Origin: Limnobacter sp. CACIAM 66H1
GTDB lineage: Bacteria; Pseudomonadota; Gammaproteobacteria; Burkholderiales; Burkholderiaceae_B
NCBI RefSeq assembly: GCF_001601825.1
Contig: NZ_LUJK01000014.1
Location: 1 to 62,306, forward strand
Length of the DNA: 62,306 bases
Reading direction: 5' to 3'
Below, piece after piece: positions 1 to 62,306 of the stretch (positions are counted from its first letter, which is position 1; every line of letters starts with the position of its first letter). Under the pieces are notes generated by a model. It saw only the letters and a list, made by a program, of their open reading frames with translations, was not told the origin of the DNA and did not search any database. Both the position numbers and the translations under genes were made by a program.

Positions 1-627
1 GTGTTTGAACCGATCCCAGCCAGAAATACTAATTCCAAGCTTACGTTTTACTTCTTCTGCATCAAAGGTTGTGCTGTGCGGAACCTTAACTGCGTGTGCT
101 TTGTCTCCCACCGCCAAAGCCAGTGTGTTGTTACAAACTACACGTACACTGGTGAATTGGGCAGTAGTGGCCAATGTGCCGTCGCAGGCTGTGGCCAATA
201 GCAAATAACCATTGATTAGGTCATTGCCCTTGACGGAAATACTGTCACCAGTACGTGCCAAAGCCCATATCTTTCGTCCACCTTTGAGCACCCCGGCTGT
301 TTCCATTTCGTAACCAGCAATCTCTGTGAGGTCGCGGTAGAACTCAAGAATCTCCTCTGGTTGAACAACCTGGTAGCGGCTGGATACCACTGATAAAGCA
401 GCCTTGGTGTCTGAACGGTATAGAACCTTCTGGTCTTCAAACGGAAGAATGATTGATTGGGATTCATCGCTCGCCGTTTTGTAATGAACAGGCGAATCCA
501 GAATTTCAAAATTTAGTCCGGCCTTTTCTGCCCAAACTTCCAGTGGTTGTTTGGGTTCCAGTTTTTCGCCCAAACCGTGCCAAGGGGTTGCGTTAACGTA
601 TGCCATTGTTTCGATTAGATGTGCCAT
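1..627 (-). CDS. DUF932 family protein (3' end missing at window edge)
   Basis: The frame stays open from an ATG at 627 to the window edge (209 codons, no stop). The start has a good ribosome site (AGGAGAA). The protein begins MAHLIETMAYVNATPWHGLG and contains the conserved run PFEDQKVLYRSDTKAALSVV, which is typical of the DUF932 / phage-plasmid-like protein family (TIGR03299). Members occur on phages, plasmids and integrative elements; their function is unknown. Family members are usually 300-400 residues, so roughly the second half is missing here. A strong stem-loop lies immediately upstream and probably separates it from the gene at 746-1105. Confidence 0.8.
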   Translation of the reverse strand, partial: MAHLIETMAYVNATPWHGLGEKLEPKQPLEVWAEKAGLNFEILDSPVHYKTASDESQSIILPFEDQKVLYRSDTKAALSVVSSRYQVVQPEEILEFYRDLTEIAGYEMETAGVLKGGRKIWALARTGDSISVKGNDLINGYLLLATACDGTLATTAQFTSVRVVCNNTLALAVGDKAHAVKVPHSTTFDAEEVKRKLGISISGWDRFKH

Positions 628-648
628 GGTAATTCTCCTAAAGACGAC

Positions 649-695
649 AAAAAAGCCAGAGCCCCGAACACCCTAATGTGTTGGGACTCTGGCTT
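649..695 (-). terminator. Rho-independent terminator-like stem-loop
   Basis: Read on the minus strand, an outer stem AAGCCAGAG / CTCTGGCTT and inner arms AACAC / GTGTT are followed by a run of six T. It lies 3' of the gene at 746-1105 and about 20 bases upstream of the DUF932 start, so it should end the first transcript or attenuate the second. Confidence 0.7.
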
Positions 696-745
696 ATGCC
701 GTTGTTAAATTGGGGCTGTTGAAGTGGATCGAGTTGGTTTGTTAC

Positions 746-1105
746 TTACTTGGAAAACAGGTAAAGGCAGTCTTCGCATTCCAGGTTGTCTAGCAGGGTG
801 TCGTCGATGACTTCACCCAGGGCGGCACCCGCCATGCAACCGGTTGTTGCACCGATCAATGCCCCAACAACAGCCCCCAGGCCGCCGCCGACTGGGCTAA
901 TGAATGAACCCACGGTCAACCCGACACGAGCGCCACTAAAGGCACTCGAAGCCCCTGTGATAGCGCCGGTTATTGTTCCTGCTAACCCGCCAGTTGTTTT
1001 GGCAATTTCTCGGGCTTTGATGTGATGGGATCCACAGCGAGGGCAGGGTGGTAGTTTGGTAAGTGATTGATCTGTAATGGATAAGTGAAGAGGGTTTGTG
1101 TCCAT
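746..1105 (-). CDS. Zinc-ribbon / glycine-zipper small protein
   Basis: 119 residues. A CPRCGSHH motif at residues 20-27 and a CEDC motif near residue 111 could together make one zinc ribbon. Between them is a long Gly/Ala-rich stretch (residues about 39-100) with regular GxxxG spacing, typical of glycine-zipper domains that form membrane-embedded helical hairpins. There is no signal peptide, so inner-membrane insertion with the cysteine ends together in the cytoplasm is plausible. Similar small proteins occur beside DUF932 genes on mobile elements. The function is unknown. Confidence 0.6.
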   Translation of the reverse strand: MDTNPLHLSITDQSLTKLPPCPRCGSHHIKAREIAKTTGGLAGTITGAITGASSAFSGARVGLTVGSFISPVGGGLGAVVGALIGATTGCMAGAALGEVIDDTLLDNLECEDCLYLFSK

Positions 1106-1380
1106 ATTTTTCCTTCAATGACAGTTTGAGAGGAAGCACCGTTAGGCCTAGATGGCATACCTGGTGCGGCTCAGAGAAGGAATATGTGGTTGAGATTATT
1201 TTGATTAGAGGTGCTAGCGGCGCATTTATCTAAGTTAGACCGAGGATAGGCTATTCATTTTTATTAGTTACTTGAGCGAGTTGATTTGGTATTGGTGCAT
1301 TGTCAAACATACCGCAAGCTTATTCTCACTGTTCTTTCGACGGGTGATATCAATTTTGATTGACTTTGATCTGTCAAGTT
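1106..1380. other. Intergenic region without recognisable genes
   Basis: 275 bases between the end of the UvrD-like gene and the start of the zinc-ribbon gene, both on the minus strand. It must hold the promoter of the 746-1105 gene. I see no RNA gene, clear terminator or small reading frame with a convincing ribosome site. Confidence 0.5.
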
Positions 1381-3156
1381 TTACAAGTCTCGCCTTGTGT
1401 AGGGTACTTGGCCTGCGGCTAATATGGCCGTGCAGCGATTGGCGAAAGCGACTGGCACAGCGAGCGCGCTCAGATGCTGAGCACGCGTCAAACCAACGTA
1501 GAGAACACGCTTGGCCTCTGAGTCGGTGCGTGTTTCCCACGAATCGAAAAGAGCTTCACTTCGATTTTCACGAGTATGATTGGGCGGAATCACGACACAT
1601 ACTGCCCCGTACTCATGACCTTTCACTTCATGAATTTTTGCACACGAAAGGCCAAGTTCTGGTGGTATTCGAAGATGGTTCGACCACTGCTCGTTGGCTG
1701 GTCGCCGAAAGAAATTGCGCACCGATACACCAGTTGGTGTCGGCAAATCTAATCTTTCCATTTCTTTGTGCACGCAGTTGATCCAAGCGAGCCGATCAGT
1801 ATCGCTATCACCACAAGCTCTGGGAAGACTGAGTAGGAAGCTCAGCGCACGTCTTCGATGTGCCCGTCGATTCAAACCAAGGCGTTCGATGGCCCTCGAT
1901 AAATACTCGTTTGGCTTGCTGAGCCCCATGAAATCTAAAAGCAGCATTTCCACTACCTGAAGCACAGCCTCCCTCGTCCGCGCTGTCGTAGCGGGTGACC
2001 AGAACTCCGCCACTTTACGCGCCAGCGATTCGATTCGCGAGTTACCGTTTGGATCTTTGGTGATCACCCCAGCAGCCTGCAGCGCGATTTTACCTGCATG
2101 AGCTAAGATAATAGCGTCTGTTACCTCCAAGCCAAGTTCAGTAACTTGATCTAGGAAAGCCTGACCGATCGTAGCCATTGGGCTACGGCCTCCGTATGTT
2201 AGAAGCAAAACGGGATGTTCAACATTCACTGTATCCCCAAGTGAATGATCTACTTGACCAGAGCTTTTGAGTGTGGCGGCCAACCGGCAGACTACTGGAC
2301 TGCTACGAAAATTGCCAGTTAACTGGATATGCGAGTCAACGGGATATGTTTCCTTAAATTCTAGAATCCTCGCAGGGCTGCCATGACGAAACTCGTAGAT
2401 TGATTGATCGGGGTCACAGACGAAAGTAACATGTACACCGTGCGCTCGTAGCCATGAAAGGATCTGCAAATCAAGCGGATTACAATCCTGACCTTCGTCT
2501 ACCATGATCTCGTGGAAACGAGCTGCCAAAGATCGTCCTAGTGTTGTACCGTTTACTGGATCGCGAATTAGTTTCAGTGCTTGAATGCGGGCGTCGGCAG
2601 CACTCATGTAACCAGCTTGCAACAAGCCACGTCTACGGTGCGCAGCCGTCTGTTGATATCGGACTTGATGCAGGCGCACGTGATTTTGCAGCCCAAGATG
2701 TCCAATCTTGCTTGGATCAATAATATTGGTTTCCGGGTCGAACAAATCTAAGCTAACTGACTCACCTTTAAACGCGAATTTTCCAGATAGCCGAATTTCC
2801 ACACCCAAAGTGTTCCAACTGTCGAGGATGGTTGGTCGTATCGAGCGTGTCGCTGCGCAGTGTGGAAGTACAACAAAATGCCGTACGAAAGCATCAAGTG
2901 TTCCCATGAAACTGGGATGCTTCAATAGTGAATCTAATCCTGCGATCTGGCAACGTTCGCGAAACTCATCTACTGCGGAGTTTGTGAACGATAACACTGC
3001 TACACCACGCCGCGGTGGTAACTCGGAGACGATCCTTGATAAGCGAGCAAGGATCGTGCGGGTTTTTCCAGCGCCAGGGCAAGCATGAACAAAGACCTCG
3101 CCAACATGTAAGGCGAATGCATCTTGCTCAGCTGTTAGTCCGCCAATACCGGTCAT
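1381..3156 (-). CDS. UvrD/Rep-like superfamily 1 helicase, Gabija GajB-type
   Basis: 591 residues. All SF1A helicase motifs are present in order: Walker A ACPGAGKT near residue 30, motif Ia LSFTNSAVDE, motif II MVDEGQD, motif III CDPDQSIYEFR, motif IV GNFRSSP, motif V EVKGHEYG and motif VI YVGLTRA. The ATPase should therefore be active. Its start overlaps the stop of the OLD-family gene by 4 bases, implying translational coupling. The pair OLD ATPase + UvrD helicase is the signature of Gabija, where GajB acts with the GajA DNA-nicking complex. It is longer than the roughly 500-residue GajB of the founding Bacillus system, from memory. Confidence is high for helicase and good for a Gabija role. 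Confidence 0.87.
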   Translation of the reverse strand: MTGIGGLTAEQDAFALHVGEVFVHACPGAGKTRTILARLSRIVSELPPRRGVAVLSFTNSAVDEFRERCQIAGLDSLLKHPSFMGTLDAFVRHFVVLPHCAATRSIRPTILDSWNTLGVEIRLSGKFAFKGESVSLDLFDPETNIIDPSKIGHLGLQNHVRLHQVRYQQTAAHRRRGLLQAGYMSAADARIQALKLIRDPVNGTTLGRSLAARFHEIMVDEGQDCNPLDLQILSWLRAHGVHVTFVCDPDQSIYEFRHGSPARILEFKETYPVDSHIQLTGNFRSSPVVCRLAATLKSSGQVDHSLGDTVNVEHPVLLLTYGGRSPMATIGQAFLDQVTELGLEVTDAIILAHAGKIALQAAGVITKDPNGNSRIESLARKVAEFWSPATTARTREAVLQVVEMLLLDFMGLSKPNEYLSRAIERLGLNRRAHRRRALSFLLSLPRACGDSDTDRLAWINCVHKEMERLDLPTPTGVSVRNFFRRPANEQWSNHLRIPPELGLSCAKIHEVKGHEYGAVCVVIPPNHTRENRSEALFDSWETRTDSEAKRVLYVGLTRAQHLSALAVPVAFANRCTAILAAGQVPYTRRDL

Positions 3157-4904
3157 GCTTGGGATGCGCTACGAATCGCATTGACCAAGTAGTTAGGCAC
3201 TACAAATTCATCGCCCACAGCAATACGTGACGCGATAGCTTGGGCCAGGTCACCCTTTCTGGTCTTTTTTACCTCAATAAGCTTGAGAAATGCATCAGGG
3301 CGTTTGTCTAACTCGATCCGCTCGATTTTGTCTTCCCAGTCGCTGCGCGACTTGCGGTGCAGACTAAGAAATACTTGCTTGAGAAAGACCTCGTTTCCAG
3401 CGCTGAAAATCTCATGTTCTAAAGTGTGCTGATTGGTTAGCACAGTCAGTGCTTGCGATGCGCCATGTGTTGCAGCAAGGTTTTCCAGATCAACTTTTCG
3501 ATTTCCCAACACAGTTGGGTCCGCGTCGGTGATAACTATTAATCGATCAGCGATGCGAGCATCGCCATGTGGACGTAGCAGCACTTCGACATAAGGGCGA
3601 AAGTCCACTCCGTCGATCGGTACAATTACCGCACCCTTGAAGCGGAGCCATCCGTCGGTATCATCATTGAGAACGAGCTTTTGGGCTATCACCGGCAAAA
3701 GAAGAGCCTCCGCAATTCCTTCTACAAGGATGGCTCTATTACCGAACAGCAGCGATGAGCGTGTTACGTCCAAGTAGCGGCTGATTTTATCTAAGGTTTT
3801 TGGCTTCAGTCCTAGTTCCGCAATAGGTACGCTGACAGATTCTGAAACCGTTACCCCGTTTTGTTCGCTTCGACGAGAACGCATAACCACCAGATGTATA
3901 GGAGAAACCCATGCTGTCAAGTTCGGCGAATGGGTAGTCACAACGATTTGGATGCGGCCTTCCGGCTTGCCTGGCTCAATATTGCAACTGGTCGACCTAC
4001 GCGCTTGGTCTAGAAGAAATTCAAGAACGAGTACCTGCAGCTGTGGGTGTAAATGTGCTTCAGGTTCCTCAACGAGGAAAATTGTGAGGTCCGCCTCTTT
4101 TGCCTTCGTTAGTTCAACGACCACAGTAGCCATATAGAGTAAGTTGGAGTAACCCAAACCAGAAGCGCGGATGTCTTCGGGCACTAAGCCAGTGTCGGCT
4201 AATCGAAACCTTAAATCTCGGGCAACATCGAGTAATGTTTCAGTGCAAAAATCCAGAATCGCTGTTTGGGGACGAACTCCGTTAGTAAGCAAACCCAAGG
4301 CTGTGCCTATCTCAGCGTTCATCGTCATAAGGACGTCAGGTCTGTTTTCTCCGCGACTGACTCCAGTCAAAAAGTCTTGTTCTTGGTTCTTTGGTAAAAA
4401 ATTGCGTAGTAGTGCCATGACTCGGGTCCCGCTACCTGTGCCAAGTGCTTGATACGCATCGCGCAAGGGAGGTAGATAAACATGCCTTATCAGGTCAGAT
4501 GAACCCGCCTCAGGCTCGTTGGTGTCAAAGCGTCCAGCCCAGAAAGTAGTTTTACCCCTTGGGAGACGTTCTGAACGCGATTCATATCGATAGCCGAATA
4601 CAGCTTCGCTGTTAGTGAGATCTGGTACCGCTGAAATCAACAGCCCTTTCTGTGTATCGCTTAGGCCCCGGAAAGCGCCTTCAATTTGAAAGTTCGGGAC
4701 AGCCGCGTGTCGCCTTATATCCTCATCCTCAGGATAACGCTCCCTTCGTCCGCTCAGTGGCAAGGTAAGCAACCGGATCGCATCAATAACGTTGGATTTA
4801 CCTCCATTATTTTCACCAACCAAGACAGTCAGATCGGGTCGGAGACTGACTGTCACATTGTCGCAAGACCGAAAACGTGAAATTGTTAAACCGCCTAAAT
4901 ACAT
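3153..4904 (-). CDS. OLD-family ATPase/TOPRIM endonuclease, Gabija GajA-type
   Basis: 583 residues from the ATG at 4904, which has an AAGGAAG ribosome site; a longer in-frame start at 4997 gives a basic extension that does not look like the family. The Walker A is GENNGGKS (residues 30-37) and the Walker B region is VEEPEAHLHPQ, both typical of SMC/ABC-like OLD ATPases. The C-terminal TOPRIM domain shows ILVEGIAEALLLP (near residue 396) and VITDADP (near 461), giving the catalytic Glu and DxD. In Gabija, GajA forms a tetramer that nicks DNA when nucleotide is depleted. It is followed by the GajB-like gene with a 4-base overlap. A 115-base gap separates it from the nuclease gene upstream. Confidence 0.87.
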   Translation of the reverse strand: MYLGGLTISRFRSCDNVTVSLRPDLTVLVGENNGGKSNVIDAIRLLTLPLSGRRERYPEDEDIRRHAAVPNFQIEGAFRGLSDTQKGLLISAVPDLTNSEAVFGYRYESRSERLPRGKTTFWAGRFDTNEPEAGSSDLIRHVYLPPLRDAYQALGTGSGTRVMALLRNFLPKNQEQDFLTGVSRGENRPDVLMTMNAEIGTALGLLTNGVRPQTAILDFCTETLLDVARDLRFRLADTGLVPEDIRASGLGYSNLLYMATVVVELTKAKEADLTIFLVEEPEAHLHPQLQVLVLEFLLDQARRSTSCNIEPGKPEGRIQIVVTTHSPNLTAWVSPIHLVVMRSRRSEQNGVTVSESVSVPIAELGLKPKTLDKISRYLDVTRSSLLFGNRAILVEGIAEALLLPVIAQKLVLNDDTDGWLRFKGAVIVPIDGVDFRPYVEVLLRPHGDARIADRLIVITDADPTVLGNRKVDLENLAATHGASQALTVLTNQHTLEHEIFSAGNEVFLKQVFLSLHRKSRSDWEDKIERIELDKRPDAFLKLIEVKKTRKGDLAQAIASRIAVGDEFVVPNYLVNAIRSASQA

Positions 4905-4934
4905 AAAGACTTCCTTTGCCAGATAAACAAGCTT

Positions 4935-4955
4935 GGAAATTTGATTTGAATTTCC
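4935..4955 (-). promoter_or_regulatory. Inverted repeat in the leader of the GajA-type gene
   Basis: A perfect 7-base inverted repeat, GGAAATT / AATTTCC with a 7-base loop, lies about 30 bases upstream of the GajA-type start inside the 115-base gap after the nuclease gene. It could be an operator, a leader hairpin or a processing site, allowing the last two genes to be controlled apart from the first two. There is no T-tract, so it is not a typical terminator. Confidence 0.35.
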
Positions 4956-5019
4956 TTCTCGACCACGCGTACGGTTGCCTACAATCGCTAACCGCAATCA
5001 GCCCTCTCCTCGTTATTGT

Positions 5020-6066
5020 TTAAGAGGGAGAGAACAACACACGATCAATGCCCCAGTAGTCGAGCAGGCAAAAGAGTGTGCTGCGGAGTTCGACACTAGC
5101 TGATTCATGCGAGTTAAAGTCTCTCTTCATTGCCAGTTGCTCAAACTCTCTAGCAACGGTAAACAAGGTCCGAGCAACTTCGTTCTTTGAGAAAAAATCA
5201 CCTAAGACCGCTGTGTTCAGGTGAGTCAACTGTTTCTCAACACTTGATCTCACTTGCCGTGAAATTGTCAGCCCATCGTTCGCATGTTCTTCAACCAATC
5301 CCATTGCAACATTCAAGACTTTTTTGAAGCCCGAACTGCCCCTGGAGCCATATGTGAAACCATCTTTCATAAGCAAGCTACGTTCTGACTGCTCGTGGAA
5401 GGATAGCTCCTTCATGCAGTAGTCAACTGCAATTGCAACAAAAGAACATAGTAAGTAAAGACACCTAAGAGCAGTTTCGCGCTGGGTGCCCTTGGTGATT
5501 GATTGCTCGGCAAAGAATTTCCCTTGACCAAGCCATTCATTGCAACTATCGAACGAAAGTGATTTAGCCAGTAAGCTTTTAGAAAGAACAATTCTTCCAC
5601 GCCAGTCCCCGTCCAGCTTACTAAGTGAGTATTCATTGATCTTGGAAAAAAACTCTTCATCCGAGAGTCTTGTCTCATTTGGTTCATCTGAATTGGCAAG
5701 TTTCCCAAGAAAGGTACCGTCGAGAACCAGCACTCCAAGGTCTCGGCCAAAATTTTTGACTTCTTGACGCCTATCTGTCGTTGCCACGATCGCATTCGTT
5801 GCTTTCGTGGCAATACGAAGTCCCCTAATCCAGAAGATTCTTTCTATAGCCTGCGGGGTTTTTTTGTTTTTGGCATCAACCAAGGCGATTTCACGCGACA
5901 CGGAAGACGTGCGACTGTATAGCCACAGATCAATATCGGTTACGTCAAAACCCTCGTACACAAAAGGGACGCTCCGAACAACGTAATACCCAGCTTTGAG
6001 GAAGTAGCTACGCAGCAACTCCTCCATTTTCGGCCCCTTGGACAAGACTCGTTGACTTTTACTCAT
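5020..6066 (-). CDS. PD-(D/E)XK nuclease-like protein in defence operon
   Basis: 348 residues. The N-terminal 75 residues have the order expected of a restriction-endonuclease-like fold: a Glu-rich helix (EELLRSYF, residues 15-22), FDVTDIDLWLY (40-50) with candidate catalytic D44/D46, and LVDAKNKK (62-69) giving the D-x-K signature D64/K66, followed by a helix. The remaining 250 residues are mostly helical and unrecognised. The start overlaps the stop of the upstream 420-residue gene by 4 bases, so the two are probably made together. I infer a DNA nuclease, possibly the effector or a helper of the operon. The fold assignment is by eye. Confidence 0.6.
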   Translation of the reverse strand: MSKSQRVLSKGPKMEELLRSYFLKAGYYVVRSVPFVYEGFDVTDIDLWLYSRTSSVSREIALVDAKNKKTPQAIERIFWIRGLRIATKATNAIVATTDRRQEVKNFGRDLGVLVLDGTFLGKLANSDEPNETRLSDEEFFSKINEYSLSKLDGDWRGRIVLSKSLLAKSLSFDSCNEWLGQGKFFAEQSITKGTQRETALRCLYLLCSFVAIAVDYCMKELSFHEQSERSLLMKDGFTYGSRGSSGFKKVLNVAMGLVEEHANDGLTISRQVRSSVEKQLTHLNTAVLGDFFSKNEVARTLFTVAREFEQLAMKRDFNSHESASVELRSTLFCLLDYWGIDRVLFSPS

Positions 6067-7325
6067 AGCCCACCTCCAGTCCGGAGGACAGAAAGCATGT
6101 CGTTAGTTGCTTTCGGGCTCATCTTGGTTTGCGTCCTCCGAACTTTTTCACGATTGTGCTCAGGGCCACTGAATGTCGTAACGGCGGCAGTTGGTAGTGA
6201 GTTTAACGAATGCTCGCTGATATCACCCTGTCGAATCACTTGAAGAGCCAACTCACCAACTTCTGTCTTCAGAAGACGTAGCATAGGGCCTGTTCTTCCC
6301 TTCTTGGTTCCTTGTTTTACCTCGACCACTCCCTTTAATTCGAGCACTTTGTAATCTTCAGCAATCGCCCGGACTGGACCAATGCTATCGCCGCGCACCA
6401 AAGCACTTAACAGAGCATCAACCATTTGGATTTGTCCGCGCTCGTAATAGCTCTTTGTCATGCCATATGTGACGGAGCTTATAAAAGCTTTCGCAAGGTC
6501 GAAGGCATCATCAACCATCGAGTTACTGTATTTTGAAAACGCCGACGGCAAAGTCAGGAAACCAACGTCCTCGGTTGAGTTGCTGACAACACTAATGTCG
6601 AATAGGCCGATCGCCGTAACTTTTAGAAATAGGGCCTCACCCAGACAATGTTTTGCATGGTCGGTACTAACACATGCTTGTTTACGCAATGCTTCGGTAA
6701 GCTCATTTAGCTTTATCTGTTCTGCCGCGCTCAACGAATCTAATATGGCTTTGATCTTTTGTGTGGTGTCGCGGCGAAACAGGTTACCGTTGAACAACAG
6801 CGTCTGATTACTATCAATTTTCTCAGCGTCGACAAAGCCAATCTGCTCGGCCTCTAAAAATAGCTGGCTAAGATCGGCGGTAGCTAACTTGTATGTATCT
6901 GCCAAATCACTGGCAACATCTTTTGCAAGAATTGGCGTCATTGAGGCTCGCTCTGCAAGCGCGATTGAAGCAACTTCATTTGCACTGGGGCTGAGCGATT
7001 CGAAGAGATCGGAAGTGTGCTGCAACGCAGTGGCGGTTGTCACGCCAAGTACGGCAACTCCGCTGGATGATTTGTCGATCAGCTTCTGCTGCTGCAATAC
7101 TTCGATTAGCTTTGGAAGCTCAAATGTTGTATTGATGTTGGCTGCCTTCGCTAAAACGGCTAGCCTGTCATTGTTGACAGTAATCTCCCTATTGGCGGAA
7201 ATGGTTGACAAAAGTATTCCAGCCTTCCCAGCCAAATAGGTTTTCTCGTACCCAGATTGGTTTGTGACTCCTTGCAGTTTATTTGTATGATGAATCAACC
7301 ACGATCCTTTGGTTTTCTTATCCAT
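6063..7325 (-). CDS. Unrecognised first gene of the defence-like operon
   Basis: 420 residues, soluble, no signal peptide or membrane segment. The ATG has a good ribosome site (AAGGAAG). The N-terminus is basic, and residues about 30-110 and 150-190 are helical with a pattern that could be winged-helix units. The C-terminal region has KQGTKKGRTGPMLRLL, which could contact nucleic acid. It overlaps the nuclease gene by 4 bases and leads the operon. I do not recognise the family. It may be the sensor, a DNA-binding subunit or an operon regulator. The three-gene Menshen system also, as I recall, ends in an OLD-type ATPase, and its first protein is a possible relative; a profile comparison would settle this. 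Confidence 0.5.
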   Translation of the reverse strand: MDKKTKGSWLIHHTNKLQGVTNQSGYEKTYLAGKAGILLSTISANREITVNNDRLAVLAKAANINTTFELPKLIEVLQQQKLIDKSSSGVAVLGVTTATALQHTSDLFESLSPSANEVASIALAERASMTPILAKDVASDLADTYKLATADLSQLFLEAEQIGFVDAEKIDSNQTLLFNGNLFRRDTTQKIKAILDSLSAAEQIKLNELTEALRKQACVSTDHAKHCLGEALFLKVTAIGLFDISVVSNSTEDVGFLTLPSAFSKYSNSMVDDAFDLAKAFISSVTYGMTKSYYERGQIQMVDALLSALVRGDSIGPVRAIAEDYKVLELKGVVEVKQGTKKGRTGPMLRLLKTEVGELALQVIRQGDISEHSLNSLPTAAVTTFSGPEHNREKVRRTQTKMSPKATNDMLSVLRTGGGL

Positions 7326-7339
7326 TTTTCTTCCTTACG

Positions 7340-7356
7340 CTGGGAATTAATTCCAG
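7340..7356 (-). promoter_or_regulatory. Palindrome in the 5' leader of the defence-like operon
   Basis: GGAATTAATTCC (7343-7354) is a perfect 12-base palindrome, and the flanking CTGG / CCAG also pair in a slightly different register. It lies 18-29 bases upstream of the first start codon of the four-gene operon. It could be an operator for a repressor, perhaps the first gene product. The 7326-7562 gap otherwise shows no gene. Confidence 0.35.
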
Positions 7357-7562
7357 ATGGTCTCTAAGGTACCCGCGTTACTTAACTCCTAACAACATAT
7401 AGACGGCGTTCCAGATACTGCGGGATCTAAATCCTAACATCGACCAAGTTTTGTGAACCAATGCACAAACTTTGCGCCTATGCTCGTGATTCATCAGTAT
7501 TCTTTTTGTCAATAAGCGTAACGGCCCAAGCTATCGTGATACGCGATTATTCACTCCTAAAT

Positions 7563-8519
7563 TTATTGAATAGATTTTAGTCGATCGAGTAACTCTGCTT
7601 TAGAAATCCAATTGATTTGCTGTTGATCAATTCCGACGTTAATGTTCATGCTAGCTACCCCAGTAGAGTGAGTCCATGGAGAAAAAAAATCGACTTCCCC
7701 CTCAGGTCGAAGGAAGCGGCAATTTTTTGAACCAATTTTGTTTGCAATTTTTAACGCGGTAAGGATATTGTTGATCGACATATAAACAAGTTGATGCTGT
7801 TGGAGAATTCTGTCTAAAGACCAATTTGTTGATATTGTTTTTGCCTGAATGTGATGGTTGCCCAAGTTAGAATTTATAGGGGTAATTTTATAAAACGTAG
7901 CCCCATATTTTGAACTCCCCAGGGACTTCATTTTTTCAGGTGGGGCCGGAGTATTTGGGTCCTCTTGCTTTCCAATTGAAAGACCAAATCCCCCTGATCT
8001 AGTTCGGAAACCGTGCTTCATCGCATTGTATTCATCAACGCTATCTTGATTTAAAAAGTCTGCAGCCATTCTCGCCCAAAAGTCAGCGAACCCTTCTATC
8101 GTAGTTTTCTGTCGATCAGTTCTTGGCATGTAATGTCTGAAAACGAACTGGGAAATTTCATGCCAACTTACCTCCCTAACTAGTAGTTTCACGATGAGGG
8201 ATTTATCAGAGTTGGCAATTCGATTCACGACTTTACGTAATGTTGAATTTGAGCATTTCGCCAGCCAAGCCTGTGGACAGTCGGGTGCCTGAACATAAGC
8301 GCCTATCATGGAGAACATGGTTTCCGTAGCGTGATGTAGCGATAATTTAATTGCCATCACTGCGCGTGCTTCATCGACGGCTTCAACATGTTCGTTGAAA
8401 ACATATTCAAAGTAATCGGGATCAATGCCCTCAAGAAATTTCTGAGCCTGTCTTTCGAGATTGAAATCCCAGATGCAATAGGGTTCATCGTTTACGGCGA
8501 ATACACTAGATTGCATCAT
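7563..8519 (-). CDS. Hypothetical island protein with an NxxKHG motif
   Basis: 318 residues, soluble, no signal peptide. It is Trp- and His-rich in its first half and mainly helical. It contains DEYNAMKHGFR near residue 160, reminiscent of the N-x-x-K-H-G helix seen in some HEPN-like and abortive-infection proteins, but a full HEPN R-x4-6-H motif is not obvious. Its 5' end is divergent from a possible tiny Cys-rich gene 2 bases away. It sits 237 bases upstream of the defence-like operon on the same strand, so it may be part of the same defence cargo. I cannot assign a function. Confidence 0.5.
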   Translation of the reverse strand: MMQSSVFAVNDEPYCIWDFNLERQAQKFLEGIDPDYFEYVFNEHVEAVDEARAVMAIKLSLHHATETMFSMIGAYVQAPDCPQAWLAKCSNSTLRKVVNRIANSDKSLIVKLLVREVSWHEISQFVFRHYMPRTDRQKTTIEGFADFWARMAADFLNQDSVDEYNAMKHGFRTRSGGFGLSIGKQEDPNTPAPPEKMKSLGSSKYGATFYKITPINSNLGNHHIQAKTISTNWSLDRILQQHQLVYMSINNILTALKIANKIGSKNCRFLRPEGEVDFFSPWTHSTGVASMNINVGIDQQQINWISKAELLDRLKSIQ

Positions 8520-8521
8520 AA

Positions 8522-8686
8522 ATGGATAACATCATTCAAATAAATTTCGAGGGCAATTGTTGCCAAGTACAGCAAGGACGCTGTATCTGCATTTGTGGAT
8601 TTCCGAGAGAGTTTGGCACTAAGATAGAACAGAAAATATCGGCTGAAGCCCTTGAAGACAAGCCCGTCAAGAAACCTTGCTTTTGA
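8522..8686 (+). CDS. Possible 54-residue cysteine-rich small protein
   Basis: An ATG at 8522 opens a 54-codon frame that fills the gap between two minus-strand genes. The protein has a Cys cluster, GNCCQV followed by GRCICICGF (C13, C14, C21, C23, C25), and ends PVKKPCF. The spacing could bind a metal or [Fe-S] centre. There is no clear ribosome site (the start is 2 bases from the divergent ATG), so expression is uncertain. It may equally be chance. Confidence 0.3.
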   Translation: MDNIIQINFEGNCCQVQQGRCICICGFPREFGTKIEQKISAEALEDKPVKKPCF

Positions 8687-8700
8687 TCCGCTTCACAATC

Positions 8701-9414
8701 TCAACCTTGCTCTGCTTCAATAATCCGATGTCGGATTGACTCAAAACTCTCGATTTTTTCAAGATATCTTGCTTCTGATTCAGTAAGGCAGTCGAGGCCG
8801 TGACCGAACTTACCCAGCCACCAGTTTTCGAGGTCTTCTCCATGCTTCTCTCTAAGTCTTTGTAATGTTTCAATTTCTAATCCTATTTTCGCCGAGTAGG
8901 GCTTTCCGGTCAACACGGTAGCTGCTACAACACGCCCTCCTTGACTCAAGATATATCCTCTGAGGTTCGCCAAGGTACCTCCTTGGCCTATGAAATCGTC
9001 AACGAGTAGGTAGTTTCTGTCCTTCACAATCGTTCCATCAAACATCGCTTGGTGAGCCATACGGTGCATTCCACCTGCACCTGTGTGACTGACAACGTTA
9101 ATTTGAACGACATCGGTGTCTGACTCAAACCCAGTTTTTTCCTCCAGCAGTTCTGCCAAAGCTGCAGGAATAGCATTCACGCCACTTGACTCCACAGCGT
9201 GAGCCGATACCAGAATAGGTTGCGCACTAGCGTAGTTTTTAGTCAGTTCTTCAATCACCGTCAGGGATACAAGATGATTTACCAAAACAAAAGCAGCATC
9301 TGGATCACCCGATTTCGAGGCAGGGTACATCGGGTGCGTCTTAACCGCGCTTTCAGACGCATGGATTGATACGGGTGGAAACCCGTTCCAGGGGTATCGG
9401 GGTGGGAAGCTCAT
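8701..9414 (-). CDS. Phosphoribosyltransferase-fold protein
   Basis: 237 residues. The motif LLVDDFIGQGGTLANL near residue 137 is the PRPP-binding loop of type I phosphoribosyltransferases (two acidic residues, then G-x-G-T). Flanking strands fit the PRTase core, including ILVSAHAVESSGVNAIP upstream. The C-terminal region, with KHGEDLENWWLGKFG, is outside the core. There are no purine- or pyrimidine-salvage genes nearby, so it is an orphan on the island. Such PRTases occur on phages, plasmids and in toxin-like contexts. Substrate unknown. The 213-base gap upstream should contain its promoter. Confidence 0.75.
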   Translation of the reverse strand: MSFPPRYPWNGFPPVSIHASESAVKTHPMYPASKSGDPDAAFVLVNHLVSLTVIEELTKNYASAQPILVSAHAVESSGVNAIPAALAELLEEKTGFESDTDVVQINVVSHTGAGGMHRMAHQAMFDGTIVKDRNYLLVDDFIGQGGTLANLRGYILSQGGRVVAATVLTGKPYSAKIGLEIETLQRLREKHGEDLENWWLGKFGHGLDCLTESEARYLEKIESFESIRHRIIEAEQG

Positions 9415-9627
9415 GGTGTTATCGCTTACTTGTTAGTGCCGAAGGGGCTGTCATACACGGTATCCAACAGTATTGTCCAAAGTGGGGAATGGGTATGCCC
9501 CCTCGTTGCATAGAACGTTTCATGAATCTCCAAATCATCAACGTGTTTCTTCTTGATTTGAGAAAAGTCTGTGAAATCAGGACGCTAAAAATTATTTCGT
9601 GAGGAAAAAAAACTACTCACACCTAGG

Positions 9628-10809
9628 TTATTTCGAAATTTTGGTTCGTTTACGTCCTCTTGGGTCTTTGGTGGGGTCTTTGGCAAACTCCGCGCGAAAC
9701 AAATGATCTCCTTTTTGCTTGCCGAATTCGATCGCTTGATCGGCTTTGGCAAGATAGCTGAGAGAGTGGTAAAGATTTTTCCTTTTCTGTACGTCGAAAT
9801 GATCCACTTGGCCCAGTGCCCAACGCTGATACTTTTCATAGAAGGCCTTATTCTTGTTGCAATTGTGAAAGTAGCCTTGCCCCTTTGTTATGACATCTGC
9901 CCAATACCGACCTATTTGGTCCGCGTAATACTCATGCTTGTCCACCTTTGATCCGTCAAACAGGAAACATACGTGGATGTGGTACCCGGCTTCACGGGCG
10001 CATTCAATTTTCCATATGTACCCCACAAGCTCTCTAAAAAGTAGAGGTTTTCCCTTCCGGTTGGTAAATAGCCGTTTGCGGTCTGCAGCAACGCGTTCAA
10101 AGCAGACTTTTCCGATTGGGGATCTAGCTAAAGGAAGATCGTCTATAGCCAAGAGGCTGGAGTTATCAAAATCAGCGAATTCATGATTACTCCAGTAGGC
10201 TTGATGATCATCTGCACGACTTTTCAATAACTCATGTATGACTTGTTCAGCCTCTTCATGTGTTAGCACCGCCTCTTTGTAATGAAAGTCTAGCCGAACG
10301 ACCATGAGCCTGGCATATCTTGCAAAGAGCGTGTCCAACAATTGATTTATTCGTCTTACACGTGCGGCAGGTTTGTTCCTCCAGTTTCCTATTTGCTTCT
10401 TGAGCTTGCATTGAATCGCATTCTTCCTCATTGTTGCCACGAAATCGTCGAATATTTTGACGATTTCGTCACTTGGTTTGCCAGCTCTGAACATAGAAAG
10501 ATTTTCATGATATTTACTGATTTTATGTCTTCTATAATTTTCAAAGAAATATTGAATTTCAGGACAAAACTGATAGTCGCGAGTAAACATGTTGGCGTAG
10601 TGGCCTAAGTCGGGTAAGTGTTTTCCCAGTTTGGTGACCTCATAATCATTTTTTAACTTAGATTTTGTTTTTGTGTAGAAGTATTGTGATCGATAAATTA
10701 CCTCGTTCATGAATGAGATTAGTGAGTATATTCCTTCAAGATGGTTGTTTAGTATGAGTTGTCTATTTTCCTTTAGTGTCAGAGTGTGATTGTGAGTTGA
10801 TATTTTCAT
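9628..10809 (-). CDS. YagK/YfjJ-domain, inovirus Gp2-like HUH replication protein
   Basis: 393 residues. The C-terminal half matches the YagK/YfjJ domain (PF11726; inovirus-type Gp2): MVVRLDFHYK near residue 170, the fingerprint GYHIHVCFLFDG near 285 with the HxH of HUH endonucleases, and DKHEYYADQIGRYWAD after it, which supplies candidate catalytic tyrosines. Such proteins are found on satellites, integrative elements and filamentous phages, and are thought to nick DNA for rolling-circle replication or mobilisation. The first 150 residues are helical and basic. An AT-rich 242-base region lies directly upstream and may hold the origin. The nicking role is inferred from the motif. Confidence 0.75.
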   Translation of the reverse strand: MKISTHNHTLTLKENRQLILNNHLEGIYSLISFMNEVIYRSQYFYTKTKSKLKNDYEVTKLGKHLPDLGHYANMFTRDYQFCPEIQYFFENYRRHKISKYHENLSMFRAGKPSDEIVKIFDDFVATMRKNAIQCKLKKQIGNWRNKPAARVRRINQLLDTLFARYARLMVVRLDFHYKEAVLTHEEAEQVIHELLKSRADDHQAYWSNHEFADFDNSSLLAIDDLPLARSPIGKVCFERVAADRKRLFTNRKGKPLLFRELVGYIWKIECAREAGYHIHVCFLFDGSKVDKHEYYADQIGRYWADVITKGQGYFHNCNKNKAFYEKYQRWALGQVDHFDVQKRKNLYHSLSYLAKADQAIEFGKQKGDHLFRAEFAKDPTKDPRGRKRTKISK

Positions 10810-11051
10810 GGTTTTTATTAATTATCATGTTGATCTTGTGAGTTGATGGTCTTCTGTCTTTGCTCAGGTATTTGATTGTTATCATTAATTAAAATATAAG
10901 AAATAAAACAATCTTATTATTTAACCATAATTAAAGGTTTATGAGATTAGTGTTTATTTGTGGTTTTTCCTTGGTGGTTTAGTGATTTTTTATAAATCTT
11001 TTTGATTTTTTAATATGCTCAAAAATTCAGACGCGAGATGTGAATTAAAAG
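10810..11051. other. AT-rich intergenic region, possible replication origin or promoter
   Basis: 242 bases, strikingly A/T-rich with many TTAATTA-like words, between the DUF3987 gene and the HUH-protein gene, both on the minus strand. It must contain the promoter of the HUH-protein gene. Its composition and position also suit an origin or a nick site for that protein. I do not see a clean iteron array or a strong hairpin. Confidence 0.35.
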
Positions 11052-12329
11052 TTAAAAAATATTAGATATCTCTATCCAAATACGATCTTCGTTATCTTTA
11101 AATGATCTAATCTTCCCCTCTGATCCTAAATGAGCCAATACTTTGTCAAGTCGATATTTCGTTAAACCTAGGTTGATACAGCCAGAACGAATGTCTTTAA
11201 GCGGTAATCTAAAATATCCCCATTGTTGAAAAAATTGTCGAACTGAGTTTTCAACTGTCATTATGTCTTTCGTGAACTCTGAGGGTTTTTTAGGTTGGTT
11301 GCAGATGATCTGAAATGTGTTACTCCAATATTGATCAAATGAAATAGCGGTTGATACAAAATGCTCTGACACCTGATCTTTGGTTCCTGATTCGAAAACA
11401 TGCATTGCGGTTGCAAATCTTCTAATTCTCTCGCCGCTACGGCTTATGTACTCTTGTATTTGCTCTGTGGTCACCTTATCTCTTGGTGGAAAATCAATGG
11501 GCCTAGGCGTTCTCTCGTAGTCCTGAAGTAAGCGTTCAGCTTGCTCTGTCAGAGTTAGTTGTGTCCTAGATGGATTGGCTTGATTTGCTTGTTGAATATT
11601 TGCGGTTAGCAAGGCTTGTATCGTTGCTTTGTAGTGGCGAAGTGTCTGATCTGAAAGTTGAACCATTGAGGCCATACTTTGCGTAACTCTCCATCCCCCT
11701 TGAGCAAAACAAAATCGATTTACTAGACCATTACTTCGCTTCCCGATACCTAAAAGGCTCTTGATTTCGTCAAACACCGCAGGTTGACCAGCTAAGTGTG
11801 CTGAAAATCGATAGTCCTTCAGTTTCACGTTGCCACTTTTGACTCGCGCGTGGTGAAGCGAAGTGCTGTCTAGTAACTTGTTTAGTCTCGCTTGGGCGGA
11901 GTGTCCTTTTAATAGGTTAGTGATCGCGCCAAATTCCTCTGAAATTAAGGTGCAATAGGGCCAGGCCATGAGGGTTGAAACAATTGCCTCCTTTGATGTG
12001 TCTTCAAGAAAAAACTCTGGCGTAGATTTCGAACTGGAATCTTCGACAAGCTCCCCTAAAGCCCTCTCGATCGGATCCTTCAATATTTTGTTGATCAAGC
12101 TCTTTCCTGAAACTGGTGGGGCTATCAAAAAACCGTTGTTGCCAATCCTGGAATCTACGCCGTTGGGTAACCGAACATCCGCGATTCCTTGCGTGAGGGT
12201 TGTCATGAATTGCTGAACAATTGCTGAGACGATTACTGGATCAACCTGTCCCCCGCTTAGGTCCGATTGAATCGCCCCAAGAAGTCCAGGTAGTTTCGGC
12301 ACGATAGGTTGATGGGGTAGGTAGTTCAT
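11052..12329 (-). CDS. DUF3987 (YfjI-like) island protein
   Basis: 425 residues from the ATG at 12329, whose start overlaps the stop of the HTH gene by 4 bases. The region FLIAPPVSGKSLINKILKDP holds a P-loop-like PPVSGKS. The motifs EFFLEDTSKEAI, LISEEFGA and HLAGQPAV are typical of the DUF3987 family found on satellites, prophages and integrative elements. Family members resemble helicase/primase-associated ATPases and are thought to help replicate the element. The C-terminal 90 residues look like a winged-helix domain. With the AlpA-like and HUH genes it forms a replication module. Confidence 0.72.
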   Translation of the reverse strand: MNYLPHQPIVPKLPGLLGAIQSDLSGGQVDPVIVSAIVQQFMTTLTQGIADVRLPNGVDSRIGNNGFLIAPPVSGKSLINKILKDPIERALGELVEDSSSKSTPEFFLEDTSKEAIVSTLMAWPYCTLISEEFGAITNLLKGHSAQARLNKLLDSTSLHHARVKSGNVKLKDYRFSAHLAGQPAVFDEIKSLLGIGKRSNGLVNRFCFAQGGWRVTQSMASMVQLSDQTLRHYKATIQALLTANIQQANQANPSRTQLTLTEQAERLLQDYERTPRPIDFPPRDKVTTEQIQEYISRSGERIRRFATAMHVFESGTKDQVSEHFVSTAISFDQYWSNTFQIICNQPKKPSEFTKDIMTVENSVRQFFQQWGYFRLPLKDIRSGCINLGLTKYRLDKVLAHLGSEGKIRSFKDNEDRIWIEISNIF

Positions 12330-12526
12330 TGGCCCTCTCCCTGTGATAGAGCGTCGGCTGGCATATCCGGCCAAAGCAGTTTTCTATTCTTGAGCTTGAT
12401 TGGTGTGATTCCGAAGTAAGACCCAGTTTGGCTGTGGCGCTTCCGAACGGTTTGCGCAGCTACCAAACACTTAGCTGCGAATTGGTCCGTCGATAGTGTG
12501 TAGACGGGGGGTGATTGTTCCTGCAT
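12326..12526 (-). CDS. AlpA/excisionase-like HTH protein
   Basis: 66 residues. The segment YTLSTDQFAAKCLVAAQTVR followed by KRHSQTGSYFGITPIK reads as a MerR/AlpA-type helix-turn-helix with a wing, and LKNRKLLWP is the usual end of this domain. Such proteins regulate integrase or replication genes, or act as excisionases. It overlaps the DUF3987 gene by 4 bases (ATGA) and lies downstream of an inverted repeat that may be its operator. Confidence 0.7.
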   Translation of the reverse strand: MQEQSPPVYTLSTDQFAAKCLVAAQTVRKRHSQTGSYFGITPIKLKNRKLLWPDMPADALSQGEGQ

Positions 12527-12640
12527 TGATGTCTCCTAAAAATGTGATCTAGAGGCATTCCCGTGCACTGGTGGGGATGCGACTGGGTTGGATCTTAGGT
12601 GGGAGAAGAGGAAAAATCGAGGTGCATTTGGGTCGCCCCA

Positions 12641-12674
12641 ACCCTACCCTTTTTAACTTTCAGAAAGGTAGGGT
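12641..12674. promoter_or_regulatory. Inverted repeat upstream of the AlpA-like gene
   Basis: An 8-base perfect inverted repeat, ACCCTACC / GGTAGGGT, with an inner TTT / AAA pair, in the 234-base region between two divergent genes. It may be an operator for the AlpA-like protein, a leader hairpin or an element-specific replication site. The rest of 12527-12760 shows no gene. Confidence 0.4.
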
Positions 12675-12760
12675 ATTCACTGGCTTGTTAAAGAATCTTC
12701 TAAAAGTGTCGATAGATAAATATTGTTACTTAACCTTTTGACACAAATTTCACTCTACCA

Positions 12761-13723
12761 ATGAGCAAACCAAAGCTAAATAACTGGGTTTATAGATATA
12801 TTCAGAGTGCTGTTAATAACGCGCTCCATCTCGAGTATGCGATACGTGCTGCGGAATCACTTTATCCAAAGCAAATGATTTATTTAAATTTATTGAAAGA
12901 GGAGTTGATTGCTTATTGGTTAAACAAGTCAAAAACTTTAAGTGAGATAGAAGAGTTAAAATTAATTGATATTTCTTTTGATCGATTACAATTTCATTCA
13001 ATAATAATAAGAAGAAATGATATTTATTTGAGATTTAATAGTTCTTTGCGGGTTGAGCTTGAAAAGCTTTATGATGAATTTATCGATAAATATTTTGATA
13101 TCGAGATAGCTCCATTTAAATTATTTAGGGCGGTAGACTTGGCATGCGGTAATAATATTTTGAGCATGTATAACGAAGCTAAGCGATGTATGGACATTTC
13201 GAAAGATTTGGTATTGAAACCAAAAGATGACTTTGAACTCGATAGAGAGTATGTTATTAGGGAGCCCGTGCATGTTCATCCAGCGTTAACATTTTGCGGC
13301 AGTGATCATTTTACTTATGAAGGAAAATTTGGTGCATATTTCAATTTGAAATATGATTTATCGGCAGAGGATTTATTTTTCACTATGCGCGAATTTATGT
13401 ATCAGTATGCATCTTGGTGTAATGCTGATCTGAAGTTAGGTCGATGGAATTCAAGATCTTTGGTTAATTATTATTTTGATAATGAATTTTTCGACTGTGG
13501 GGCTAATGAAGTAAAGGCGCCAAACGGATTGTTAGGGCCTATTTTAGGGTTGTATTGTTACGATAAGCGAGAAAGGCAAAAATTGAAGCCTAAAGTTGCA
13601 ATTAACGAAACTACAAAAATCCATAAATTTACTTTTGAAACGATGCAAAAAAGGTACAAGAACACTCGAAAAAAGATTAGTCAATATAAAAATAAGTTTA
13701 AAAACTTTCCCGATTATTATTAA
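12761..13723 (+). CDS. Unrecognised AT-rich gene next to the integrase
   Basis: 320 residues, with base composition much more AT-rich than the backbone. The protein is rich in Lys, Tyr, Phe, Asn and Asp, with no signal peptide or obvious membrane segment. The centre has REPVHVHPALTFCGSDHFTY and the C-terminal 50 residues are strongly basic (KRYKNTRKKISQYKNKFKNF), suggesting nucleic-acid contact. It is the only long plus-strand gene on this part of the island and converges on the integrase. The composition suggests recent acquisition from another host. I do not recognise it. Confidence 0.55.
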   Translation: MSKPKLNNWVYRYIQSAVNNALHLEYAIRAAESLYPKQMIYLNLLKEELIAYWLNKSKTLSEIEELKLIDISFDRLQFHSIIIRRNDIYLRFNSSLRVELEKLYDEFIDKYFDIEIAPFKLFRAVDLACGNNILSMYNEAKRCMDISKDLVLKPKDDFELDREYVIREPVHVHPALTFCGSDHFTYEGKFGAYFNLKYDLSAEDLFFTMREFMYQYASWCNADLKLGRWNSRSLVNYYFDNEFFDCGANEVKAPNGLLGPILGLYCYDKRERQKLKPKVAINETTKIHKFTFETMQKRYKNTRKKISQYKNKFKNFPDYY

Positions 13724-13736
13724 AATAATTGCCTTT

Positions 13737-15065
13737 CTAGGCCAAGCTAGCTTCATTTAGTATCCAGTCTTCAATTTGCTCATGCCACTTGCGTAGCAAG
13801 TCGATCGGCCGTCTGCGGTAATGTTTTTCAGCAATCGCAGATGGTTTGTGCCCTTGAATTTGTGCAACCACTCCTACAGGCACTTCACACCACTCGGCAA
13901 GAGTGCCAAATGATCTCCGTAATCCATGTAGAGTGATGTGAGGAATTCCTGCCTTCTCCAAAGCTTGGTTATGTGCAATTCGAGGTTCGGAAATTTTGCC
14001 ATCGGCTGAGTTTGGACTGAAAAAGACCCATTCGGATTGTCGGTGCCTTTCCGCAGTCTTACTTTTTTTGCTCCTCAGCTGGTCATTTGTAATTTGTTCC
14101 TTGATTTGTTTCAGTTCGAGCAGCAGCGATGCAAGGTATGGAGTCAATGGAACGGTACGTCCGCCTGTTCCTTCAACTTTGTCGTTCAGGGTGATTGTTT
14201 TCCAAGTGAAGTCAATATCGCTCCACTTCAGCGCGGCCCATTCCTCGCGACGTGGGCCAACAATCAAGAGTCCCTGAAGGTATGCGCTCATTATCGGATT
14301 TCCGAGGGAACGTACAGCTGAAAACCATGCCTGAAGCTGTTCTTTCTGCAGCGAGTCACCTTCTTTGGCTTTTACCCTCGGAAGTGCGTCTTTCACGCTT
14401 CTCGCTTTGTAGGCATCGCTGGAGATTGATGTTGCAAATTCAGGATGCTCTGCTGCCCAACGTATGAAACCTCTGACCATCCGAAAGGACAGTGCAACCA
14501 TGGTGGGCCTTTTTTCTGATTCCTTTTGTAGCCATTCCGTCAAGTGTGGGCCCGAGAGGTCTTTCAGTTTTACGTCCAACAATTGCGCGATTGGCCCGGG
14601 TTGAATTACTCCATTACCTTTGGCACGTTTCATCCCACCTCGTTGCGAATGACGAAGGTGATCTTGTAGTGTTCGAGCACCCCAGAATGGCTTTCTGGAC
14701 TCGATGTAGAGATTCCACGCTTCTTCAAACTGAACTTCCTGCCGACGCGCTTCGTCTCGCCTTGCCGAATGCGCTGCTTTTTTTTCAGCGATGTGTTCTC
14801 TCGGATCAATACCCTGATCCACAAGGGTTTGCAGGTATCGTGCTCGTTCTTGTGCTAACTCGATCGACCAGCTTTTCACGTCACCGATTGTCGTACGGAT
14901 TGTTTGACTATTGAATTTGGACTGAAAAATATACGACTTGCTTCCGCCAGCAGTAGCTCTCAAACCTAGCCCTGGAGATTTGCTATCCCAAACGAAGGTT
15001 TGTGACTTGCCAGGATCACAGGTAAAGCTAGAAATTCTTGAAGAGGTGAAATTGATCTTTGCCAT
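13737..15065 (-). CDS. Tyrosine recombinase, island integrase
   Basis: 442 residues from the ATG at 15065. The N-terminal domain is of the DUF4102 (arm-binding) type: SPGLGLRATAGGSKSYIFQ near residue 30. The catalytic domain has the full set: R272/R273 in GPRREEW, HGLRR (H380, R383), GHKPSA (H406) and the nucleophile in KHYRRR (Y416). P4-type integrases of this class insert at the 3' ends of tRNA genes. The gene reads away from the tRNA-Asn fragment 180 bases upstream, which is the usual arrangement. It is likely functional. Confidence 0.92.
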   Translation of the reverse strand: MAKINFTSSRISSFTCDPGKSQTFVWDSKSPGLGLRATAGGSKSYIFQSKFNSQTIRTTIGDVKSWSIELAQERARYLQTLVDQGIDPREHIAEKKAAHSARRDEARRQEVQFEEAWNLYIESRKPFWGARTLQDHLRHSQRGGMKRAKGNGVIQPGPIAQLLDVKLKDLSGPHLTEWLQKESEKRPTMVALSFRMVRGFIRWAAEHPEFATSISSDAYKARSVKDALPRVKAKEGDSLQKEQLQAWFSAVRSLGNPIMSAYLQGLLIVGPRREEWAALKWSDIDFTWKTITLNDKVEGTGGRTVPLTPYLASLLLELKQIKEQITNDQLRSKKSKTAERHRQSEWVFFSPNSADGKISEPRIAHNQALEKAGIPHITLHGLRRSFGTLAEWCEVPVGVVAQIQGHKPSAIAEKHYRRRPIDLLRKWHEQIEDWILNEASLA

Positions 15066-15132
15066 TCTTTGGAGCCGTTCGATATTTGCCAGATTCCATG
15101 TAACCAGCATGTAACCCGATTATGGCTGCTTT

Positions 15133-15218
15133 AGTCAATGTGAGTCAATCTCTGAAAAAATAAAAAACTGTATAAGTATTTGAAAAAAAATAAAATATAA
15201 AATAAATGCAAGTCAATC
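15133..15218. repeat. AGTCAAT repeats between integrase and att site
   Basis: AGTCAAT occurs at 15133-15139, 15143-15149 (10 bases apart, one helical turn) and 15211-15217, with related CTCAATCAA after it. Short directly repeated words between int and the core site are typical of arm-type integrase binding sites. The rest of this stretch is very AT-rich. Confidence 0.4.
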
Positions 15219-15243
15219 AATCTCAATCAACTCAGAAATCCTT

Positions 15244-15292
15244 CGGACTGTTAATCCGCAGGTCCCTGGTTCGAGTCCAGGTCGGGGAGCCA
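15244..15292 (+). other. tRNA-Asn 3' fragment, island attachment site
   Basis: The sequence matches a tRNA-Asn from the anticodon stem to the CCA end: CGGACTGTTAATCCG (loop CTGTTAA, anticodon GTT), then GGTTCGAGTCC (T arm) and GGGGAGCCA. The 28 or so bases upstream do not form acceptor, D stem or D loop, so this is not a complete tRNA. It is the duplicated 3' end left at one junction by integration. Confidence 0.85.
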
Positions 15293-15297
15293 AATAC

Positions 15298-15331
15298 AAA
15301 AAGGGCTTAGCAAACGCTAAGCCCTTTTTAT
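15298..15331 (+). terminator. Terminator behind the tRNA-Asn fragment
   Basis: A perfect 14-base stem, AAAAAGGGCTTAGC / GCTAAGCCCTTTTT, with a 4-base loop, just after the CCA end. It was presumably the native terminator of the tRNA gene and marks the return to backbone DNA. Confidence 0.85.
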
Positions 15332-15361
15332 TTTTTCAGCATAATTCCGCATTCCAAATCT

Positions 15362-15790
15362 TTACTGTTTCCCCGGCCTGAATGGTGGTGCTTTGGGAAA
15401 CTGAAATACACCTGCAGGAATTTCCGTCTCGGGTGCCTTCTCGCTGGTCCACACATGGGCCATGGGGTTGAACTCAAAGGGTGGCAACAGTTTGTCGGCA
15501 GCCACACCCAACAGGCCAGTCAGTGCATCCACTGTGGCGTAAACAAAATCGTTGCACTGGCTGCATCGGCGGTATTGCTTGGGTTTGCCTGAGCCGCCTG
15601 TCATGTCAACCGCCAGAAATTCGCCTTGTGCGCATTGCTCTTCGGCTCTGAAAAAAGCGGCTTTCGCATACGGCATGCCGCTCACGGTTTGGCAATCCCG
15701 ACAATGGCACACCAACTGTGCGACTGGCGCTTGGGTAAAGTTAACCATCAATTGGCCGCATTGGCATTGTGCGCGGAAGGTATTGTTCAT
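15362..15790 (-). CDS. GFA-family (CENP-V/GFA domain) protein
   Basis: 142 residues. It has the zinc-binding Cys set of the GFA fold: QCQCGQL near the start, LVCHCRDCQTVSG at about 28-40, and RRCSQCND near 75. Members are often annotated glutathione-dependent formaldehyde-activating enzymes, but most have no proven substrate. It is the first backbone gene beside the island and stands alone. The family is certain, the substrate unknown. Confidence 0.85.
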   Translation of the reverse strand: MNNTFRAQCQCGQLMVNFTQAPVAQLVCHCRDCQTVSGMPYAKAAFFRAEEQCAQGEFLAVDMTGGSGKPKQYRRCSQCNDFVYATVDALTGLLGVAADKLLPPFEFNPMAHVWTSEKAPETEIPAGVFQFPKAPPFRPGKQ

Positions 15791-15861
15791 CGAGAGGGTC
15801 TCACCAATATGGAGATCAAATCACTAGTCAATCACTGGTACATAGGGCTTTCGCAACTCAG

Positions 15862-17463
15862 TCAGCGCTGAGTCGATTTCTCAGGATAATTCATCCGGAT
15901 GTCCTCACTGAAGTACAGTTGACCGTCGCGTGTCGAGAACCTTCTCGCACTGGCAAAGTGGAAGCTCATCCGTTCAGCCCACTGAGAATCATCAAGTAAG
16001 CGAAGATCGGCATCGTCATATCCTTGCTCGCCTGGTTTTTTCAAGAAGCGGTCAAACCAGGCTAATGTGTAATGGGTAATCATGGGCTTGGCCCAGCCAC
16101 CTTCGCAGGCATTGTTTTCAATCTTGGGGCACCAGGATGTCGCTGGCAAGGCAGGGCCCGGTGAATAATCCAGGTGAGTACTTCCGGCAATCGTGATGTT
16201 GTAAACCGGCACATTGGCAGCTGCCCATTCCTTGAAACCAGACAGGTGCTCATCGCGAGCTGTATCACGTAAGAACGGCACAGGTGTAAAGCCGTATTCC
16301 GAAGTGAAGCCCAGTGCGGGTACGCGCGGGCTGATTGCCGGTGCATTCTGGGGAAGCAGTAGGTTGTCGGCGACTGGGTTTGAAGTGGCTGCCTCCGATG
16401 CGAGCAGGCTGGTTAAAGTCGCCGATGCAGGCGAATTGCGCGAGCCAAGCGCATCCCAAGCCACGATCGCTTTCAGCGGGTTTTCAGGGCTGAGCAAACC
16501 AGGCCAGGGCTGGCTGTCAGCTGCACCGAAGCTTTGAGCCCAGCTTACGCCGGCTGCGCCATAAGAATGGCCCGCCGCCCCGATGCGTGTTTCATCGAGT
16601 TGTTGGTGAAACGGATTAAAGGCAAGGGTTTTAGTGGGGTAGGTGCCTTTGCAACTGGTTTCGTGGGGGTATGGTTTTGTGGGGGAAGACATTAAAAAAT
16701 CAATGTCATTGACCAAGCCTTCATAAAACACCGTGCCGTTGAAGTTGCCGCCCTGTTCGCCGGTTGGGGTCGAGAAATCAGACTTTCCTTGACCACGCGG
16801 GTCGTTGGTTAAAACCATATACCCTGCGCGAACCAGCTCCTGTGCAGCCCACCAGTACAGTGCTTCATTCGCTTGAACCGAACCGTTTTTGATAATAATC
16901 GCTGGCAGTTTTCTGTTCCCGGTTTTTCTGGGTTTCCACACTTGTCCGCTGATTCGTGCACAGCCTTGGTCGTAATACACCACAGGCAGTACCTCAGCTT
17001 CCTGGGTGTAGAACACGTCGCCGTCGGGGCCATTCACACCTGGGTATCGAAACGGGTCGCCCACACAGGGGCCTGCTCCGCTTGCACACAGCGGTGTAAG
17101 CCCAGTATTGCCAAAGGCGGGAGGAAGATTCCAGCTAGGGTCCCGTGCACTGCGTTGCAAAGTGGCCTGAATGTTGGCCGCGGTTTGTTGAAGTTGCCGG
17201 GTAACAAATCCGGGCATGAGTTGCTCTATATTTGCTTCCAGCGTTTTTGCTGCATTCGATAATTCGCATTGCAGTAATTCAGCCGAAGGGTAACTGGCTT
17301 GGTCGCAGCGCAAGTCCAATTCAAGATTAGCGTTGTTGGCGGTGATCTGGCTGGAGGTTGCCGTGCTTTGTGATGCGGTCGTGTCAGTGTTGTCTGATCC
17401 GCATGCGCTCAGTAAAAGGGCATTAATGATTAATGCCAGTGACGTGGTGATTTGGATTTTCAA
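15862..17463 (-). CDS. Lipoprotein alpha/beta hydrolase
   Basis: 533 residues if translation starts at the TTG at 17463, which puts a lipoprotein signal immediately at the N-terminus (KIQITTSLALIINALLLSAC, lipobox LSAC). An upstream TTG at 17526 would add an uncharged leader. The hydrolase core has TNDPRGQGKSDF and the nucleophile elbow AAGHSYGAAG (G-H-S-Y-G); the likely catalytic His is in AGSTHLDYSPG. It should be anchored in the envelope facing the periplasm or outside. The LysR gene lies 69 bases upstream on the same strand. An esterase or peptidase role is possible; substrate unknown. Confidence 0.75.
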   Translation of the reverse strand: MKIQITTSLALIINALLLSACGSDNTDTTASQSTATSSQITANNANLELDLRCDQASYPSAELLQCELSNAAKTLEANIEQLMPGFVTRQLQQTAANIQATLQRSARDPSWNLPPAFGNTGLTPLCASGAGPCVGDPFRYPGVNGPDGDVFYTQEAEVLPVVYYDQGCARISGQVWKPRKTGNRKLPAIIIKNGSVQANEALYWWAAQELVRAGYMVLTNDPRGQGKSDFSTPTGEQGGNFNGTVFYEGLVNDIDFLMSSPTKPYPHETSCKGTYPTKTLAFNPFHQQLDETRIGAAGHSYGAAGVSWAQSFGAADSQPWPGLLSPENPLKAIVAWDALGSRNSPASATLTSLLASEAATSNPVADNLLLPQNAPAISPRVPALGFTSEYGFTPVPFLRDTARDEHLSGFKEWAAANVPVYNITIAGSTHLDYSPGPALPATSWCPKIENNACEGGWAKPMITHYTLAWFDRFLKKPGEQGYDDADLRLLDDSQWAERMSFHFASARRFSTRDGQLYFSEDIRMNYPEKSTQR

Positions 17464-17532
17464 TCGTGTCTCTGAATGGGAATTATTTGATCTGCTACCC
17501 TTATAAGCCGGAAACAGATTCGACAATGCGTA

Positions 17533-18438
17533 CTAATCAAATGACTGTTTGGCGGTTTGCCTGAACTGCTCAATCGCAAAATCGGCCACGGGCGACAAAG
17601 CCCGGTTACTCAAGTTCACAATTGAAATGTTCGAGAACAGTCTCGGAAAATCAGTGGTGTTGAGTTGTACCAACTGCTTTTGGCGTAGCCAGGGTTTTGC
17701 AGCGATGTCTGTGGATGCAACCACAGTGTCGGTATTCAGGGCCAGTTGGTGCAGCAGATGGACATCGTCGCACTCCAGCGCCAGTTGGGGCAGGTTACGC
17801 TTGCTTTGTTGCAATAATTGCCCCAAGCCTGCTTTGAGTGGATCGGGCAGTTTCACGGAGGCAATGCCATAGGTCCAGGCGTCTTCGAAGGTGTGGGCTT
17901 TGTGGGCCAAAGGGTGATCGTATCGCGCATAGAGGTGACCGTACTGGCGCATCAATGGCTCAATGTGCAGAAAGGGTACGGTCACCATGTCGCCGGTGTC
18001 GGCGACAAAAAACTCAATTTCCTCTCGTGTCAGCATCGTCAGTAATTCGGCGGGGCTTGCTATTTCAGTTTGTAACGCCACCTTCGGATACTGAACACGA
18101 ATTTTCTCGATGACACTTCGAGCCAGTGTGGCGCTGGGAAAAGGCCCTACACCGAATGACAATTCACCCACCTCGCCGCGTTGGTACAAGAGAATGTCAC
18201 GCTGAACTGCGCGAGCCTCCAAGATCAACTGGCGGGCGCGATCAATCAGAAATTGCCCAGCCGGGGTGGGGCGTATGTCGCCGCCTTTGCGTTCAAACAG
18301 GACCAGGCCTGTTTGTTTCTCCAGCGCTTGAATACTTCGGCTGAATGCCGGTTGGCTTAGATGGACTTTGTCGGCGGCCTTTGCAAAATGCCTTGCCTCG
18401 TCCAGCGCCAGCAGGTGTTCCAGTTGATTCAGATTCAT
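17533..18438 (-). CDS. LysR-family transcriptional regulator
   Basis: 301 residues. The N-terminal winged helix has the typical order MNLNQLEHLLALDEARHFAK, LSQPAFSRSIQALEKQTG and LFERKGGDIRPTPAG, followed by a periplasmic-binding-protein-like effector domain. It is divergent from the fatty acid hydroxylase gene; the 104-base gap carries two copies of ATTACAGG (18510-18517 and 18528-18535). It may control that gene and/or the hydrolase downstream. The ligand is unknown. Confidence 0.9.
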   Translation of the reverse strand: MNLNQLEHLLALDEARHFAKAADKVHLSQPAFSRSIQALEKQTGLVLFERKGGDIRPTPAGQFLIDRARQLILEARAVQRDILLYQRGEVGELSFGVGPFPSATLARSVIEKIRVQYPKVALQTEIASPAELLTMLTREEIEFFVADTGDMVTVPFLHIEPLMRQYGHLYARYDHPLAHKAHTFEDAWTYGIASVKLPDPLKAGLGQLLQQSKRNLPQLALECDDVHLLHQLALNTDTVVASTDIAAKPWLRQKQLVQLNTTDFPRLFSNISIVNLSNRALSPVADFAIEQFRQTAKQSFD

Positions 18439-18542
18439 GGCAATTGATGCACCCAGTGCATTGAAAGTAGACTAATTATGCATTGGACGAATAGGTGTCA
18501 CAAGGGTAAATTACAGGCGTACCGTTCATTACAGGGGTCCCA

Positions 18543-19421
18543 ATGGATGCCGCACAATTTCAAAATGTCCTGATTGGCGTGGCCATTGCTGGTTTCGCAT
18601 TGATGGAATTTGCGAGTCGTCGTTATCAGGCCACTGTGCATGCCACTGCAAATGACACCAAGCTTGACCTGTTGGTGTTTGTCAGTGTGGTGGCTATTTC
18701 CCAGCCACTTGCCATTTTGGCGACACAGAATGCAGGCCAAACCTGGTTTTCAGAATTTCAAGGTGCGTTGGCAGACTGGCCTTGGTGGGCTATGTTTGCC
18801 CTGCTGTTGTTGGGTGATGATTTGACCCAATACCTGTGGCATCGGGCGTCGCATTCGCCCTTTTTGTGGCCGTTGCACCGCGCGCACCATTCTGCGCAAT
18901 ACATGAGCGTGCGCATGACCTTTCGCAACAATTTCTTTTACTACCTGATGATGCCTGGCTTGTGGATATCAGGTGCCCTGCTGTTTTTGGGCATAGGGGT
19001 TTGGGTGTATGGGTTTTACCTGACCGCGAAGCTGACGATAATTCTGGGGGCGCACTGTGCCTGGCGCTGGGACGAGCCGCTTTACAAAATCAAGGCTTTG
19101 CACCCTGTGATGTGGGTTGTGGAGCGCACCATTTCGACGCCCGCAACCCACTGGGCACATCATGCCTTGACCAACAAAGACGGCATCGGCAACTACACAG
19201 GCAACTTTGGCAACATGCTGTTTTTGTGGGATGTAATTTTCGGCACAGCGCACATTACGCGCAAATACCCCGAGCACATTGGCCTGATGGACGATCGCAT
19301 TCACGGCCAGGAACATTGGGTGCATCAAATGTTCTATCCGGTGGTTCATTCAAAACGCGCGGACTCTGCTTTGCGAATTGGCGGCACCATTTACGATGAA
19401 ACTAAGCATTCAGGAAGCTGA
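18543..19421 (+). CDS. Sterol desaturase / fatty acid hydroxylase superfamily protein
   Basis: 292 residues with four or five hydrophobic segments. The diiron histidine boxes are visible: LWHRASHSP and LHRAHHSAQ near residues 99-118, and THWAHHALTN near 200. These define the integral-membrane hydroxylase superfamily that uses O2 to hydroxylate or desaturate lipids. It is divergent from the LysR gene and overlaps the convergent TetR gene by 20 bases. The substrate cannot be told from sequence. Confidence 0.85.
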   Translation: MDAAQFQNVLIGVAIAGFALMEFASRRYQATVHATANDTKLDLLVFVSVVAISQPLAILATQNAGQTWFSEFQGALADWPWWAMFALLLLGDDLTQYLWHRASHSPFLWPLHRAHHSAQYMSVRMTFRNNFFYYLMMPGLWISGALLFLGIGVWVYGFYLTAKLTIILGAHCAWRWDEPLYKIKALHPVMWVVERTISTPATHWAHHALTNKDGIGNYTGNFGNMLFLWDVIFGTAHITRKYPEHIGLMDDRIHGQEHWVHQMFYPVVHSKRADSALRIGGTIYDETKHSGS

Positions 19422-19992
19422 CCACCATTTCCACCAACTCCAGTTCCAGTTCCTCGTCGGTGATGAAAGGGCTGGGTTCGCTGATGGCGCGGATCATGGT
19501 GAACACAATGGCATTCGCGATAACGAAACTTCGAATCTGAAGCCGTTCCGGGTTGCTGGCCAGTGGGTTTTTCAGCAGGTACATGCGCATGAAATCCAAC
19601 AGCGTGTCTTGCAGCAGACGCACCACGTTTTGGGTCGGCAGGCGGTACCAGTTGCGAACCAGTTCAACAGCCAAACCGTCGTCAGCGCGCAAAAAACCCA
19701 TGCCGAAGTGAACTGACTTCTCAACCATGTCCCGCAGGTCGGTGGTTTTCTCCAGCACCAGTTTGTTCAAGCCCGCGCGAAGATTCAGTGTGACCATATC
19801 GAGCATAGCCTCGATAAGGTCTTCTCGCGAATCAAAATATTGATATAGCGAGCCCACGCTGACACCGGCCAGCTCGGCCACGTGGTGCGTGGTGAACTTG
19901 TCCATGCCATTGATTCGGATCGATTGTGCGGTGGCATCCACCAAACGCGCCACCAGTTCCTTGGAGCGTTGCTGCTGGGGAATTTTTCGCAT
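19402..19992 (-). CDS. TetR-family transcriptional regulator
   Basis: 196 residues. The DNA-binding domain reads KFTTHHVAELAGVSVGSLYQ then YFDSREDLIEAML near residues 33-60. The C-terminal domain is a helical ligand-binding bundle. It lies 6 bases after the SDR gene and is probably co-transcribed with the SDR and MpaB-like genes, which it may control. Confidence 0.88.
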   Translation of the reverse strand: MRKIPQQQRSKELVARLVDATAQSIRINGMDKFTTHHVAELAGVSVGSLYQYFDSREDLIEAMLDMVTLNLRAGLNKLVLEKTTDLRDMVEKSVHFGMGFLRADDGLAVELVRNWYRLPTQNVVRLLQDTLLDFMRMYLLKNPLASNPERLQIRSFVIANAIVFTMIRAISEPSPFITDEELELELVEMVVSFLNA

Positions 19993-19998
19993 GGTCTG

Positions 19999-20829
19999 TC
20001 AGAACTTGCCGATGTAGAAGTCCCTTTGAATTTCATTCACGCGTGCGGGGTTGTTGGCGTAGTTCGTGAAGTCGGAAATGCCGGTTTCACGCAGCACTTC
20101 CTCGTCCAGCCAGCTTGTTTTGGCAGCGAATCGATCACGCTGTGTAATTAACTCAAAGGCTGCGTCGGCCATCACTTCAGGTTTGCGCGACACGTTCAAG
20201 CCTTCTTCGCCGCTGAACATGCCCACAGCGGCAGTGGCGATCAAGGTGGCAGGCCACAGGGTTTTGACTGCGATCCCTTTGGCTTTCACTTCTTGCTGAA
20301 ACCCCATGCTAAGCAGTGTCATGGCGTACTTGGTGGTGGTGTAGGGAATGAACGCACCCAGCCAGCCCTCGTCCAGGTTGAGTGGTGGGCACAAATTCAG
20401 CACGCTGCCCTGGCTTGCCTGCAGGTAGGGCAGGCATTCTCGCATGGTGATCAAAGGGGCCCGGGTGTTGAGTGCGTGCATCAGGTCGAATTTTTTGGTT
20501 TCAGTGACACCCAGGGGCGTGATTCCCAAAAAGCCGGCATTGTTCACCAGCAAATCAATGCCGCCGAAGTGTTGTGCTGTGGCCTGTATGGCGCGTTTGA
20601 TTTGCTCTTCGTCGCGCACATCGGTTGCGATGGGCAGGGCTTTGCCACCGGCTTCAATGACCTCTTGGGCCACCGAATGAATGGTGCCCGGCAATTTGGG
20701 ATTGGGCGTGTCAGATTTTGCGGCAATGGTGATGTTGGCGCCTTCGCGGGCCAGTCGCAAAATGATTTCCCGACCAATGCCACGGCTGCCGCCGGTGATG
20801 AACACAGTTTTATTCGACCAGCTTCCCAT
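19999..20829 (-). CDS. Short-chain dehydrogenase/reductase
   Basis: 276 residues from the ATG at 20829. The cofactor motif is TGGSRGIG near residue 13, followed by LVNNAGFLG near 100 and the active-site Y-x-x-x-K in PYTTTKYAM near 170. It is a classical Rossmann-fold SDR, with downstream features resembling the hydroxysteroid-dehydrogenase-like 2 type (GALIPYTTTKYAMTLLSMG style core). It sits between the TetR gene and the MpaB-like gene. Probable role: oxidation or reduction of a lipid or other hydrophobic alcohol/ketone. Confidence 0.88.
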   Translation of the reverse strand: MGSWSNKTVFITGGSRGIGREIILRLAREGANITIAAKSDTPNPKLPGTIHSVAQEVIEAGGKALPIATDVRDEEQIKRAIQATAQHFGGIDLLVNNAGFLGITPLGVTETKKFDLMHALNTRAPLITMRECLPYLQASQGSVLNLCPPLNLDEGWLGAFIPYTTTKYAMTLLSMGFQQEVKAKGIAVKTLWPATLIATAAVGMFSGEEGLNVSRKPEVMADAAFELITQRDRFAAKTSWLDEEVLRETGISDFTNYANNPARVNEIQRDFYIGKF

Positions 20830-20890
20830 AATGCCCCGCAAATTGAATATTCAAACGAGCGTTCAGTTTAATACGACTTTTTGTTCGTAT

Positions 20891-22120
20891 TCAACTCGCA
20901 TTGACAGAACCTGGGGGCACGGCCTGTTCGGTTTGTCGCTGTTGAAGTTCGGCCACCGCAATTTCCTGGGCTCGTCGGCCGTGTTGTGCAAAACGGCTTG
21001 AATAGCCCGGCATACAACGCCCGAGTGCATGTATTGCAGCGCGAACCGGGAGGGCCATCAGCGCGATAAGGGGCCCCAAAGGTGCACGAAGCCCCAGTTT
21101 GTAAAACATGCGTGGTCCCAACAGGTACCAGGATGAACTGAGGTGTTGATGATAGGCGAGCTGCCGTCGCAGTACTTGTAGATGTGTATAGTTGCGGCTG
21201 AGCGGTTCACGGGCTAGTGCACCGGCCAGTCGATGGGAGGACTCGTCGGGTGGGGAGTGCGTGAATAAAAACTGACGCAGGCGAACCAGTGCTTGTGCCT
21301 CGGTGTCCACAAGCCATTGTTCTTTCACACCCATTTGCCAGCCAATCAGTTTCCACAGTTGCATCACGGCCCTGGAATTGCGCGGTGTGACCACAATACC
21401 CATTTTACGAAGGCCCAGCAGCATGACTGCACTAAAGCCCAGATAGGTAGCTGCCATGTCCACCTGATTGATGGGCAGGCCCCATTGCCTGGAATCCCAA
21501 TGGGGGCTGTTGATCAACTGGTGTCGAACCAGGGCGTGCATCCATCGCACGCGCAGTGTGGCCAAGGCGCCATCGCCACCCGCGATATTGGCTCGTGGAT
21601 TGATCACTTTCAGCCACCATTGCGCTGTGCTGGCCAGTCGGGGTGCTGCGCCTTTTTCAAGTTCGCCCGTCAGTATCAATGTCTTGTTGAAGGCCACCAT
21701 CAGGTATCCGCCCATCAGGGCCATGTCGCGCAATACATCGGTGGCAGCCCGGCCGGTGCTGTGAATGAAGTGCACACCTTCCTCTATCAGTTTCCAATCA
21801 ACCCAGTCGGGATTGATGCATGTGGATTGAATCAATTGATGAAGCGCGCCACTGCCGCGAAATGCCAGTGGATTTTCTGAGCTCAGGGCTTGATGAAATT
21901 CTCGCCAATCCGCTTTGTGGGTGGATCCATCCAGACGCGCCTTGATGTATTCATCCATGACCGGGTCGCCTTCAAAAAGGCCGTGATGCAATGTCGCGTA
22001 TTCCTCTGGCGTTGGGGCGAATGGTCGACCCAGCAGTTTTCGGATCAGCCAGGGCGTCTTTGTTTGCGTAAGCTGAAAAGCTCGAAGGCGTGCAGGTTGC
22101 GGATAGTCAATGGTTGTCAT
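20891..22120 (-). CDS. Oxygenase MpaB-family (DUF2236) protein
   Basis: 409 residues. Features of the DUF2236 / MpaB / latex-clearing-protein-like family are visible: GSGALHQLIQ, DMALMGGYLMVAF, and an RVRWMHALVRHQL helix with candidate haem-contacting residues. The family includes b-type haem oxygenases. It is upstream of the SDR gene on the same strand with a 61-base gap. The neighbourhood (SDR, TetR, membrane hydroxylase) suggests breakdown or modification of a hydrophobic compound. Confidence 0.8.
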   Translation of the reverse strand: MTTIDYPQPARLRAFQLTQTKTPWLIRKLLGRPFAPTPEEYATLHHGLFEGDPVMDEYIKARLDGSTHKADWREFHQALSSENPLAFRGSGALHQLIQSTCINPDWVDWKLIEEGVHFIHSTGRAATDVLRDMALMGGYLMVAFNKTLILTGELEKGAAPRLASTAQWWLKVINPRANIAGGDGALATLRVRWMHALVRHQLINSPHWDSRQWGLPINQVDMAATYLGFSAVMLLGLRKMGIVVTPRNSRAVMQLWKLIGWQMGVKEQWLVDTEAQALVRLRQFLFTHSPPDESSHRLAGALAREPLSRNYTHLQVLRRQLAYHQHLSSSWYLLGPRMFYKLGLRAPLGPLIALMALPVRAAIHALGRCMPGYSSRFAQHGRRAQEIAVAELQQRQTEQAVPPGSVNAS

Positions 22121-22175
22121 GGGGCATCAACATGCAGTGTGAATGCCCCAGACTAAAGCGAGTCTTTATTCGCAT

Positions 22176-24257
22176 TCAAGTCGCGTTTTGAAACCAGCGT
22201 TTGTCCATGGCGATCAGGTCGAACTCGTAGCGATAAAACACATAATCCTGAGCCAAGAGATCTTGTTCCAGGGCCTGCAGTTCTTCGGCGTTCAGGTTCA
22301 CGACTTCGAGGTTGATGATGGTGGGGCGGAATTTCGAGAAATCCAGTTGCTTGAACACGGTGTAATCGTAGCCTTCGGTGTCGATCTGAAACACATCGAT
22401 ATTGGGCAGGGCGTTGCGCTCAATCAGGGCCATTAAGGGCATGCACTGCACCTCTTCAACGGTCACATGCTGTTGATAATCCTTCAGCTTGATATCGCTG
22501 AACGTGGACATCCCCTTAAGCCAGTCTGGCAGCTTGTGCTTCAAAATGACTTCTGGCGAAATCCGGTACAGCTTTTTGATTTCAACCTGTTCGGTGATGG
22601 CGACGTTTTCAAAGGCAAGCCCTGCGCAGCCCTTGTAATTGTTGCGGGTGCGTTCCAGCATGTCGGGCAGGGGTTCAACCAACACACCATGCCAGGCAAA
22701 GTTGCGAACGAATGGGTGAATCGGGTCGTAGCTGACACCATCCATGGCCCCGACTTGCAAAAACCGCACTGGTTTTTTCTGTTGGCTGATGGCCAGAAAT
22801 GCATCGCTGGGTGTGGAATAAGGAAGTTGACCGTGGCGTTGTTGCAGCTCGCGTTTGTAATCCGCGTAGGCCCCAGCAGCATGCTTCTGGTTGGTGACCA
22901 CCCAGGTCAATGCGTGCTCGCCGTGATTCACATCCATTAACTGATCGGGTGCAGTGCTTGCAAAGCGGATTCCCCATTGATGTTTGAGCGATTCGTGATG
23001 GCAGGCTGACAGGGCAATCTGATCGAGAAACCAGAGTGATTTTCCTTTTTGCAAATTGTCTTCAATGAATGCCACCACTTGGGCAATGTAACGCTGCGCG
23101 GCCGGTGTGTTGTTCAAGTACACCATGCCAGCGGCCACGTGCTCCCAGAACGGTGCAGCTTTGGGCTGGCACACAATCACGTCATGGTTGCTGGCCAATT
23201 TACCCATGGTTTCTTTCCAGGGTTTGCGCCACAGGGCATCGGCGTCCAGCAAGATGACTGGCGCATTGAAGTGCGAAAGCAAAGCCTGGCTGGCTGCAAA
23301 CCGCCGAGTTGCAAATTCAACCACCTTGGTCGGTGATTTCAGATCGATTGTTTCCTGCGCTGCAGTAATTTCAAGTTGCGGATACTTGGCAGCCAGATCG
23401 AGTACATATTGAACAACGCTGGCATTGGGTGTGTACAAGTGAAAATGAACCAGCAAATCAGCGTGGTTGTGTTCAAGCACCGAGTACACCAAAGCCAGTG
23501 CATGTTCATAAAAATATTTGTCGTCACAGGCGATCAGCAGCGTGGGTTTGCTGCGGTGGTTTTCTGTGGGTTTGAGCAACCAGTGGTAGGGAAATTCGGG
23601 TTTGTTTGAATTGGCAGCTTGCGCCAGGCTTGCGAAATCGACAGGCTCATCGGGTAGTGCACCCAGCTTGTACATGCAGGCCATACTCATCAGCTTGATC
23701 AATGAGTTGCTTTGATGGGCACCGGAATCGACCAGCTTTAGAAGGTAGGGCAGCGCTTCTTCGTAACGCTCCTCCATCGTGTAAACCATGGCCACAATTT
23801 GTTGAAGGTGCGGTGAAGTGTCGACTACTTTTTCATTTTTACGAACCAAGGCCATGGCTTCGTCAATTTCACCAATGCGATAAAGCACCTGAATGGCGTT
23901 GATCAGGTATTTCACACTGGGGACTTTTTGCAGCACACGCACAAGCCCGTCGCGAATCCCTTTTTTGTACGCCGCGGGCATTGGGGTTTGAATGCCATTG
24001 CGGTGCTTGTCCATCGACAAATGCGATTGCGCAATCAGCATGATCATTTGCCGCAGTGCCTGGTCCTTGATTGCGGGCAGGCCTGACTGCACACCGTGCA
24101 GCACCTCGGCGCAATGAACCGGATCGCAGGCGTTGGTATCGATGAGCGAAATCAGTGTGTCTTTGGGTATTTTCCCGAATTCATCAAAGAAGTAGGTTTT
24201 CACCAGTACGTCGCGATAATACTGGTGCATGTCCTGAGTGCGTTTGAATTCCGTCAC
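22176..24257 (-). CDS. TPR - glycosyltransferase-like - FkbM methyltransferase fusion
   Basis: 693 residues in three parts. Residues about 1-220 are helical repeats of TPR type. Residues about 235-490 resemble a GT8-like glycosyltransferase: TLLIACDDKYFYEHALALVY at the start, VILLDADALWRKPW with a DxD motif, and a later FLDQIAL. Residues about 495-690 are an FkbM-type SAM methyltransferase: RFLQVGAMDGVSYDP, GVLVEPLPDM and IDVFQIDTEGYDY. No signal peptide. It stands alone. Such fusions likely modify a surface glycan or glycolipid; the exact substrate is unknown. Confidence 0.75.
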   Translation of the reverse strand: MTEFKRTQDMHQYYRDVLVKTYFFDEFGKIPKDTLISLIDTNACDPVHCAEVLHGVQSGLPAIKDQALRQMIMLIAQSHLSMDKHRNGIQTPMPAAYKKGIRDGLVRVLQKVPSVKYLINAIQVLYRIGEIDEAMALVRKNEKVVDTSPHLQQIVAMVYTMEERYEEALPYLLKLVDSGAHQSNSLIKLMSMACMYKLGALPDEPVDFASLAQAANSNKPEFPYHWLLKPTENHRSKPTLLIACDDKYFYEHALALVYSVLEHNHADLLVHFHLYTPNASVVQYVLDLAAKYPQLEITAAQETIDLKSPTKVVEFATRRFAASQALLSHFNAPVILLDADALWRKPWKETMGKLASNHDVIVCQPKAAPFWEHVAAGMVYLNNTPAAQRYIAQVVAFIEDNLQKGKSLWFLDQIALSACHHESLKHQWGIRFASTAPDQLMDVNHGEHALTWVVTNQKHAAGAYADYKRELQQRHGQLPYSTPSDAFLAISQQKKPVRFLQVGAMDGVSYDPIHPFVRNFAWHGVLVEPLPDMLERTRNNYKGCAGLAFENVAITEQVEIKKLYRISPEVILKHKLPDWLKGMSTFSDIKLKDYQQHVTVEEVQCMPLMALIERNALPNIDVFQIDTEGYDYTVFKQLDFSKFRPTIINLEVVNLNAEELQALEQDLLAQDYVFYRYEFDLIAMDKRWFQNAT

Positions 24258-24361
24258 GTGCTGGGCTCCTGGCCTGTAACTTGGGTTTTGTTAACCGCAA
24301 GAATAAGCTGAGCCTAGCCTCAGTCAAAACCGGAGGAAAGGGGGAATGCTGGTTCAGTGCA

Positions 24362-24601
24362 TTAGTTCAGCAGTTGGGCCGTAATGCGGCGTGCAATCGG
24401 CGCCAGCAAATAGATGGCGGGCACCGCAGCCAGGTAACCGATCAGGTATGTTTTTCCCCACGTGGCCAGAAAATTGCCTTCAAAGCCGAAATTGCTGGCG
24501 GTGGTGACGAAGGTGACAATGCCTACCATGAGAAATCCCATGATGAGTGCAAAGACAAGCTGGAACAATTTTCCGGGTTGGGCTTGGGGTAAGGCGTTCA
24601 T
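24362..24601 (-). CDS. DUF2798 small membrane protein
   Basis: 79 residues with two transmembrane helices (LVFALIMGFLMVGIVTFVTT and LIGYLAAVPAIYLLAPIARR). This length and layout match the DUF2798 family of inner-membrane proteins, whose function is unknown. It stands alone between the FkbM-fusion gene and a divergent gene. Confidence 0.75.
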   Translation of the reverse strand: MNALPQAQPGKLFQLVFALIMGFLMVGIVTFVTTASNFGFEGNFLATWGKTYLIGYLAAVPAIYLLAPIARRITAQLLN

Positions 24602-24720
24602 GTTGTATTGTGGTGGTGCTCGAATTTGGGCATTTTAGCGACAATTGCTGGTGGTCACCCTCAGGGTAAACACCCTCACTTTTGCGGACGGATTGTTCTT
24701 TTTGAAAAGGGGTTGTCTTC

Positions 24721-25191
24721 ATGGAATTTCGGGTGGCTCCGGAAAATCGAACTGCGGCGGTGTTTAACGTCGGGCGGCATGTGTTGGTGGATGCCTCAGG
24801 TGCGGGGCAGGGGCACTACTGCATGGCGGCGGTGTGCATGGAGAATGGCGAGGTCATTGAATTGCACAGCAGACCTTGTGAGGCCTTCAGTTCGGTGTTG
24901 GCCGAGCAAGAGAGCATTCAATGGGCCGTAAGTCTTTGGCCCAATGCCATGGTGTGGAACGATTGCGTACCCGCGATTGAAGCATTGTTAAGCCAGCAAC
25001 CCGCCTTGGCGGGTAGATTGTTTTGGCCCACACCCCGCATGCGAAAGCCCTTTCACGACATGGTGCATAGCCTGTCAGTCCGGGCTCGGAGTGTGGCCAC
25101 TCCAGCCCAATGGAATTACGCTTTCACAACGCCTGGGTCGGCTCGCTCAATGATCGATTTCACATTCAGGCCTTTGGGCAGGGCGCCATAG
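24721..25191 (+). CDS. Possible RNase H-like fold protein
   Basis: 156 residues, soluble. HVLVDASGAGQGHYCMAAVC (residues 20-39), AEQESIQWAVSLWP (near 61-74) and VWNDCVPAIEALL (near 80-92) put acidic residues D23, E64 and D83 in the order expected of an RNase H fold (strand Asp, helix Glu, strand Asp). It is not the housekeeping RNase HI, which is at 47640. The 3' end overlaps the convergent AidB-like gene by 76 bases. The fold call is by eye; the function is unknown. Confidence 0.45.
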   Translation: MEFRVAPENRTAAVFNVGRHVLVDASGAGQGHYCMAAVCMENGEVIELHSRPCEAFSSVLAEQESIQWAVSLWPNAMVWNDCVPAIEALLSQQPALAGRLFWPTPRMRKPFHDMVHSLSVRARSVATPAQWNYAFTTPGSARSMIDFTFRPLGRAP

Positions 25192-26828
25192 TTGTGGTGG
25201 CCCTGGGCCGCCAGGCGACTTGCGCAAAATGCTTCGCTCACGGCTGCGGGTGCATGGCGCACCAACAGCGATGCTTCAAAGGCCAAAGCCATTTGGTCCA
25301 CCATGGTTCTGGCGCTGTATTGCAGGCCATGCATATCGGTCGGGTTTAACTGCATGAATTGTTGATTCAAGCCATCCAGGTAGTGGTCAAGAATGGAATT
25401 GCCCCCCCGTGCTTTGTTCAATTCTGCATTGAAGGCCATGAGCACCGCTGGGGTTTTGCCAATGGCGCGAAGTACATCCAGGCATTGCACGTTGCCGCTG
25501 CCCTCCCAAATCGGGTTGATCACACTTTCGCGGAACAGGCGTGGGTAAATCGAGTTTTCCATCACGCCGCTGCCGCCAATGCATTCCATGATTTCATAGC
25601 TGTGTTGTGGGGCGCGCTTGCAAATCCAGTATTTGCCCACAGCAGTGGCCAGGCGGGCCAGGTGCGCTTCATGTTCGTCGCCGTCTTTCTTGTCAAGCGC
25701 TCGGGCCATGCGCATGGAAAAGGCCATGGCGCCCTCGTATTCCAGCTGCAAATCGGCCAGTACGTTCTGCATCAACGGTTGATCGATCAGTTTGGCGCCA
25801 AACGCCGCGCGTTGTTTGCAATGGTGAATGGCATTGGCCAAGCCCGCACGCATGAGGCCCGCCGAGGCACCCATGCAATCAAAACGGGTCAGGCTGACCA
25901 TCTCGATGATCGTGGGCACTCCGCGACCTTCCTCGCCAATCAGCCAACCTTGGGCGCCGCGAAACTCCACCTCGCTAGAGGCATTGGACTTGTTGCCCAT
26001 TTTGTCTTTCAAACGAATGACGTTCAAAGCGTTTTTCGTGCCATCGGGTAACCAGCGCGGCACCGCAAAACACGAGACGCCAGCGGTGGTTTGCGCCAGT
26101 ATCAAAAACACGTCGCACATGGGGGCAGACAAAAACCATTTGTGCCCCACCAGTGAATACATTTGCCCGGCACCTGGCTGGTTCACAGGTGTTGCCGTAG
26201 TGCTGTTGGCCCGCACATCCGAGCCGCCCTGTTTTTCGGTCATGCCCATGCCCACAGTAATGGACTGTTTTTCATCGATGGGCACATTGCGGGGGTCATA
26301 GCCGCGATTCAATATTTTGGATTCGAAAATGGCAGCCACTTCCGGCTGTAAGCGAAAGCTTGGAATGGAGGCAAAGGTCATCGTGACGGGGCAGCCGTGT
26401 CCGGCCTCCACCTGGCTTTGCATGAATGCCTTGGCACCGCGCACCACATGTGCGCCCTCGCATGGGTGGGTCCAGGGCTGGCTGTGCAAGCCCTCTTCAA
26501 GGGCTGATTTCATGAGCTCATGGTAAGCACCGTGGTAGCGCACTGAATCGACCCGGTTGCCAAAGCGGTCATGGGTGTCCAGCTCAGGGGTGTATTTGTT
26601 GGCCAGAAAACCCAGCTCCAGGTATTCCGGTTTGCCACACTTTTCGCCAAAAGCGGCAATTTCAGACACGCCCCAAGCGCCACCCTCGCGCTTCACACCT
26701 TCGAGCAAAGCTGCATCAGTGGTAAACAAATTGTAGCTGTGCAATTCGTTGGCAACATTCTGTACCTGGTGGGTCTCGCCCACGATTGGGCTGGCTTGCA
26801 ATTCTTTGGCGGTTTTCATGGCATTCAT
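25116..26828 (-). CDS. aidB: AidB-like acyl-CoA dehydrogenase
   Basis: 570 residues, longer than classical acyl-CoA dehydrogenases and matching AidB. Typical blocks are GMGMTEKQGGSDVRANST near residue 195, HKWFLSAPMCDVFL near 230, FRGAQGWLIGEEGRGVPTI near 290 and YEIMECIGGSGVMENS near 405. E. coli AidB binds FAD and DNA and is part of the adaptive response to alkylation, though it has weak dehydrogenase activity. No ada or alkB gene is nearby. The C-terminus overlaps the convergent gene by 76 bases. The true substrate here is unproven. Confidence 0.82.
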   Translation of the reverse strand: MNAMKTAKELQASPIVGETHQVQNVANELHSYNLFTTDAALLEGVKREGGAWGVSEIAAFGEKCGKPEYLELGFLANKYTPELDTHDRFGNRVDSVRYHGAYHELMKSALEEGLHSQPWTHPCEGAHVVRGAKAFMQSQVEAGHGCPVTMTFASIPSFRLQPEVAAIFESKILNRGYDPRNVPIDEKQSITVGMGMTEKQGGSDVRANSTTATPVNQPGAGQMYSLVGHKWFLSAPMCDVFLILAQTTAGVSCFAVPRWLPDGTKNALNVIRLKDKMGNKSNASSEVEFRGAQGWLIGEEGRGVPTIIEMVSLTRFDCMGASAGLMRAGLANAIHHCKQRAAFGAKLIDQPLMQNVLADLQLEYEGAMAFSMRMARALDKKDGDEHEAHLARLATAVGKYWICKRAPQHSYEIMECIGGSGVMENSIYPRLFRESVINPIWEGSGNVQCLDVLRAIGKTPAVLMAFNAELNKARGGNSILDHYLDGLNQQFMQLNPTDMHGLQYSARTMVDQMALAFEASLLVRHAPAAVSEAFCASRLAAQGHHNYGALPKGLNVKSIIERADPGVVKA

Positions 26829-26981
26829 CCCGGTGATTCTTGGAGCATTTCTTAATAATTACTCAATTTAATCATAAATGCAAATACTTGTAATTAAAGG
26901 GGTGCAATTACACCCATTCAGTGCTGGTTTTCTGTACAGCGCTATGGTAGAACGAAGGTGTGCTCACCACGGAGAAACACC

Positions 26982-27305
26982 ATGGCAACAACGCATCAAG
27001 TTGAAATTGATCTGAACACCCTTGTGATGCTGGTCAATGAAGTTGCCAAGGAGGACCCGCTTGATTATGGGGACTTGGCCGTGGATGAAATGGCGCTGCG
27101 ACATTCTTGTTGCCTGGGCGCTTTGAACATTCTTCAAAATGCAGCCATGTTTAAGGCTGAAGACCTGATCTATGTGCTGCTCAGCTCGATGGCCAAACTC
27201 ATTGAGGAAAACGTGTTGTTGCATGCGCAGAACGTAGAGCGCGGCGAGCAAATTCGAAGTGAACTGGTGGTTCAAATACTGGACCGTGCCAAAAAAGGGC
27301 ACTAA
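26982..27305 (+). CDS. Hypothetical helical protein upstream of a YjfB-like gene
   Basis: 107 residues from the ATG at 26982, which has a GGAG ribosome site; an earlier in-frame start adds only eight residues. It is acidic, helical and Leu-rich (LNTLVMLVNEVAKEDPLDYG, LLSSMAKLIEENVLLHAQN) without a signal peptide. It lies 74 bases before the YjfB-like motility gene. Not recognised; a role linked to motility or signalling is only a guess from its neighbour. Confidence 0.55.
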   Translation: MATTHQVEIDLNTLVMLVNEVAKEDPLDYGDLAVDEMALRHSCCLGALNILQNAAMFKAEDLIYVLLSSMAKLIEENVLLHAQNVERGEQIRSELVVQILDRAKKGH

Positions 27306-27379
27306 AACCCCGGCCTGATAAAGCACTCAAGTTTCAGCCCAGGCTGCCGTTATCGAAATGACAGATACGGAGAAAAACA

Positions 27380-27583
27380 ATGGATGTGTCCCCCGCCGCC
27401 ATGGTGAATGCCACGGTTCAGATGCAGCAAGCGCAATCAATTCAACAGGGCCAAATTGCAGTGTTCAAGAAAACCATGGACATTGCTGAGTCGTCCGTGG
27501 CGCAACTGATCCAGTCAATTCCCCAGCCACCCGCGCTGGCCACCAGTGGTAATTTGGGTACGAAATTGAACGTGTACGCCTGA
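27380..27583 (+). CDS. YjfB-like putative motility protein
   Basis: 67 residues, matching the small YjfB motility family (PF14070): an N-terminal helix with alternating Gln and Met/Val (AAMVNATVQMQQAQSIQQGQ), a middle LKK-like helix and a C-terminal LGTKLNVYA tail, which resembles the end of flagellin-associated proteins. The ribosome site is GGAG. In other bacteria it sits near flagellar genes; none are visible here. Confidence 0.7.
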   Translation: MDVSPAAMVNATVQMQQAQSIQQGQIAVFKKTMDIAESSVAQLIQSIPQPPALATSGNLGTKLNVYA

Positions 27584-27607
27584 ACATCAGGCGATAGGTG
27601 GCTTTGG

Positions 27608-28213
27608 TCAGGCTTTGGTGGCCAGCATCAAGAAGCTTTGTTTTGCCGCTTGCTCAAGTTGCCTGCGGCTAAGGCTCGGGTCGTTGTCCTGGGCCAATTG
27701 TGAAACCAGCCCATGTATTTGAACAACGATCATTGCAGCCCTCAACTTGTATTCTGCCTTGCTGATTTTTGGCTCCAGGCCGTAAATCAGTTTGAAAATC
27801 TCTTTTCTCTCTCTGGCGTAAACAGCCTCGACCAAACGTGCTGCAAAAGGCAAGCGGTTTGACAAGGCATAGATTTCTGCCAGTACACCAAAGGTTTCAG
27901 GCCGGCGAATTTCAATCAGAATCAAATCAATGATCGTTTTGAACCGCTCAAGCTGGCTTTTGTCGCTCATCGCATTCATCACTTGCGCAACCGCAGCCTG
28001 GTAGTTGTCCATCACATAGGTCAGCAAGGCTTCAACCAGCGCTTCCTTATTAGTGTAGTAGTGCTGCACGGTGCTTAGCGAAATGCCCAATTGTGTAGCC
28101 ACGCCGCGCATACTTAAGCCCGCATAGCCCTCGCTGGCCAGTATGGCCTGTGCGGTGCGCAAAATCTCCTGCGAGCGAATGTGACCCTTGTCAGTGGTGG
28201 CATGTGTATTCAT
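27608..28213 (-). CDS. TetR-family transcriptional regulator
   Basis: 201 residues. The HTH is GLSMRGVATQLGISLSTVQH then YYTNKEALVEALL near residues 38-70. It is divergent from an acyl-CoA dehydrogenase gene, and a perfect palindrome lies between them, so it probably represses that gene and itself in response to an acyl-CoA. Confidence 0.88.
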   Translation of the reverse strand: MNTHATTDKGHIRSQEILRTAQAILASEGYAGLSMRGVATQLGISLSTVQHYYTNKEALVEALLTYVMDNYQAAVAQVMNAMSDKSQLERFKTIIDLILIEIRRPETFGVLAEIYALSNRLPFAARLVEAVYARERKEIFKLIYGLEPKISKAEYKLRAAMIVVQIHGLVSQLAQDNDPSLSRRQLEQAAKQSFLMLATKA

Positions 28214-28267
28214 GTGCGTACTTTAACTCAAAAATTGCCCCCAATATGGACCTCATTATTGACAAAC

Positions 28268-28281
28268 AGGTCACGTGACCT
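28268..28281. promoter_or_regulatory. Palindromic operator candidate for the divergent TetR regulator
   Basis: AGGTCACGTGACCT is a perfect 14-base palindrome between the TetR gene and the acyl-CoA dehydrogenase gene. A second copy of the half-site context (TTGACCTATAA after GGTCGG) follows about 30 bases downstream, with TGACCTATAA occurring twice. This is the expected place and form of a TetR operator. Confidence 0.55.
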
Positions 28282-28340
28282 ATAATCGATTCACTGCAAC
28301 CGGTCGGTTGACCTATAACTTTGAGAGTGTGAAGAGACAA

Positions 28341-29483
28341 ATGAGATACCCCAAGCCCAGCTGGATGAATTCCGACCTCGAACTGTATCGTTCCAACATC
28401 CGCCGTTTCGTTGAAACCGAGATCAAGCCCAATCAGCACAAATGGGCCAAACAACAGCATGTGGACCGTGAACTTTGGACCAAGGCCGGAGAAATGGGCT
28501 TGTTGTCGGCAGATATTCCCGAGGAGTACGGCGGTGCCGGCGGCGATTTCACGCACATGGCCGTGTTGTTTGAAGAATTGGCCTACAGTGGTGACCGTTC
28601 ATTCGGTGTGCATGTGCATGCAATTGCAGCCCAGTACATTTTGAACCATGGCACTGAGGAGCAGAAACAATACTTCCTGCCCAAGATGGCCAGCGGCGAA
28701 ATGATTGGCGCGATTGCCATGAGTGAACCTGGTGCCGGTTCAGACTTGCAGGGCATTCGCACCAGCGCGGTGAAAGAGGGCAATCACTATGTGGTGAATG
28801 GTTCCAAGATTTTCATTTCCAATGGTTATCTGGCCGACGTGATTATTCTGGTCACCAAAACTGACCCAAGCGCAGGCGCCAAAGGCACCACGTTGATGTT
28901 GCTGGAGACCAAGAAAGCCGAAGGTTTCAAAGTAGGTCGAATTCTTGAAAAACTTGGCCAGAAAGGGCAAGACACCTGCGAGTTGTTCTTTGACAATGTG
29001 CGCATTCCCGCCCAAAACGTATTGGGTGCTGAGGGAATGGGATTCATGCAGTTGATGGTTGAGTTGCCCTACGAGCGTTTGATGCTGGGTGTGGGCGCCA
29101 TGGCTGCGATTGAAATGGCCATTGAAATTACCCTGGAATACACCAAAGAGCGTAAGGCTTTTGGTAAATCCATTTTCGAGTTCCAGAATACACGCTTCAA
29201 AATGGCAGAGCTTAAATCTCAGGCGGTTGTAGCGCGGGCTTTCATTGACAACTCCATTGAAAAGCTGGTGGCGGGAAAGCTGGATGCAGCAACTGCATCG
29301 ATTGCCAAATTGCATTTGAGTGAACTTGAATGCAAGGTGATCGATGAATGTCTTCAGTTCTTCGGTGGCTATGGTTACATGATGGAATACCCGATTGCGC
29401 AAATGTACGCGGATGCCCGCGTTCAGCGCATCTATGGTGGTTCTAGTGAAATCATGAAAGAGATTATTGCCCGGTCGCTGTAA
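28341..29483 (+). CDS. Acyl-CoA dehydrogenase
   Basis: 380 residues from the ATG at 28341 (ribosome site AAGAGA); a more distant in-frame ATG at 28275 lies in the palindrome region. The typical signatures are present: IAMSEPGAGSDLQGIRTSA near residue 125, FISNGYLADVIILVTKTD near 155, and the C-terminal QFFGGYGYMMEYPIAQ with YGGSSEIMKEIIARSL. The catalytic Glu of the family would be the one near the GYG motif. It is a beta-oxidation-type or branched-chain dehydrogenase, FAD-dependent, and is divergent from its likely TetR repressor. A terminator follows. Confidence 0.92.
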   Translation: MRYPKPSWMNSDLELYRSNIRRFVETEIKPNQHKWAKQQHVDRELWTKAGEMGLLSADIPEEYGGAGGDFTHMAVLFEELAYSGDRSFGVHVHAIAAQYILNHGTEEQKQYFLPKMASGEMIGAIAMSEPGAGSDLQGIRTSAVKEGNHYVVNGSKIFISNGYLADVIILVTKTDPSAGAKGTTLMLLETKKAEGFKVGRILEKLGQKGQDTCELFFDNVRIPAQNVLGAEGMGFMQLMVELPYERLMLGVGAMAAIEMAIEITLEYTKERKAFGKSIFEFQNTRFKMAELKSQAVVARAFIDNSIEKLVAGKLDAATASIAKLHLSELECKVIDECLQFFGGYGYMMEYPIAQMYADARVQRIYGGSSEIMKEIIARSL

Positions 29484-29498
29484 GCTGTTTTGACTTAG

Positions 29499-29528
29499 AA
29501 AAAGCCCGTCGATTGACGGGCTTTTTTT
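29499..29528 (+). terminator. Rho-independent terminator
   Basis: An 11-base stem, AAAAGCCCGTC / GACGGGCTTTT, with a 4-base loop and a run of T, right after the acyl-CoA dehydrogenase gene. Confidence 0.88.
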
Positions 29529-29663
29529 ATTGACGCGATGTTGATCAATACTTGAACGATTATTGTGTTAAACATTATTAACAAAGTTTAGTAACAATCT
29601 TCGAATCTGAATATCCGGTCTCTGTGTATGACTTGTATCCGAAAACTTACAGGTATACACACC

Positions 29664-30980
29664 ATGATCGATCAAGTTCCAGTTGCGAAAATTCAAACCC
29701 CGAATGCGACCCCAACCATCACCCGCAATGGCCAGGTTGTGGCTGATGCGGAGCTGTTTCAGTGGGGCGATGAAATTTCAAACACTTCGGCCACTCCCAT
29801 GGAAATCCGCATTCCTGCGCGTGGACCTGGACAAGGCGATACTTTACTGGTGCTGCAGCCTGGCGCGGCAGCGCGTCTGGAGGAGATCGGTTCAGATGTA
29901 GCAGGAGCGGCTTCGCGTACCAAAGTGGTGGCGCTGACTGAGGGTGTTGAACTTTACGACATTGATGACGATATCTCATCTGCCATTCTCGAACAGGGCA
30001 CAGGCGAGATGTCAGGCCTGGTTGGTGCTGGTTTGTTGGCTGGTGGTTTGGGCGGAGGCGCAGCCGCTGGTCTGGGCGCAGTGGCTGCAGGTGCATTTTT
30101 GCTCGGCGACGACGATGACAATGGTGGCGCTGGGCAAAGTGGTAGCGGTGCTGGTGGTTTGGCCGGTGGTGTCGAATCAATAGGTGATGGCCTAGAGGAA
30201 ACGCCCTTGGCACCTGTGGCCGGGGCGACAGATGCAGTCTCGGACGGCCTTGGTATGGTTGGCGGCGCGATTGGTGGTATTTCGGATCAAGATCCAACCG
30301 GTTTGACTGATGTGCTTGCAGGCGTTGTAGGCGACCCCAGCAGTGGCGATGGTTCCGATGCTGGTGGGTTGGTTGGTGCTGTAAATTCAATTTCGACTGG
30401 GCTGGACAGTGGCACTGAAAACACGCCCTTGGCACCATTGGTTGATCCCCTGACAGAAACCTTGGGTTCGGACTCTGGCGCTGTGGATGGCGTTGCGCAA
30501 GGTTTGGCCGATGTGGGTAACACCCTGGCTGGTGATGACAGCCCATTGGCGCCGGTCACCTCGGACATCCTTGCTCCGATCGTGGGCACGAGCGACGACA
30601 CCAGTGACACCAATGGTGTTCCCGGTACCCTGAATGAAGTCAGCGAAGGGCTGGCTGACCTGACTGCTGAAGACGCAGCGCTTGCACCTTTGGATCCGGT
30701 CACGAGCGCGGTGGGAGACGGAGTCAATACCTTGGCCGAGGGTGTTGAAACACTGGGTGGCGCTGTGGCCGATGCCTCTGCCCAAGACCCCACTGGCTTG
30801 ATTGGCACGGTGGGAGAGGTGTTGGGTGGCGATAGCGTCAGTTCTGGCGATTCGGGCGCAGGTACGGCACTGCCGACAGACGCATTGCCACTGGATATGC
30901 TGACCGGTGCCCTGCCAATTTCAACTGACGGCGGAGGACTGGGGCCGCTTGATTCATTGACTGGTGCCTTGCCTGTTTAA
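29664..30980 (+). CDS. Repeat-rich, acidic surface or secreted protein candidate
   Basis: 438 residues from the ATG at 29664 (an in-frame ATG at 29628 is possible). The first 100 residues are beta-rich and resemble the BapA-prefix-like N-terminus of type I secreted adhesins. A Gly/Ala hydrophobic stretch (GLVGAGLLAGGLGGGAAAG, near residues 124-150) is followed by an acidic GDDDDNG. The rest is made of loose repeats containing TPLAP / SPLAP / ALAP and DPTGL words about every 50-60 residues. No classical signal peptide. I infer an exported or surface protein; the family is unrecognised. A weak stem-loop follows at 31003-31032. Confidence 0.5.
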   Translation: MIDQVPVAKIQTPNATPTITRNGQVVADAELFQWGDEISNTSATPMEIRIPARGPGQGDTLLVLQPGAAARLEEIGSDVAGAASRTKVVALTEGVELYDIDDDISSAILEQGTGEMSGLVGAGLLAGGLGGGAAAGLGAVAAGAFLLGDDDDNGGAGQSGSGAGGLAGGVESIGDGLEETPLAPVAGATDAVSDGLGMVGGAIGGISDQDPTGLTDVLAGVVGDPSSGDGSDAGGLVGAVNSISTGLDSGTENTPLAPLVDPLTETLGSDSGAVDGVAQGLADVGNTLAGDDSPLAPVTSDILAPIVGTSDDTSDTNGVPGTLNEVSEGLADLTAEDAALAPLDPVTSAVGDGVNTLAEGVETLGGAVADASAQDPTGLIGTVGEVLGGDSVSSGDSGAGTALPTDALPLDMLTGALPISTDGGGLGPLDSLTGALPV

Positions 30981-31002
30981 ACATTACCGCGAGGTCCGAC
31001 TT

Positions 31003-31032
31003 CAAATCCCCCGACCAAAACAGTTGGGGGAG
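31003..31032 (+). terminator. Weak terminator-like stem-loop
   Basis: CCCCCGAC / GTTGGGGG forms an 8-base stem (one G-T pair) with a 7-base loop shortly after the repeat-rich gene. The T-tract is poor, so it may be a weak terminator or a stabilising hairpin. Confidence 0.4.
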
Positions 31033-31148
31033 AGTTTAAGAAAACAAGCCACCCTGGAAAAATAATCGCGTTGGTCACGCGTGATGATTAGCCAGCCATG
31101 AATTCGTTCAGAATGCTTTGGGTAATCTGTCAGTAAACAGGGGGTTTT

Positions 31149-31838
31149 GTGAAGGTCATACTATTGTTAATTGGTTTAATGGGATTGATGTCCAATGGTT
31201 ATGCCGGTCGCCCCATTGAAACTGACGACGCGTCGGTGACTGCCCATCGAACCTGCCAGCTTGATTTTTGGACAGAAACATCGTTGGAGGTTCGACAGGA
31301 CAATTTCAATGGGGGCTGTAATTTTTTGGGCAATGGTGAGTTTAGCCTCGGGCTTGGTGCCGTACATGGCAATCAGGAAGATTAAACTCTGAGTTCCCTC
31401 GGTTACAAGCACATTTTCAAACACTTCACTGACAGCACTGCGGGGTATGGTCTGGCGGCCAGCAGAGAGTGGGGGCGCCTGAAGTCTACCGATGAGTCTT
31501 CACAAGAAACACTGTTGACCACGATTGCGTCTGTGCCTTTGAGGGGCGAGGATTTACTGCTTCACCTGAATCTTGGCTATTTGCAATACAGAGATCAAAT
31601 TCAAAGCGACAACAGTGTTTTCAAGGCAGCGGCGCTGGATTACTCATTCAATGAGCGTATCGGGTTTTCTGTCGAAACATTCTCAGGTGTTGAGGACAGT
31701 TTGAGCTGGCGAGTCGGCGCCCGGTACACCCTGATCCCTGATTTTTTGCAAATCGACGCAAGTTATGGCAGCGATTACGGCACTTTCCAGGGTGCAAGGG
31801 CATTTACCGTGGGTTTTGGGATCACCCCGGGTTTCTGA
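31149..31838 (+). pseudogene. Outer-membrane beta-barrel (transporter-like) gene with an in-frame stop
   Basis: A GTG start at 31149, a signal peptide (KVILLLIGLMGLMSNGYAG) and RPIETDDASVTAHRTCQLD match the N-terminus of a beta-barrel family related to PF13557. Codon 79 is a TAA at 31383-31385, but the same frame continues without another stop to 31838 and still reads like a barrel (LHLNLGYLQYRDQIQ, VGARYTLIPDFLQIDASYG, ending FGITPGF). The whole would be 229 residues. I infer a nonsense mutation, or an assembly error; programmed readthrough is less likely. Alternative: the second part restarts at a TTG at 31515. Confidence 0.7.
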
Positions 31839-31843
31839 CACTT

Positions 31844-32653
31844 TCAGGTATTCTTGATCACCATCAAAATTGCAACCACAACACACATCGCACCAAATGC
31901 CTTTTTCAACTGGGCACTTGGCATTTTGTTTGAAATCAACCGGCCACCCAACATGCCACTCAGCGCGGCAGCAGCAAAAGTAATACCCACTTCATAATTG
32001 AATGCACCGGCGTTTGCGCTGTTCAGCACTCCGAATGTCGACACAATTGCGATCACTGCCAAGGAGGTCACGGTGACTGACTGTACGCTCAGGTTTGTAA
32101 AACGCTGCAGGGCAGGAACCAACACAAAACCTCCGCCCACGCCCAGTAAACCGGACAGAAAACCTGCCACTGCACCTGAGAAAACAAGGGCTCGAGCGCA
32201 TGGCCAGGTCCAGATAAACCGCCCGGTCTCGGGGCTGCGGATACAGGGACATTTGCTTTTTTCAGAATCAGGCGGTGCGTCAATTACATTCATTTCAGAA
32301 TTGGCTGCACCCCGAAACGCATTGAATGCAACCCACAGCAGCACTACCGCGAAGGCCAGCCCCAATGCCTGTGTGTCGACTTGTTGGGCCACCCAAAAAC
32401 CTACAGGCGAGAGGAGCAAGCCCACAAAACCCATCAGGGCCGCTGCTTTGTAGCGAACCTCACCCGCACGTAAACCCAGCACTGCACCCAGCGTGGCGGC
32501 AAGGCCCACGGCCAGCAGGCCAATTGGTGATACTTCTTGCACAGGCAGGCCCGTGGTAAAAACCAGCAAAGGCACAGCCAGCACACCACCGCCTGCGCCA
32601 GTCAGTGCCATGACCAAACCTACTAAAAGCCCCAAAGCCAAGGTACCAATCAT
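31844..32653 (-). CDS. TauE/SafE-family sulfite exporter-like protein
   Basis: 269 residues from the ATG at 32653, with seven or eight transmembrane helices. The two conserved repeats are visible as LVGLVMALTGAGGGVLAVPL near the start and GFLSGLLGVGGGFVLVPAL in the middle, the usual paired G-G-G signature of TauE/SafE. It is divergent from the persulfide dioxygenase gene and shares with it an intergenic palindrome, so export of sulfite or sulfonate made by sulfide detoxification is likely. Confidence 0.88.
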   Translation of the reverse strand: MIGTLALGLLVGLVMALTGAGGGVLAVPLLVFTTGLPVQEVSPIGLLAVGLAATLGAVLGLRAGEVRYKAAALMGFVGLLLSPVGFWVAQQVDTQALGLAFAVVLLWVAFNAFRGAANSEMNVIDAPPDSEKSKCPCIRSPETGRFIWTWPCARALVFSGAVAGFLSGLLGVGGGFVLVPALQRFTNLSVQSVTVTSLAVIAIVSTFGVLNSANAGAFNYEVGITFAAAALSGMLGGRLISNKMPSAQLKKAFGAMCVVVAILMVIKNT

Positions 32654-32762
32654 GCAATTGCCTGTTTTAAAAATGTTCTCGGAATGCGTTGAATGTTGAA
32701 CATATTGCCAGTGTGTCCCTGAGTATCGTGCGGCAGGCGACAAGAACAAGAGAAGGGTCTAT

Positions 32763-32784
32763 TATATGCGTATTTGCGCATATA
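32763..32784. promoter_or_regulatory. Palindromic operator candidate (BigR/ArsR type)
   Basis: TATATGCG (32763-32770) and CGCATATA (32777-32784) form a perfect 8-base inverted repeat with a 6-base spacer, about 20 bases upstream of the persulfide dioxygenase start and between it and the divergent exporter. Sulfide-responsive ArsR regulators such as BigR/SqrR bind AT-rich palindromes at equivalent genes. No arsR-type gene is next to it, so the repressor would act from elsewhere. Confidence 0.6.
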
Positions 32785-32804
32785 TAAGGTATTGAGGTTA
32801 GAGA

Positions 32805-33554
32805 ATGATTTTCAAGCAGCTTTTTGAGCCTGTCTCCAGCACATACACCTACCTCGTGGGTTGCGAGCAAACAGGTCAGGCCATTTTGATTGATCCTGTT
32901 GTCTCGGTGATGGACCGCGACCTCGCCATATTGAATGAGCTCGGTTTAAAACTGGCCTACACCCTGGACACACACATTCATGCAGATCACATTACCGCTG
33001 CGCTTGAATTGAAACGAAAGGTAGGTAGCAAAATCGCAGCGCCTGCCTTTGACCGCCTGCCATGCGCTGACCATGCGATAGAGGAGGGGAAACCATTTGT
33101 TGTGGGCACTGTGCGAATTGATCCCCTGCACACACCTGGTCATACGGATGGTCACTTTTCTTATCACCTTGGAGAGCGGGTATTTACTGGCGATGCTTTG
33201 CTGATTGATGGTTGTGGCAGAACTGATTTTCAGAACGGGGATGCCCCCACATTGTATAAAAGTGTCAAAGAGAAACTTTTCCGCCTGCCAGAAGATACTT
33301 TGGTGTATCCCGGACACGATTATCAAAATCGACGTGTTTCTTCGATAGGGCAAGAGAAAAACCGAAACCCTCGCCTGGGTGAGCAAAAAACTCTTCAGGA
33401 GTTTATCGAGATCATGCGTAATCTGAATTTGCCTTATCCCAAATTTATTGATTATGCGGTGCCAGGCAATCGTCTGTGTGGGGTTTGTCCCAGCCATTTG
33501 CCTGAAGAGCTTGAAATCTATTGTCAACAGATTACAGAAAGTAAACAGGGGTGA
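32805..33554 (+). CDS. Persulfide dioxygenase (ETHE1-like, metallo-beta-lactamase fold)
   Basis: 249 residues. The metal site is THIHADHITAAL with HTPGHTDGH, and the ETHE1-type features CGRTDFQNGDAPTLYKSV and YPGHDYQNRRVSSI with NRNPRL are all present. This group oxidises glutathione persulfide to sulfite with O2, using mononuclear iron, and is part of sulfide detoxification. It is divergent from a TauE/SafE exporter, which would remove the sulfite. A C-terminal CGVCPSHLP pair of Cys is present. Confidence 0.88.
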   Translation: MIFKQLFEPVSSTYTYLVGCEQTGQAILIDPVVSVMDRDLAILNELGLKLAYTLDTHIHADHITAALELKRKVGSKIAAPAFDRLPCADHAIEEGKPFVVGTVRIDPLHTPGHTDGHFSYHLGERVFTGDALLIDGCGRTDFQNGDAPTLYKSVKEKLFRLPEDTLVYPGHDYQNRRVSSIGQEKNRNPRLGEQKTLQEFIEIMRNLNLPYPKFIDYAVPGNRLCGVCPSHLPEELEIYCQQITESKQG

Positions 33555-33641
33555 TTCAATGATTGACTTGTTCGTTGGTGGGTGTATTTGATATGAATTA
33601 CCTTGTATGCTCTCGTTTTGCACTCTGATTTTTCACATCGA

Positions 33642-34235
33642 ATGTTATTGAATCACGAATCCAGTCAACTTGTTCTAATCGATTATCAAGAAAAACTGAT
33701 GCCGGCCATTCACCAGGCCGATGATGTTTATAAAAATGCCCTGATATTGGCCACCTTGGCCAAAAAGCTGCGTGTACCAGTTTTTGGTACCGAGCATATG
33801 CCCGACAAAATTGGTCCTTTTGTACCCGCTCTGGGTGCCCTGTGCAAAGCCACCATGCGCAAAACGCACTTCAGCGCTTGCCCGGAAGGTTTGCTTGATT
33901 TGTTAACCAGCAAGGCGCCCGCAGGCAATGCGCGCAGTTTACCGAAGCATTTGCAAAAGAATAATCAGGAATCGGAGAGATCCAGTATTGTCATTGCAGG
34001 TGTTGAGGCCCATGTTTGTTTACTCCAAACCGCGCTCGATTTATTGAATGAAGAAATGGAAGTCTGGGTGGTTACCGATGCTTGCGGCTCTAGAACCGAA
34101 AGAAATCGGGATGCAGCCTTTGATCGCTTGGCAGGTAATGGCGCCGAATTGGTAACTACTGAAATGGTGGTTTTTGAGTGGTTGGAAAGTGCAGAAAATG
34201 AGCATTTCAAATTTGCACTTGACCTCATTAAGTAA
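33642..34235 (+). CDS. Isochorismatase-family cysteine hydrolase
   Basis: 197 residues from the ATG at 33642. The fold signature is LVLIDYQEKLMPAI (catalytic Asp) near residue 10, GTEHMPDKIGP, and IVIAGVEAHVCLLQTALDLL near 120, where the Cys is the nucleophile. This matches the YcaC-like cysteine hydrolases that cleave amides or related bonds. The substrate is unknown. It follows the persulfide dioxygenase by 87 bases on the same strand and may share its transcript. H-NS is the next gene. Confidence 0.85.
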   Translation: MLLNHESSQLVLIDYQEKLMPAIHQADDVYKNALILATLAKKLRVPVFGTEHMPDKIGPFVPALGALCKATMRKTHFSACPEGLLDLLTSKAPAGNARSLPKHLQKNNQESERSSIVIAGVEAHVCLLQTALDLLNEEMEVWVVTDACGSRTERNRDAAFDRLAGNGAELVTTEMVVFEWLESAENEHFKFALDLIK

Positions 34236-34322
34236 TCAATTTAATTTCACGTTTGTGATTAATAATAAATTTAATTACAATCGGGCTTGTTAATGAATTT
34301 TTTGAAAAAGTAAAAAGTAAAA

Positions 34323-34652
34323 ATGAAAAAACTAAACTTATCTGCTTTAAGTGCTTCTGAGCTTCAGCAATTGAAGTCAGACATTGAAAAAGAATTGAAT
34401 GACCGCAGTTCCAAATTACAAGCCATTGAAGAAGTCAAGAAGCTAGCTGCTTCAAAAGGTTTGAAGCTCGAAGAGTTGTTTGCTGAACTGGGTGGATCCA
34501 AACCCAAAGGCAAACGTGAATTGGGCCCAGCGCCGGTGCGTTTCCGTCACCCACAAGATTCTTCACTCACTTGGTCCGGACGTGGCAAGCGCCCGAACTG
34601 GATGAAAGAAGCCATGGCCAAAGGCATGACGGAAGACCAAATGCGTGTCTGA
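34323..34652 (+). CDS. H-NS family nucleoid-associated protein
   Basis: 109 residues. The N-terminal half is a coiled coil for oligomerisation (LSASELQQLKSDIEKELNDR), then a basic linker. The C-terminal DNA-binding domain has FRHPQDSSLTWSGRGKRPNW, the H-NS minor-groove loop in the form usual in Burkholderiales. Such proteins silence AT-rich acquired genes, which fits the AT-rich island in this window. The leader is AT-rich. A strong terminator follows. Confidence 0.93.
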   Translation: MKKLNLSALSASELQQLKSDIEKELNDRSSKLQAIEEVKKLAASKGLKLEELFAELGGSKPKGKRELGPAPVRFRHPQDSSLTWSGRGKRPNWMKEAMAKGMTEDQMRV

Positions 34653-34667
34653 TGTTGTTGAGAACAT

Positions 34668-34702
34668 AAAAAAGCCGCTGGCACTCACCAGCGGCTTTTT
34701 TA
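34668..34702. terminator. Bidirectional terminator between the H-NS gene and metZ
   Basis: The stem AAAAAAGCCGCTGG / CCAGCGGCTTTTTT, with a 6-base loop, is flanked by A and T runs on both sides. It can end both the H-NS transcript and the convergent metZ transcript. Confidence 0.9.
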
Positions 34703-34723
34703 TTGGGCACTTGGCTCGATTAG

Positions 34724-35938
34724 TTACTCGCCCAAGCCGCGAGCCAAATCTTTCTTCAAGTCAGCCACATCTTCCAGGCCAATCGCCAAACGAATAAGGC
34801 CTTGCTTGATGCCCGCTGCTTCGCGCGCTTCAGCACTGAGGCGCCCATGGGTTGTTGTGCCAGGGTGGGTAATGGTGGTTCGGGTGTCGCCCAGGTTGGC
34901 CGTAATCGACATCAGTTGACTGTTGTCGATCACATGCCAGGCCTTGGTGCGTGCGTCGTCCTCGTTGGCGGCTTTTACTTCAAACGACACAATTGCCCCC
35001 CCGGTTTTTTGTTGCCTCATGGCCAGTTCATGCTGCGGGTGGCTCTTCAGCCCCGGGTAGTATACTTTGCTCACGGCAGGGTGTGCTTCCAGCCAGGTGG
35101 CAATGTCGAGAGCCGCCGCCGACTGCGCCAGCATGCGAATATTCAGCGTTTCAAGGCCTTTGAGCAACACCCAGGCGTTGAAAGCAGACAACGTAGGACC
35201 CGCCGTGCGCAGCACGGGCAGAATCTTGTCTTTCAGCAAGTCCTTGGGACCGCAAATTGCACCCCCCAATACTCGGCCCTGACCATCGAGATATTTGGTC
35301 GCGGAGTGAATGATGATTTCAGTACCGAAATCGACCGGCTTTTGTAAAGCGGGTGTACAAAAGCAATTGTCCACGACGTTGTAAATGCCGTGTTTTTTTG
35401 CCAGATCGCTTAACCCCCTCATGTCAAGAATTTCGGTGAGCGGGTTCGACGGTGTTTCGCTGTAAAACAGTTTCGTGTTGGGTTTGATCGCCTTTTCCCA
35501 AGCTTCAATACTCGTACCGTCCACGAAGGTGGTTTCAATTCCAAAGCGGGCGAGAATATTCACGAACAGCTGCACAGTGGCGCCAAACAAAGCTTTTGAA
35601 GCAATGATATGGTCGCCGGCATTCAGCAAGCCCATACAAGCCGTGGTGATGGCCGCCATGCCGCTGGACGTGGCCAGGCAGTATTCCGTGTCTTCAAGCA
35701 CAGCCAAGCGCTGTTCAAACATTTGCACGCTGGGGTTGGTAAAGCGCGCGTACACATTGCCTTCCTCGGTGCCCGCAAAGCGGGCAGCGGCTTGGGCCGC
35801 ACTGTCAAACACGAAGCTTGATGTTAAAAACATCGCCTCCGAATGTTCGCCAAATTCAGTGCGGTGGCTGCCTGCCCGAATTGCTTTGGTAGCGGTGGCC
35901 CAGTCGGCCGGGTTTGCCTTGGGTTTGTTGTTGCTCAT
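34724..35938 (-). CDS. metZ: O-succinylhomoserine sulfhydrylase
   Basis: 404 residues of the Cys/Met-metabolism PLP family. The PLP lysine is in [12 protein letters not shown] near residue 205. ATRAIRAG-like start, [38 protein letters not shown] and [12 protein letters not shown] are all characteristic. MetZ makes homocysteine directly from O-succinylhomoserine and sulfide for methionine synthesis. Its start overlaps the gltX stop by 4 bases, so the two are co-transcribed. Confidence 0.9.
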
Positions 35939-37356
35939 GATTGCAGTCCTTGCGCAATTCGAGTTTGTACAGTGTGCTTGCCCAATAAACTCATGACCTT
36001 GTCAATTGAAGGTGTTTGCGTAATGCCGGTCAACATCAAGCGCAGCGGCATTGCAAGCTTCGGCATTTTCAGGCCATGGTTTTTAATCGTGGTTTTCACC
36101 AAACCATTCAGTGCTTCCACGTTCCATTCCACGCCGTTCAGGCCCTCATTGAAATCGACCAGTGCCGCGCGTACACCTGCTTCGTTCAGTATGGGTGCCA
36201 GTTCGTCCGCGTTCACCTGTGGCACTTTGTAAAACAGCGCTGCCTCATCGCGCAATTGCACCAAGGTGGAAGCGCGCTCCAGCACCACATCCAGCACATC
36301 AGCCAATTTGGGACCCTCAGCTGTACTCACACCATCCTTTTCAAGGCGGGTTTGCAAATCCGACAGCAGCAGTTCTTTCGGGGCCTGTTTCATGTAGTGG
36401 GCATTCACCCACTTCAGCTTTTCCGGGTCAAATTGGGCGGCCGATTTCGACAGATTGGTCGAATCAAACCACTCGACCAATTGCTCACGGCTGAACAGTT
36501 CGTCGTCACCATGGCTCCAACCCAAACGGGCCAGATAATTGATCATGGCATCCGGCAAAAATCCTTCCTCGTGATATTGCACCACACTCACCGCACCGTG
36601 CCGCTTGGACAGCTTTTCGCCATCCGGCCCCAGAATCATGGGGATATGGCCATAAATGGGTTGCTCGCCGCCCAGTGCCTTCAAAATATTGATTTGGCGC
36701 GGGGTGTTGTTGATGTGGTCATCGCCGCGAATCACGTGCGTAATTTTCATTTCCCAATCATCGACCACCACACAAAAGTTGTACGTGGGCGTGCCATCCT
36801 GACGGGCGATAATCAGGTCGTCCATTTCCTCGTTGTTGATTGAAATGGGGCCTTTCACCAGGTCGTCCCAGCTCACTGCGCCGCTCAACGGGTTCTTGAA
36901 ACGCACCACCGGCTTGACCCCCGCCGGTGGAGTGGGCAGCACTTTGCCTGCCTCGGGGCGCCAGGTGCCGTCATAACGAATACGTTGCCCATTTTCCCGT
37001 TGCTTTTCACGCATTTGATTCAATTCTTCTTGCGTACAGTAGCAAAGGTAGGCGTCGCCTTTTTCAAGCAGTTTGTCGATCATGGCCCGGTAGCGGTCCA
37101 TGCGCTGCATTTGGAAAAACGGACCTTCATCATAATCCAGGTTCAACCAGGCCATGCCATCCATGATGGCCTGCACAGCCTCTGGTGTGGATCGTTCAAC
37201 ATCGGTGTCTTCCACACGAAGAATGAATTGCCCCTTGTGATGGCGGGCAAAAGCCCAGCTGTACAAGGCGGTTCTGGCACCACCCAAATGCAAATAGCCG
37301 GTTGGGCTAGGGGCAAAGCGGGTGCGGACTGTTTGATTTTGGCGATCTGTTGACAT
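35935..37356 (-). CDS. gltX: Glutamyl-tRNA synthetase
   Basis: 473 residues, class I aminoacyl-tRNA synthetase. The HIGH-type motif is [17 protein letters not shown] near residue 20, the KMSKS-type motif is KLSKRHGA near 260, and [15 protein letters not shown] lies between. It charges tRNA-Glu and supplies the substrate for translation and tetrapyrrole synthesis. It is followed by metZ with a 4-base overlap, a common arrangement in Burkholderiales. Confidence 0.96.
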
Positions 37357-37427
37357 GGATTAGTGACTTTTTTTCAAAGAACTCATATTATAAGTTCAAG
37401 TAAATTCTTAGGTTGCGGCAATCAGTT

Positions 37428-38069
37428 ATGGCAATACACAATTTCGACCGACGTTCATTCATCAAAGCAGTAAGCACTTTGGCTGTCATTGGCTCGGTAG
37501 AACCCTTTTTGAACCGGGGTGTATTCGCCGCGGGTTCCGATCTCGTCCCACCCCCTGATCTTTTCGATCCGGGCCTGGTTGACCTTACCTTTTGGCTGCA
37601 ACCGCGCACACTTGAAATGGTACGCCCACAATCGGGCGAGCGCTTGAACATTACCTACTGGAAAGACGGACATCTTAACCCAATCGCCTATGAGCAGATT
37701 TGTGGTTTGCTTCGAGATGTGCAAGCAAATCAGGTTTTCCGCATGGACACCCAAATAATTGACACCCTCTGGGCTGCACAGGCTTTTGTGCGCCGTTACG
37801 GTTTTGTGGCTCCGGTTGAAATCACCTCTGGTTATCGCAGCCCGAAAACCAATGCGCGTCTCATTGAACAAGGTTTGCCAGCCGCCCGCAATTCCCTGCA
37901 CTTGAAAGGTCAGGCCGTGGATTTTCGACTGCCAGGTCTTCATCCCAAAGTGCTGGGTGAACTGGTGGAGGGTTTCCGCGCAGGTGGTGTGGGCTTCTAT
38001 TTCCGTGTGGGTTCAAAAGGTGGCTGGATTCACGCTGACACTGGTCCGGAGCGTGTCTGGCGTGGTTAA
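37428..38069 (+). CDS. Tat-exported YcbK/DUF882 (M15-like) peptidase
   Basis: 213 residues from the ATG at 37428. The N-terminus has a twin-arginine signal, NFDRRSFIKAVSTLAVIGSV. The DUF882 core has EITSGYRSPKTNARL, SLHLKGQAVDFRLPG with zinc-binding His and Asp, and GGWIHADTGPERVWRG with the last zinc His. YcbK (MepK) of E. coli cuts peptidoglycan cross-links. It stands alone, divergent from gltX, and is periplasmic. Confidence 0.9.
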   Translation: MAIHNFDRRSFIKAVSTLAVIGSVEPFLNRGVFAAGSDLVPPPDLFDPGLVDLTFWLQPRTLEMVRPQSGERLNITYWKDGHLNPIAYEQICGLLRDVQANQVFRMDTQIIDTLWAAQAFVRRYGFVAPVEITSGYRSPKTNARLIEQGLPAARNSLHLKGQAVDFRLPGLHPKVLGELVEGFRAGGVGFYFRVGSKGGWIHADTGPERVWRG

Positions 38070-38109
38070 ATAAGGCCATCTAAAAAAACAACAGTGCGAG
38101 GGTGGTTTT

Positions 38110-40392
38110 TTGGCAGTTTTCGGTCGCATTACAGGCAGTTTTGTAGCGGGCTTGGCTTTGTGCCTGTCGCTGGTTGCATGTGGCAAAGCGCCCAATAATC
38201 CTTATGTCGAAACTGCGGAAGACAAAAAGCAGAGCACCCTTTACACCGCCTTCACGGCGCGCCCCAAGCATCTTGACCCAGCCCAGTCCTATACCTCCGA
38301 CGAAGCGGAATTCACCTACCAAATTTATGAGCCGCTGTTTCAATACCATTATTTGAAGCGTCCTTATCAACTCGAACCCCTGGCTGCGGCGGCCATGCCT
38401 GTACCTGTTTATCTGGATGAAGCAGGCAATGTGTTGCCCGACGATGCGCCCTTGGATGCCGTGAAAACCAGTGTTTACACGATCGAGCTAAAACGCGGCA
38501 TTCAATATCAGCCGCACCCAGCATTCGCCAAGGATGCCCAAGGCAATTTCCTGTATCACCAGTTGGGCGACGATGCCCGCAAGTACAGCAGCCCTTTGCA
38601 GTTCGAGCAGCAGGGCACACGCGAGTTAACCGCACACGACTATGTGTATGAAATCAAGCGGCTTGCCAGCTCGCGGATCGTGTCCCCAATTCTTGGGCAC
38701 ATGGGCGACTACGTGCAAGGCTTGGGTGAGTTGTCAAAAACCCTGCAAGAACACGACAAAGCGCTGAAAGAGAAAATTCAGAAAGAAACTGGTAGCGCTT
38801 TTCCGCCCGCCACGGCTGATTTGCCCTGGCTTGATTTGCGCCAATTCGATTTGCCCGGTGCCAAGGCGCTGGATGACCACACGCTCGAAATCCGCGTAAA
38901 CGGCAAGTACCCCCAGTTTATTTACTGGTTGGCGATGCCGTTTTTTGCGCCCATCCCTTGGGAGGCTGATGCGTTTTACAGCCAAAAAGGTTTTGTAGAA
39001 AACAACCTGGTGCTGGATTGGTGGCCCGTGGGCACTGGCGCGTACATGCTGACCGAAAACGACCCGAATTCCCGAATGGTGTTGTCGCGTAACCCGAACC
39101 ATCGCGGTGAGCCGTATCCTTCAGAAGGTGAGCCTGGCGACGAGGCCAAAGGCTTGTTGGCCGATGCCGGCAAAACAATGCCCTTCATTGATCGTGTGGT
39201 GTTCACCCGCGAGAAGGAGGGCATACCTTATTGGAACAAGTTTTTGCAGGGGTATTACGATACTTCCGGTGTCAGTGCGGACACGTTTGATCAGGCAATT
39301 CGTGCCAGTGCCGACGGGGATGCAGCCTTGACGCCAGAAATGGCTGAGAAAGGTATTCGACTGGAAACTTCATTGTCCACCAGCATGTTTTACCTGGGCT
39401 TTAATTGGCTAGACCCGGTGGTCGGACCAGGAAAGTCAGACGAAGAGGCGCGTCGCGCCAGGTTGCTGCGCCAAGCCATTGCAATTGCGATGGACTGGGA
39501 GGAATTTTCGCAAATTTTCACCAATGGTCGAGCGGTGCCTGCCCACGGCCCAATACCGCCTGGCCTGTTTGGTTACGAGGAAGGTGAAGCAGGTTACAAC
39601 AGGCAGGTGTACAACATTGTTGACGGCGCGCCGGTACGCAAGCCGGTTGAAGACGCCTTGGCCTTGCTGAAACAGGCTGGTTACGACAACGGAATCGATC
39701 CGAAAACCGGACAACCTTTGACCTTGGCGCTCGATACGACGGGTGGTGGTCCGGGTGACAAAGCGCGCTTTGACTGGTATCGCAAACAGTTCGCAAAGCT
39801 GAATATTCAATTAGATATTCGTGCCACCGACTGGAACCGTTTTCAGGAAAAAATCCGAAAGGGAAATGCACAAATTTTCTTCCTGGGCTGGAACGCCGAT
39901 TACCCCGATCCGGAAAACTTTTTGTTTTTGCTTTATGGCCCAAACAGCCGTGCAAAAACTGCAGGTGAAAATGCCTCGAACTATTCCAACGCACAGTATG
40001 ACGCCATGTTTGAGCGCATGAAAACCATGCCCAACAATGAGGAGCGTGCTGCGATTATTTCGCAGATGACCGATCTGGTCCAAGACGACGTGCCTTGGTT
40101 GTTCGCATTCGTACCGCAACAGTTTGGATTGATTCACGAATGGTACGGCAACGTGAAACCCAATGATCTGGCTCGCAACAGCATCAAATACAAAACGATC
40201 GACAGCGCCAAACGTGACCAGGCCCGAAAAGAATGGAATCAGCCCGAGTGGTGGCCAATTCCAGTGTTGATGATCTCACTGGCCTTGTTCATTTGGCCCG
40301 CTTGGGCCGCCTGGAAGCGCCGTGAGCGGGCCATGGGTATTCGTGAAGATTTGGCAGTGACTGTGGCAAACCGCACAGGGGGCAAGCGCTGA
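38110..40392 (+). CDS. Peptide-type ABC transporter substrate-binding lipoprotein
   Basis: 760 residues of the SBP_bac_5 (OppA/YejA-like) family; longer than usual. The TTG start has a GAGGG ribosome site. A lipobox LSLVACGKAP is near residue 22, so the protein is membrane-anchored. Family features include QIYEPLFQYHYL, YKRPYQLEPLAA and ERMKTMPNNEERAAI. Unusually, the C-terminus carries a hydrophobic segment, IPVLMISLALFIWPAWAAW, followed by positive residues, which looks like a second membrane anchor. It is the first gene of a four-gene transporter operon; its stop overlaps the next start by one base. Confidence 0.88.
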   Translation: MAVFGRITGSFVAGLALCLSLVACGKAPNNPYVETAEDKKQSTLYTAFTARPKHLDPAQSYTSDEAEFTYQIYEPLFQYHYLKRPYQLEPLAAAAMPVPVYLDEAGNVLPDDAPLDAVKTSVYTIELKRGIQYQPHPAFAKDAQGNFLYHQLGDDARKYSSPLQFEQQGTRELTAHDYVYEIKRLASSRIVSPILGHMGDYVQGLGELSKTLQEHDKALKEKIQKETGSAFPPATADLPWLDLRQFDLPGAKALDDHTLEIRVNGKYPQFIYWLAMPFFAPIPWEADAFYSQKGFVENNLVLDWWPVGTGAYMLTENDPNSRMVLSRNPNHRGEPYPSEGEPGDEAKGLLADAGKTMPFIDRVVFTREKEGIPYWNKFLQGYYDTSGVSADTFDQAIRASADGDAALTPEMAEKGIRLETSLSTSMFYLGFNWLDPVVGPGKSDEEARRARLLRQAIAIAMDWEEFSQIFTNGRAVPAHGPIPPGLFGYEEGEAGYNRQVYNIVDGAPVRKPVEDALALLKQAGYDNGIDPKTGQPLTLALDTTGGGPGDKARFDWYRKQFAKLNIQLDIRATDWNRFQEKIRKGNAQIFFLGWNADYPDPENFLFLLYGPNSRAKTAGENASNYSNAQYDAMFERMKTMPNNEERAAIISQMTDLVQDDVPWLFAFVPQQFGLIHEWYGNVKPNDLARNSIKYKTIDSAKRDQARKEWNQPEWWPIPVLMISLALFIWPAWAAWKRRERAMGIREDLAVTVANRTGGKR

Positions 40393-41369
40393 TGGGTAAC
40401 TATTTGCTGCGCCGTGTGCTGTATGGCCTGTTGGTGTTGTTGGGGGTGAACCTGATCACCTTTGTGCTGTTTTTTCAAGTGAACAGCCCCGATGATATGG
40501 CCCGTTTGGCATTGGGTGGCAAGCGGGTTGCGCAAGAATCGATTGAGCAATGGAAGCGTGAGAAAGGGTACGACTTGCCCTTGCTGATCAACAGCGAAGC
40601 GCAAGGCACAGGCACACTCACCGAGACCATTTTCTTTCAGAAGTCGGTGCCCATGTTTGTAGGCGAGTTTGGCAGCTCTGACGATGGTCGAAACATCGCC
40701 AATGAAATTGTGAAGCGTGCAGGGCCCAGCCTGGCTTTGGCAGTTCCAGTGTTTGTACTGGGTTTGTTCCTGAATATTGTGCTGTCCCTGCTGCTGACCT
40801 TTTTCCGGGGCACTTATCTGGATTTGACCGGTGTGGTGCTGTGCGTCCTGGCCATGTCCATTTCCGGTTTGTTTTACATCATTGGCGGGCAGTACCTGTT
40901 CTCTAAAACATTGGCACTGGTTCCAATCTCGGGCTATGACTCGGGCGTGGATGCGTGGCGCTTTTTGATATTGCCGGTCATCATTGGCGTGGTCAGTGGT
41001 TTGGGTGGCGGTACGCGCTGGTACCGCACCATTTTCCTCGAGGAGATCAATAAAGACTATGTCCGCACCGCACGCGCCAAGGGATTGTCTGAAGTTCAGG
41101 TGCTTGGGCGCCATGTGTTGCGCAATGGTCTCATTCCGATTTTGACTGGTTCGGTCACGGTCATTCCTCTGCTGTTTATGGGTTCGCTGATTTCTGAATC
41201 TTTCTTCGGCATCCCGGGCTTGGGCAGCTACACCATCGAAGCCATTCAGTCCCAGGATTTTGCAATAGTGCGGGCCATGGTGTTCATTGGTTCGGTGCTT
41301 TATTTGGTGGGTTTGATTTTGACTGACATTGCTTACACCATCGCGGACCCTCGGGTTCGCCTGGCTTAA
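40392..41369 (+). CDS. ABC transporter permease (OppB/YejB-like)
   Basis: 325 residues with six predicted transmembrane helices. The start MGNYLLRRVLYGLLVLLGVN and the coupling-loop motif YVRTARAKGLSEVQVLGRHV (EAA loop) are typical of the inner-membrane permease that contacts the ATPase. It overlaps the binding-protein stop by one base and is followed by the second permease 12 bases later. Confidence 0.92.
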   Translation: MGNYLLRRVLYGLLVLLGVNLITFVLFFQVNSPDDMARLALGGKRVAQESIEQWKREKGYDLPLLINSEAQGTGTLTETIFFQKSVPMFVGEFGSSDDGRNIANEIVKRAGPSLALAVPVFVLGLFLNIVLSLLLTFFRGTYLDLTGVVLCVLAMSISGLFYIIGGQYLFSKTLALVPISGYDSGVDAWRFLILPVIIGVVSGLGGGTRWYRTIFLEEINKDYVRTARAKGLSEVQVLGRHVLRNGLIPILTGSVTVIPLLFMGSLISESFFGIPGLGSYTIEAIQSQDFAIVRAMVFIGSVLYLVGLILTDIAYTIADPRVRLA

Positions 41370-41381
41370 GGAGAGCGGTCG

Positions 41382-42779
41382 ATGATGCCCACTCTTCTGC
41401 TAACGGATGTACTGATCTGGCTGCTGGTTTTTGGCGTGTTGGCGTATGTCCGCAGTGTGCTGAAAAACCCGCTTTCCCGCGCTTCCTGGGGCTTGGTGTT
41501 TCAGTCGAAAATTGCCAGCGCCAGTTTGGTGGTGCTGTTGTTGGCGGTGGTCATCACTCTGTTGGACAGTGTGCACCTGCGCCTGAATTCTGAACAGCAA
41601 AGCCGATACGCCAGCCCGATTATTTCCGTGCTTGATTTGGCTTTGGGGCCCTTGGCCTATCAGCGCGAGAAATCGTACTCAGCACCTCTGGCCACTCGCG
41701 CCCTGAGCAAGGAAAGCATGGAGGTAAATGGCAAGCCCGTTCGTGATTATGCGCGTTTGCAGTTTGGTGGCGCACATTTGAGCGATGAAAGCATGAAAGG
41801 GCAAGATTTGCTCAAGCGAGCTTATCAGGGTGCCTTGGGTGGTGCAGTGCTGTGGGCATTTTTCCTGGCAGCCTTGTGGATCATTCGCAGGGCCATTGCA
41901 CAGGCGGATCATCAAAACAGCATTACCGTGTTCACGGGCAGTGGTGCCTACCAGGCAGTGGTGTGGACTCTGTTCGTGCTCTGTATTGTGGGTGGCGTGG
42001 TATGGAAGTGGGCTGAAGCCTACCACGTGCTGGGTACCGACAAAGTGGGAGTGGATGTATTTTACATTGCGCTGAAAGGCTTGCGCACCGCCATGCTGAT
42101 CGGGTTACTGACTACTTTGCTTACCCTGCCGGTGGGTATCGCCATGGGCTTGGCCGCAGGTTACTTCCGTGGTTGGGTCGATGATGTCATTCAATACATC
42201 TATACCACGTTGAATTCGATTCCATCCGTGTTGCTGATTGCTGCCACGGTGCTGATGCTGCAAGTGGCGCTTGACGCCAATCCAGATGCTTTTGCCTCGT
42301 CGGTTGAGAAGGCCGACCTTCGTCTGTTTTTCCTGTGTGCCATCTTGGGTTTGACCAGCTGGACCGGCCTTGCCAGATTGATTCGTGGTGAAGTGTTGAA
42401 AATGCGTGAGCAGGACTACATTCTGGCCGCCCGAGCCAGTGGCGTGTCCAGCGCAAAAATTCTGTTCTCGCATTTGTTGCCCAATCTGATGCACCTGATC
42501 TTGATTGCCATGGTGATGGACTTTTCAGGACTGGTGTTGGCCGAGGCGGTGCTTAGTTATGTCGGCGTGGGTGTGGACCCGAGTACATTCAGTTATGGCA
42601 CCATGATTAATGCAGCGCGGCTTGAGCTAAGCCGTGAGCCTATTGTGTGGTGGAGCCTTGTGGCTGCATTCGTATTCATGTTGTTGTTGGTGCTTTCAGC
42701 CAACCTGTTTGCCGATGCCGTGCGCGATGCATTTGATCCGCGTGCGCGCCAGTTGAAACAATCTTTGGTAAGGGTGTAA
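41382..42779 (+). CDS. ABC transporter permease (OppC/YejE-like)
   Basis: 465 residues, longer than typical OppC/YejE (around 300-340), because of an N-terminal extension with extra membrane segments and a roughly 100-residue non-membrane loop. The conserved C-terminal part has YILAARASGVSSAKILFSHL (EAA loop) and a TLPVGIAMGLAAGYFRGWVD segment. It lies between the first permease and the ATPase, with 4 bases to the ATPase start. Confidence 0.9.
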   Translation: MMPTLLLTDVLIWLLVFGVLAYVRSVLKNPLSRASWGLVFQSKIASASLVVLLLAVVITLLDSVHLRLNSEQQSRYASPIISVLDLALGPLAYQREKSYSAPLATRALSKESMEVNGKPVRDYARLQFGGAHLSDESMKGQDLLKRAYQGALGGAVLWAFFLAALWIIRRAIAQADHQNSITVFTGSGAYQAVVWTLFVLCIVGGVVWKWAEAYHVLGTDKVGVDVFYIALKGLRTAMLIGLLTTLLTLPVGIAMGLAAGYFRGWVDDVIQYIYTTLNSIPSVLLIAATVLMLQVALDANPDAFASSVEKADLRLFFLCAILGLTSWTGLARLIRGEVLKMREQDYILAARASGVSSAKILFSHLLPNLMHLILIAMVMDFSGLVLAEAVLSYVGVGVDPSTFSYGTMINAARLELSREPIVWWSLVAAFVFMLLLVLSANLFADAVRDAFDPRARQLKQSLVRV

Positions 42780-42783
42780 GCGT

Positions 42784-44622
42784 ATGAGTTTGCTCGACAT
42801 CCATGGACTAACGACTCGCTTGGCCAGTGAGGCGGGTTGGGTGCACGCGCTCGACGATATTTCTCTGGCCATTGAAAAGGGACAAACCTTCGCCTTGGTG
42901 GGTGAATCAGGTTGCGGCAAGTCAATGACAGCGCTCAGTATTGCCCGCTTGCTGCCAGACAGTGGAGCAATTGTTGCCGGGCAGGTGAAGTTGAACGACA
43001 GTGGCGCCGGTGCTGACAGCACCGATGTGCTAAGGATCAGCGAAACCGCGATGCGCACCCTGCGCGGAAAGCGCATCGCCATGATTTTTCAGGAGCCCGG
43101 TACAAGCCTGAACCCGGTGATGACTGTGGGCGATCAGCTCTGCGAGATCATCTGTTTGCACACGGGTGCCAGCAGGTCTCAGGCCTTGAATGAAGCTGAA
43201 GAGTGGCTGGGCAGGGTGGGTATTCCAGAGCCCAAAAAGCGCTTGCAGCAGTACCCCTTCGAAATGTCGGGTGGGCAAAAACAGCGAGTCATGATTGCCA
43301 TGGCCCTGAGTGTCAAGCCTGACTTGCTGATTGCGGACGAACCCACCACCGCACTGGATGTGTCCATTCAGGCGCAAGTACTGGATTTGTTGAAAACTCT
43401 GCAGCGAGAGCAGGGCATGGCCATGTTGCTGATTACGCACGACTTGGCGATTGTTAAACAAATGGCGGACACGGTGGGGCTGATGTACGCTGGCCAACTC
43501 GTTGAGAAAGCAAGCACTGCTGAATTTTTTGCGGCTCCACGCCATCCTTACGCACATGCACTGGTGAAGTCTTTGCCCAGTCAGGCCCAGCGTGGGCAAG
43601 CTTTGTACGCGCTGGAAGGACGTGTACCATCTTTGGTGAATCCCAAACCAGGTTGCCGGTTTGCTGCCCGTTGTATACATGCGCAGGACACATGCAGCCA
43701 AGGCACGCCGCAATTGCTTCAAGCCACCGAGACGCATTCAGTTCGATGTTTCTACCATGCTGATTTGTCATTCTCCAAGCCGGATTCAGGCGACCTGGAC
43801 AAAGCCATCGGTGTTTCTGGAGGCGCTGCCCCACGTGTCGTATTAAAAACCGTGTCCTTGTCGGTGGCTTATCCTGAGAAGGGTGGTTTTCTGCGGAAGC
43901 GCTTCAAACCTGTTTTGAACAAACTCGACATCACCTTGCTACAGGGTCGTACCGTGGCCTTGGTGGGAGAGTCGGGGTCGGGTAAAACCACGGCAGCCCG
44001 CGCCTTGCTCGGATTGTTGGGCAGCAATGCGAAAGTGGACGGCGATGTGCTGATGGACAGCAGACCGCTTCGCCAGTGGGCAGAGCGTGGACCGAACGGC
44101 TGGCGTTCTAAAATTCAGTTTGTATTCCAGGATCCCTTCGCTTCGCTGAATCCACGCCATCGCATTGCTGAAATCCTGGAGGAGCCTTTGCTGAGTTTGC
44201 GCCCTGAGATGGACTCCGTAGCTCGCAAGGCCCGAGTATTGAAAGTGATTGACCAAGTCAGCATTCCAGAGGAGGCCCTGGCCCGTTTTCCGCATGAATT
44301 CTCGGGAGGTCAACGCCAGAGAATTGCGATTGCCCGTGCCCTGGTTTCAGAGCCCAAGATATTGATTTGTGATGAACCCACTTCTGCGCTGGATGTGTCG
44401 GTCCAGGCTCAAATCTTGAATTTGCTGAAACGCTTGCAGACAGAAACGGGTGTGGCCATGTTGTTCATTACTCATAACCTGGCAGTGGTTCAGTATCTGG
44501 CAGATGAAGTGGTCGTATTAAGGCATGGGGATGTGGTCGAGCGTGGCTCTGCCGAGCAGTTGTTCGCCAACCCTCAACATGCATATACCCGTCAATTGAT
44601 TGATGCAGCCCCGGTATTGTGA
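42784..44622 (+). CDS. Double-ATPase ABC protein (YejF/DppD-DppF fusion type)
   Basis: 612 residues with two nucleotide-binding domains. The first has ALVGESGCGKSMT, LSGGQ-like MSGGQKQRVMIA and DEPTTALDVS. The second has LVGESGSGKTTAA, FSGGQRQRIAIA and DEPTSALDVS. Between the domains is the oligopeptide-type C-terminal segment with PGCRFAARCIHAQDTCSQ, which in homologues binds an iron-sulfur cluster. It energises the two permeases. The substrate (peptide, microcin-like or opine) cannot be told. Confidence 0.93.
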   Translation: MSLLDIHGLTTRLASEAGWVHALDDISLAIEKGQTFALVGESGCGKSMTALSIARLLPDSGAIVAGQVKLNDSGAGADSTDVLRISETAMRTLRGKRIAMIFQEPGTSLNPVMTVGDQLCEIICLHTGASRSQALNEAEEWLGRVGIPEPKKRLQQYPFEMSGGQKQRVMIAMALSVKPDLLIADEPTTALDVSIQAQVLDLLKTLQREQGMAMLLITHDLAIVKQMADTVGLMYAGQLVEKASTAEFFAAPRHPYAHALVKSLPSQAQRGQALYALEGRVPSLVNPKPGCRFAARCIHAQDTCSQGTPQLLQATETHSVRCFYHADLSFSKPDSGDLDKAIGVSGGAAPRVVLKTVSLSVAYPEKGGFLRKRFKPVLNKLDITLLQGRTVALVGESGSGKTTAARALLGLLGSNAKVDGDVLMDSRPLRQWAERGPNGWRSKIQFVFQDPFASLNPRHRIAEILEEPLLSLRPEMDSVARKARVLKVIDQVSIPEEALARFPHEFSGGQRQRIAIARALVSEPKILICDEPTSALDVSVQAQILNLLKRLQTETGVAMLFITHNLAVVQYLADEVVVLRHGDVVERGSAEQLFANPQHAYTRQLIDAAPVL

Positions 44623-44626
44623 CTCG

Positions 44627-45919
44627 TCAGGATTCCCAATTGCCTGGCTTTGGGGCGTGTGGAATGTTCAACTTCATACCAGGTTTGATAAGTTTTTTCT
44701 TGCTCAGGCCGTTGAGTCTTTGTAAAGATTTCACACTCACATCAAAGCGTTGGGCAATTTCTCCCAAGGTATCCCCTTTTTGTACCGTGTAACTGCGTTG
44801 GGTTTTTGGGGGCTTGTACTGTTTCAGGCTGGCCTGGATTTTTGCGCTGTATTCAACTGGCACCAGCAAGGTATTGCTGTGAGCGGCGTACAAAACCGGT
44901 TGATTCAAACCTGGATTCAGTTTGCGAATCAGTTCCAGTTCGACGCCTGCCAAACGAGCAATTTCGCGAAGATCGACATCCGAGTTACGTTTTATTTCAG
45001 CAAAGTAAGGCTTGTTTGGAAACTTGGGTAAATCCAGGCCAAAGCGTTCGGGGCTTTGAATCAGGTTTTTAAGCGCTTGAAGTTTGGGAATGTAGTGCCG
45101 TGTTTCAAGGGGTAATTCAAGGTTGTCCAAAGTGGGTTCCAGACCGGCTTCCTGCGCTTTTTTGACGGCACGAAGCACCGAACCCTCGCCCCAGTTATAA
45201 GAAAGCAAAGCCAGGTGCCAGTCGCCATGCATGTCATAAAGATAGGTAAGGTAGTCCAGTGCAGCGCGGGTAGAGGCCAATAAATCCCGTCTTTCATCAA
45301 CCCACTTGTTTTGTTTCAAGTCAAACTGACGTCCCGTACTGGGAATAAACTGCCACAACCCTTCTGCAGCGGAAGGAGAGCGAGCGTGGGGATTGAACTG
45401 GCTTTCAATGAAAGGCAAGATCGCCAACTCGGAGGGCATGCCGCGTTTGGCACATTCTTGGGCAATGAAATAAATATAGGGCTCAGACCGCTGCAACATG
45501 CTCTTTACCATGCGCTTGTTTTTCAGCAAGGCGCGTTCTCGCACTTTGACTGCCTGAGTTTCCAGATCGGGTATTGAAAATCCTTTTCGAATGTCAGCCC
45601 ACACATCGCCGGGCTCTTCTGAAAAGTCCAAGGTTACTAGGTCATGGGGCCCGGACATTTTCAATTCAAGCCCCGGGTTTGGCGCTACCAGGCCGAACAT
45701 CTGTACCTCCTCGTTGCCGGCATTCAGTGCTAATTCTGACTGCTGCGCATTGCCCCATGCCTGATTGGGCGTCGCCACAATCCACGCCAAAATCGCAAAT
45801 ATTGCCCGATAACGGCCAATACTGGCCACCGTGGCAAGTTGCTTGATTCCATTTTTGAATGAGTCAGGCTGCAAAGGATTGGGTTGCCGGGCAGGGCAAA
45901 GAGCAAAATGAAAGTGCAT
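44627..45919 (-). CDS. mltD: Membrane-bound lytic murein transglycosylase D-like protein
   Basis: 430 residues with an N-terminal signal region (GRYRAIFAILAWIVATPNQA). The SLT domain has ELAILPFIESQFNPHA, where the Glu in FIES is catalytic, and EGLWQFIPSTGRQF. The C-terminus has one clear LysM domain (YTVQKGDTLGEIAQRFDVSV ... IKPGMKLNIP) and a degenerate one before it (LREIARLAGVELELIRKLNP). It cleaves peptidoglycan glycan strands in the periplasm or outer membrane. It lies downstream of gloB on the same strand and converges on the ABC operon. Confidence 0.9.
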   Translation of the reverse strand: MHFHFALCPARQPNPLQPDSFKNGIKQLATVASIGRYRAIFAILAWIVATPNQAWGNAQQSELALNAGNEEVQMFGLVAPNPGLELKMSGPHDLVTLDFSEEPGDVWADIRKGFSIPDLETQAVKVRERALLKNKRMVKSMLQRSEPYIYFIAQECAKRGMPSELAILPFIESQFNPHARSPSAAEGLWQFIPSTGRQFDLKQNKWVDERRDLLASTRAALDYLTYLYDMHGDWHLALLSYNWGEGSVLRAVKKAQEAGLEPTLDNLELPLETRHYIPKLQALKNLIQSPERFGLDLPKFPNKPYFAEIKRNSDVDLREIARLAGVELELIRKLNPGLNQPVLYAAHSNTLLVPVEYSAKIQASLKQYKPPKTQRSYTVQKGDTLGEIAQRFDVSVKSLQRLNGLSKKKLIKPGMKLNIPHAPKPGNWES

Positions 45920-46038
45920 CCTATGTTGAACTTATGTGTAGGTCAATCGAGAGTTGACCCATGCCCCAGCCCGAGTGATACCCCTTGAATTATTTCAAAT
46001 CAGTATTTTTGTAAAAAAATGTTAACTGGTGATTGCGA

Positions 46039-46812
46039 TTAGAAGTGGTCTTTTGCTTCACGTATTTGTTTGAATTCAATGGGATTTTCAGCATTGATAA
46101 ACAAATTGCTGAGCCGCTCAACACCCAGTGTTGTCGGAATAGTGCTTAAGCCTTGCTCCCGAATTCTTCGGACTTCAATTTCTCGTGCTTCAATATTTTT
46201 GGAGTCGGGTGAATAGGCCCTGGCGAATCTTATGTTCGATTCAGTGTATTCATGTGCACAGAACACACGGGTATTGGCCGGGAATTGATTGAGTTTTTGA
46301 AGGGATTCAAACATTTGTTGGGCACTGCCTTCAAACAGCCGTCCGCAACCTCCAGAGAACAGGGTGTCGCCCGGAAACATCCAGACTTCGTCACTCTTCA
46401 TGGTGTCTTTCAACTCAATCACGTAGGCCAGGTGGTCCACCGTGTGGCCGGGTACTTCAAATACCCGAGCGATCAGGCAATGCACATCCACCATGTCACC
46501 TTCGCGTACGGGGCGGTTGACCTGTGCAACCCGTCCACTCGCCGGGCCATACACAGGAAGGTTTTTACCAGCTTTGCTCAACAGTGCGTCGATTCCACCC
46601 ACGTGGTCCATGTGATGATGGGTGACCAAAATACCGCTAAGATGGAAGCCATGTGAATCCAGAAAATCTTGAACTGACTTACTGCAACCCGGGTCTACCA
46701 CCATGCAGGCCTTGCTGGGTTCATGAACAATCGCCCACAGGTAGTTGTCCTGAAAGGCCGGGATACCGTAGACCGACCAATTCGAAACTTGAGAAGACTT
46801 GAATGATTCCAT
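46039..46812 (-). CDS. gloB: Hydroxyacylglutathione hydrolase (glyoxalase II)
   Basis: 257 residues from the ATG at 46812. The metal-binding motif is VTHHHMDHVGG, with HTVDHLAY, PGDTLFSGGCGRLFEGSAQQ and FCAHEYTESNIRFA; this matches glyoxalase II. It hydrolyses S-lactoylglutathione to lactate and glutathione. The start is preceded by YGIPAFQDNYLW, which most family members have near residue 5-15, so the upstream extension to 46860 is unlikely. Its start overlaps the divergent methyltransferase start. Confidence 0.92.
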   Translation of the reverse strand: MESFKSSQVSNWSVYGIPAFQDNYLWAIVHEPSKACMVVDPGCSKSVQDFLDSHGFHLSGILVTHHHMDHVGGIDALLSKAGKNLPVYGPASGRVAQVNRPVREGDMVDVHCLIARVFEVPGHTVDHLAYVIELKDTMKSDEVWMFPGDTLFSGGCGRLFEGSAQQMFESLQKLNQFPANTRVFCAHEYTESNIRFARAYSPDSKNIEAREIEVRRIREQGLSTIPTTLGVERLSNLFINAENPIEFKQIREAKDHF

Positions 46813-47621
46813 CTGAACCCCTGAACGACTTGAGTACGCAACAAGCCCAAATGTTAGCACTCGATGCCTGGTTGAATACGCCAGCGGGCCGGTACTTTAC
46901 AAGCCGCGAGCAGGCCTGGATTGATTCAGTGGTTCCTGATCTGTTCGGTTTCCGGGCTGTGCAATTGGGCACTCGGCTCGTGGATGGTTTGAAAGAAAGC
47001 CGGATACCCCACAAGGCCTATGTGCAGCAGGGCTTGGTGGCCAGTAAACCCGATGGTGTGGAAGTGATCACGCCCGATTGTTTTGCCGAGTTTGAAGAAT
47101 TGCCTTTCGAGAGCCAGTCGCTGGACATGATTGTGCTGCCCCATGTGCTTGAATTCTCTGAGGATCCGCACCAGCTGTTGCGGGAGGTTGAGCGCGTGTT
47201 GATGCCTGAGGGAAGGGTAGTAATCACCGGTTTCAATCCAATGTCGCTGTGGGGCCTGCGCCATGCAGCGCTAAAACGTTGGGCACCTGTGTGGCCAGAA
47301 GGTTGTGAGCCTATCCATTTAAGCCGTTTGAAAGACTGGTTGAAACTGTTGTCCTGCGAACCTGAGTTTGGTCGGTTTGGTTGTTACCGTTTCCCGGCAT
47401 TCACCGAAAGGGGTTTAAGTCGAATGGGCTTCATGGAGCATGCGGGTGATCGCTGGTGGCCTGTATGTGGCGCTGTCTATTTTGTTTGTGCAGTCAAAAG
47501 AGTGCGCGGCATGCGCTTGATTGGCCCGGCATTCAAAGACAAAAAGGTATCTGCACGCCAACTAAAACCCGTGGCCAATAAGGCGCTGAATAAAACACCT
47601 ACAATAGGCGACCGTGGATAA
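46803..47621 (+). CDS. Class I SAM-dependent methyltransferase
   Basis: 272 residues from the ATG at 46803 (ribosome site GAGAAG); the ATG at 46851 is an alternative. Features of the Methyltransf_11-like group are LPFESQSLDMIVLPHVLEFS and LLREVERVLMPEGRVVITGF, with a weak motif I. A methyltransferase between gloB and rnhA is a conserved arrangement in Betaproteobacteria. Target unknown. It is divergent from gloB with overlapping starts. Confidence 0.82.
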   Translation: MIPSEPLNDLSTQQAQMLALDAWLNTPAGRYFTSREQAWIDSVVPDLFGFRAVQLGTRLVDGLKESRIPHKAYVQQGLVASKPDGVEVITPDCFAEFEELPFESQSLDMIVLPHVLEFSEDPHQLLREVERVLMPEGRVVITGFNPMSLWGLRHAALKRWAPVWPEGCEPIHLSRLKDWLKLLSCEPEFGRFGCYRFPAFTERGLSRMGFMEHAGDRWWPVCGAVYFVCAVKRVRGMRLIGPAFKDKKVSARQLKPVANKALNKTPTIGDRG

Positions 47622-47639
47622 GGCCAACAGGATCGAATT

Positions 47640-48095
47640 GTGACTGAACAAAGAATTGCCAACGTCGTGATGTATGCCGACGGGGCTTGCAAGGGTAACC
47701 CGGGGCCTGGCGGCTGGGGGGTGTTCCTGCAATCGGGTGATCATGCCAAAGAATTGTGTGGTGGTGAATTGAACACCACCAACAACCGCATGGAATTGAC
47801 TGCTGTCATCGAAGGGTTGAATGCTTTAAAAAAGCGTTGCAGTATCGACGTGTACACCGATTCGCAGTACGTGCGTAAAGGTGTACTGGAGTGGATGCCA
47901 AAGTGGAAGATGAACGGCTGGAAAACATCGGACAAGAAACCGGTGAAGAATGCCGATTTGTGGCAAATACTTGATGAAGCCAGCGTACGGCACTTGGTGC
48001 GATGGCATTGGGTGAAGGGCCATTCTGGCAACCCTGGCAACGAAAAGGCGGATGCCCTTGCAAACCTGGGCGTAGAAAAGGCGATGAAACAATGA
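47640..48095 (+). CDS. rnhA: Ribonuclease HI
   Basis: 151 residues, GTG start. The catalytic set is in [15 protein letters not shown] (Asp), [11 protein letters not shown] (Glu), [10 protein letters not shown] (Asp) and the late [13 protein letters not shown] (His, Asp). It removes the RNA strand of RNA-DNA hybrids. Its stop overlaps the dnaQ start by 4 bases (ATGA), as in many Betaproteobacteria. Confidence 0.96.
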
Positions 48096-48814
48096 GATAT
48101 GTAGTACTGGATACAGAAACAACCGGCCTTGAAGTCAGGCAGGGCCACCGCATCATCGAAATTGGTTGCATTGAGGTCAATGGTCGGCAGGTGACCGACC
48201 ATCATTTTCACCAGTACATCAATCCGGAGCGCGAGGTTGATGAGGGTGCATTCCAGGTGCACGGAATTTCCGATGAAATGTTGGCAGACAAGCCGAAATT
48301 CAAGCAAATTGCCAAAGACTTTCTTGATTTTGTGCAGGGCAGTACCCTGATCATTCACAACGCATCATTTGATATTGGCTTTCTGGATGGTGAACTTGAA
48401 CGCTTGGGCTTGGGCAAGATGGCCGACTATGTCGAAGGCGTGATTGATTCACTGGGCATGGCGCGTGAAATGTTTCCGGGCAAACGCAACAACCTGGATG
48501 CGTTGTGCGACCGGCTGGGTGTCAACAATGCTCACCGCCAGTTGCACGGGGCGCTGCTGGACTCGCAAATTCTGGCGGAAGTCTATTTGGCGATGACCCG
48601 CGGGCAGGATAGCCTGGTGATCGATCTGAATGCGCATCACGACGACGATGGTGTAGAACGAATCAAACTGGGTGCTTTGAATCTGCCAGAGCCTGAACCC
48701 AGCGAAGAGGAGCTGGCCTTGCATGTGGCTTACCTTGCAGACATCGAGAAAGCGGCGAAAGCCCCTAGCGTATGGAGCAAAATCAGCCAGCCAGCTGACG
48801 AACAAGCGGTTTAA
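48092..48814 (+). CDS. dnaQ: DNA polymerase III epsilon subunit (proofreading exonuclease)
   Basis: 240 residues from the ATG at 48092. The DEDDh exonuclease motifs are [22 protein letters not shown] and [16 protein letters not shown]-terminal extension after about residue 180 should bind the alpha subunit. It overlaps rnhA by 4 bases. Confidence 0.95.
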
Positions 48815-48825
48815 GGAGGTTTGCC

Positions 48826-51123
48826 ATGAAAAAGGCAATTGCATGGGGTTTGGGTATTGTGGTGGGCGTGCCAGTGGTATTGGCGGCTACCGCAGCAATC
48901 TTGGTGAATACCATTGACCAGCAGGCCTTGCTGAACAAAGCCACTGCGGTTGTCAAAGAAAAGCAGCAACGTGACTTGGCCTTCACCGGCCCTGTTCAGC
49001 TCAAGTGGTTCCCGTCAATTGGTGCCGATTTGACGGGTGTCACCCTTTCTGAATTCCAAAGTACCGATCAATTTTTGAAGGCTGACAAAGTCAGTATTTC
49101 ACTGGCCTTGTTGCCGCTGCTAAGTTCAGAGGTGGTGGTTGACGCGGTACAAGCCAGTGGTGTCACCGTGAATGTGGTGAAAAATGCCGATGGCAAGTTC
49201 AACTTTGATGATTTGAGCAATCCTGAGAATAAAGATGTATCCCAAGCTGAGCCTGAGCCAAATCCACAAGCCGATCAGCAGGCACTGAATTTTTCAGTGG
49301 ATTCGGTTGCGCTTGAAAACCTGAATGTGACTTACGTCGACAAGCAGACGGGCCTGGAGGCCTCACTGAACAACTTCGCCATGCAAAGTGGTCGTATAGA
49401 GCCAGGTGTACCTACTGAGATTGAGTTGAACGGCAATGTGAAGGCCAACAAGCCGCAAGCCGATTTGAACATCAACTTGAATACCCGCCTTGAGTTTGGA
49501 TTGGGTGAAAATCTGTATGCGAACTTTGAGAACCTGAAGTTTGCTGTGTTGGGCCAACTGGATCAGCAACAGGCCGATGTGAATGTGCAGGCCAGTACCC
49601 TGAATGTGAACCCGAATACCTTGGAGTTGAAAGCACAGTCGCTGGATGCCAAAGCCAAAGGCCAACTTCCGAACGTAGGTGCATTCGACGTCAGCCTGAG
49701 CTCGCCTTCTCTCGAACTCAGCGACACTGTGGCGCGTGGTGAGGCATTTAACTTCAAGGCTGACTTGAAGCAGCCCACGCGCAGTATCAATGCCACACTC
49801 GATTTAACCGGTTTGCAGGGCAACTTGAAGCAGGCGGTGTCTGCTGCCTTGACCACCACCCTGAACATGGTGGAAGGCGAGCGCACCGTGAATTTGCAGC
49901 TGGCCAGCCCCATGAGCTTGAACATGAAAAGCCAATTGATTGAGTTGGCAGCTTTGACAGGTCAACTGGATGTGAAAGACCCGGCATTACCAAAAAAACA
50001 GGCCAGCATGCCTTTGGCAGGGCGCTTGGCGGTGAACAACACGGAAAAAACTGCTGAGCTGGATTTGAACTCGAAATTTGAGGCCACCAGTTTTGATTTG
50101 AAAGCGGCCGTGAAGAATTTTGCCAAACCGGCGATCACCGCTGTATTGAATGCCGACAAGCTGGACATTGATGCCTTGCTGCCACCCAAGAAAAACACAG
50201 GCACCGAGACCACGGCAAGTTCGGGTGAGCAAGCCAAAGACACGCCTGTTGACCTGAGCCCGTTGCGTCACTTGAATCTGGATGTGACCGCCAACATTGG
50301 CGAACTGAAAGTGTCGAATATTCAAGCCCAGCAATTGAAAACAAAGGCAGTGGCGCGAGGTGGCAAGCTGACGATCTCGCCGCTGGATGCAAAACTGTAC
50401 GGAGGTTCGACCACAGGTTTAATCACAGCGGATGCGAATACTCAAACCGTGACCGTGAACCAGAACATGACCAGCGTACAAATTCAACCAGTGATCAAGG
50501 CGCTGCTGGACAAAGACATGTTGGAAGGCAAAGGCAATGTGGGTATCAATATTCGAACCACAGGCAATACGGTGAATCAGATGAAAGCGGCTTTGGATGG
50601 CAAGGTTTCGGTGAGTCTTCAAGATGGTGCCATCAAAGGGATCAACCTGGCCGAGAGGTTCAGAAATGCAAAGTCGCTGTTAAGCAGTGGCAGTAACTCC
50701 ACTCAAAAAACCGACACCACCCAGAAAACCGATTTCAGCTCAATGGCAGTCAGTTTTGACATTGCCAATGGCGTGGCCACTTCGAATGATTTGAATGTGA
50801 TGGCTCCGCTGTTTCGAATTGGAGGTGCTGGGCAGGTGAATCTGGTCAAGAACAGCCTGGATTATCTGGCGCGAGCCTCAATCGTAGCCACCAGCACAGG
50901 GCAGGGCGGTAAAACGCTGGATTCTGGCTTGAATGGGGTCACCGTACCCGTTCGTTTGTACGGTCCGTTCACCGGGGTGCAATGGGAATTGCAGTTCAAG
51001 GATTTGGCCAAAGAAGCGGCCAAAGCCAAATTGCAGCCCAAAATTGATGAGAAAAAAGAAGAGTTGAAGGGCAAGGCTGAGGAAAAGGTAAAAGATGCAT
51101 TGAAAGGTTTCCTCAATCGCTGA
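48826..51123 (+). CDS. AsmA-family protein
   Basis: 765 residues. One N-terminal membrane helix (WGLGIVVGVPVVLAATAAIL) and then a long beta-rich periplasmic part. AsmA features are VQLKWFPSIGADLTGVTLSE near residue 55 and FEAMLRVANGVATSNDL-type C-terminal region (VSFDIANGVATSNDLNVMA). The C-terminus is a Lys/Glu-rich helix. AsmA proteins span the envelope and are thought to move phospholipids to the outer membrane. The gene follows dnaQ by 11 bases with an AAGGAGG ribosome site, so it is in the same transcript. Confidence 0.88.
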   Translation: MKKAIAWGLGIVVGVPVVLAATAAILVNTIDQQALLNKATAVVKEKQQRDLAFTGPVQLKWFPSIGADLTGVTLSEFQSTDQFLKADKVSISLALLPLLSSEVVVDAVQASGVTVNVVKNADGKFNFDDLSNPENKDVSQAEPEPNPQADQQALNFSVDSVALENLNVTYVDKQTGLEASLNNFAMQSGRIEPGVPTEIELNGNVKANKPQADLNINLNTRLEFGLGENLYANFENLKFAVLGQLDQQQADVNVQASTLNVNPNTLELKAQSLDAKAKGQLPNVGAFDVSLSSPSLELSDTVARGEAFNFKADLKQPTRSINATLDLTGLQGNLKQAVSAALTTTLNMVEGERTVNLQLASPMSLNMKSQLIELAALTGQLDVKDPALPKKQASMPLAGRLAVNNTEKTAELDLNSKFEATSFDLKAAVKNFAKPAITAVLNADKLDIDALLPPKKNTGTETTASSGEQAKDTPVDLSPLRHLNLDVTANIGELKVSNIQAQQLKTKAVARGGKLTISPLDAKLYGGSTTGLITADANTQTVTVNQNMTSVQIQPVIKALLDKDMLEGKGNVGINIRTTGNTVNQMKAALDGKVSVSLQDGAIKGINLAERFRNAKSLLSSGSNSTQKTDTTQKTDFSSMAVSFDIANGVATSNDLNVMAPLFRIGGAGQVNLVKNSLDYLARASIVATSTGQGGKTLDSGLNGVTVPVRLYGPFTGVQWELQFKDLAKEAAKAKLQPKIDEKKEELKGKAEEKVKDALKGFLNR

Positions 51124-51228
51124 GTTGCGCCGACAAACCAACAAAAAAAGGGGGGGCATGGGGCTAAGTGCTTTGTGAGCCAATAGTTTGCTAACATCAA
51201 GGCAAATTATTTCTACAACGGTGCCCCT

Positions 51229-52968
51229 GTGTCTGAACCCGCTGACTTGCCAGTCATTGAGCTAAGTTACGCCATTGAGCTTTTGTCCAAAAAGCTCGAA
51301 ATTCAGTCCGCCGAAGCTGAACAGTTAATTCGACTGGCAAAGCTGGTGCGCTTGCCTCGCGGCCAAACTTTGTTTGAACAAGGTCAGCCTAGCCATCATT
51401 TTTATCTCCTGTTGCAAGGTCAGTTAAAAGGGCAGCGTTTTCGCCCTGATGGTTTTCAAGACTTGACCCTTTCTTTTTTCCCGGGAGAAATGATCGGCGA
51501 GCTTGGTTTTTTTGATCAAGCCCCACGCACACTTTCAATCTCTGCTCGCAGAGACAGCGTATTACTTGAAATCGACCAAACTGCGCTCGAGAAGTTTGGT
51601 GAGTTCAGTCGCTCGGTTTATCACCACCTGATCCGAATGCTGGTATCCCGTTTCAAGCGTGAACTTGGCTACAGTGGCCCCTTGAAGCAACACCAGTTCA
51701 TTTTGTTTCAATCGTTTGTTCGCCCCGAGGGTTTGGGCACCCAGGCGGTTGAAGGCTTTCAGTCCGCCATGGCCCGGCATTGTGAGTTGCGACGCTGGAA
51801 ACAGCTTGGTGAAGTAACCCCGCCGAGTTCTGTCAGTGCCAAAGACTGGGTGGTTGAAATGATTGAGACAGAACCTCTGGAAGCATTGGACGATCGTCTG
51901 ATTGAAGAACTTGATTGCATGGTGGTCATGCTTTGCGCAAGCACCTTGAACGATTCGCGCAGTTGCGAGTTGCTGAAAGCGCAGTTGAAAAGCGCCGACG
52001 ACGATTTGCCGGTTTGGTTTGTACTGGTGCATGAAGCGGCTTGGGTTGAGCAATCGGTGGTGGAGAGAATACGAAGTACTTTTGGCGGCGGTTTCAAGCT
52101 GTTGCATGTACGGCGTGGTCACCACTCTGACAACGCGCGCGTGGCACGGCATGTTTTGGGCCTCACCCTGGGCTTGGTACTGGGTGGTGGCGGTGCCCGT
52201 GGATTTGCACATGCCGGCTTTTTTCAGGCCCTCGAAGAGGCAGGTGTTGTAGTCGACTCAGTCGGCGGCACCTCCATGGGGGCTTTGGTGGGCGCACTCA
52301 TTTCCTCCGGGCGCTCAGCGGCAGAGGTTAGCAAGGCGCTCGCCATCAGTTTCAAGAAAGGTTTGCCATTCAAACTGACAGACTACTGGATACCCAAACA
52401 TGGCTTTGTGAAAAGCAAGGCTGTCGACGAGGTGTATCAAAAAGCATTTGGTGATTCGTTAATTGAGGACCAGCCGATTCCGTTTTTCGCCATCAGTTGC
52501 AATTTGACGACGGGTAACCAGTTCCTGTTTGAACAAGGCCCGTTGTGGAAGGCTGTGCGCGCCAGTACTTCCATCCCGGTATTTTTTGAGCCATTCATGG
52601 CGGGCAGGCAGGTCATGGTGGATGGCGCCTTGGTGAACAACGTACCGGTCGATTGCATGCGTGCCCGTGGTGCACGAAAAATTCTGACTGTCGATGTGGG
52701 TCTTGAAGAAGACATCACCGCGCACATGGTCAATGACAGCAGTGTACAAATGCCCACCATGATGAAATCGCTCATGCGCGTCATAGAACTGGGTGGTATT
52801 GAGAAGTCACGGCAGGCCAAAGTGATCAGTGACCTGTATGTTCAACCCTCCATTGAAAAAATCGGATTGATGGAGTTTGAGCGAAGAGAAGAGATCGTTG
52901 CCTTGGGTTACGAGGCAGGGCGTCAGGCAATTCCGGATATACTGGGCTTGCTTCACAAAACTACATAA
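51229..52968 (+). CDS. Cyclic-nucleotide-binding patatin-like phospholipase (NTE type)
   Basis: 579 residues, GTG start. Residues about 20-140 are a cyclic-nucleotide-binding domain (LVRLPRGQTLFEQGQPSHHF, FFPGEMIGELGFFDQAPRTL). The patatin domain from about 310 has the oxyanion motif LGGGGARGFAHAG, the nucleophile in GGTSMGALVGA (G-T-S-M-G) and the catalytic Asp in VDGALVNNVPVD. This is the RssA / neuropathy-target-esterase group; binding of a cyclic nucleotide probably tunes lipid hydrolysis. The next gene encodes a cyclic-nucleotide phosphodiesterase-like enzyme 30 bases away. Confidence 0.9.
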   Translation: MSEPADLPVIELSYAIELLSKKLEIQSAEAEQLIRLAKLVRLPRGQTLFEQGQPSHHFYLLLQGQLKGQRFRPDGFQDLTLSFFPGEMIGELGFFDQAPRTLSISARRDSVLLEIDQTALEKFGEFSRSVYHHLIRMLVSRFKRELGYSGPLKQHQFILFQSFVRPEGLGTQAVEGFQSAMARHCELRRWKQLGEVTPPSSVSAKDWVVEMIETEPLEALDDRLIEELDCMVVMLCASTLNDSRSCELLKAQLKSADDDLPVWFVLVHEAAWVEQSVVERIRSTFGGGFKLLHVRRGHHSDNARVARHVLGLTLGLVLGGGGARGFAHAGFFQALEEAGVVVDSVGGTSMGALVGALISSGRSAAEVSKALAISFKKGLPFKLTDYWIPKHGFVKSKAVDEVYQKAFGDSLIEDQPIPFFAISCNLTTGNQFLFEQGPLWKAVRASTSIPVFFEPFMAGRQVMVDGALVNNVPVDCMRARGARKILTVDVGLEEDITAHMVNDSSVQMPTMMKSLMRVIELGGIEKSRQAKVISDLYVQPSIEKIGLMEFERREEIVALGYEAGRQAIPDILGLLHKTT

Positions 52969-52998
52969 CAACGCAGTCGTCATTCTTACGAGGCTTTG

Positions 52999-53779
52999 AT
53001 GCAAAAACACTCTACGGTAGAGGTGTTGGGTTGCAGCGGCAGTATCGGTATTCCCGGACAAGGAACAACTAGCTTTCTGATCGACAGCGATATTTTGATC
53101 GATGCGGGCACAGGCCTGTGCGAACTTGATTTCGCCCGTCTCGAGCAAATTGAGCATGTATTGATTACCCATTCCCACCTGGACCACATTTGCGGTCTGC
53201 CCTTTTTGATCGACACGGTGGGTGTGGGGCGCAAACGCCCACTGCGTGTTTACGCCACCCTCCCCACAATCAGGGCCTTGCAGCAACATATTTTCAATGA
53301 GGAAATATGGCCTGATTTCTCGAAAATTCCTACGGCAGAGAACCCGGTTCTGGAATATGTAGAGATACAACCGGAACAGGAACTGCTGTTCGGAGAACGC
53401 CGAATTACCACAGTGGAGGTGGATCACACCGTTCCAGCCGTGGGTGTTTTTTTGATTACACCCACCGGGGGTTGGTGCTTCTCCGGAGATACGCACCAAA
53501 CAGACCGGTTATTCACTCTTATCAACCAGGCAAAAAAAGGTAGATTATTTCTTTATCGAGGCTGCTTTTCCTGACAAAGAAAAATGGCTTGCAGATTTGG
53601 CCAAGCATTTGTGTCCAAGTTTGTTGTTTGGTGAGCTTCAAAAATTAAACGCAGCATGTGAAATCTGGATTAGTCACCTAAAACCCAGAGAGCACGACCA
53701 GATTCAAAAAGAGTTACAGCAGTATCCGGGAAGCCAGCCGCTGCGCATTCTATCGGCCGGAATGATTTTTAACATTTAA
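52999..53779 (+). pseudogene. Metallo-beta-lactamase-fold cyclic-nucleotide phosphodiesterase-like gene, frameshifted
   Basis: The ATG at 52999 opens a frame with VEVLGCSGSIG, VLITHSHLDHICGLP (HxHxDH) and FSGDTHQTDR, as in the MBL-fold class II-type phosphodiesterases (CpdP-like). At an A7 run (53532-53538) the frame ends within 15 codons. Removing one A gives AKKVDYFFIEAAFPDKEKWL, then ISHLKPREHDQI with the last metal His and a stop at 53779. So a single-base frameshift, an assembly error or slippage at A7 separates the active-site His. If it works, it would hydrolyse cAMP or cGMP beside the cNMP-binding patatin. Confidence 0.75.
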
Positions 53780-53797
53780 CGGTTACACCACATTTCT

Positions 53798-55438
53798 ATG
53801 AAATTCAAACTTTCCGCAGTCGCCTGTGCAGTGGTGCTGTTGGTCAATTCGCATTTGCAGTTCGCACATGCGCAAACCCCGGCTGAAAGCACGTCAAGTT
53901 CCATGTCCAGTGGCGACGAATATCAGGAACCCAGTTTTACAGTATCTGGTTTTGAAGTGGTGGGCCCCGAACTGGTGCCTCGTGCGCAGGTGATGTCTGT
54001 ACTGGGCGGCTTTTCAGGCCGGGAAATTACTTTTTCCGATTTGCGAACTGCCACATCCGCTGTTGAGCAATTGCACGCCGAGGCGGGTTATGAAGTGGTT
54101 CGCGTACTGATTCCTGAACAGGAAATCAAGCCTGGCGAACGGCTTAAACTGCAAATTGTTGACGCGCGGCTGGATGTGATCACCGTGGCTGGTAATGACT
54201 ATTTCACCGCGGAGTCGATTCAGGAAAGCCTGGTGGTGCTGAAACCGGGTGCCTTGATCAACACCGTGGACATGGATAAAAACCTGCGTTTGATCAATGA
54301 CAACCCGGCGAAAATTGTGCGGGTACGCCTGGAGCCGAGTAACAAACCGGGCCTGGTGGATGCCAAAGTGCAGGTGTCGGATCAAAACCCTCTGGCAGCG
54401 TACCTGACACTGGACAATTCGGGTACCAATGCCACGGGTGATTTTCGGATGGGTTTGGCCCTGCAACACAACAATGCGTTCAACAGGGGGCACATGGCCT
54501 CGTTTCAATACGTGACTTCGCCTGGGCGGTGGTCAGATGTTGAAGTGTTTGCACTGAATTACAAAGTACCGTTCTACAGCGTGAGTTCCATGCTTGAAAT
54601 GGCCTACAGCGACTCGAATGTAGATGCAGGCAACCTCAGCGTCGGAGCCAGTACCGTGTCGGTAGCCGGCGCCGGTACCACAGCTGCGATTCGTTGGGTG
54701 AAGCTGCTGGATCGTTTGGGCGGGTTCGACGCACGGCTTACCTTTTCTCACGAAATCAAGGAATTTGTGAGTCAAGTTCAATTGAACGGTTTTGGCCCAA
54801 GTTTGGTGCCTGAGCTGGAGAGCAGACCCGTTGGCGTGTCGTATTCACTCTCCGAGGCATTTGATTCTCGGCAACGTGCTTTTCAGATTGGATATTTCAA
54901 AAATTACGTCACGGGTGGCAACAATTCGACCGCCCAGTACCAAATGACCAACCCGGCTGCTGAAGCCAATTTCGACGTGATTCGAGCCAATGCGAGTTGG
55001 TCAGAGCAGGTCATGCCCGGCTGGCGCCTGACTGCGCAGCTGGATGCGCAACACACCGATTACTCACTGATTCCCGGTGAACAATTTGGTGCGGGGGGAG
55101 TGTATTCAGTGCGCGGTTTCGAGGAACGGGTGATTTCCGCAGACCGGGGAACCCGACAGTCACTTGAATTGATGGGGCCGAACGTCAGCAAAAGTTTCGG
55201 CAACTTGTTTGAACGTTTGCAGTTTGTCGGTTTTGTTGATGCGGCGCAGTTGAAATTCAACAACCCTGTGTTTGGCTCCCCAGTTGAGCCGCACCTCATG
55301 TCTTATGGTGTGGGTGCCCGTTTTGCCTTCTCGCCCAAGCATCAATTCCGAGTTGACCTGGCCAAGGTTGTGTCAGGTGTGCCTATTCAACCGCATGGTG
55401 ACGTCATGTTGCACGTCACATTTGCCACTTCTCTGTAA
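53798..55438 (+). CDS. TpsB/ShlB-family two-partner secretion pore
   Basis: 546 residues with a signal peptide (LSAVACAVVLLVNSHLQFAHA). Two POTRA regions follow (FTVSGFEVVGPELVPRAQVM near residue 47; VITVAGNDYFTAESIQESLV), then a 16-stranded barrel of ShlB type with the lid-loop motif SVRGFEERVI near residue 430 (VRGF). It is the outer-membrane pore that exports the next gene's product. It starts 18 bases after the preceding gene and ends 11 bases before the TpsA start, so they form one operon. Confidence 0.92.
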   Translation: MKFKLSAVACAVVLLVNSHLQFAHAQTPAESTSSSMSSGDEYQEPSFTVSGFEVVGPELVPRAQVMSVLGGFSGREITFSDLRTATSAVEQLHAEAGYEVVRVLIPEQEIKPGERLKLQIVDARLDVITVAGNDYFTAESIQESLVVLKPGALINTVDMDKNLRLINDNPAKIVRVRLEPSNKPGLVDAKVQVSDQNPLAAYLTLDNSGTNATGDFRMGLALQHNNAFNRGHMASFQYVTSPGRWSDVEVFALNYKVPFYSVSSMLEMAYSDSNVDAGNLSVGASTVSVAGAGTTAAIRWVKLLDRLGGFDARLTFSHEIKEFVSQVQLNGFGPSLVPELESRPVGVSYSLSEAFDSRQRAFQIGYFKNYVTGGNNSTAQYQMTNPAAEANFDVIRANASWSEQVMPGWRLTAQLDAQHTDYSLIPGEQFGAGGVYSVRGFEERVISADRGTRQSLELMGPNVSKSFGNLFERLQFVGFVDAAQLKFNNPVFGSPVEPHLMSYGVGARFAFSPKHQFRVDLAKVVSGVPIQPHGDVMLHVTFATSL

Positions 55439-55449
55439 GGAAAGACACC

Positions 55450-58400
55450 ATGAAATCCAATCGTCTTTCGAGCCTTGGTGCAAATACACAGTTTCGGCGT
55501 AAAGCGGTGGCCTTGGGTGTTGCCATGGCCATAGCCAGTTCGGCTTATGCCAATCCCACTGGAATGTCGGTGGTTGCAGGGCAGGCCACCGCGCAAACCA
55601 TGGGTAATCTGATGCAAATTACCAATACGCCAGGTGCCATTTTGAATTGGCAACAGTTCAATATTGATGTTGGGCAAACCACTCAGTTTATTCAACAGAA
55701 TGCGGCCAGCCAGGTTTTTAACCGCGTTACCGGTGGTGATGTGTCCCAAATTCTTGGCACGTTGCAAAGCAACGGGCAAGTATTTTTGATCAACCCGGCG
55801 GGCGTGTTTTTTGGTCAGGGCGCTGTGGTGGATACCGCAGGCTTTTTGGCCAGTACACTCGCAGCGTCTGACACCGATTTGTTGAACGGACATTTGCGTT
55901 TCAAGGATTCCACGGGAACAGCGGGCAACATCGTCAACCAGGGCTCATTGACCACGCATTCGGGTGGCTCCATTGTTCTATTGGCCCCCAGTATTGAAAA
56001 CAGCGGCATTATTCATGCCGATGGCGAGGTTTTGTTGGCTGCTGGTCATAGTGTGACCATTGTGGACATGAAGCATCCCACCATTGGTTTGACCGTTGCT
56101 TCCAAGAGCGGCGACAAAGCTGTGAACCTGGGTCAAATCATCAGTAAAAATGCCTCCCTGTTTTCGCACTTGATCAAAAACAGCGGTGTGGTTGAAGCCA
56201 CCGGCGCCCAGGTGGGCGAGGGCGGTGTTGTTCGGTTCATCGCCCAAGGCGATGCATTGGTGGGTGGGCAGGTTCTTGCCGAAAGTACCCAGGGCCAAGG
56301 TGGTGAAATTGACATCACCGGCCAACGCGTGGCGGTGCTGAGCGGTGCCCGCATTTCTGCGGATGGCGCCACAGGCGGCGGCACAGTGCATGTGGGCGGT
56401 GGCTGGAAAGGGCAAGATGACAGCTTGGCGAATTCGCAGCAAACGGTGGTGCAGGCCAATACGCATATTTCTGCGAATGCCACAGTCAACGGCAACGGTG
56501 GTGAGGTGGTGGTGTGGGCCGACGGGCACACGGCCGTTGATTCTGAAGTGCAAGCCAAGGGTGGCGCACTGGGGGGAAATGGTGGTCGGGTAGAAACCTC
56601 GGGCAAGCAAAGCCTGGCAGTGAATGTGGCTGCGAACACCTCGGCAGCCAAGGGTGAGGCAGGGCAGTGGTTGATTGATCCCGCCAATTTGACGATTGTG
56701 GATCAAATTCCTCAAGGTGGTTTTAATCTGGAGAACAGCTCTCAAAGCCCGTTTTTTTCTACTGACGATATCTCGTCAACCTTCTCGCCGACTGAGTCAT
56801 TTCTCTTGAACAGTACCGTAGTGGATGGTTTGGAAAACAACGGTTTTGTACAAATTTATACCACTGGTACGCAACCAGGCGACGGTAATTTGACCATTGC
56901 TGCGCCCATTTTGATTGATCAAAACAACTCTCAATTCACTGGAATTAATCCAGAACTGTTTTTGGAAGCCAAGGGCGAAATCAATATTGATGCTGCCGTG
57001 GGTCTGATGCCCGGCCAGCTGGCCTTTGAAGGTTTTGATTTGTTCCTGAGTTATGACATCGCCAAACCGGTGTATGTGGATGCTCCGCTTTACTTGGGTA
57101 ACAGTGGCAACTTGATTTTGTCACCTTACGATGTTGGTACAGCCTTGCCCACCAACACCACGGGTCAGTTGCCACTCGACGGCGTGAATTTGTTGTCGGG
57201 AATGAACACAGGCTCAAGCAGCCCTTTGGCACTCAACCGAATCACTGTAACCAGCGCAGTGGCCACGGATCCGATGACCCAGCAAAGTTATATTGTCAGT
57301 CCGGAGAAAACAGTAAAACTCAATGTACTAGGTGCAAACCTTCAGGTGAATCAATTAAGCCTGTTTGGAAGTGAGGTAACCCCTGCCACTGACATTCGCG
57401 TTGGCGTAGACAATTTTGAGTTGCCAACACCCATTCAAGGGAATTTGCAGTACAACTCTCTGGACGCGAATAGCTTGACCGTAGAGGCAGGCAGTAATGT
57501 GTCAACTTTCACGCTATTTGATCCGGAATTGTCATTTGATTTAAATCCAAATACCAGTTTGAATCGCCTGATCTCCAGTGGTACGGTCAATTTCAACGGT
57601 GGCTTCAACGACATTGTCGAGATTGACACCAATGCAGGTACTTTGAATTTTTCAAACAGCGCCGGCAGCAGCAGTTCTCCTTTTGGCTTCTACCAAATTG
57701 GCGATATTGATGCAGGTACGGGTAGCACCATTAACCTGGTGGGCTCCAGTTTGTACTATCAGAAAGCAATCCTCAACGGCACATTCAACATGATGTCCAA
57801 CGAGTTTGGCTCATCCTCTTTCCTGAGTGCGATTGATACTGATTTAAACGGAAGTTTCAACTTTGGCCCGGGTTTCAACAACGCCAGTTTCCAGGCGTTG
57901 GGCATGGGCGCCAATTCGAGAATTAACCTGTCAGCAGGTTCTTTTCTTGAATTAGGGCGTGCTTTCAATTCTTCATCTTCAGGACCAAGTGTTACTCCCA
58001 TGGTTCCGGAAAAGCAGCCTGGTGCCTATATTTCCAGTACCCAAGGACAGTTTGTGGCCCAACAGGGTGCGCGTATTGTCATGAACGGCGCCGCCACGGA
58101 TGACTTTATTCACTCCATGCCGCCGCTGCAAACCAGCGAGTCTTCAAGCTTTTCCTCTGGAGGGGCAGTAGTTGACATCACCGGCCTGGATGGGCGTCTG
58201 GAGGCACCGGTGACCATTGAAGTCAATGGTTTCTTGAATTCCATCCAAACCAGCACCGAGAACTTCGACCTCAACTCAGAGGTCAGCATGTCAACTCCCA
58301 TCAACACCATGGTGATTCAGTCTGCAAACATTCAAGTCAACGCCGGAGGCGACGGACGCTCTCTCAGAATCGGCGAGGTACAGTTCTCGCAGCCGCTGAA

Positions 58401-60828
58401 TACCGATTTTGAACCTGTTGTTGATCTGGATTTCAACGGCTCGCTTACCGTAAACAGTGGCCGCGTGCGCCTGGAGGGCAAGAACCTGTCCACCGTAGAC
58501 GGTACCCTGAATGTGAACGGTGCAAATTCCACCCTGGCCTTGTCCGGCAATTTCACTTCTGCAGATTTGTACGATGTAAACCGCAGCAATGGCGGTCGCC
58601 TTGCAGCCGAGGGCGTTTGGGACAACAGTCTGGTTAACTCCGGCAACGCTGCAACTTCAGCGCCGCTGAGCAAAGGGAATATTTTGGTTGGCGATGATTT
58701 GGTGGTCACCGGTGGTTTACTGACCAGTGCTGGCACCAGCAATTCAATCAATATTGCGCCGGACAGTTTTCTGGAGTTGCGTAACACCGAGGTAAGCACA
58801 ACCATCAATGTATCGCCAACCGGCGTGGTCTTGTTGGCCACCCAAGATGGAAATGGCGCACCAGTCACGCCCGCTGTATTGAGTGGAGCCACGATCAATA
58901 TGGGCGGCGATGCATTCCTGATTGTGGAAACAGATGCTCAGGGTGTGGCCAATTTGAATGGCACCGCAACCATCAGTTCAGGTGCACAAGGTAACTTGAT
59001 TATTGCGGGCCGACGAGCGTATGACCCAATGGCCACGGATTCGATTCCAGATTCAATGACCCTGAATGTTGGCAGCGGTATTCGTTTGAATGTCACGGGC
59101 AATGCCGCCAGTTTGCCCCCGGCTTTGCAGCTGTTTTATGGTGCGTCGACACCGCAAGCGCGCCCTGTGTTCCTGGTAGGCCAACTGACACCCGAAGCCG
59201 TTGCTTTGGCAGAGTATGAGGATTTTGACGGTTTCTCCACGCCCGTCACCACTGTGTTGAGCGGATTTGCCAATCCGTCTTTTGTGATTGATGGCAACCC
59301 CGACCCTTTGTCCGATGGCTTGAGCTGTTCAGTGTCTGATTTCTGTGTGAAATTCGATGTGGCACAAAACGTCAATTATGCTGGGATGGTCATGACTTCA
59401 TTGGGTGCTCCCACACCCACATTGACCAACAGCGGCGTGGCATTTGCGCCTGGGGCGAATTTGACTGGCCTGCAGTATGCCTTTCAAAGTATTGATGAAA
59501 TTCAATTCATGATGGGTTTGAATATCTTGACTGCTGCAGATATTCAAAGTGGCAGACGAATTGTCAATGGTGCTTCTTCCACGGTTCGTTTGGGTGCAAA
59601 CCAATCCAATGAAACCATCAGCAACAACATTGAGAACAACGGTTTGCTTGAGCTTCAGGGGAATTACACATTCAGTGGATTGCTTTCTGGCACAGGCACT
59701 TTGAACAACAGTGGTGTTCTGGCCTTGAACAACAACACGGGTAGTGTGATTCAAAACAACATCATCAACAGCGGCACCATTAATAATTCCGGCACCTACA
59801 CACTGGCCAGTGTTGTGTCCGGTACGGGTTTGTTCAACAACACCGGCGCACTGAATATAACCGGGTCGGGCCTGTTTGGTAACAGCATTGTCAATGGTGG
59901 ATCATCAGGTGTACTCGCATTTTCCGGTGGACCCACTCAGGACATCTATTTTGGTGGTAATTTCCAGAACAGCTCGTCAGTCCTGTTCGATGGGGCTTTG
60001 TACACTTTTGATACAGGTTACAGTCAATCCGCAGGCAATCTCACTGTCCAGCCAGGCACTCAATTGGTGGGCAATATCAACATCAATGGTGGTGCCCTGC
60101 GTGGATTTGCAAATATCACGGGTAATTTGAATGCACAGGGTGGTCGAATTGTGCCGGGCGCATCTCCCGGCTTGATGACCGTGAGTGGTGACTTGAACCT
60201 GGATGCGAACAGCATTGTCGACATTGAGATTGCAAGTAATGGAGGCGTGCAGGGTACCGATTTTGACTGCATCATTGTGCAAGGCAATGCCAACCTGGCG
60301 GGTCAATTGAATTTGATTGATATTTCAGGTGGTACGCTGGTTGCAGGCAGTCAATACGCTTTCCTGGAGGCCAATACCATCAATGGAACGTTTGGCGGTA
60401 TTGCCAGCTCTCCTGCGAGTTCAGCATACACATTCTCTTCACCAGTGATTGCGAACACCACGAATGGTCAGCAGTTACCCATTCAGCAAATGAGTACTTC
60501 AACAGTGGCTGTAAGTTCACCGCCACCTGTCACACCTCAGCCTACATCGCCCACAAGTCCAACCTCGTTGACACAGAGCACGGGTACAAATAGCACTGCG
60601 GTAGGTCAAAACCTCAATCAGGCATTTACACCCACGTCGACCTCATCGACATCAACAACTTCGTCCGGCACCAGTGGCACGCAAAGTACCTCCACGCAGC
60701 AAGAGGAGCAAGCTGTCGAGGTGGCGAATCAAAATACTGCCGGTACCACAATCTCTCAGCAGTCCAATGACATTGAGTTGAAGACCACACAAAGTGATCC
60801 TCAGCGGGCTTCGGCGGTGTGCAAATGA
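55450..60828 (+). CDS. TpsA: large two-partner-secreted filamentous protein
   Basis: 1792 residues. An extended signal (SLGANTQFRRKAVALGVAMA) ends AYANP. Residues about 37-300 are the TPS domain: TPGAILNWQQFNIDVGQ, QVFNRVTGGDVSQILG and FLINPAGVFFGQGAVV (NPxG type). The rest is a beta-helix of degenerate repeats rich in N, G, S and T. A segment near 1580 (IVPGASPGLMTVSGDLNLD) resembles autotransporter-associated repeats. The last 150 residues are low-complexity Ser/Thr/Pro. The end is SAVCK, with a lone Cys. It is the probable adhesin or surface fibre exported by the TpsB at 53798. Confidence 0.9.
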   Translation: MKSNRLSSLGANTQFRRKAVALGVAMAIASSAYANPTGMSVVAGQATAQTMGNLMQITNTPGAILNWQQFNIDVGQTTQFIQQNAASQVFNRVTGGDVSQILGTLQSNGQVFLINPAGVFFGQGAVVDTAGFLASTLAASDTDLLNGHLRFKDSTGTAGNIVNQGSLTTHSGGSIVLLAPSIENSGIIHADGEVLLAAGHSVTIVDMKHPTIGLTVASKSGDKAVNLGQIISKNASLFSHLIKNSGVVEATGAQVGEGGVVRFIAQGDALVGGQVLAESTQGQGGEIDITGQRVAVLSGARISADGATGGGTVHVGGGWKGQDDSLANSQQTVVQANTHISANATVNGNGGEVVVWADGHTAVDSEVQAKGGALGGNGGRVETSGKQSLAVNVAANTSAAKGEAGQWLIDPANLTIVDQIPQGGFNLENSSQSPFFSTDDISSTFSPTESFLLNSTVVDGLENNGFVQIYTTGTQPGDGNLTIAAPILIDQNNSQFTGINPELFLEAKGEINIDAAVGLMPGQLAFEGFDLFLSYDIAKPVYVDAPLYLGNSGNLILSPYDVGTALPTNTTGQLPLDGVNLLSGMNTGSSSPLALNRITVTSAVATDPMTQQSYIVSPEKTVKLNVLGANLQVNQLSLFGSEVTPATDIRVGVDNFELPTPIQGNLQYNSLDANSLTVEAGSNVSTFTLFDPELSFDLNPNTSLNRLISSGTVNFNGGFNDIVEIDTNAGTLNFSNSAGSSSSPFGFYQIGDIDAGTGSTINLVGSSLYYQKAILNGTFNMMSNEFGSSSFLSAIDTDLNGSFNFGPGFNNASFQALGMGANSRINLSAGSFLELGRAFNSSSSGPSVTPMVPEKQPGAYISSTQGQFVAQQGARIVMNGAATDDFIHSMPPLQTSESSSFSSGGAVVDITGLDGRLEAPVTIEVNGFLNSIQTSTENFDLNSEVSMSTPINTMVIQSANIQVNAGGDGRSLRIGEVQFSQPLNTDFEPVVDLDFNGSLTVNSGRVRLEGKNLSTVDGTLNVNGANSTLALSGNFTSADLYDVNRSNGGRLAAEGVWDNSLVNSGNAATSAPLSKGNILVGDDLVVTGGLLTSAGTSNSINIAPDSFLELRNTEVSTTINVSPTGVVLLATQDGNGAPVTPAVLSGATINMGGDAFLIVETDAQGVANLNGTATISSGAQGNLIIAGRRAYDPMATDSIPDSMTLNVGSGIRLNVTGNAASLPPALQLFYGASTPQARPVFLVGQLTPEAVALAEYEDFDGFSTPVTTVLSGFANPSFVIDGNPDPLSDGLSCSVSDFCVKFDVAQNVNYAGMVMTSLGAPTPTLTNSGVAFAPGANLTGLQYAFQSIDEIQFMMGLNILTAADIQSGRRIVNGASSTVRLGANQSNETISNNIENNGLLELQGNYTFSGLLSGTGTLNNSGVLALNNNTGSVIQNNIINSGTINNSGTYTLASVVSGTGLFNNTGALNITGSGLFGNSIVNGGSSGVLAFSGGPTQDIYFGGNFQNSSSVLFDGALYTFDTGYSQSAGNLTVQPGTQLVGNININGGALRGFANITGNLNAQGGRIVPGASPGLMTVSGDLNLDANSIVDIEIASNGGVQGTDFDCIIVQGNANLAGQLNLIDISGGTLVAGSQYAFLEANTINGTFGGIASSPASSAYTFSSPVIANTTNGQQLPIQQMSTSTVAVSSPPPVTPQPTSPTSPTSLTQSTGTNSTAVGQNLNQAFTPTSTSSTSTTSSGTSGTQSTSTQQEEQAVEVANQNTAGTTISQQSNDIELKTTQSDPQRASAVCK

Positions 60829-62297
60829 GGACCAACAACATGCGCAAACTATTGGCCTTGGGTTTTCTCGCTTTGAGCTTTGTTGACACCAACATGGCGT
60901 TGGCTCAAAACATTCAACCGAAAGACCTTGCCGCTCCTGCGGGAGCACAATCGGCCAGCCAGCCTGCCAAACCGGTGGTGGGTACTATCAAAGTAGTGAC
61001 TGGCTTGGTCAATTTACAAACTGCGGAGGGCAAGAATAAATTCGCCAGTGCGGGCACCAAGTTGAATGTGGGCGATGTCATCAACACACAGGCAAAAAGC
61101 ACCACGGTGCTGGAGTTTGTGGACACCACGCAGGTGGCATTGCGCCCAAATACGCGCTTTGTGGTTGAAAACTATGAATATCAACCCGAGCAACCCATAG
61201 CCGACAAAGCCGAATTCAAACTCGTCAAAGGGGGGTTGCGCACACTCACTGGGTTGATTGGCAAACGTGGCAGTGCAGACGCTTTTTCAATGAAAAGTGA
61301 AACAGCCACGATTGGTATCCGGGGAACTGACTTCACGGCCCGAATTTGTAAAGGCAATGAATGTACTCGCCTGGCCAAGGGCGAGTCTGACAAAGCCACC
61401 GCCACAAATACTTCCACGGCTGATGTGGCGGGGCGTATTTCCCAACTGACTGGCGAATTATTTGCGGTGTCGGTTGAGGGCAAGCGACGCGCTTTGCAAA
61501 AAGGATCAGCTGTATTTGCGGGAGAAACCATCGATGTGTCGGAAGGTGGGTTTGCCGTGCTCAGTATGGCCGATTCCACCCGCCTCACTCTGCCAGGCGG
61601 CAGCTCCATGCAAGTGGCAGCCTATCGATACGCACCCGCTTCACCACAAACCTCAGTGGCCTCGTTCAAGTTGCTCAAAGGGGCGGTGCGTGCGGTAACC
61701 GGTGCCATTGCCAAAGCCGAACCCAACAACGTGAAGTTTTTTACTGAAACCGCGACGGTGGGTATTCGAGGCACAGCAATTGATATCTCATGTACATCAG
61801 TGAATGGTGGCTTAGTGGTGTGCTCGGGCGGAGCCAACCTGACGGTTGAGCTTCGTGACGGGCAAATTATTGTCACTTCGGGCAATTTAAATTCAGTGAT
61901 CAATGCAGGGCAATCGGCGGTTATTCCTGCGGGCAACGTGAATATTCAAGTCATCAATTCATTGGCCAATGTGCTGGGCAATGTGCCCAATGCCGGCCCA
62001 CTACCTGAAACCACGCCTGCAAACTTTGAAACCCTATCGTCTACGCCGGTTCAGTCATTGACGCAGGGTGGTGGTTCTTCAGATGAGGGTTCTCAACTGT
62101 TTGTTGCTGTGAACGACGGCACCATCGTCATTACCAACTCCAATCAGGCTCCGCTTGAAGTCAATCGGGGTGAGGGTGCCTTTGTACAAACATTGAGTAA
62201 CCTGCCTCCGCAATTGCTGACTGCACCGCCCGATGTCATTGTTCAAGACATCACCTTGTCTGCCCCGCCATTCTCGGCACCGCAGTGTGCGCCTTGA
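60825..62297 (+). CDS. Double-FecR-domain secreted protein
   Basis: 490 residues from the ATG at 60825, which overlaps the TpsA stop by 4 bases (ATGA); the ATG at 60840 is an alternative. It has a signal peptide (KLLALGFLALSFVDTNMALA). Two FecR-like domains of similar layout follow: GTIKVVTGLVNLQ ... ATIGIRGTDFTARIC (near 49-170) and ISQLTGELFAVSV ... ATVGIRGTAIDISC (near 205-325). The C-terminal 140 residues are low complexity and end in PQCAP. It is probably periplasmic or surface-exposed. The tight overlap with TpsA implies a shared role. Confidence 0.85.
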   Translation: MRTNNMRKLLALGFLALSFVDTNMALAQNIQPKDLAAPAGAQSASQPAKPVVGTIKVVTGLVNLQTAEGKNKFASAGTKLNVGDVINTQAKSTTVLEFVDTTQVALRPNTRFVVENYEYQPEQPIADKAEFKLVKGGLRTLTGLIGKRGSADAFSMKSETATIGIRGTDFTARICKGNECTRLAKGESDKATATNTSTADVAGRISQLTGELFAVSVEGKRRALQKGSAVFAGETIDVSEGGFAVLSMADSTRLTLPGGSSMQVAAYRYAPASPQTSVASFKLLKGAVRAVTGAIAKAEPNNVKFFTETATVGIRGTAIDISCTSVNGGLVVCSGGANLTVELRDGQIIVTSGNLNSVINAGQSAVIPAGNVNIQVINSLANVLGNVPNAGPLPETTPANFETLSSTPVQSLTQGGGSSDEGSQLFVAVNDGTIVITNSNQAPLEVNRGEGAFVQTLSNLPPQLLTAPPDVIVQDITLSAPPFSAPQCAP

Positions 62298-62306
62298 TGG
62301 TAGTTG

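Follow-up and report, generated by a model that had tools for sequence, protein, structure and literature searches.

A Gabija system and an adjoining, probably independent nuclease gene pair in Limnobacter sp. CACIAM 66H1

The window analysed here, a stretch of 62,306 nucleotides from Limnobacter sp. CACIAM 66H1 (contig NZ_LUJK01000014.1), carries four neighbouring minus-strand genes that are best explained, with a probability that we put at roughly 0.6, as two independently inherited modules lying on the same strand: a two-gene Gabija system and an unnamed anti-invader nuclease cassette in which one protein, G4, would direct the other, G3. This reading draws on the strict pairing of G4 with G3, the conserved nuclease residues of G3, the independence of the pair from Gabija, its mobile carriage and its repeated placement beside defence systems, all of which were computed. 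There is nothing unusual about the Gabija half. The G4-G3 half represents a family of two strictly paired genes to which none of the libraries used gives a name.

Gene layout and the Gabija half

The pair begins with G4 (6063..7325, 420 aa), a predicted tandem winged-helix protein (about four units, at moderate confidence) with C-terminal helices, and continues with G3 (5020..6066, 348 aa), in which a PD-(D/E)XK nuclease region of about 120 aa at the N-terminus is predicted to precede an all-helical C-terminal part. A junction of 115 bases (4905..5019) forms the seam with the second module, composed of GajA (3153..4904, 583 aa with its likely ATG start), an OLD-type ATPase with a TOPRIM nuclease, and GajB (1381..3156, 591 aa), a UvrD-like helicase. 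The open reading frame listing confirmed the first-pass annotation: four minus-strand genes in the stated order, with G4 and G3 (6063-6066) as well as GajA and GajB (3153-3156) overlapping by 4 bases. The GajA frame (4997..3153) is opened by a TTG at 4997 and its PADLOC profile match starts only at residue 32; the likely start is therefore the ATG at 4904, and with that start the annotated gap of 115 bases between G3 and GajA holds. A promoter and terminator scan, to be given little weight since it returned fewer sites than its own shuffles, listed no site in this junction.

Profile searches matched GajA end to end with PADLOC GajA (PDLC00073, E 1.2e-271) and GajB end to end with PADLOC GajB (PDLC00112, E 2.4e-263), as expected from the annotation of these genes as Gabija-type. 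Pfam matches were AAA_15 (4.6e-26) and OLD-like_TOPRIM (4.3e-7) for GajA and UvrD-helicase (1.5e-26) for GajB. The motif check likewise found the annotated elements present, namely Walker A (GENNGGKS), Walker B (FLVEEP) and TOPRIM (VEG and TDAD) motifs in GajA and Walker A (GAGKT) and further helicase motifs (DEGQD, DPDQS, GNFRS, VGLTR) in GajB. With an OLD-type ATPase carrying a TOPRIM domain and a UvrD-like helicase directly downstream, GajA-GajB is, judged by sequence, an ordinary two-gene Gabija system. It resembles Gabija (PMC12407980) in the succession of the two enzymes and in their 4-base overlap, and no difference was found for GajAB itself. A hybrid with Menshen had also been raised, GajA having an OLD-type nuclease in common with that system. 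Menshen is described (PMC10952713) with a DUF262 gene and a predicted OLD nuclease; no DUF262 match was obtained in any of the four window proteins (Pfam, E up to 0.5), and such a hybrid is not supported.

The G4-G3 pair

The window G3 protein by itself matched Mrr_cat weakly (E 0.028, under Pfam's cut-off). At E up to 0.1 the same family was matched by 20 of 65 G3 relatives, the best at 2.6e-5; alignment placed E15, D46, D/E64 and K66 in all 65 of them, and the AlphaFold2 model (pLDDT 92.6) displays a predicted nuclease core. The matches of the relatives, the invariant residues and the predicted fold together make firm the annotated PD-(D/E)XK-like character of the 348-aa product, and by active-site residues and predicted fold G3 is a PD-(D/E)XK nuclease. 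Foldseek matched this fold to Cdn1, MspJI, AspBHI and Can2 (best E 4.8e-3, none below 0.001). G3 has the same nuclease core and active-site residues as Mrr and these restriction or CRISPR-ancillary nucleases, but differs from them in its all-helical C-terminal half, which lies outside the coverage of the best matches, and in being accompanied by a constant partner gene where they have a recognition or sensor domain fused on.

G4 looks like a tandem winged-helix protein, an assignment that we hold with less assurance than that of G3. Its AlphaFold2 model is of medium confidence (mean pLDDT 72.6), with a secondary structure that fits about four units. Foldseek placed RPC62 first among its matches and TFIIIC, ScpB and MarR regulators further down, all of them weak, with a best E of 9e-4 and a TM of about 0.15; the winged-helix reading therefore leans mainly on the secondary-structure pattern and on the kind of proteins matched. 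Comparison of the units by hhalign gave E values of 0.03-0.09 for units 1-3 with probabilities below 1%, and nothing for unit 4, so that no internal repeat was significant, and a search of a viral structure library returned no match below E 0.001. A triple winged-helix module is described in PMC10853773. G4 would resemble DndG, SspB and the recognition part of FokI in its row of winged helices, which may serve to direct a nuclease, although it looks like four units. No entry titled FokI, DndG or SspB stood among the 50 Foldseek matches listed, and we regard the resemblance as a likeness of design rather than demonstrated kinship.

The genome scan, which took the best 80 of 97 relatives and thus under-counts distant ones, contributed to a set of 89 G4 loci in which L011 and L068 are the same record, L051 and L053 are fragments of a single genome, and some loci are nearly identical. 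In 85 of the 89, G4 is followed by G3 on its own strand, and in the remaining four the contig stops before G3 would be reached. Spacing between the two genes was -4 in 48 loci, -1 in 27 and 0 to +9 in 10. Searches seeded with G3 recovered G4 in 7 of 7 viral loci and returned the same seven plasmid records as the G4 search. The family is present in many phyla, with copies in E. coli, one of which consists of WP_023142848.1 and WP_023142847.1. Neither protein matched a family of PADLOC-DB 2.0.0 at E up to 0.5, an NCBIfam model or, by sequence, a solved structure, and in a literature search of partial coverage no title or abstract opening dealing with the pair was found.

Association of the pair with Gabija

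The first-pass annotation had considered the first two genes either an extension of Gabija or another system stacked within one operon. In the first case the four genes would form one extended Gabija, with the pair as an additional sensor and nuclease for GajAB. All four lie on the same strand with short junctions, and the gene order and Gabija type of the window recur at three loci (L015, L022 and L053), where divergence is alike across the parts (GajA 86-88%, GajB 74-80% and G3 78-81% identical), so that some linkage persists. Against this, the four genes are not generally conserved together: both GajA and GajB were found near the pair, on either side of it, in only 6 of the 89 loci (L015, L020, L022, L053, L084 and L091), whereas the available flanking DNA of the other 83 held no GajA plus GajB. 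Identity of the GajA proteins to that of the window (86%, 31%, 87%, 88%, 23% and 24%, in the same order), with those of L084 and L091 52% identical to each other, resolves the adjoining systems into three types, and the two other than the window's adjoin the pair in other arrangements. The closest relatives of the pair (L016, L017 and L028, G4 90-91% identical) show no GajAB. These counts refer to Gabija as sought by BLAST with the window's proteins only, by which distant types could be missed, and to contigs of which many are short. A helicase-only match to GajB (25% identity) seen at L059 was not scored as Gabija.

Conversely, seven plasmid records carry the pair and 28 a GajA like that of the window, with none common to both, and two inspected GajA-GajB loci are without the pair. 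Wider sampling for the window's GajA type at E 1e-60 found its own copy only, in 1 of 399 genomes of the order, 1 of 369 of the class and 1 of 398 of the phylum (own genome included), and this converse test consequently rests on the plasmids. In a G4 tree the window clusters with five others in a group supported at 100/97; all five have, next to the pair, an ATPase gene of the ABC-three-component (ABC-3C) kind, and they have no Gabija. Label counts for the two Gabija groups were no better than with shuffled labels (500 of 500 shuffles as low). The tree omits nine named loci (fragments, split copies and a duplicate) as well as two in which G3 is cut, so that L053 and L091 are absent from it. 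The gene-order survey thus speaks largely against a single extended system, the pair being usually found without GajAB and GajA without the pair. We consider the four-gene Gabija most improbable and retain the stacked arrangement, a reminder that defence genes which overlap in a same-strand run may belong to separate stacked modules rather than one system.

Genomic neighbourhood of the pair

ABC-3C genes repeatedly adjoin the pair. An ABC-3C ATPase gene (DUF2326) lies directly upstream, at 15-115 bases, in 10 of the 89 loci; a second type (CTD7/MC3/DUF3732) is found near the pair at L018 and L019, with a DUF3732 ATPase at L042, and a third, MC7 with DUF2326, occurs in an island of E. coli. One could accordingly view the pair as an effector add-on of ABC-3C conflict systems, the ABC-3C having been lost wherever it is now missing. 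This appears very unlikely, as the CTD10/MC6/DUF2326 type is limited to one close G4 clade of the tree, and as similarity searches of most pair loci found no ABC-3C like those tried. The complete genome to which the window belongs contains no DUF2326, and tblastn of 7301-12000, upstream of G4, detected no ABC-3C remnant. The proteins of the pair differ from ABC-3C in that no Pfam family of that kind was matched by those of the window or listed for 72 and 65 relatives.

Although the pair at times stands beside Gabija, ABC-3C or restriction genes, at most loci no recognised defence system is next door, and the loci with the DUF2326 neighbour share descent. Its far neighbours also include defence genes, namely a Wadjet-type JetC and type I restriction genes. 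The neighbour scans took in genes of 120-1100 aa, 124 of 207 near the pair and 137 of 256 farther away, with nine duplicate or fragment loci dropped, L053 among them. As it recurs beside Gabija, ABC-3C with DUF2326 and ABC-3C with DUF3732, the pair might conceivably be a portable nuclease for the adjoining system.

Mobile carriage and proposed function

Plasmids and contigs read as phage, each of several kinds, carry the pair, as do integrative islands; INPHARED phage records contained neither G3 nor G4. Such carriage would also suit a large toxin-antitoxin pair, with G3 as nuclease toxin and G4 as DNA-binding antitoxin and autoregulator, maintaining the plasmids, phages and islands. The two genes overlap, the DNA-binding-like protein is encoded first, and wherever a locus leaves room for both, G4 and G3 are found side by side (85 of 85). 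Yet the two are large compared with classical toxin-antitoxin proteins, and G4, encoded first, is more conserved than G3 (mean column identity 54% for G4 in a 72-row alignment, 37% for G3 in a 65-row alignment). An antitoxin better conserved than its toxin is unusual. We judge this alternative unlikely, if clearly less so than a four-gene Gabija or an ABC-3C add-on.

For the preferred reading, that of an anti-invader cassette beside an independent Gabija, the following mechanism can be proposed. G4, as a putative tandem winged-helix protein, probably binds nucleic acid or a G3-DNA complex and picks the target. It would thereby control G3, switching it on or positioning it, and together they would cleave DNA that enters with phages or other mobile elements, or else kill the infected cell, with defence as the presumed outcome. 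We tentatively entertain, without thinking it probable, a more specific version: the pair might be a hitherto undescribed defence system borne by phages and plasmids, a "split restriction enzyme" joining a recogniser of four winged helices to a separate PD-(D/E)XK nuclease with no modification enzyme of its own, and might work with or back up an adjoining ATPase-anchored system. If the pair does defend, it would add a system in which the nuclease is not coupled to a modification gene.

An island common to the window and its relatives was considered and rejected: eight other window genes gave no match at E 1e-6 in 98 loci. Attachment-site repeats flanking the island were sought with nothing convincing found. 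When the eight-gene search was repeated with a positive control, it yielded one integrase match at 2.8e-4, and comparison of the element-core DNA of the window with plasmids produced two weak partial matches.

Two probable modules in one gene run

ORF analysis agreed with the first-pass annotation in placing four minus-strand genes within 1381-7325: G4 (7325..6063, 420 aa), the first gene of the unnamed pair, overlaps the second, G3 (6066..5020, 348 aa), by 4 bases, and after a 115-base gap GajA (likely start 4904, 583 aa) overlaps GajB (3156..1381, 591 aa), again by 4 bases. The assignment of the last two genes to Gabija, with intact motifs, was borne out by a motif check and by PADLOC, since GajA (E 1.2e-271) and GajB (E 2.4e-263) each match their model end to end. 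The Gabija half of the window is a plain member of the known system.

Relatives of G4 were taken from whole genomes (the best 80 of 97) and further ones from viral contigs, plasmids and the window's family, where 3 of 268 genomes carry one, the window's own included. Of the resulting 89 loci (one record being present twice), 85 have G3 immediately downstream of G4 on the same strand, and the remaining 4 lie on contigs that end before G3 could be seen. A viral search started from G3 recovered G4 just upstream in 7/7 loci, and plasmid searches started from either protein returned the same 7 records. Because of this adjacency and the concordant G3-started searches, we conclude that G4-G3 is a real, strict pair.

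The annotation had proposed either one extended Gabija system or a second system stacked on the same run. Only 6 of the 89 loci have both GajA and GajB close to the pair, and plasmid records carrying the pair (7, at E 1e-3) and those carrying GajA relatives (28, at E 1e-30) have none in common; the extended four-gene system is thus disfavored and the stacked second system retained. The pair was also absent from both GajAB loci inspected. The window's gene order and Gabija type are found at loci L015, L022 and L053, with GajA 86-88% identical to the window's. Other Gabija types lie just upstream of G4 at L020 (GajA 31% identical to the window's) and L091 (24%; its helicase is UvrD-like), and 1.8 kb downstream at L084 (23%); the L084 and L091 GajA proteins share 52% identity, which makes three Gabija types in all beside the pair. 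L059 has a distant helicase match only, without the other Gabija gene. Taken together, the evidence favors two modules that were stacked more than once. A counterargument is that the window's order and type recur in a Pseudomonas sp., in Xanthomonas cucurbitae and in G118, a member of the window's family; with these three genomes the combination is at least tolerated and may be favored.

In a tree of 79 G4 proteins, the window and five other loci form a supported group (100/97); those five have an ATPase gene of the ABC-three-component conflict systems (ABC-3C) and no Gabija beside the pair. Gabija-bearing rows were given one of two labels, depending on whether ABC-3C was absent (window, L020, L084) or present (L015, L022); for either label, the supported branches require a minimum of two changes. 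Both groups are very small and as scattered as shuffled labels (500/500 shuffles as low); Gabija does not cluster with a pair lineage on this tree, which is no strong test.

Genomic neighborhood and carriers of the pair

In 10/89 loci the gene immediately upstream of the pair encodes an ABC-3C ATPase; members of this set match CTD10, Middle Component 6 and DUF2326. A different ABC-3C type (CTD7, MC3, DUF3732) is found downstream at L018, with a near-identical system at L019, a distant relative at L023 and a DUF3732 ATPase at L042, and an E. coli island carries a third type (MC7 with DUF2326). Inside the phage contig L009, a CAP12/Pycsar-type TIR-domain protein (12383-13267, plus strand, E 1.1e-27) directly follows the pair. 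At E 1e-15, near neighbors matched 187 PADLOC models (124/207 scanned) versus 47 for far neighbors (137/256), a contrast that is only a rough sign, as the counts are of models, not genes, and are inflated by many related GajB models on the same three proteins; far neighbors also include defence genes (JetC, type I restriction). Pfam matches differ in a comparable way: the list is led by DUF2326, CTD10, integrase, N6_Mtase and UvrD for near neighbors, among which ordinary metabolic genes also occur, and by metabolic and regulatory families for far ones.

The pair occurs in Pseudomonadota, Bacteroidota and Actinomycetota (two Rubrobacter plasmids) and, as labelled, in many more phyla and an archaeal metagenome bin. 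Bin labels such as those of L016 and L044 (Lokiarchaeota) may be wrong, and phylum counts based on such bins are unsure. The L016 bin is labelled Planctomycetota; its G4, on a 9.4-kb contig, is 91% identical to the window's.

Several pair loci are mobile elements. In L102, a viral contig, the pair is flanked by tail-completion and tail-terminator genes and, at its other end, by a baseplate gene, and runs on the strand opposite to them; the L104 ORFs have the same layout. We read this arrangement as that of a P2-like prophage in which the pair occupies the orf30 position between S and V. A published table puts orf30 between V and S, as one of three regions commonly carrying foreign genes (PMC3091744); the P2 defence hotspot described in a survey is a different site, between gpA and gpQ (PMC9122126). 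L009 is read as a Mu-like phage contig because of its tail sheath and tail-completion genes and a match to Mu gpT by one near neighbor (a family-level Pfam result for pooled near neighbors), and L010, with a replication-nicking protein and a receptor-binding minor head protein, as a filamentous phage. No pair was found among deposited phage genomes (INPHARED). Partial DNA matches occur in 19 of 5426 complete E. coli genomes. The two genomes inspected carry the whole pair (G4 57% identical); it is located at a tRNA-Pro gene with an integrase gene adjacent, and an ABC-3C system lies close by. In L106, the tRNA-Pro island of E. coli, a 682-aa protein annotated as hypothetical (17304-19352, plus strand) lies between the pair and ABC-3C.

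Inactive copies of G4 seem to exist, judging from reading frames, because the gene is split over two frames in L039 (2824-4083) and L083 (9861-11140). On the Vibrio plasmid NZ_CP047989.1 (20802-23118) the G4 match is broken into two parts and overlaps an annotated ISVa2-family transposase, so that this copy looks interrupted.

Predicted folds and a putative mechanism

Neither protein matched PADLOC or NCBIfam at E up to 0.5 or PHROGs at E up to 0.1, and neither has a sequence relative among solved structures. In Pfam, G3 matched Mrr_cat alone, weakly (E 0.028). Its predicted fold is confident (pLDDT 92.6), with an N-terminal PD-(D/E)XK core and a C-terminal helical half; Foldseek matches of the core were Cdn1 (4.8e-3), MspJI (5.8e-3), AspBHI and Can2, every one above 0.001. 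The expected active-site residues E15, D46, D64 and K66 are conserved in 65/65 relatives, D64 being replaced by E in one.

The G4 model is less sure than that of G3 (pLDDT 72.6), and its single Pfam match, to a winged helix, is at chance level (E 0.069). Its predicted secondary structure reads as about four units, each of three helices plus a hairpin, and the best fold matches are multi-winged-helix proteins (RPC62, 9e-4 and 1e-3), followed by TFIIIC, ScpB and MarR regulators, all with low TM-scores; profile comparison of the units was not significant (units 1-3, E 0.028-0.086, probabilities <1%; unit 4, none). With moderate confidence, we regard G4 as a probable tandem winged-helix protein. 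Two G4 relatives weakly match a 'wHTH-PRTase associated' model (best E 0.047).

We propose that G4 would bind a nucleic acid or nucleoprotein sign of invasion and load or license G3, which would then cut DNA; the outcome could be either invader restriction or cell death, and the main rival reading is a large toxin-antitoxin pair. Multi-winged-helix proteins or domains are described as supplying recognition in the restriction systems of DndG, SspB and FokI (PMC10853773). The proposed design of G4-G3 resembles these, but is divided between two genes, with no modification gene as a constant companion. No name for the pair was found in Pfam, PADLOC, NCBIfam, PHROGs, solved structures or a literature of partial coverage, and it may have been described elsewhere. 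We call the pair a putative nuclease-based anti-invader module, not a categorically new one.

Remainder of the window

Directly upstream of G4, a 318-aa minus-strand protein (7563-8519) is matched by nothing in Pfam, PADLOC, NCBIfam or PHROGs, and the pair loci tried contain no relative of it. A phosphoribosyltransferase-like gene on the same strand (8701-9414; Pribosyltran E 5.9e-5, below Pfam's cut-off) is possibly part of another accessory unit. The region 9628-15110 is the probable core of an integrative element, with Pfam matches to a YagK/YfjJ C-terminal protein (9628-10809), a DUF3987 protein (11052-12374) and a tyrosine integrase (13737-15110); a search for its attachment-site repeat gave no convincing one. 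Another part of this genome (G000:C70:1765-2943; L002, L004) has a second AAA_15-type ATPase gene, with a 661-aa frame.
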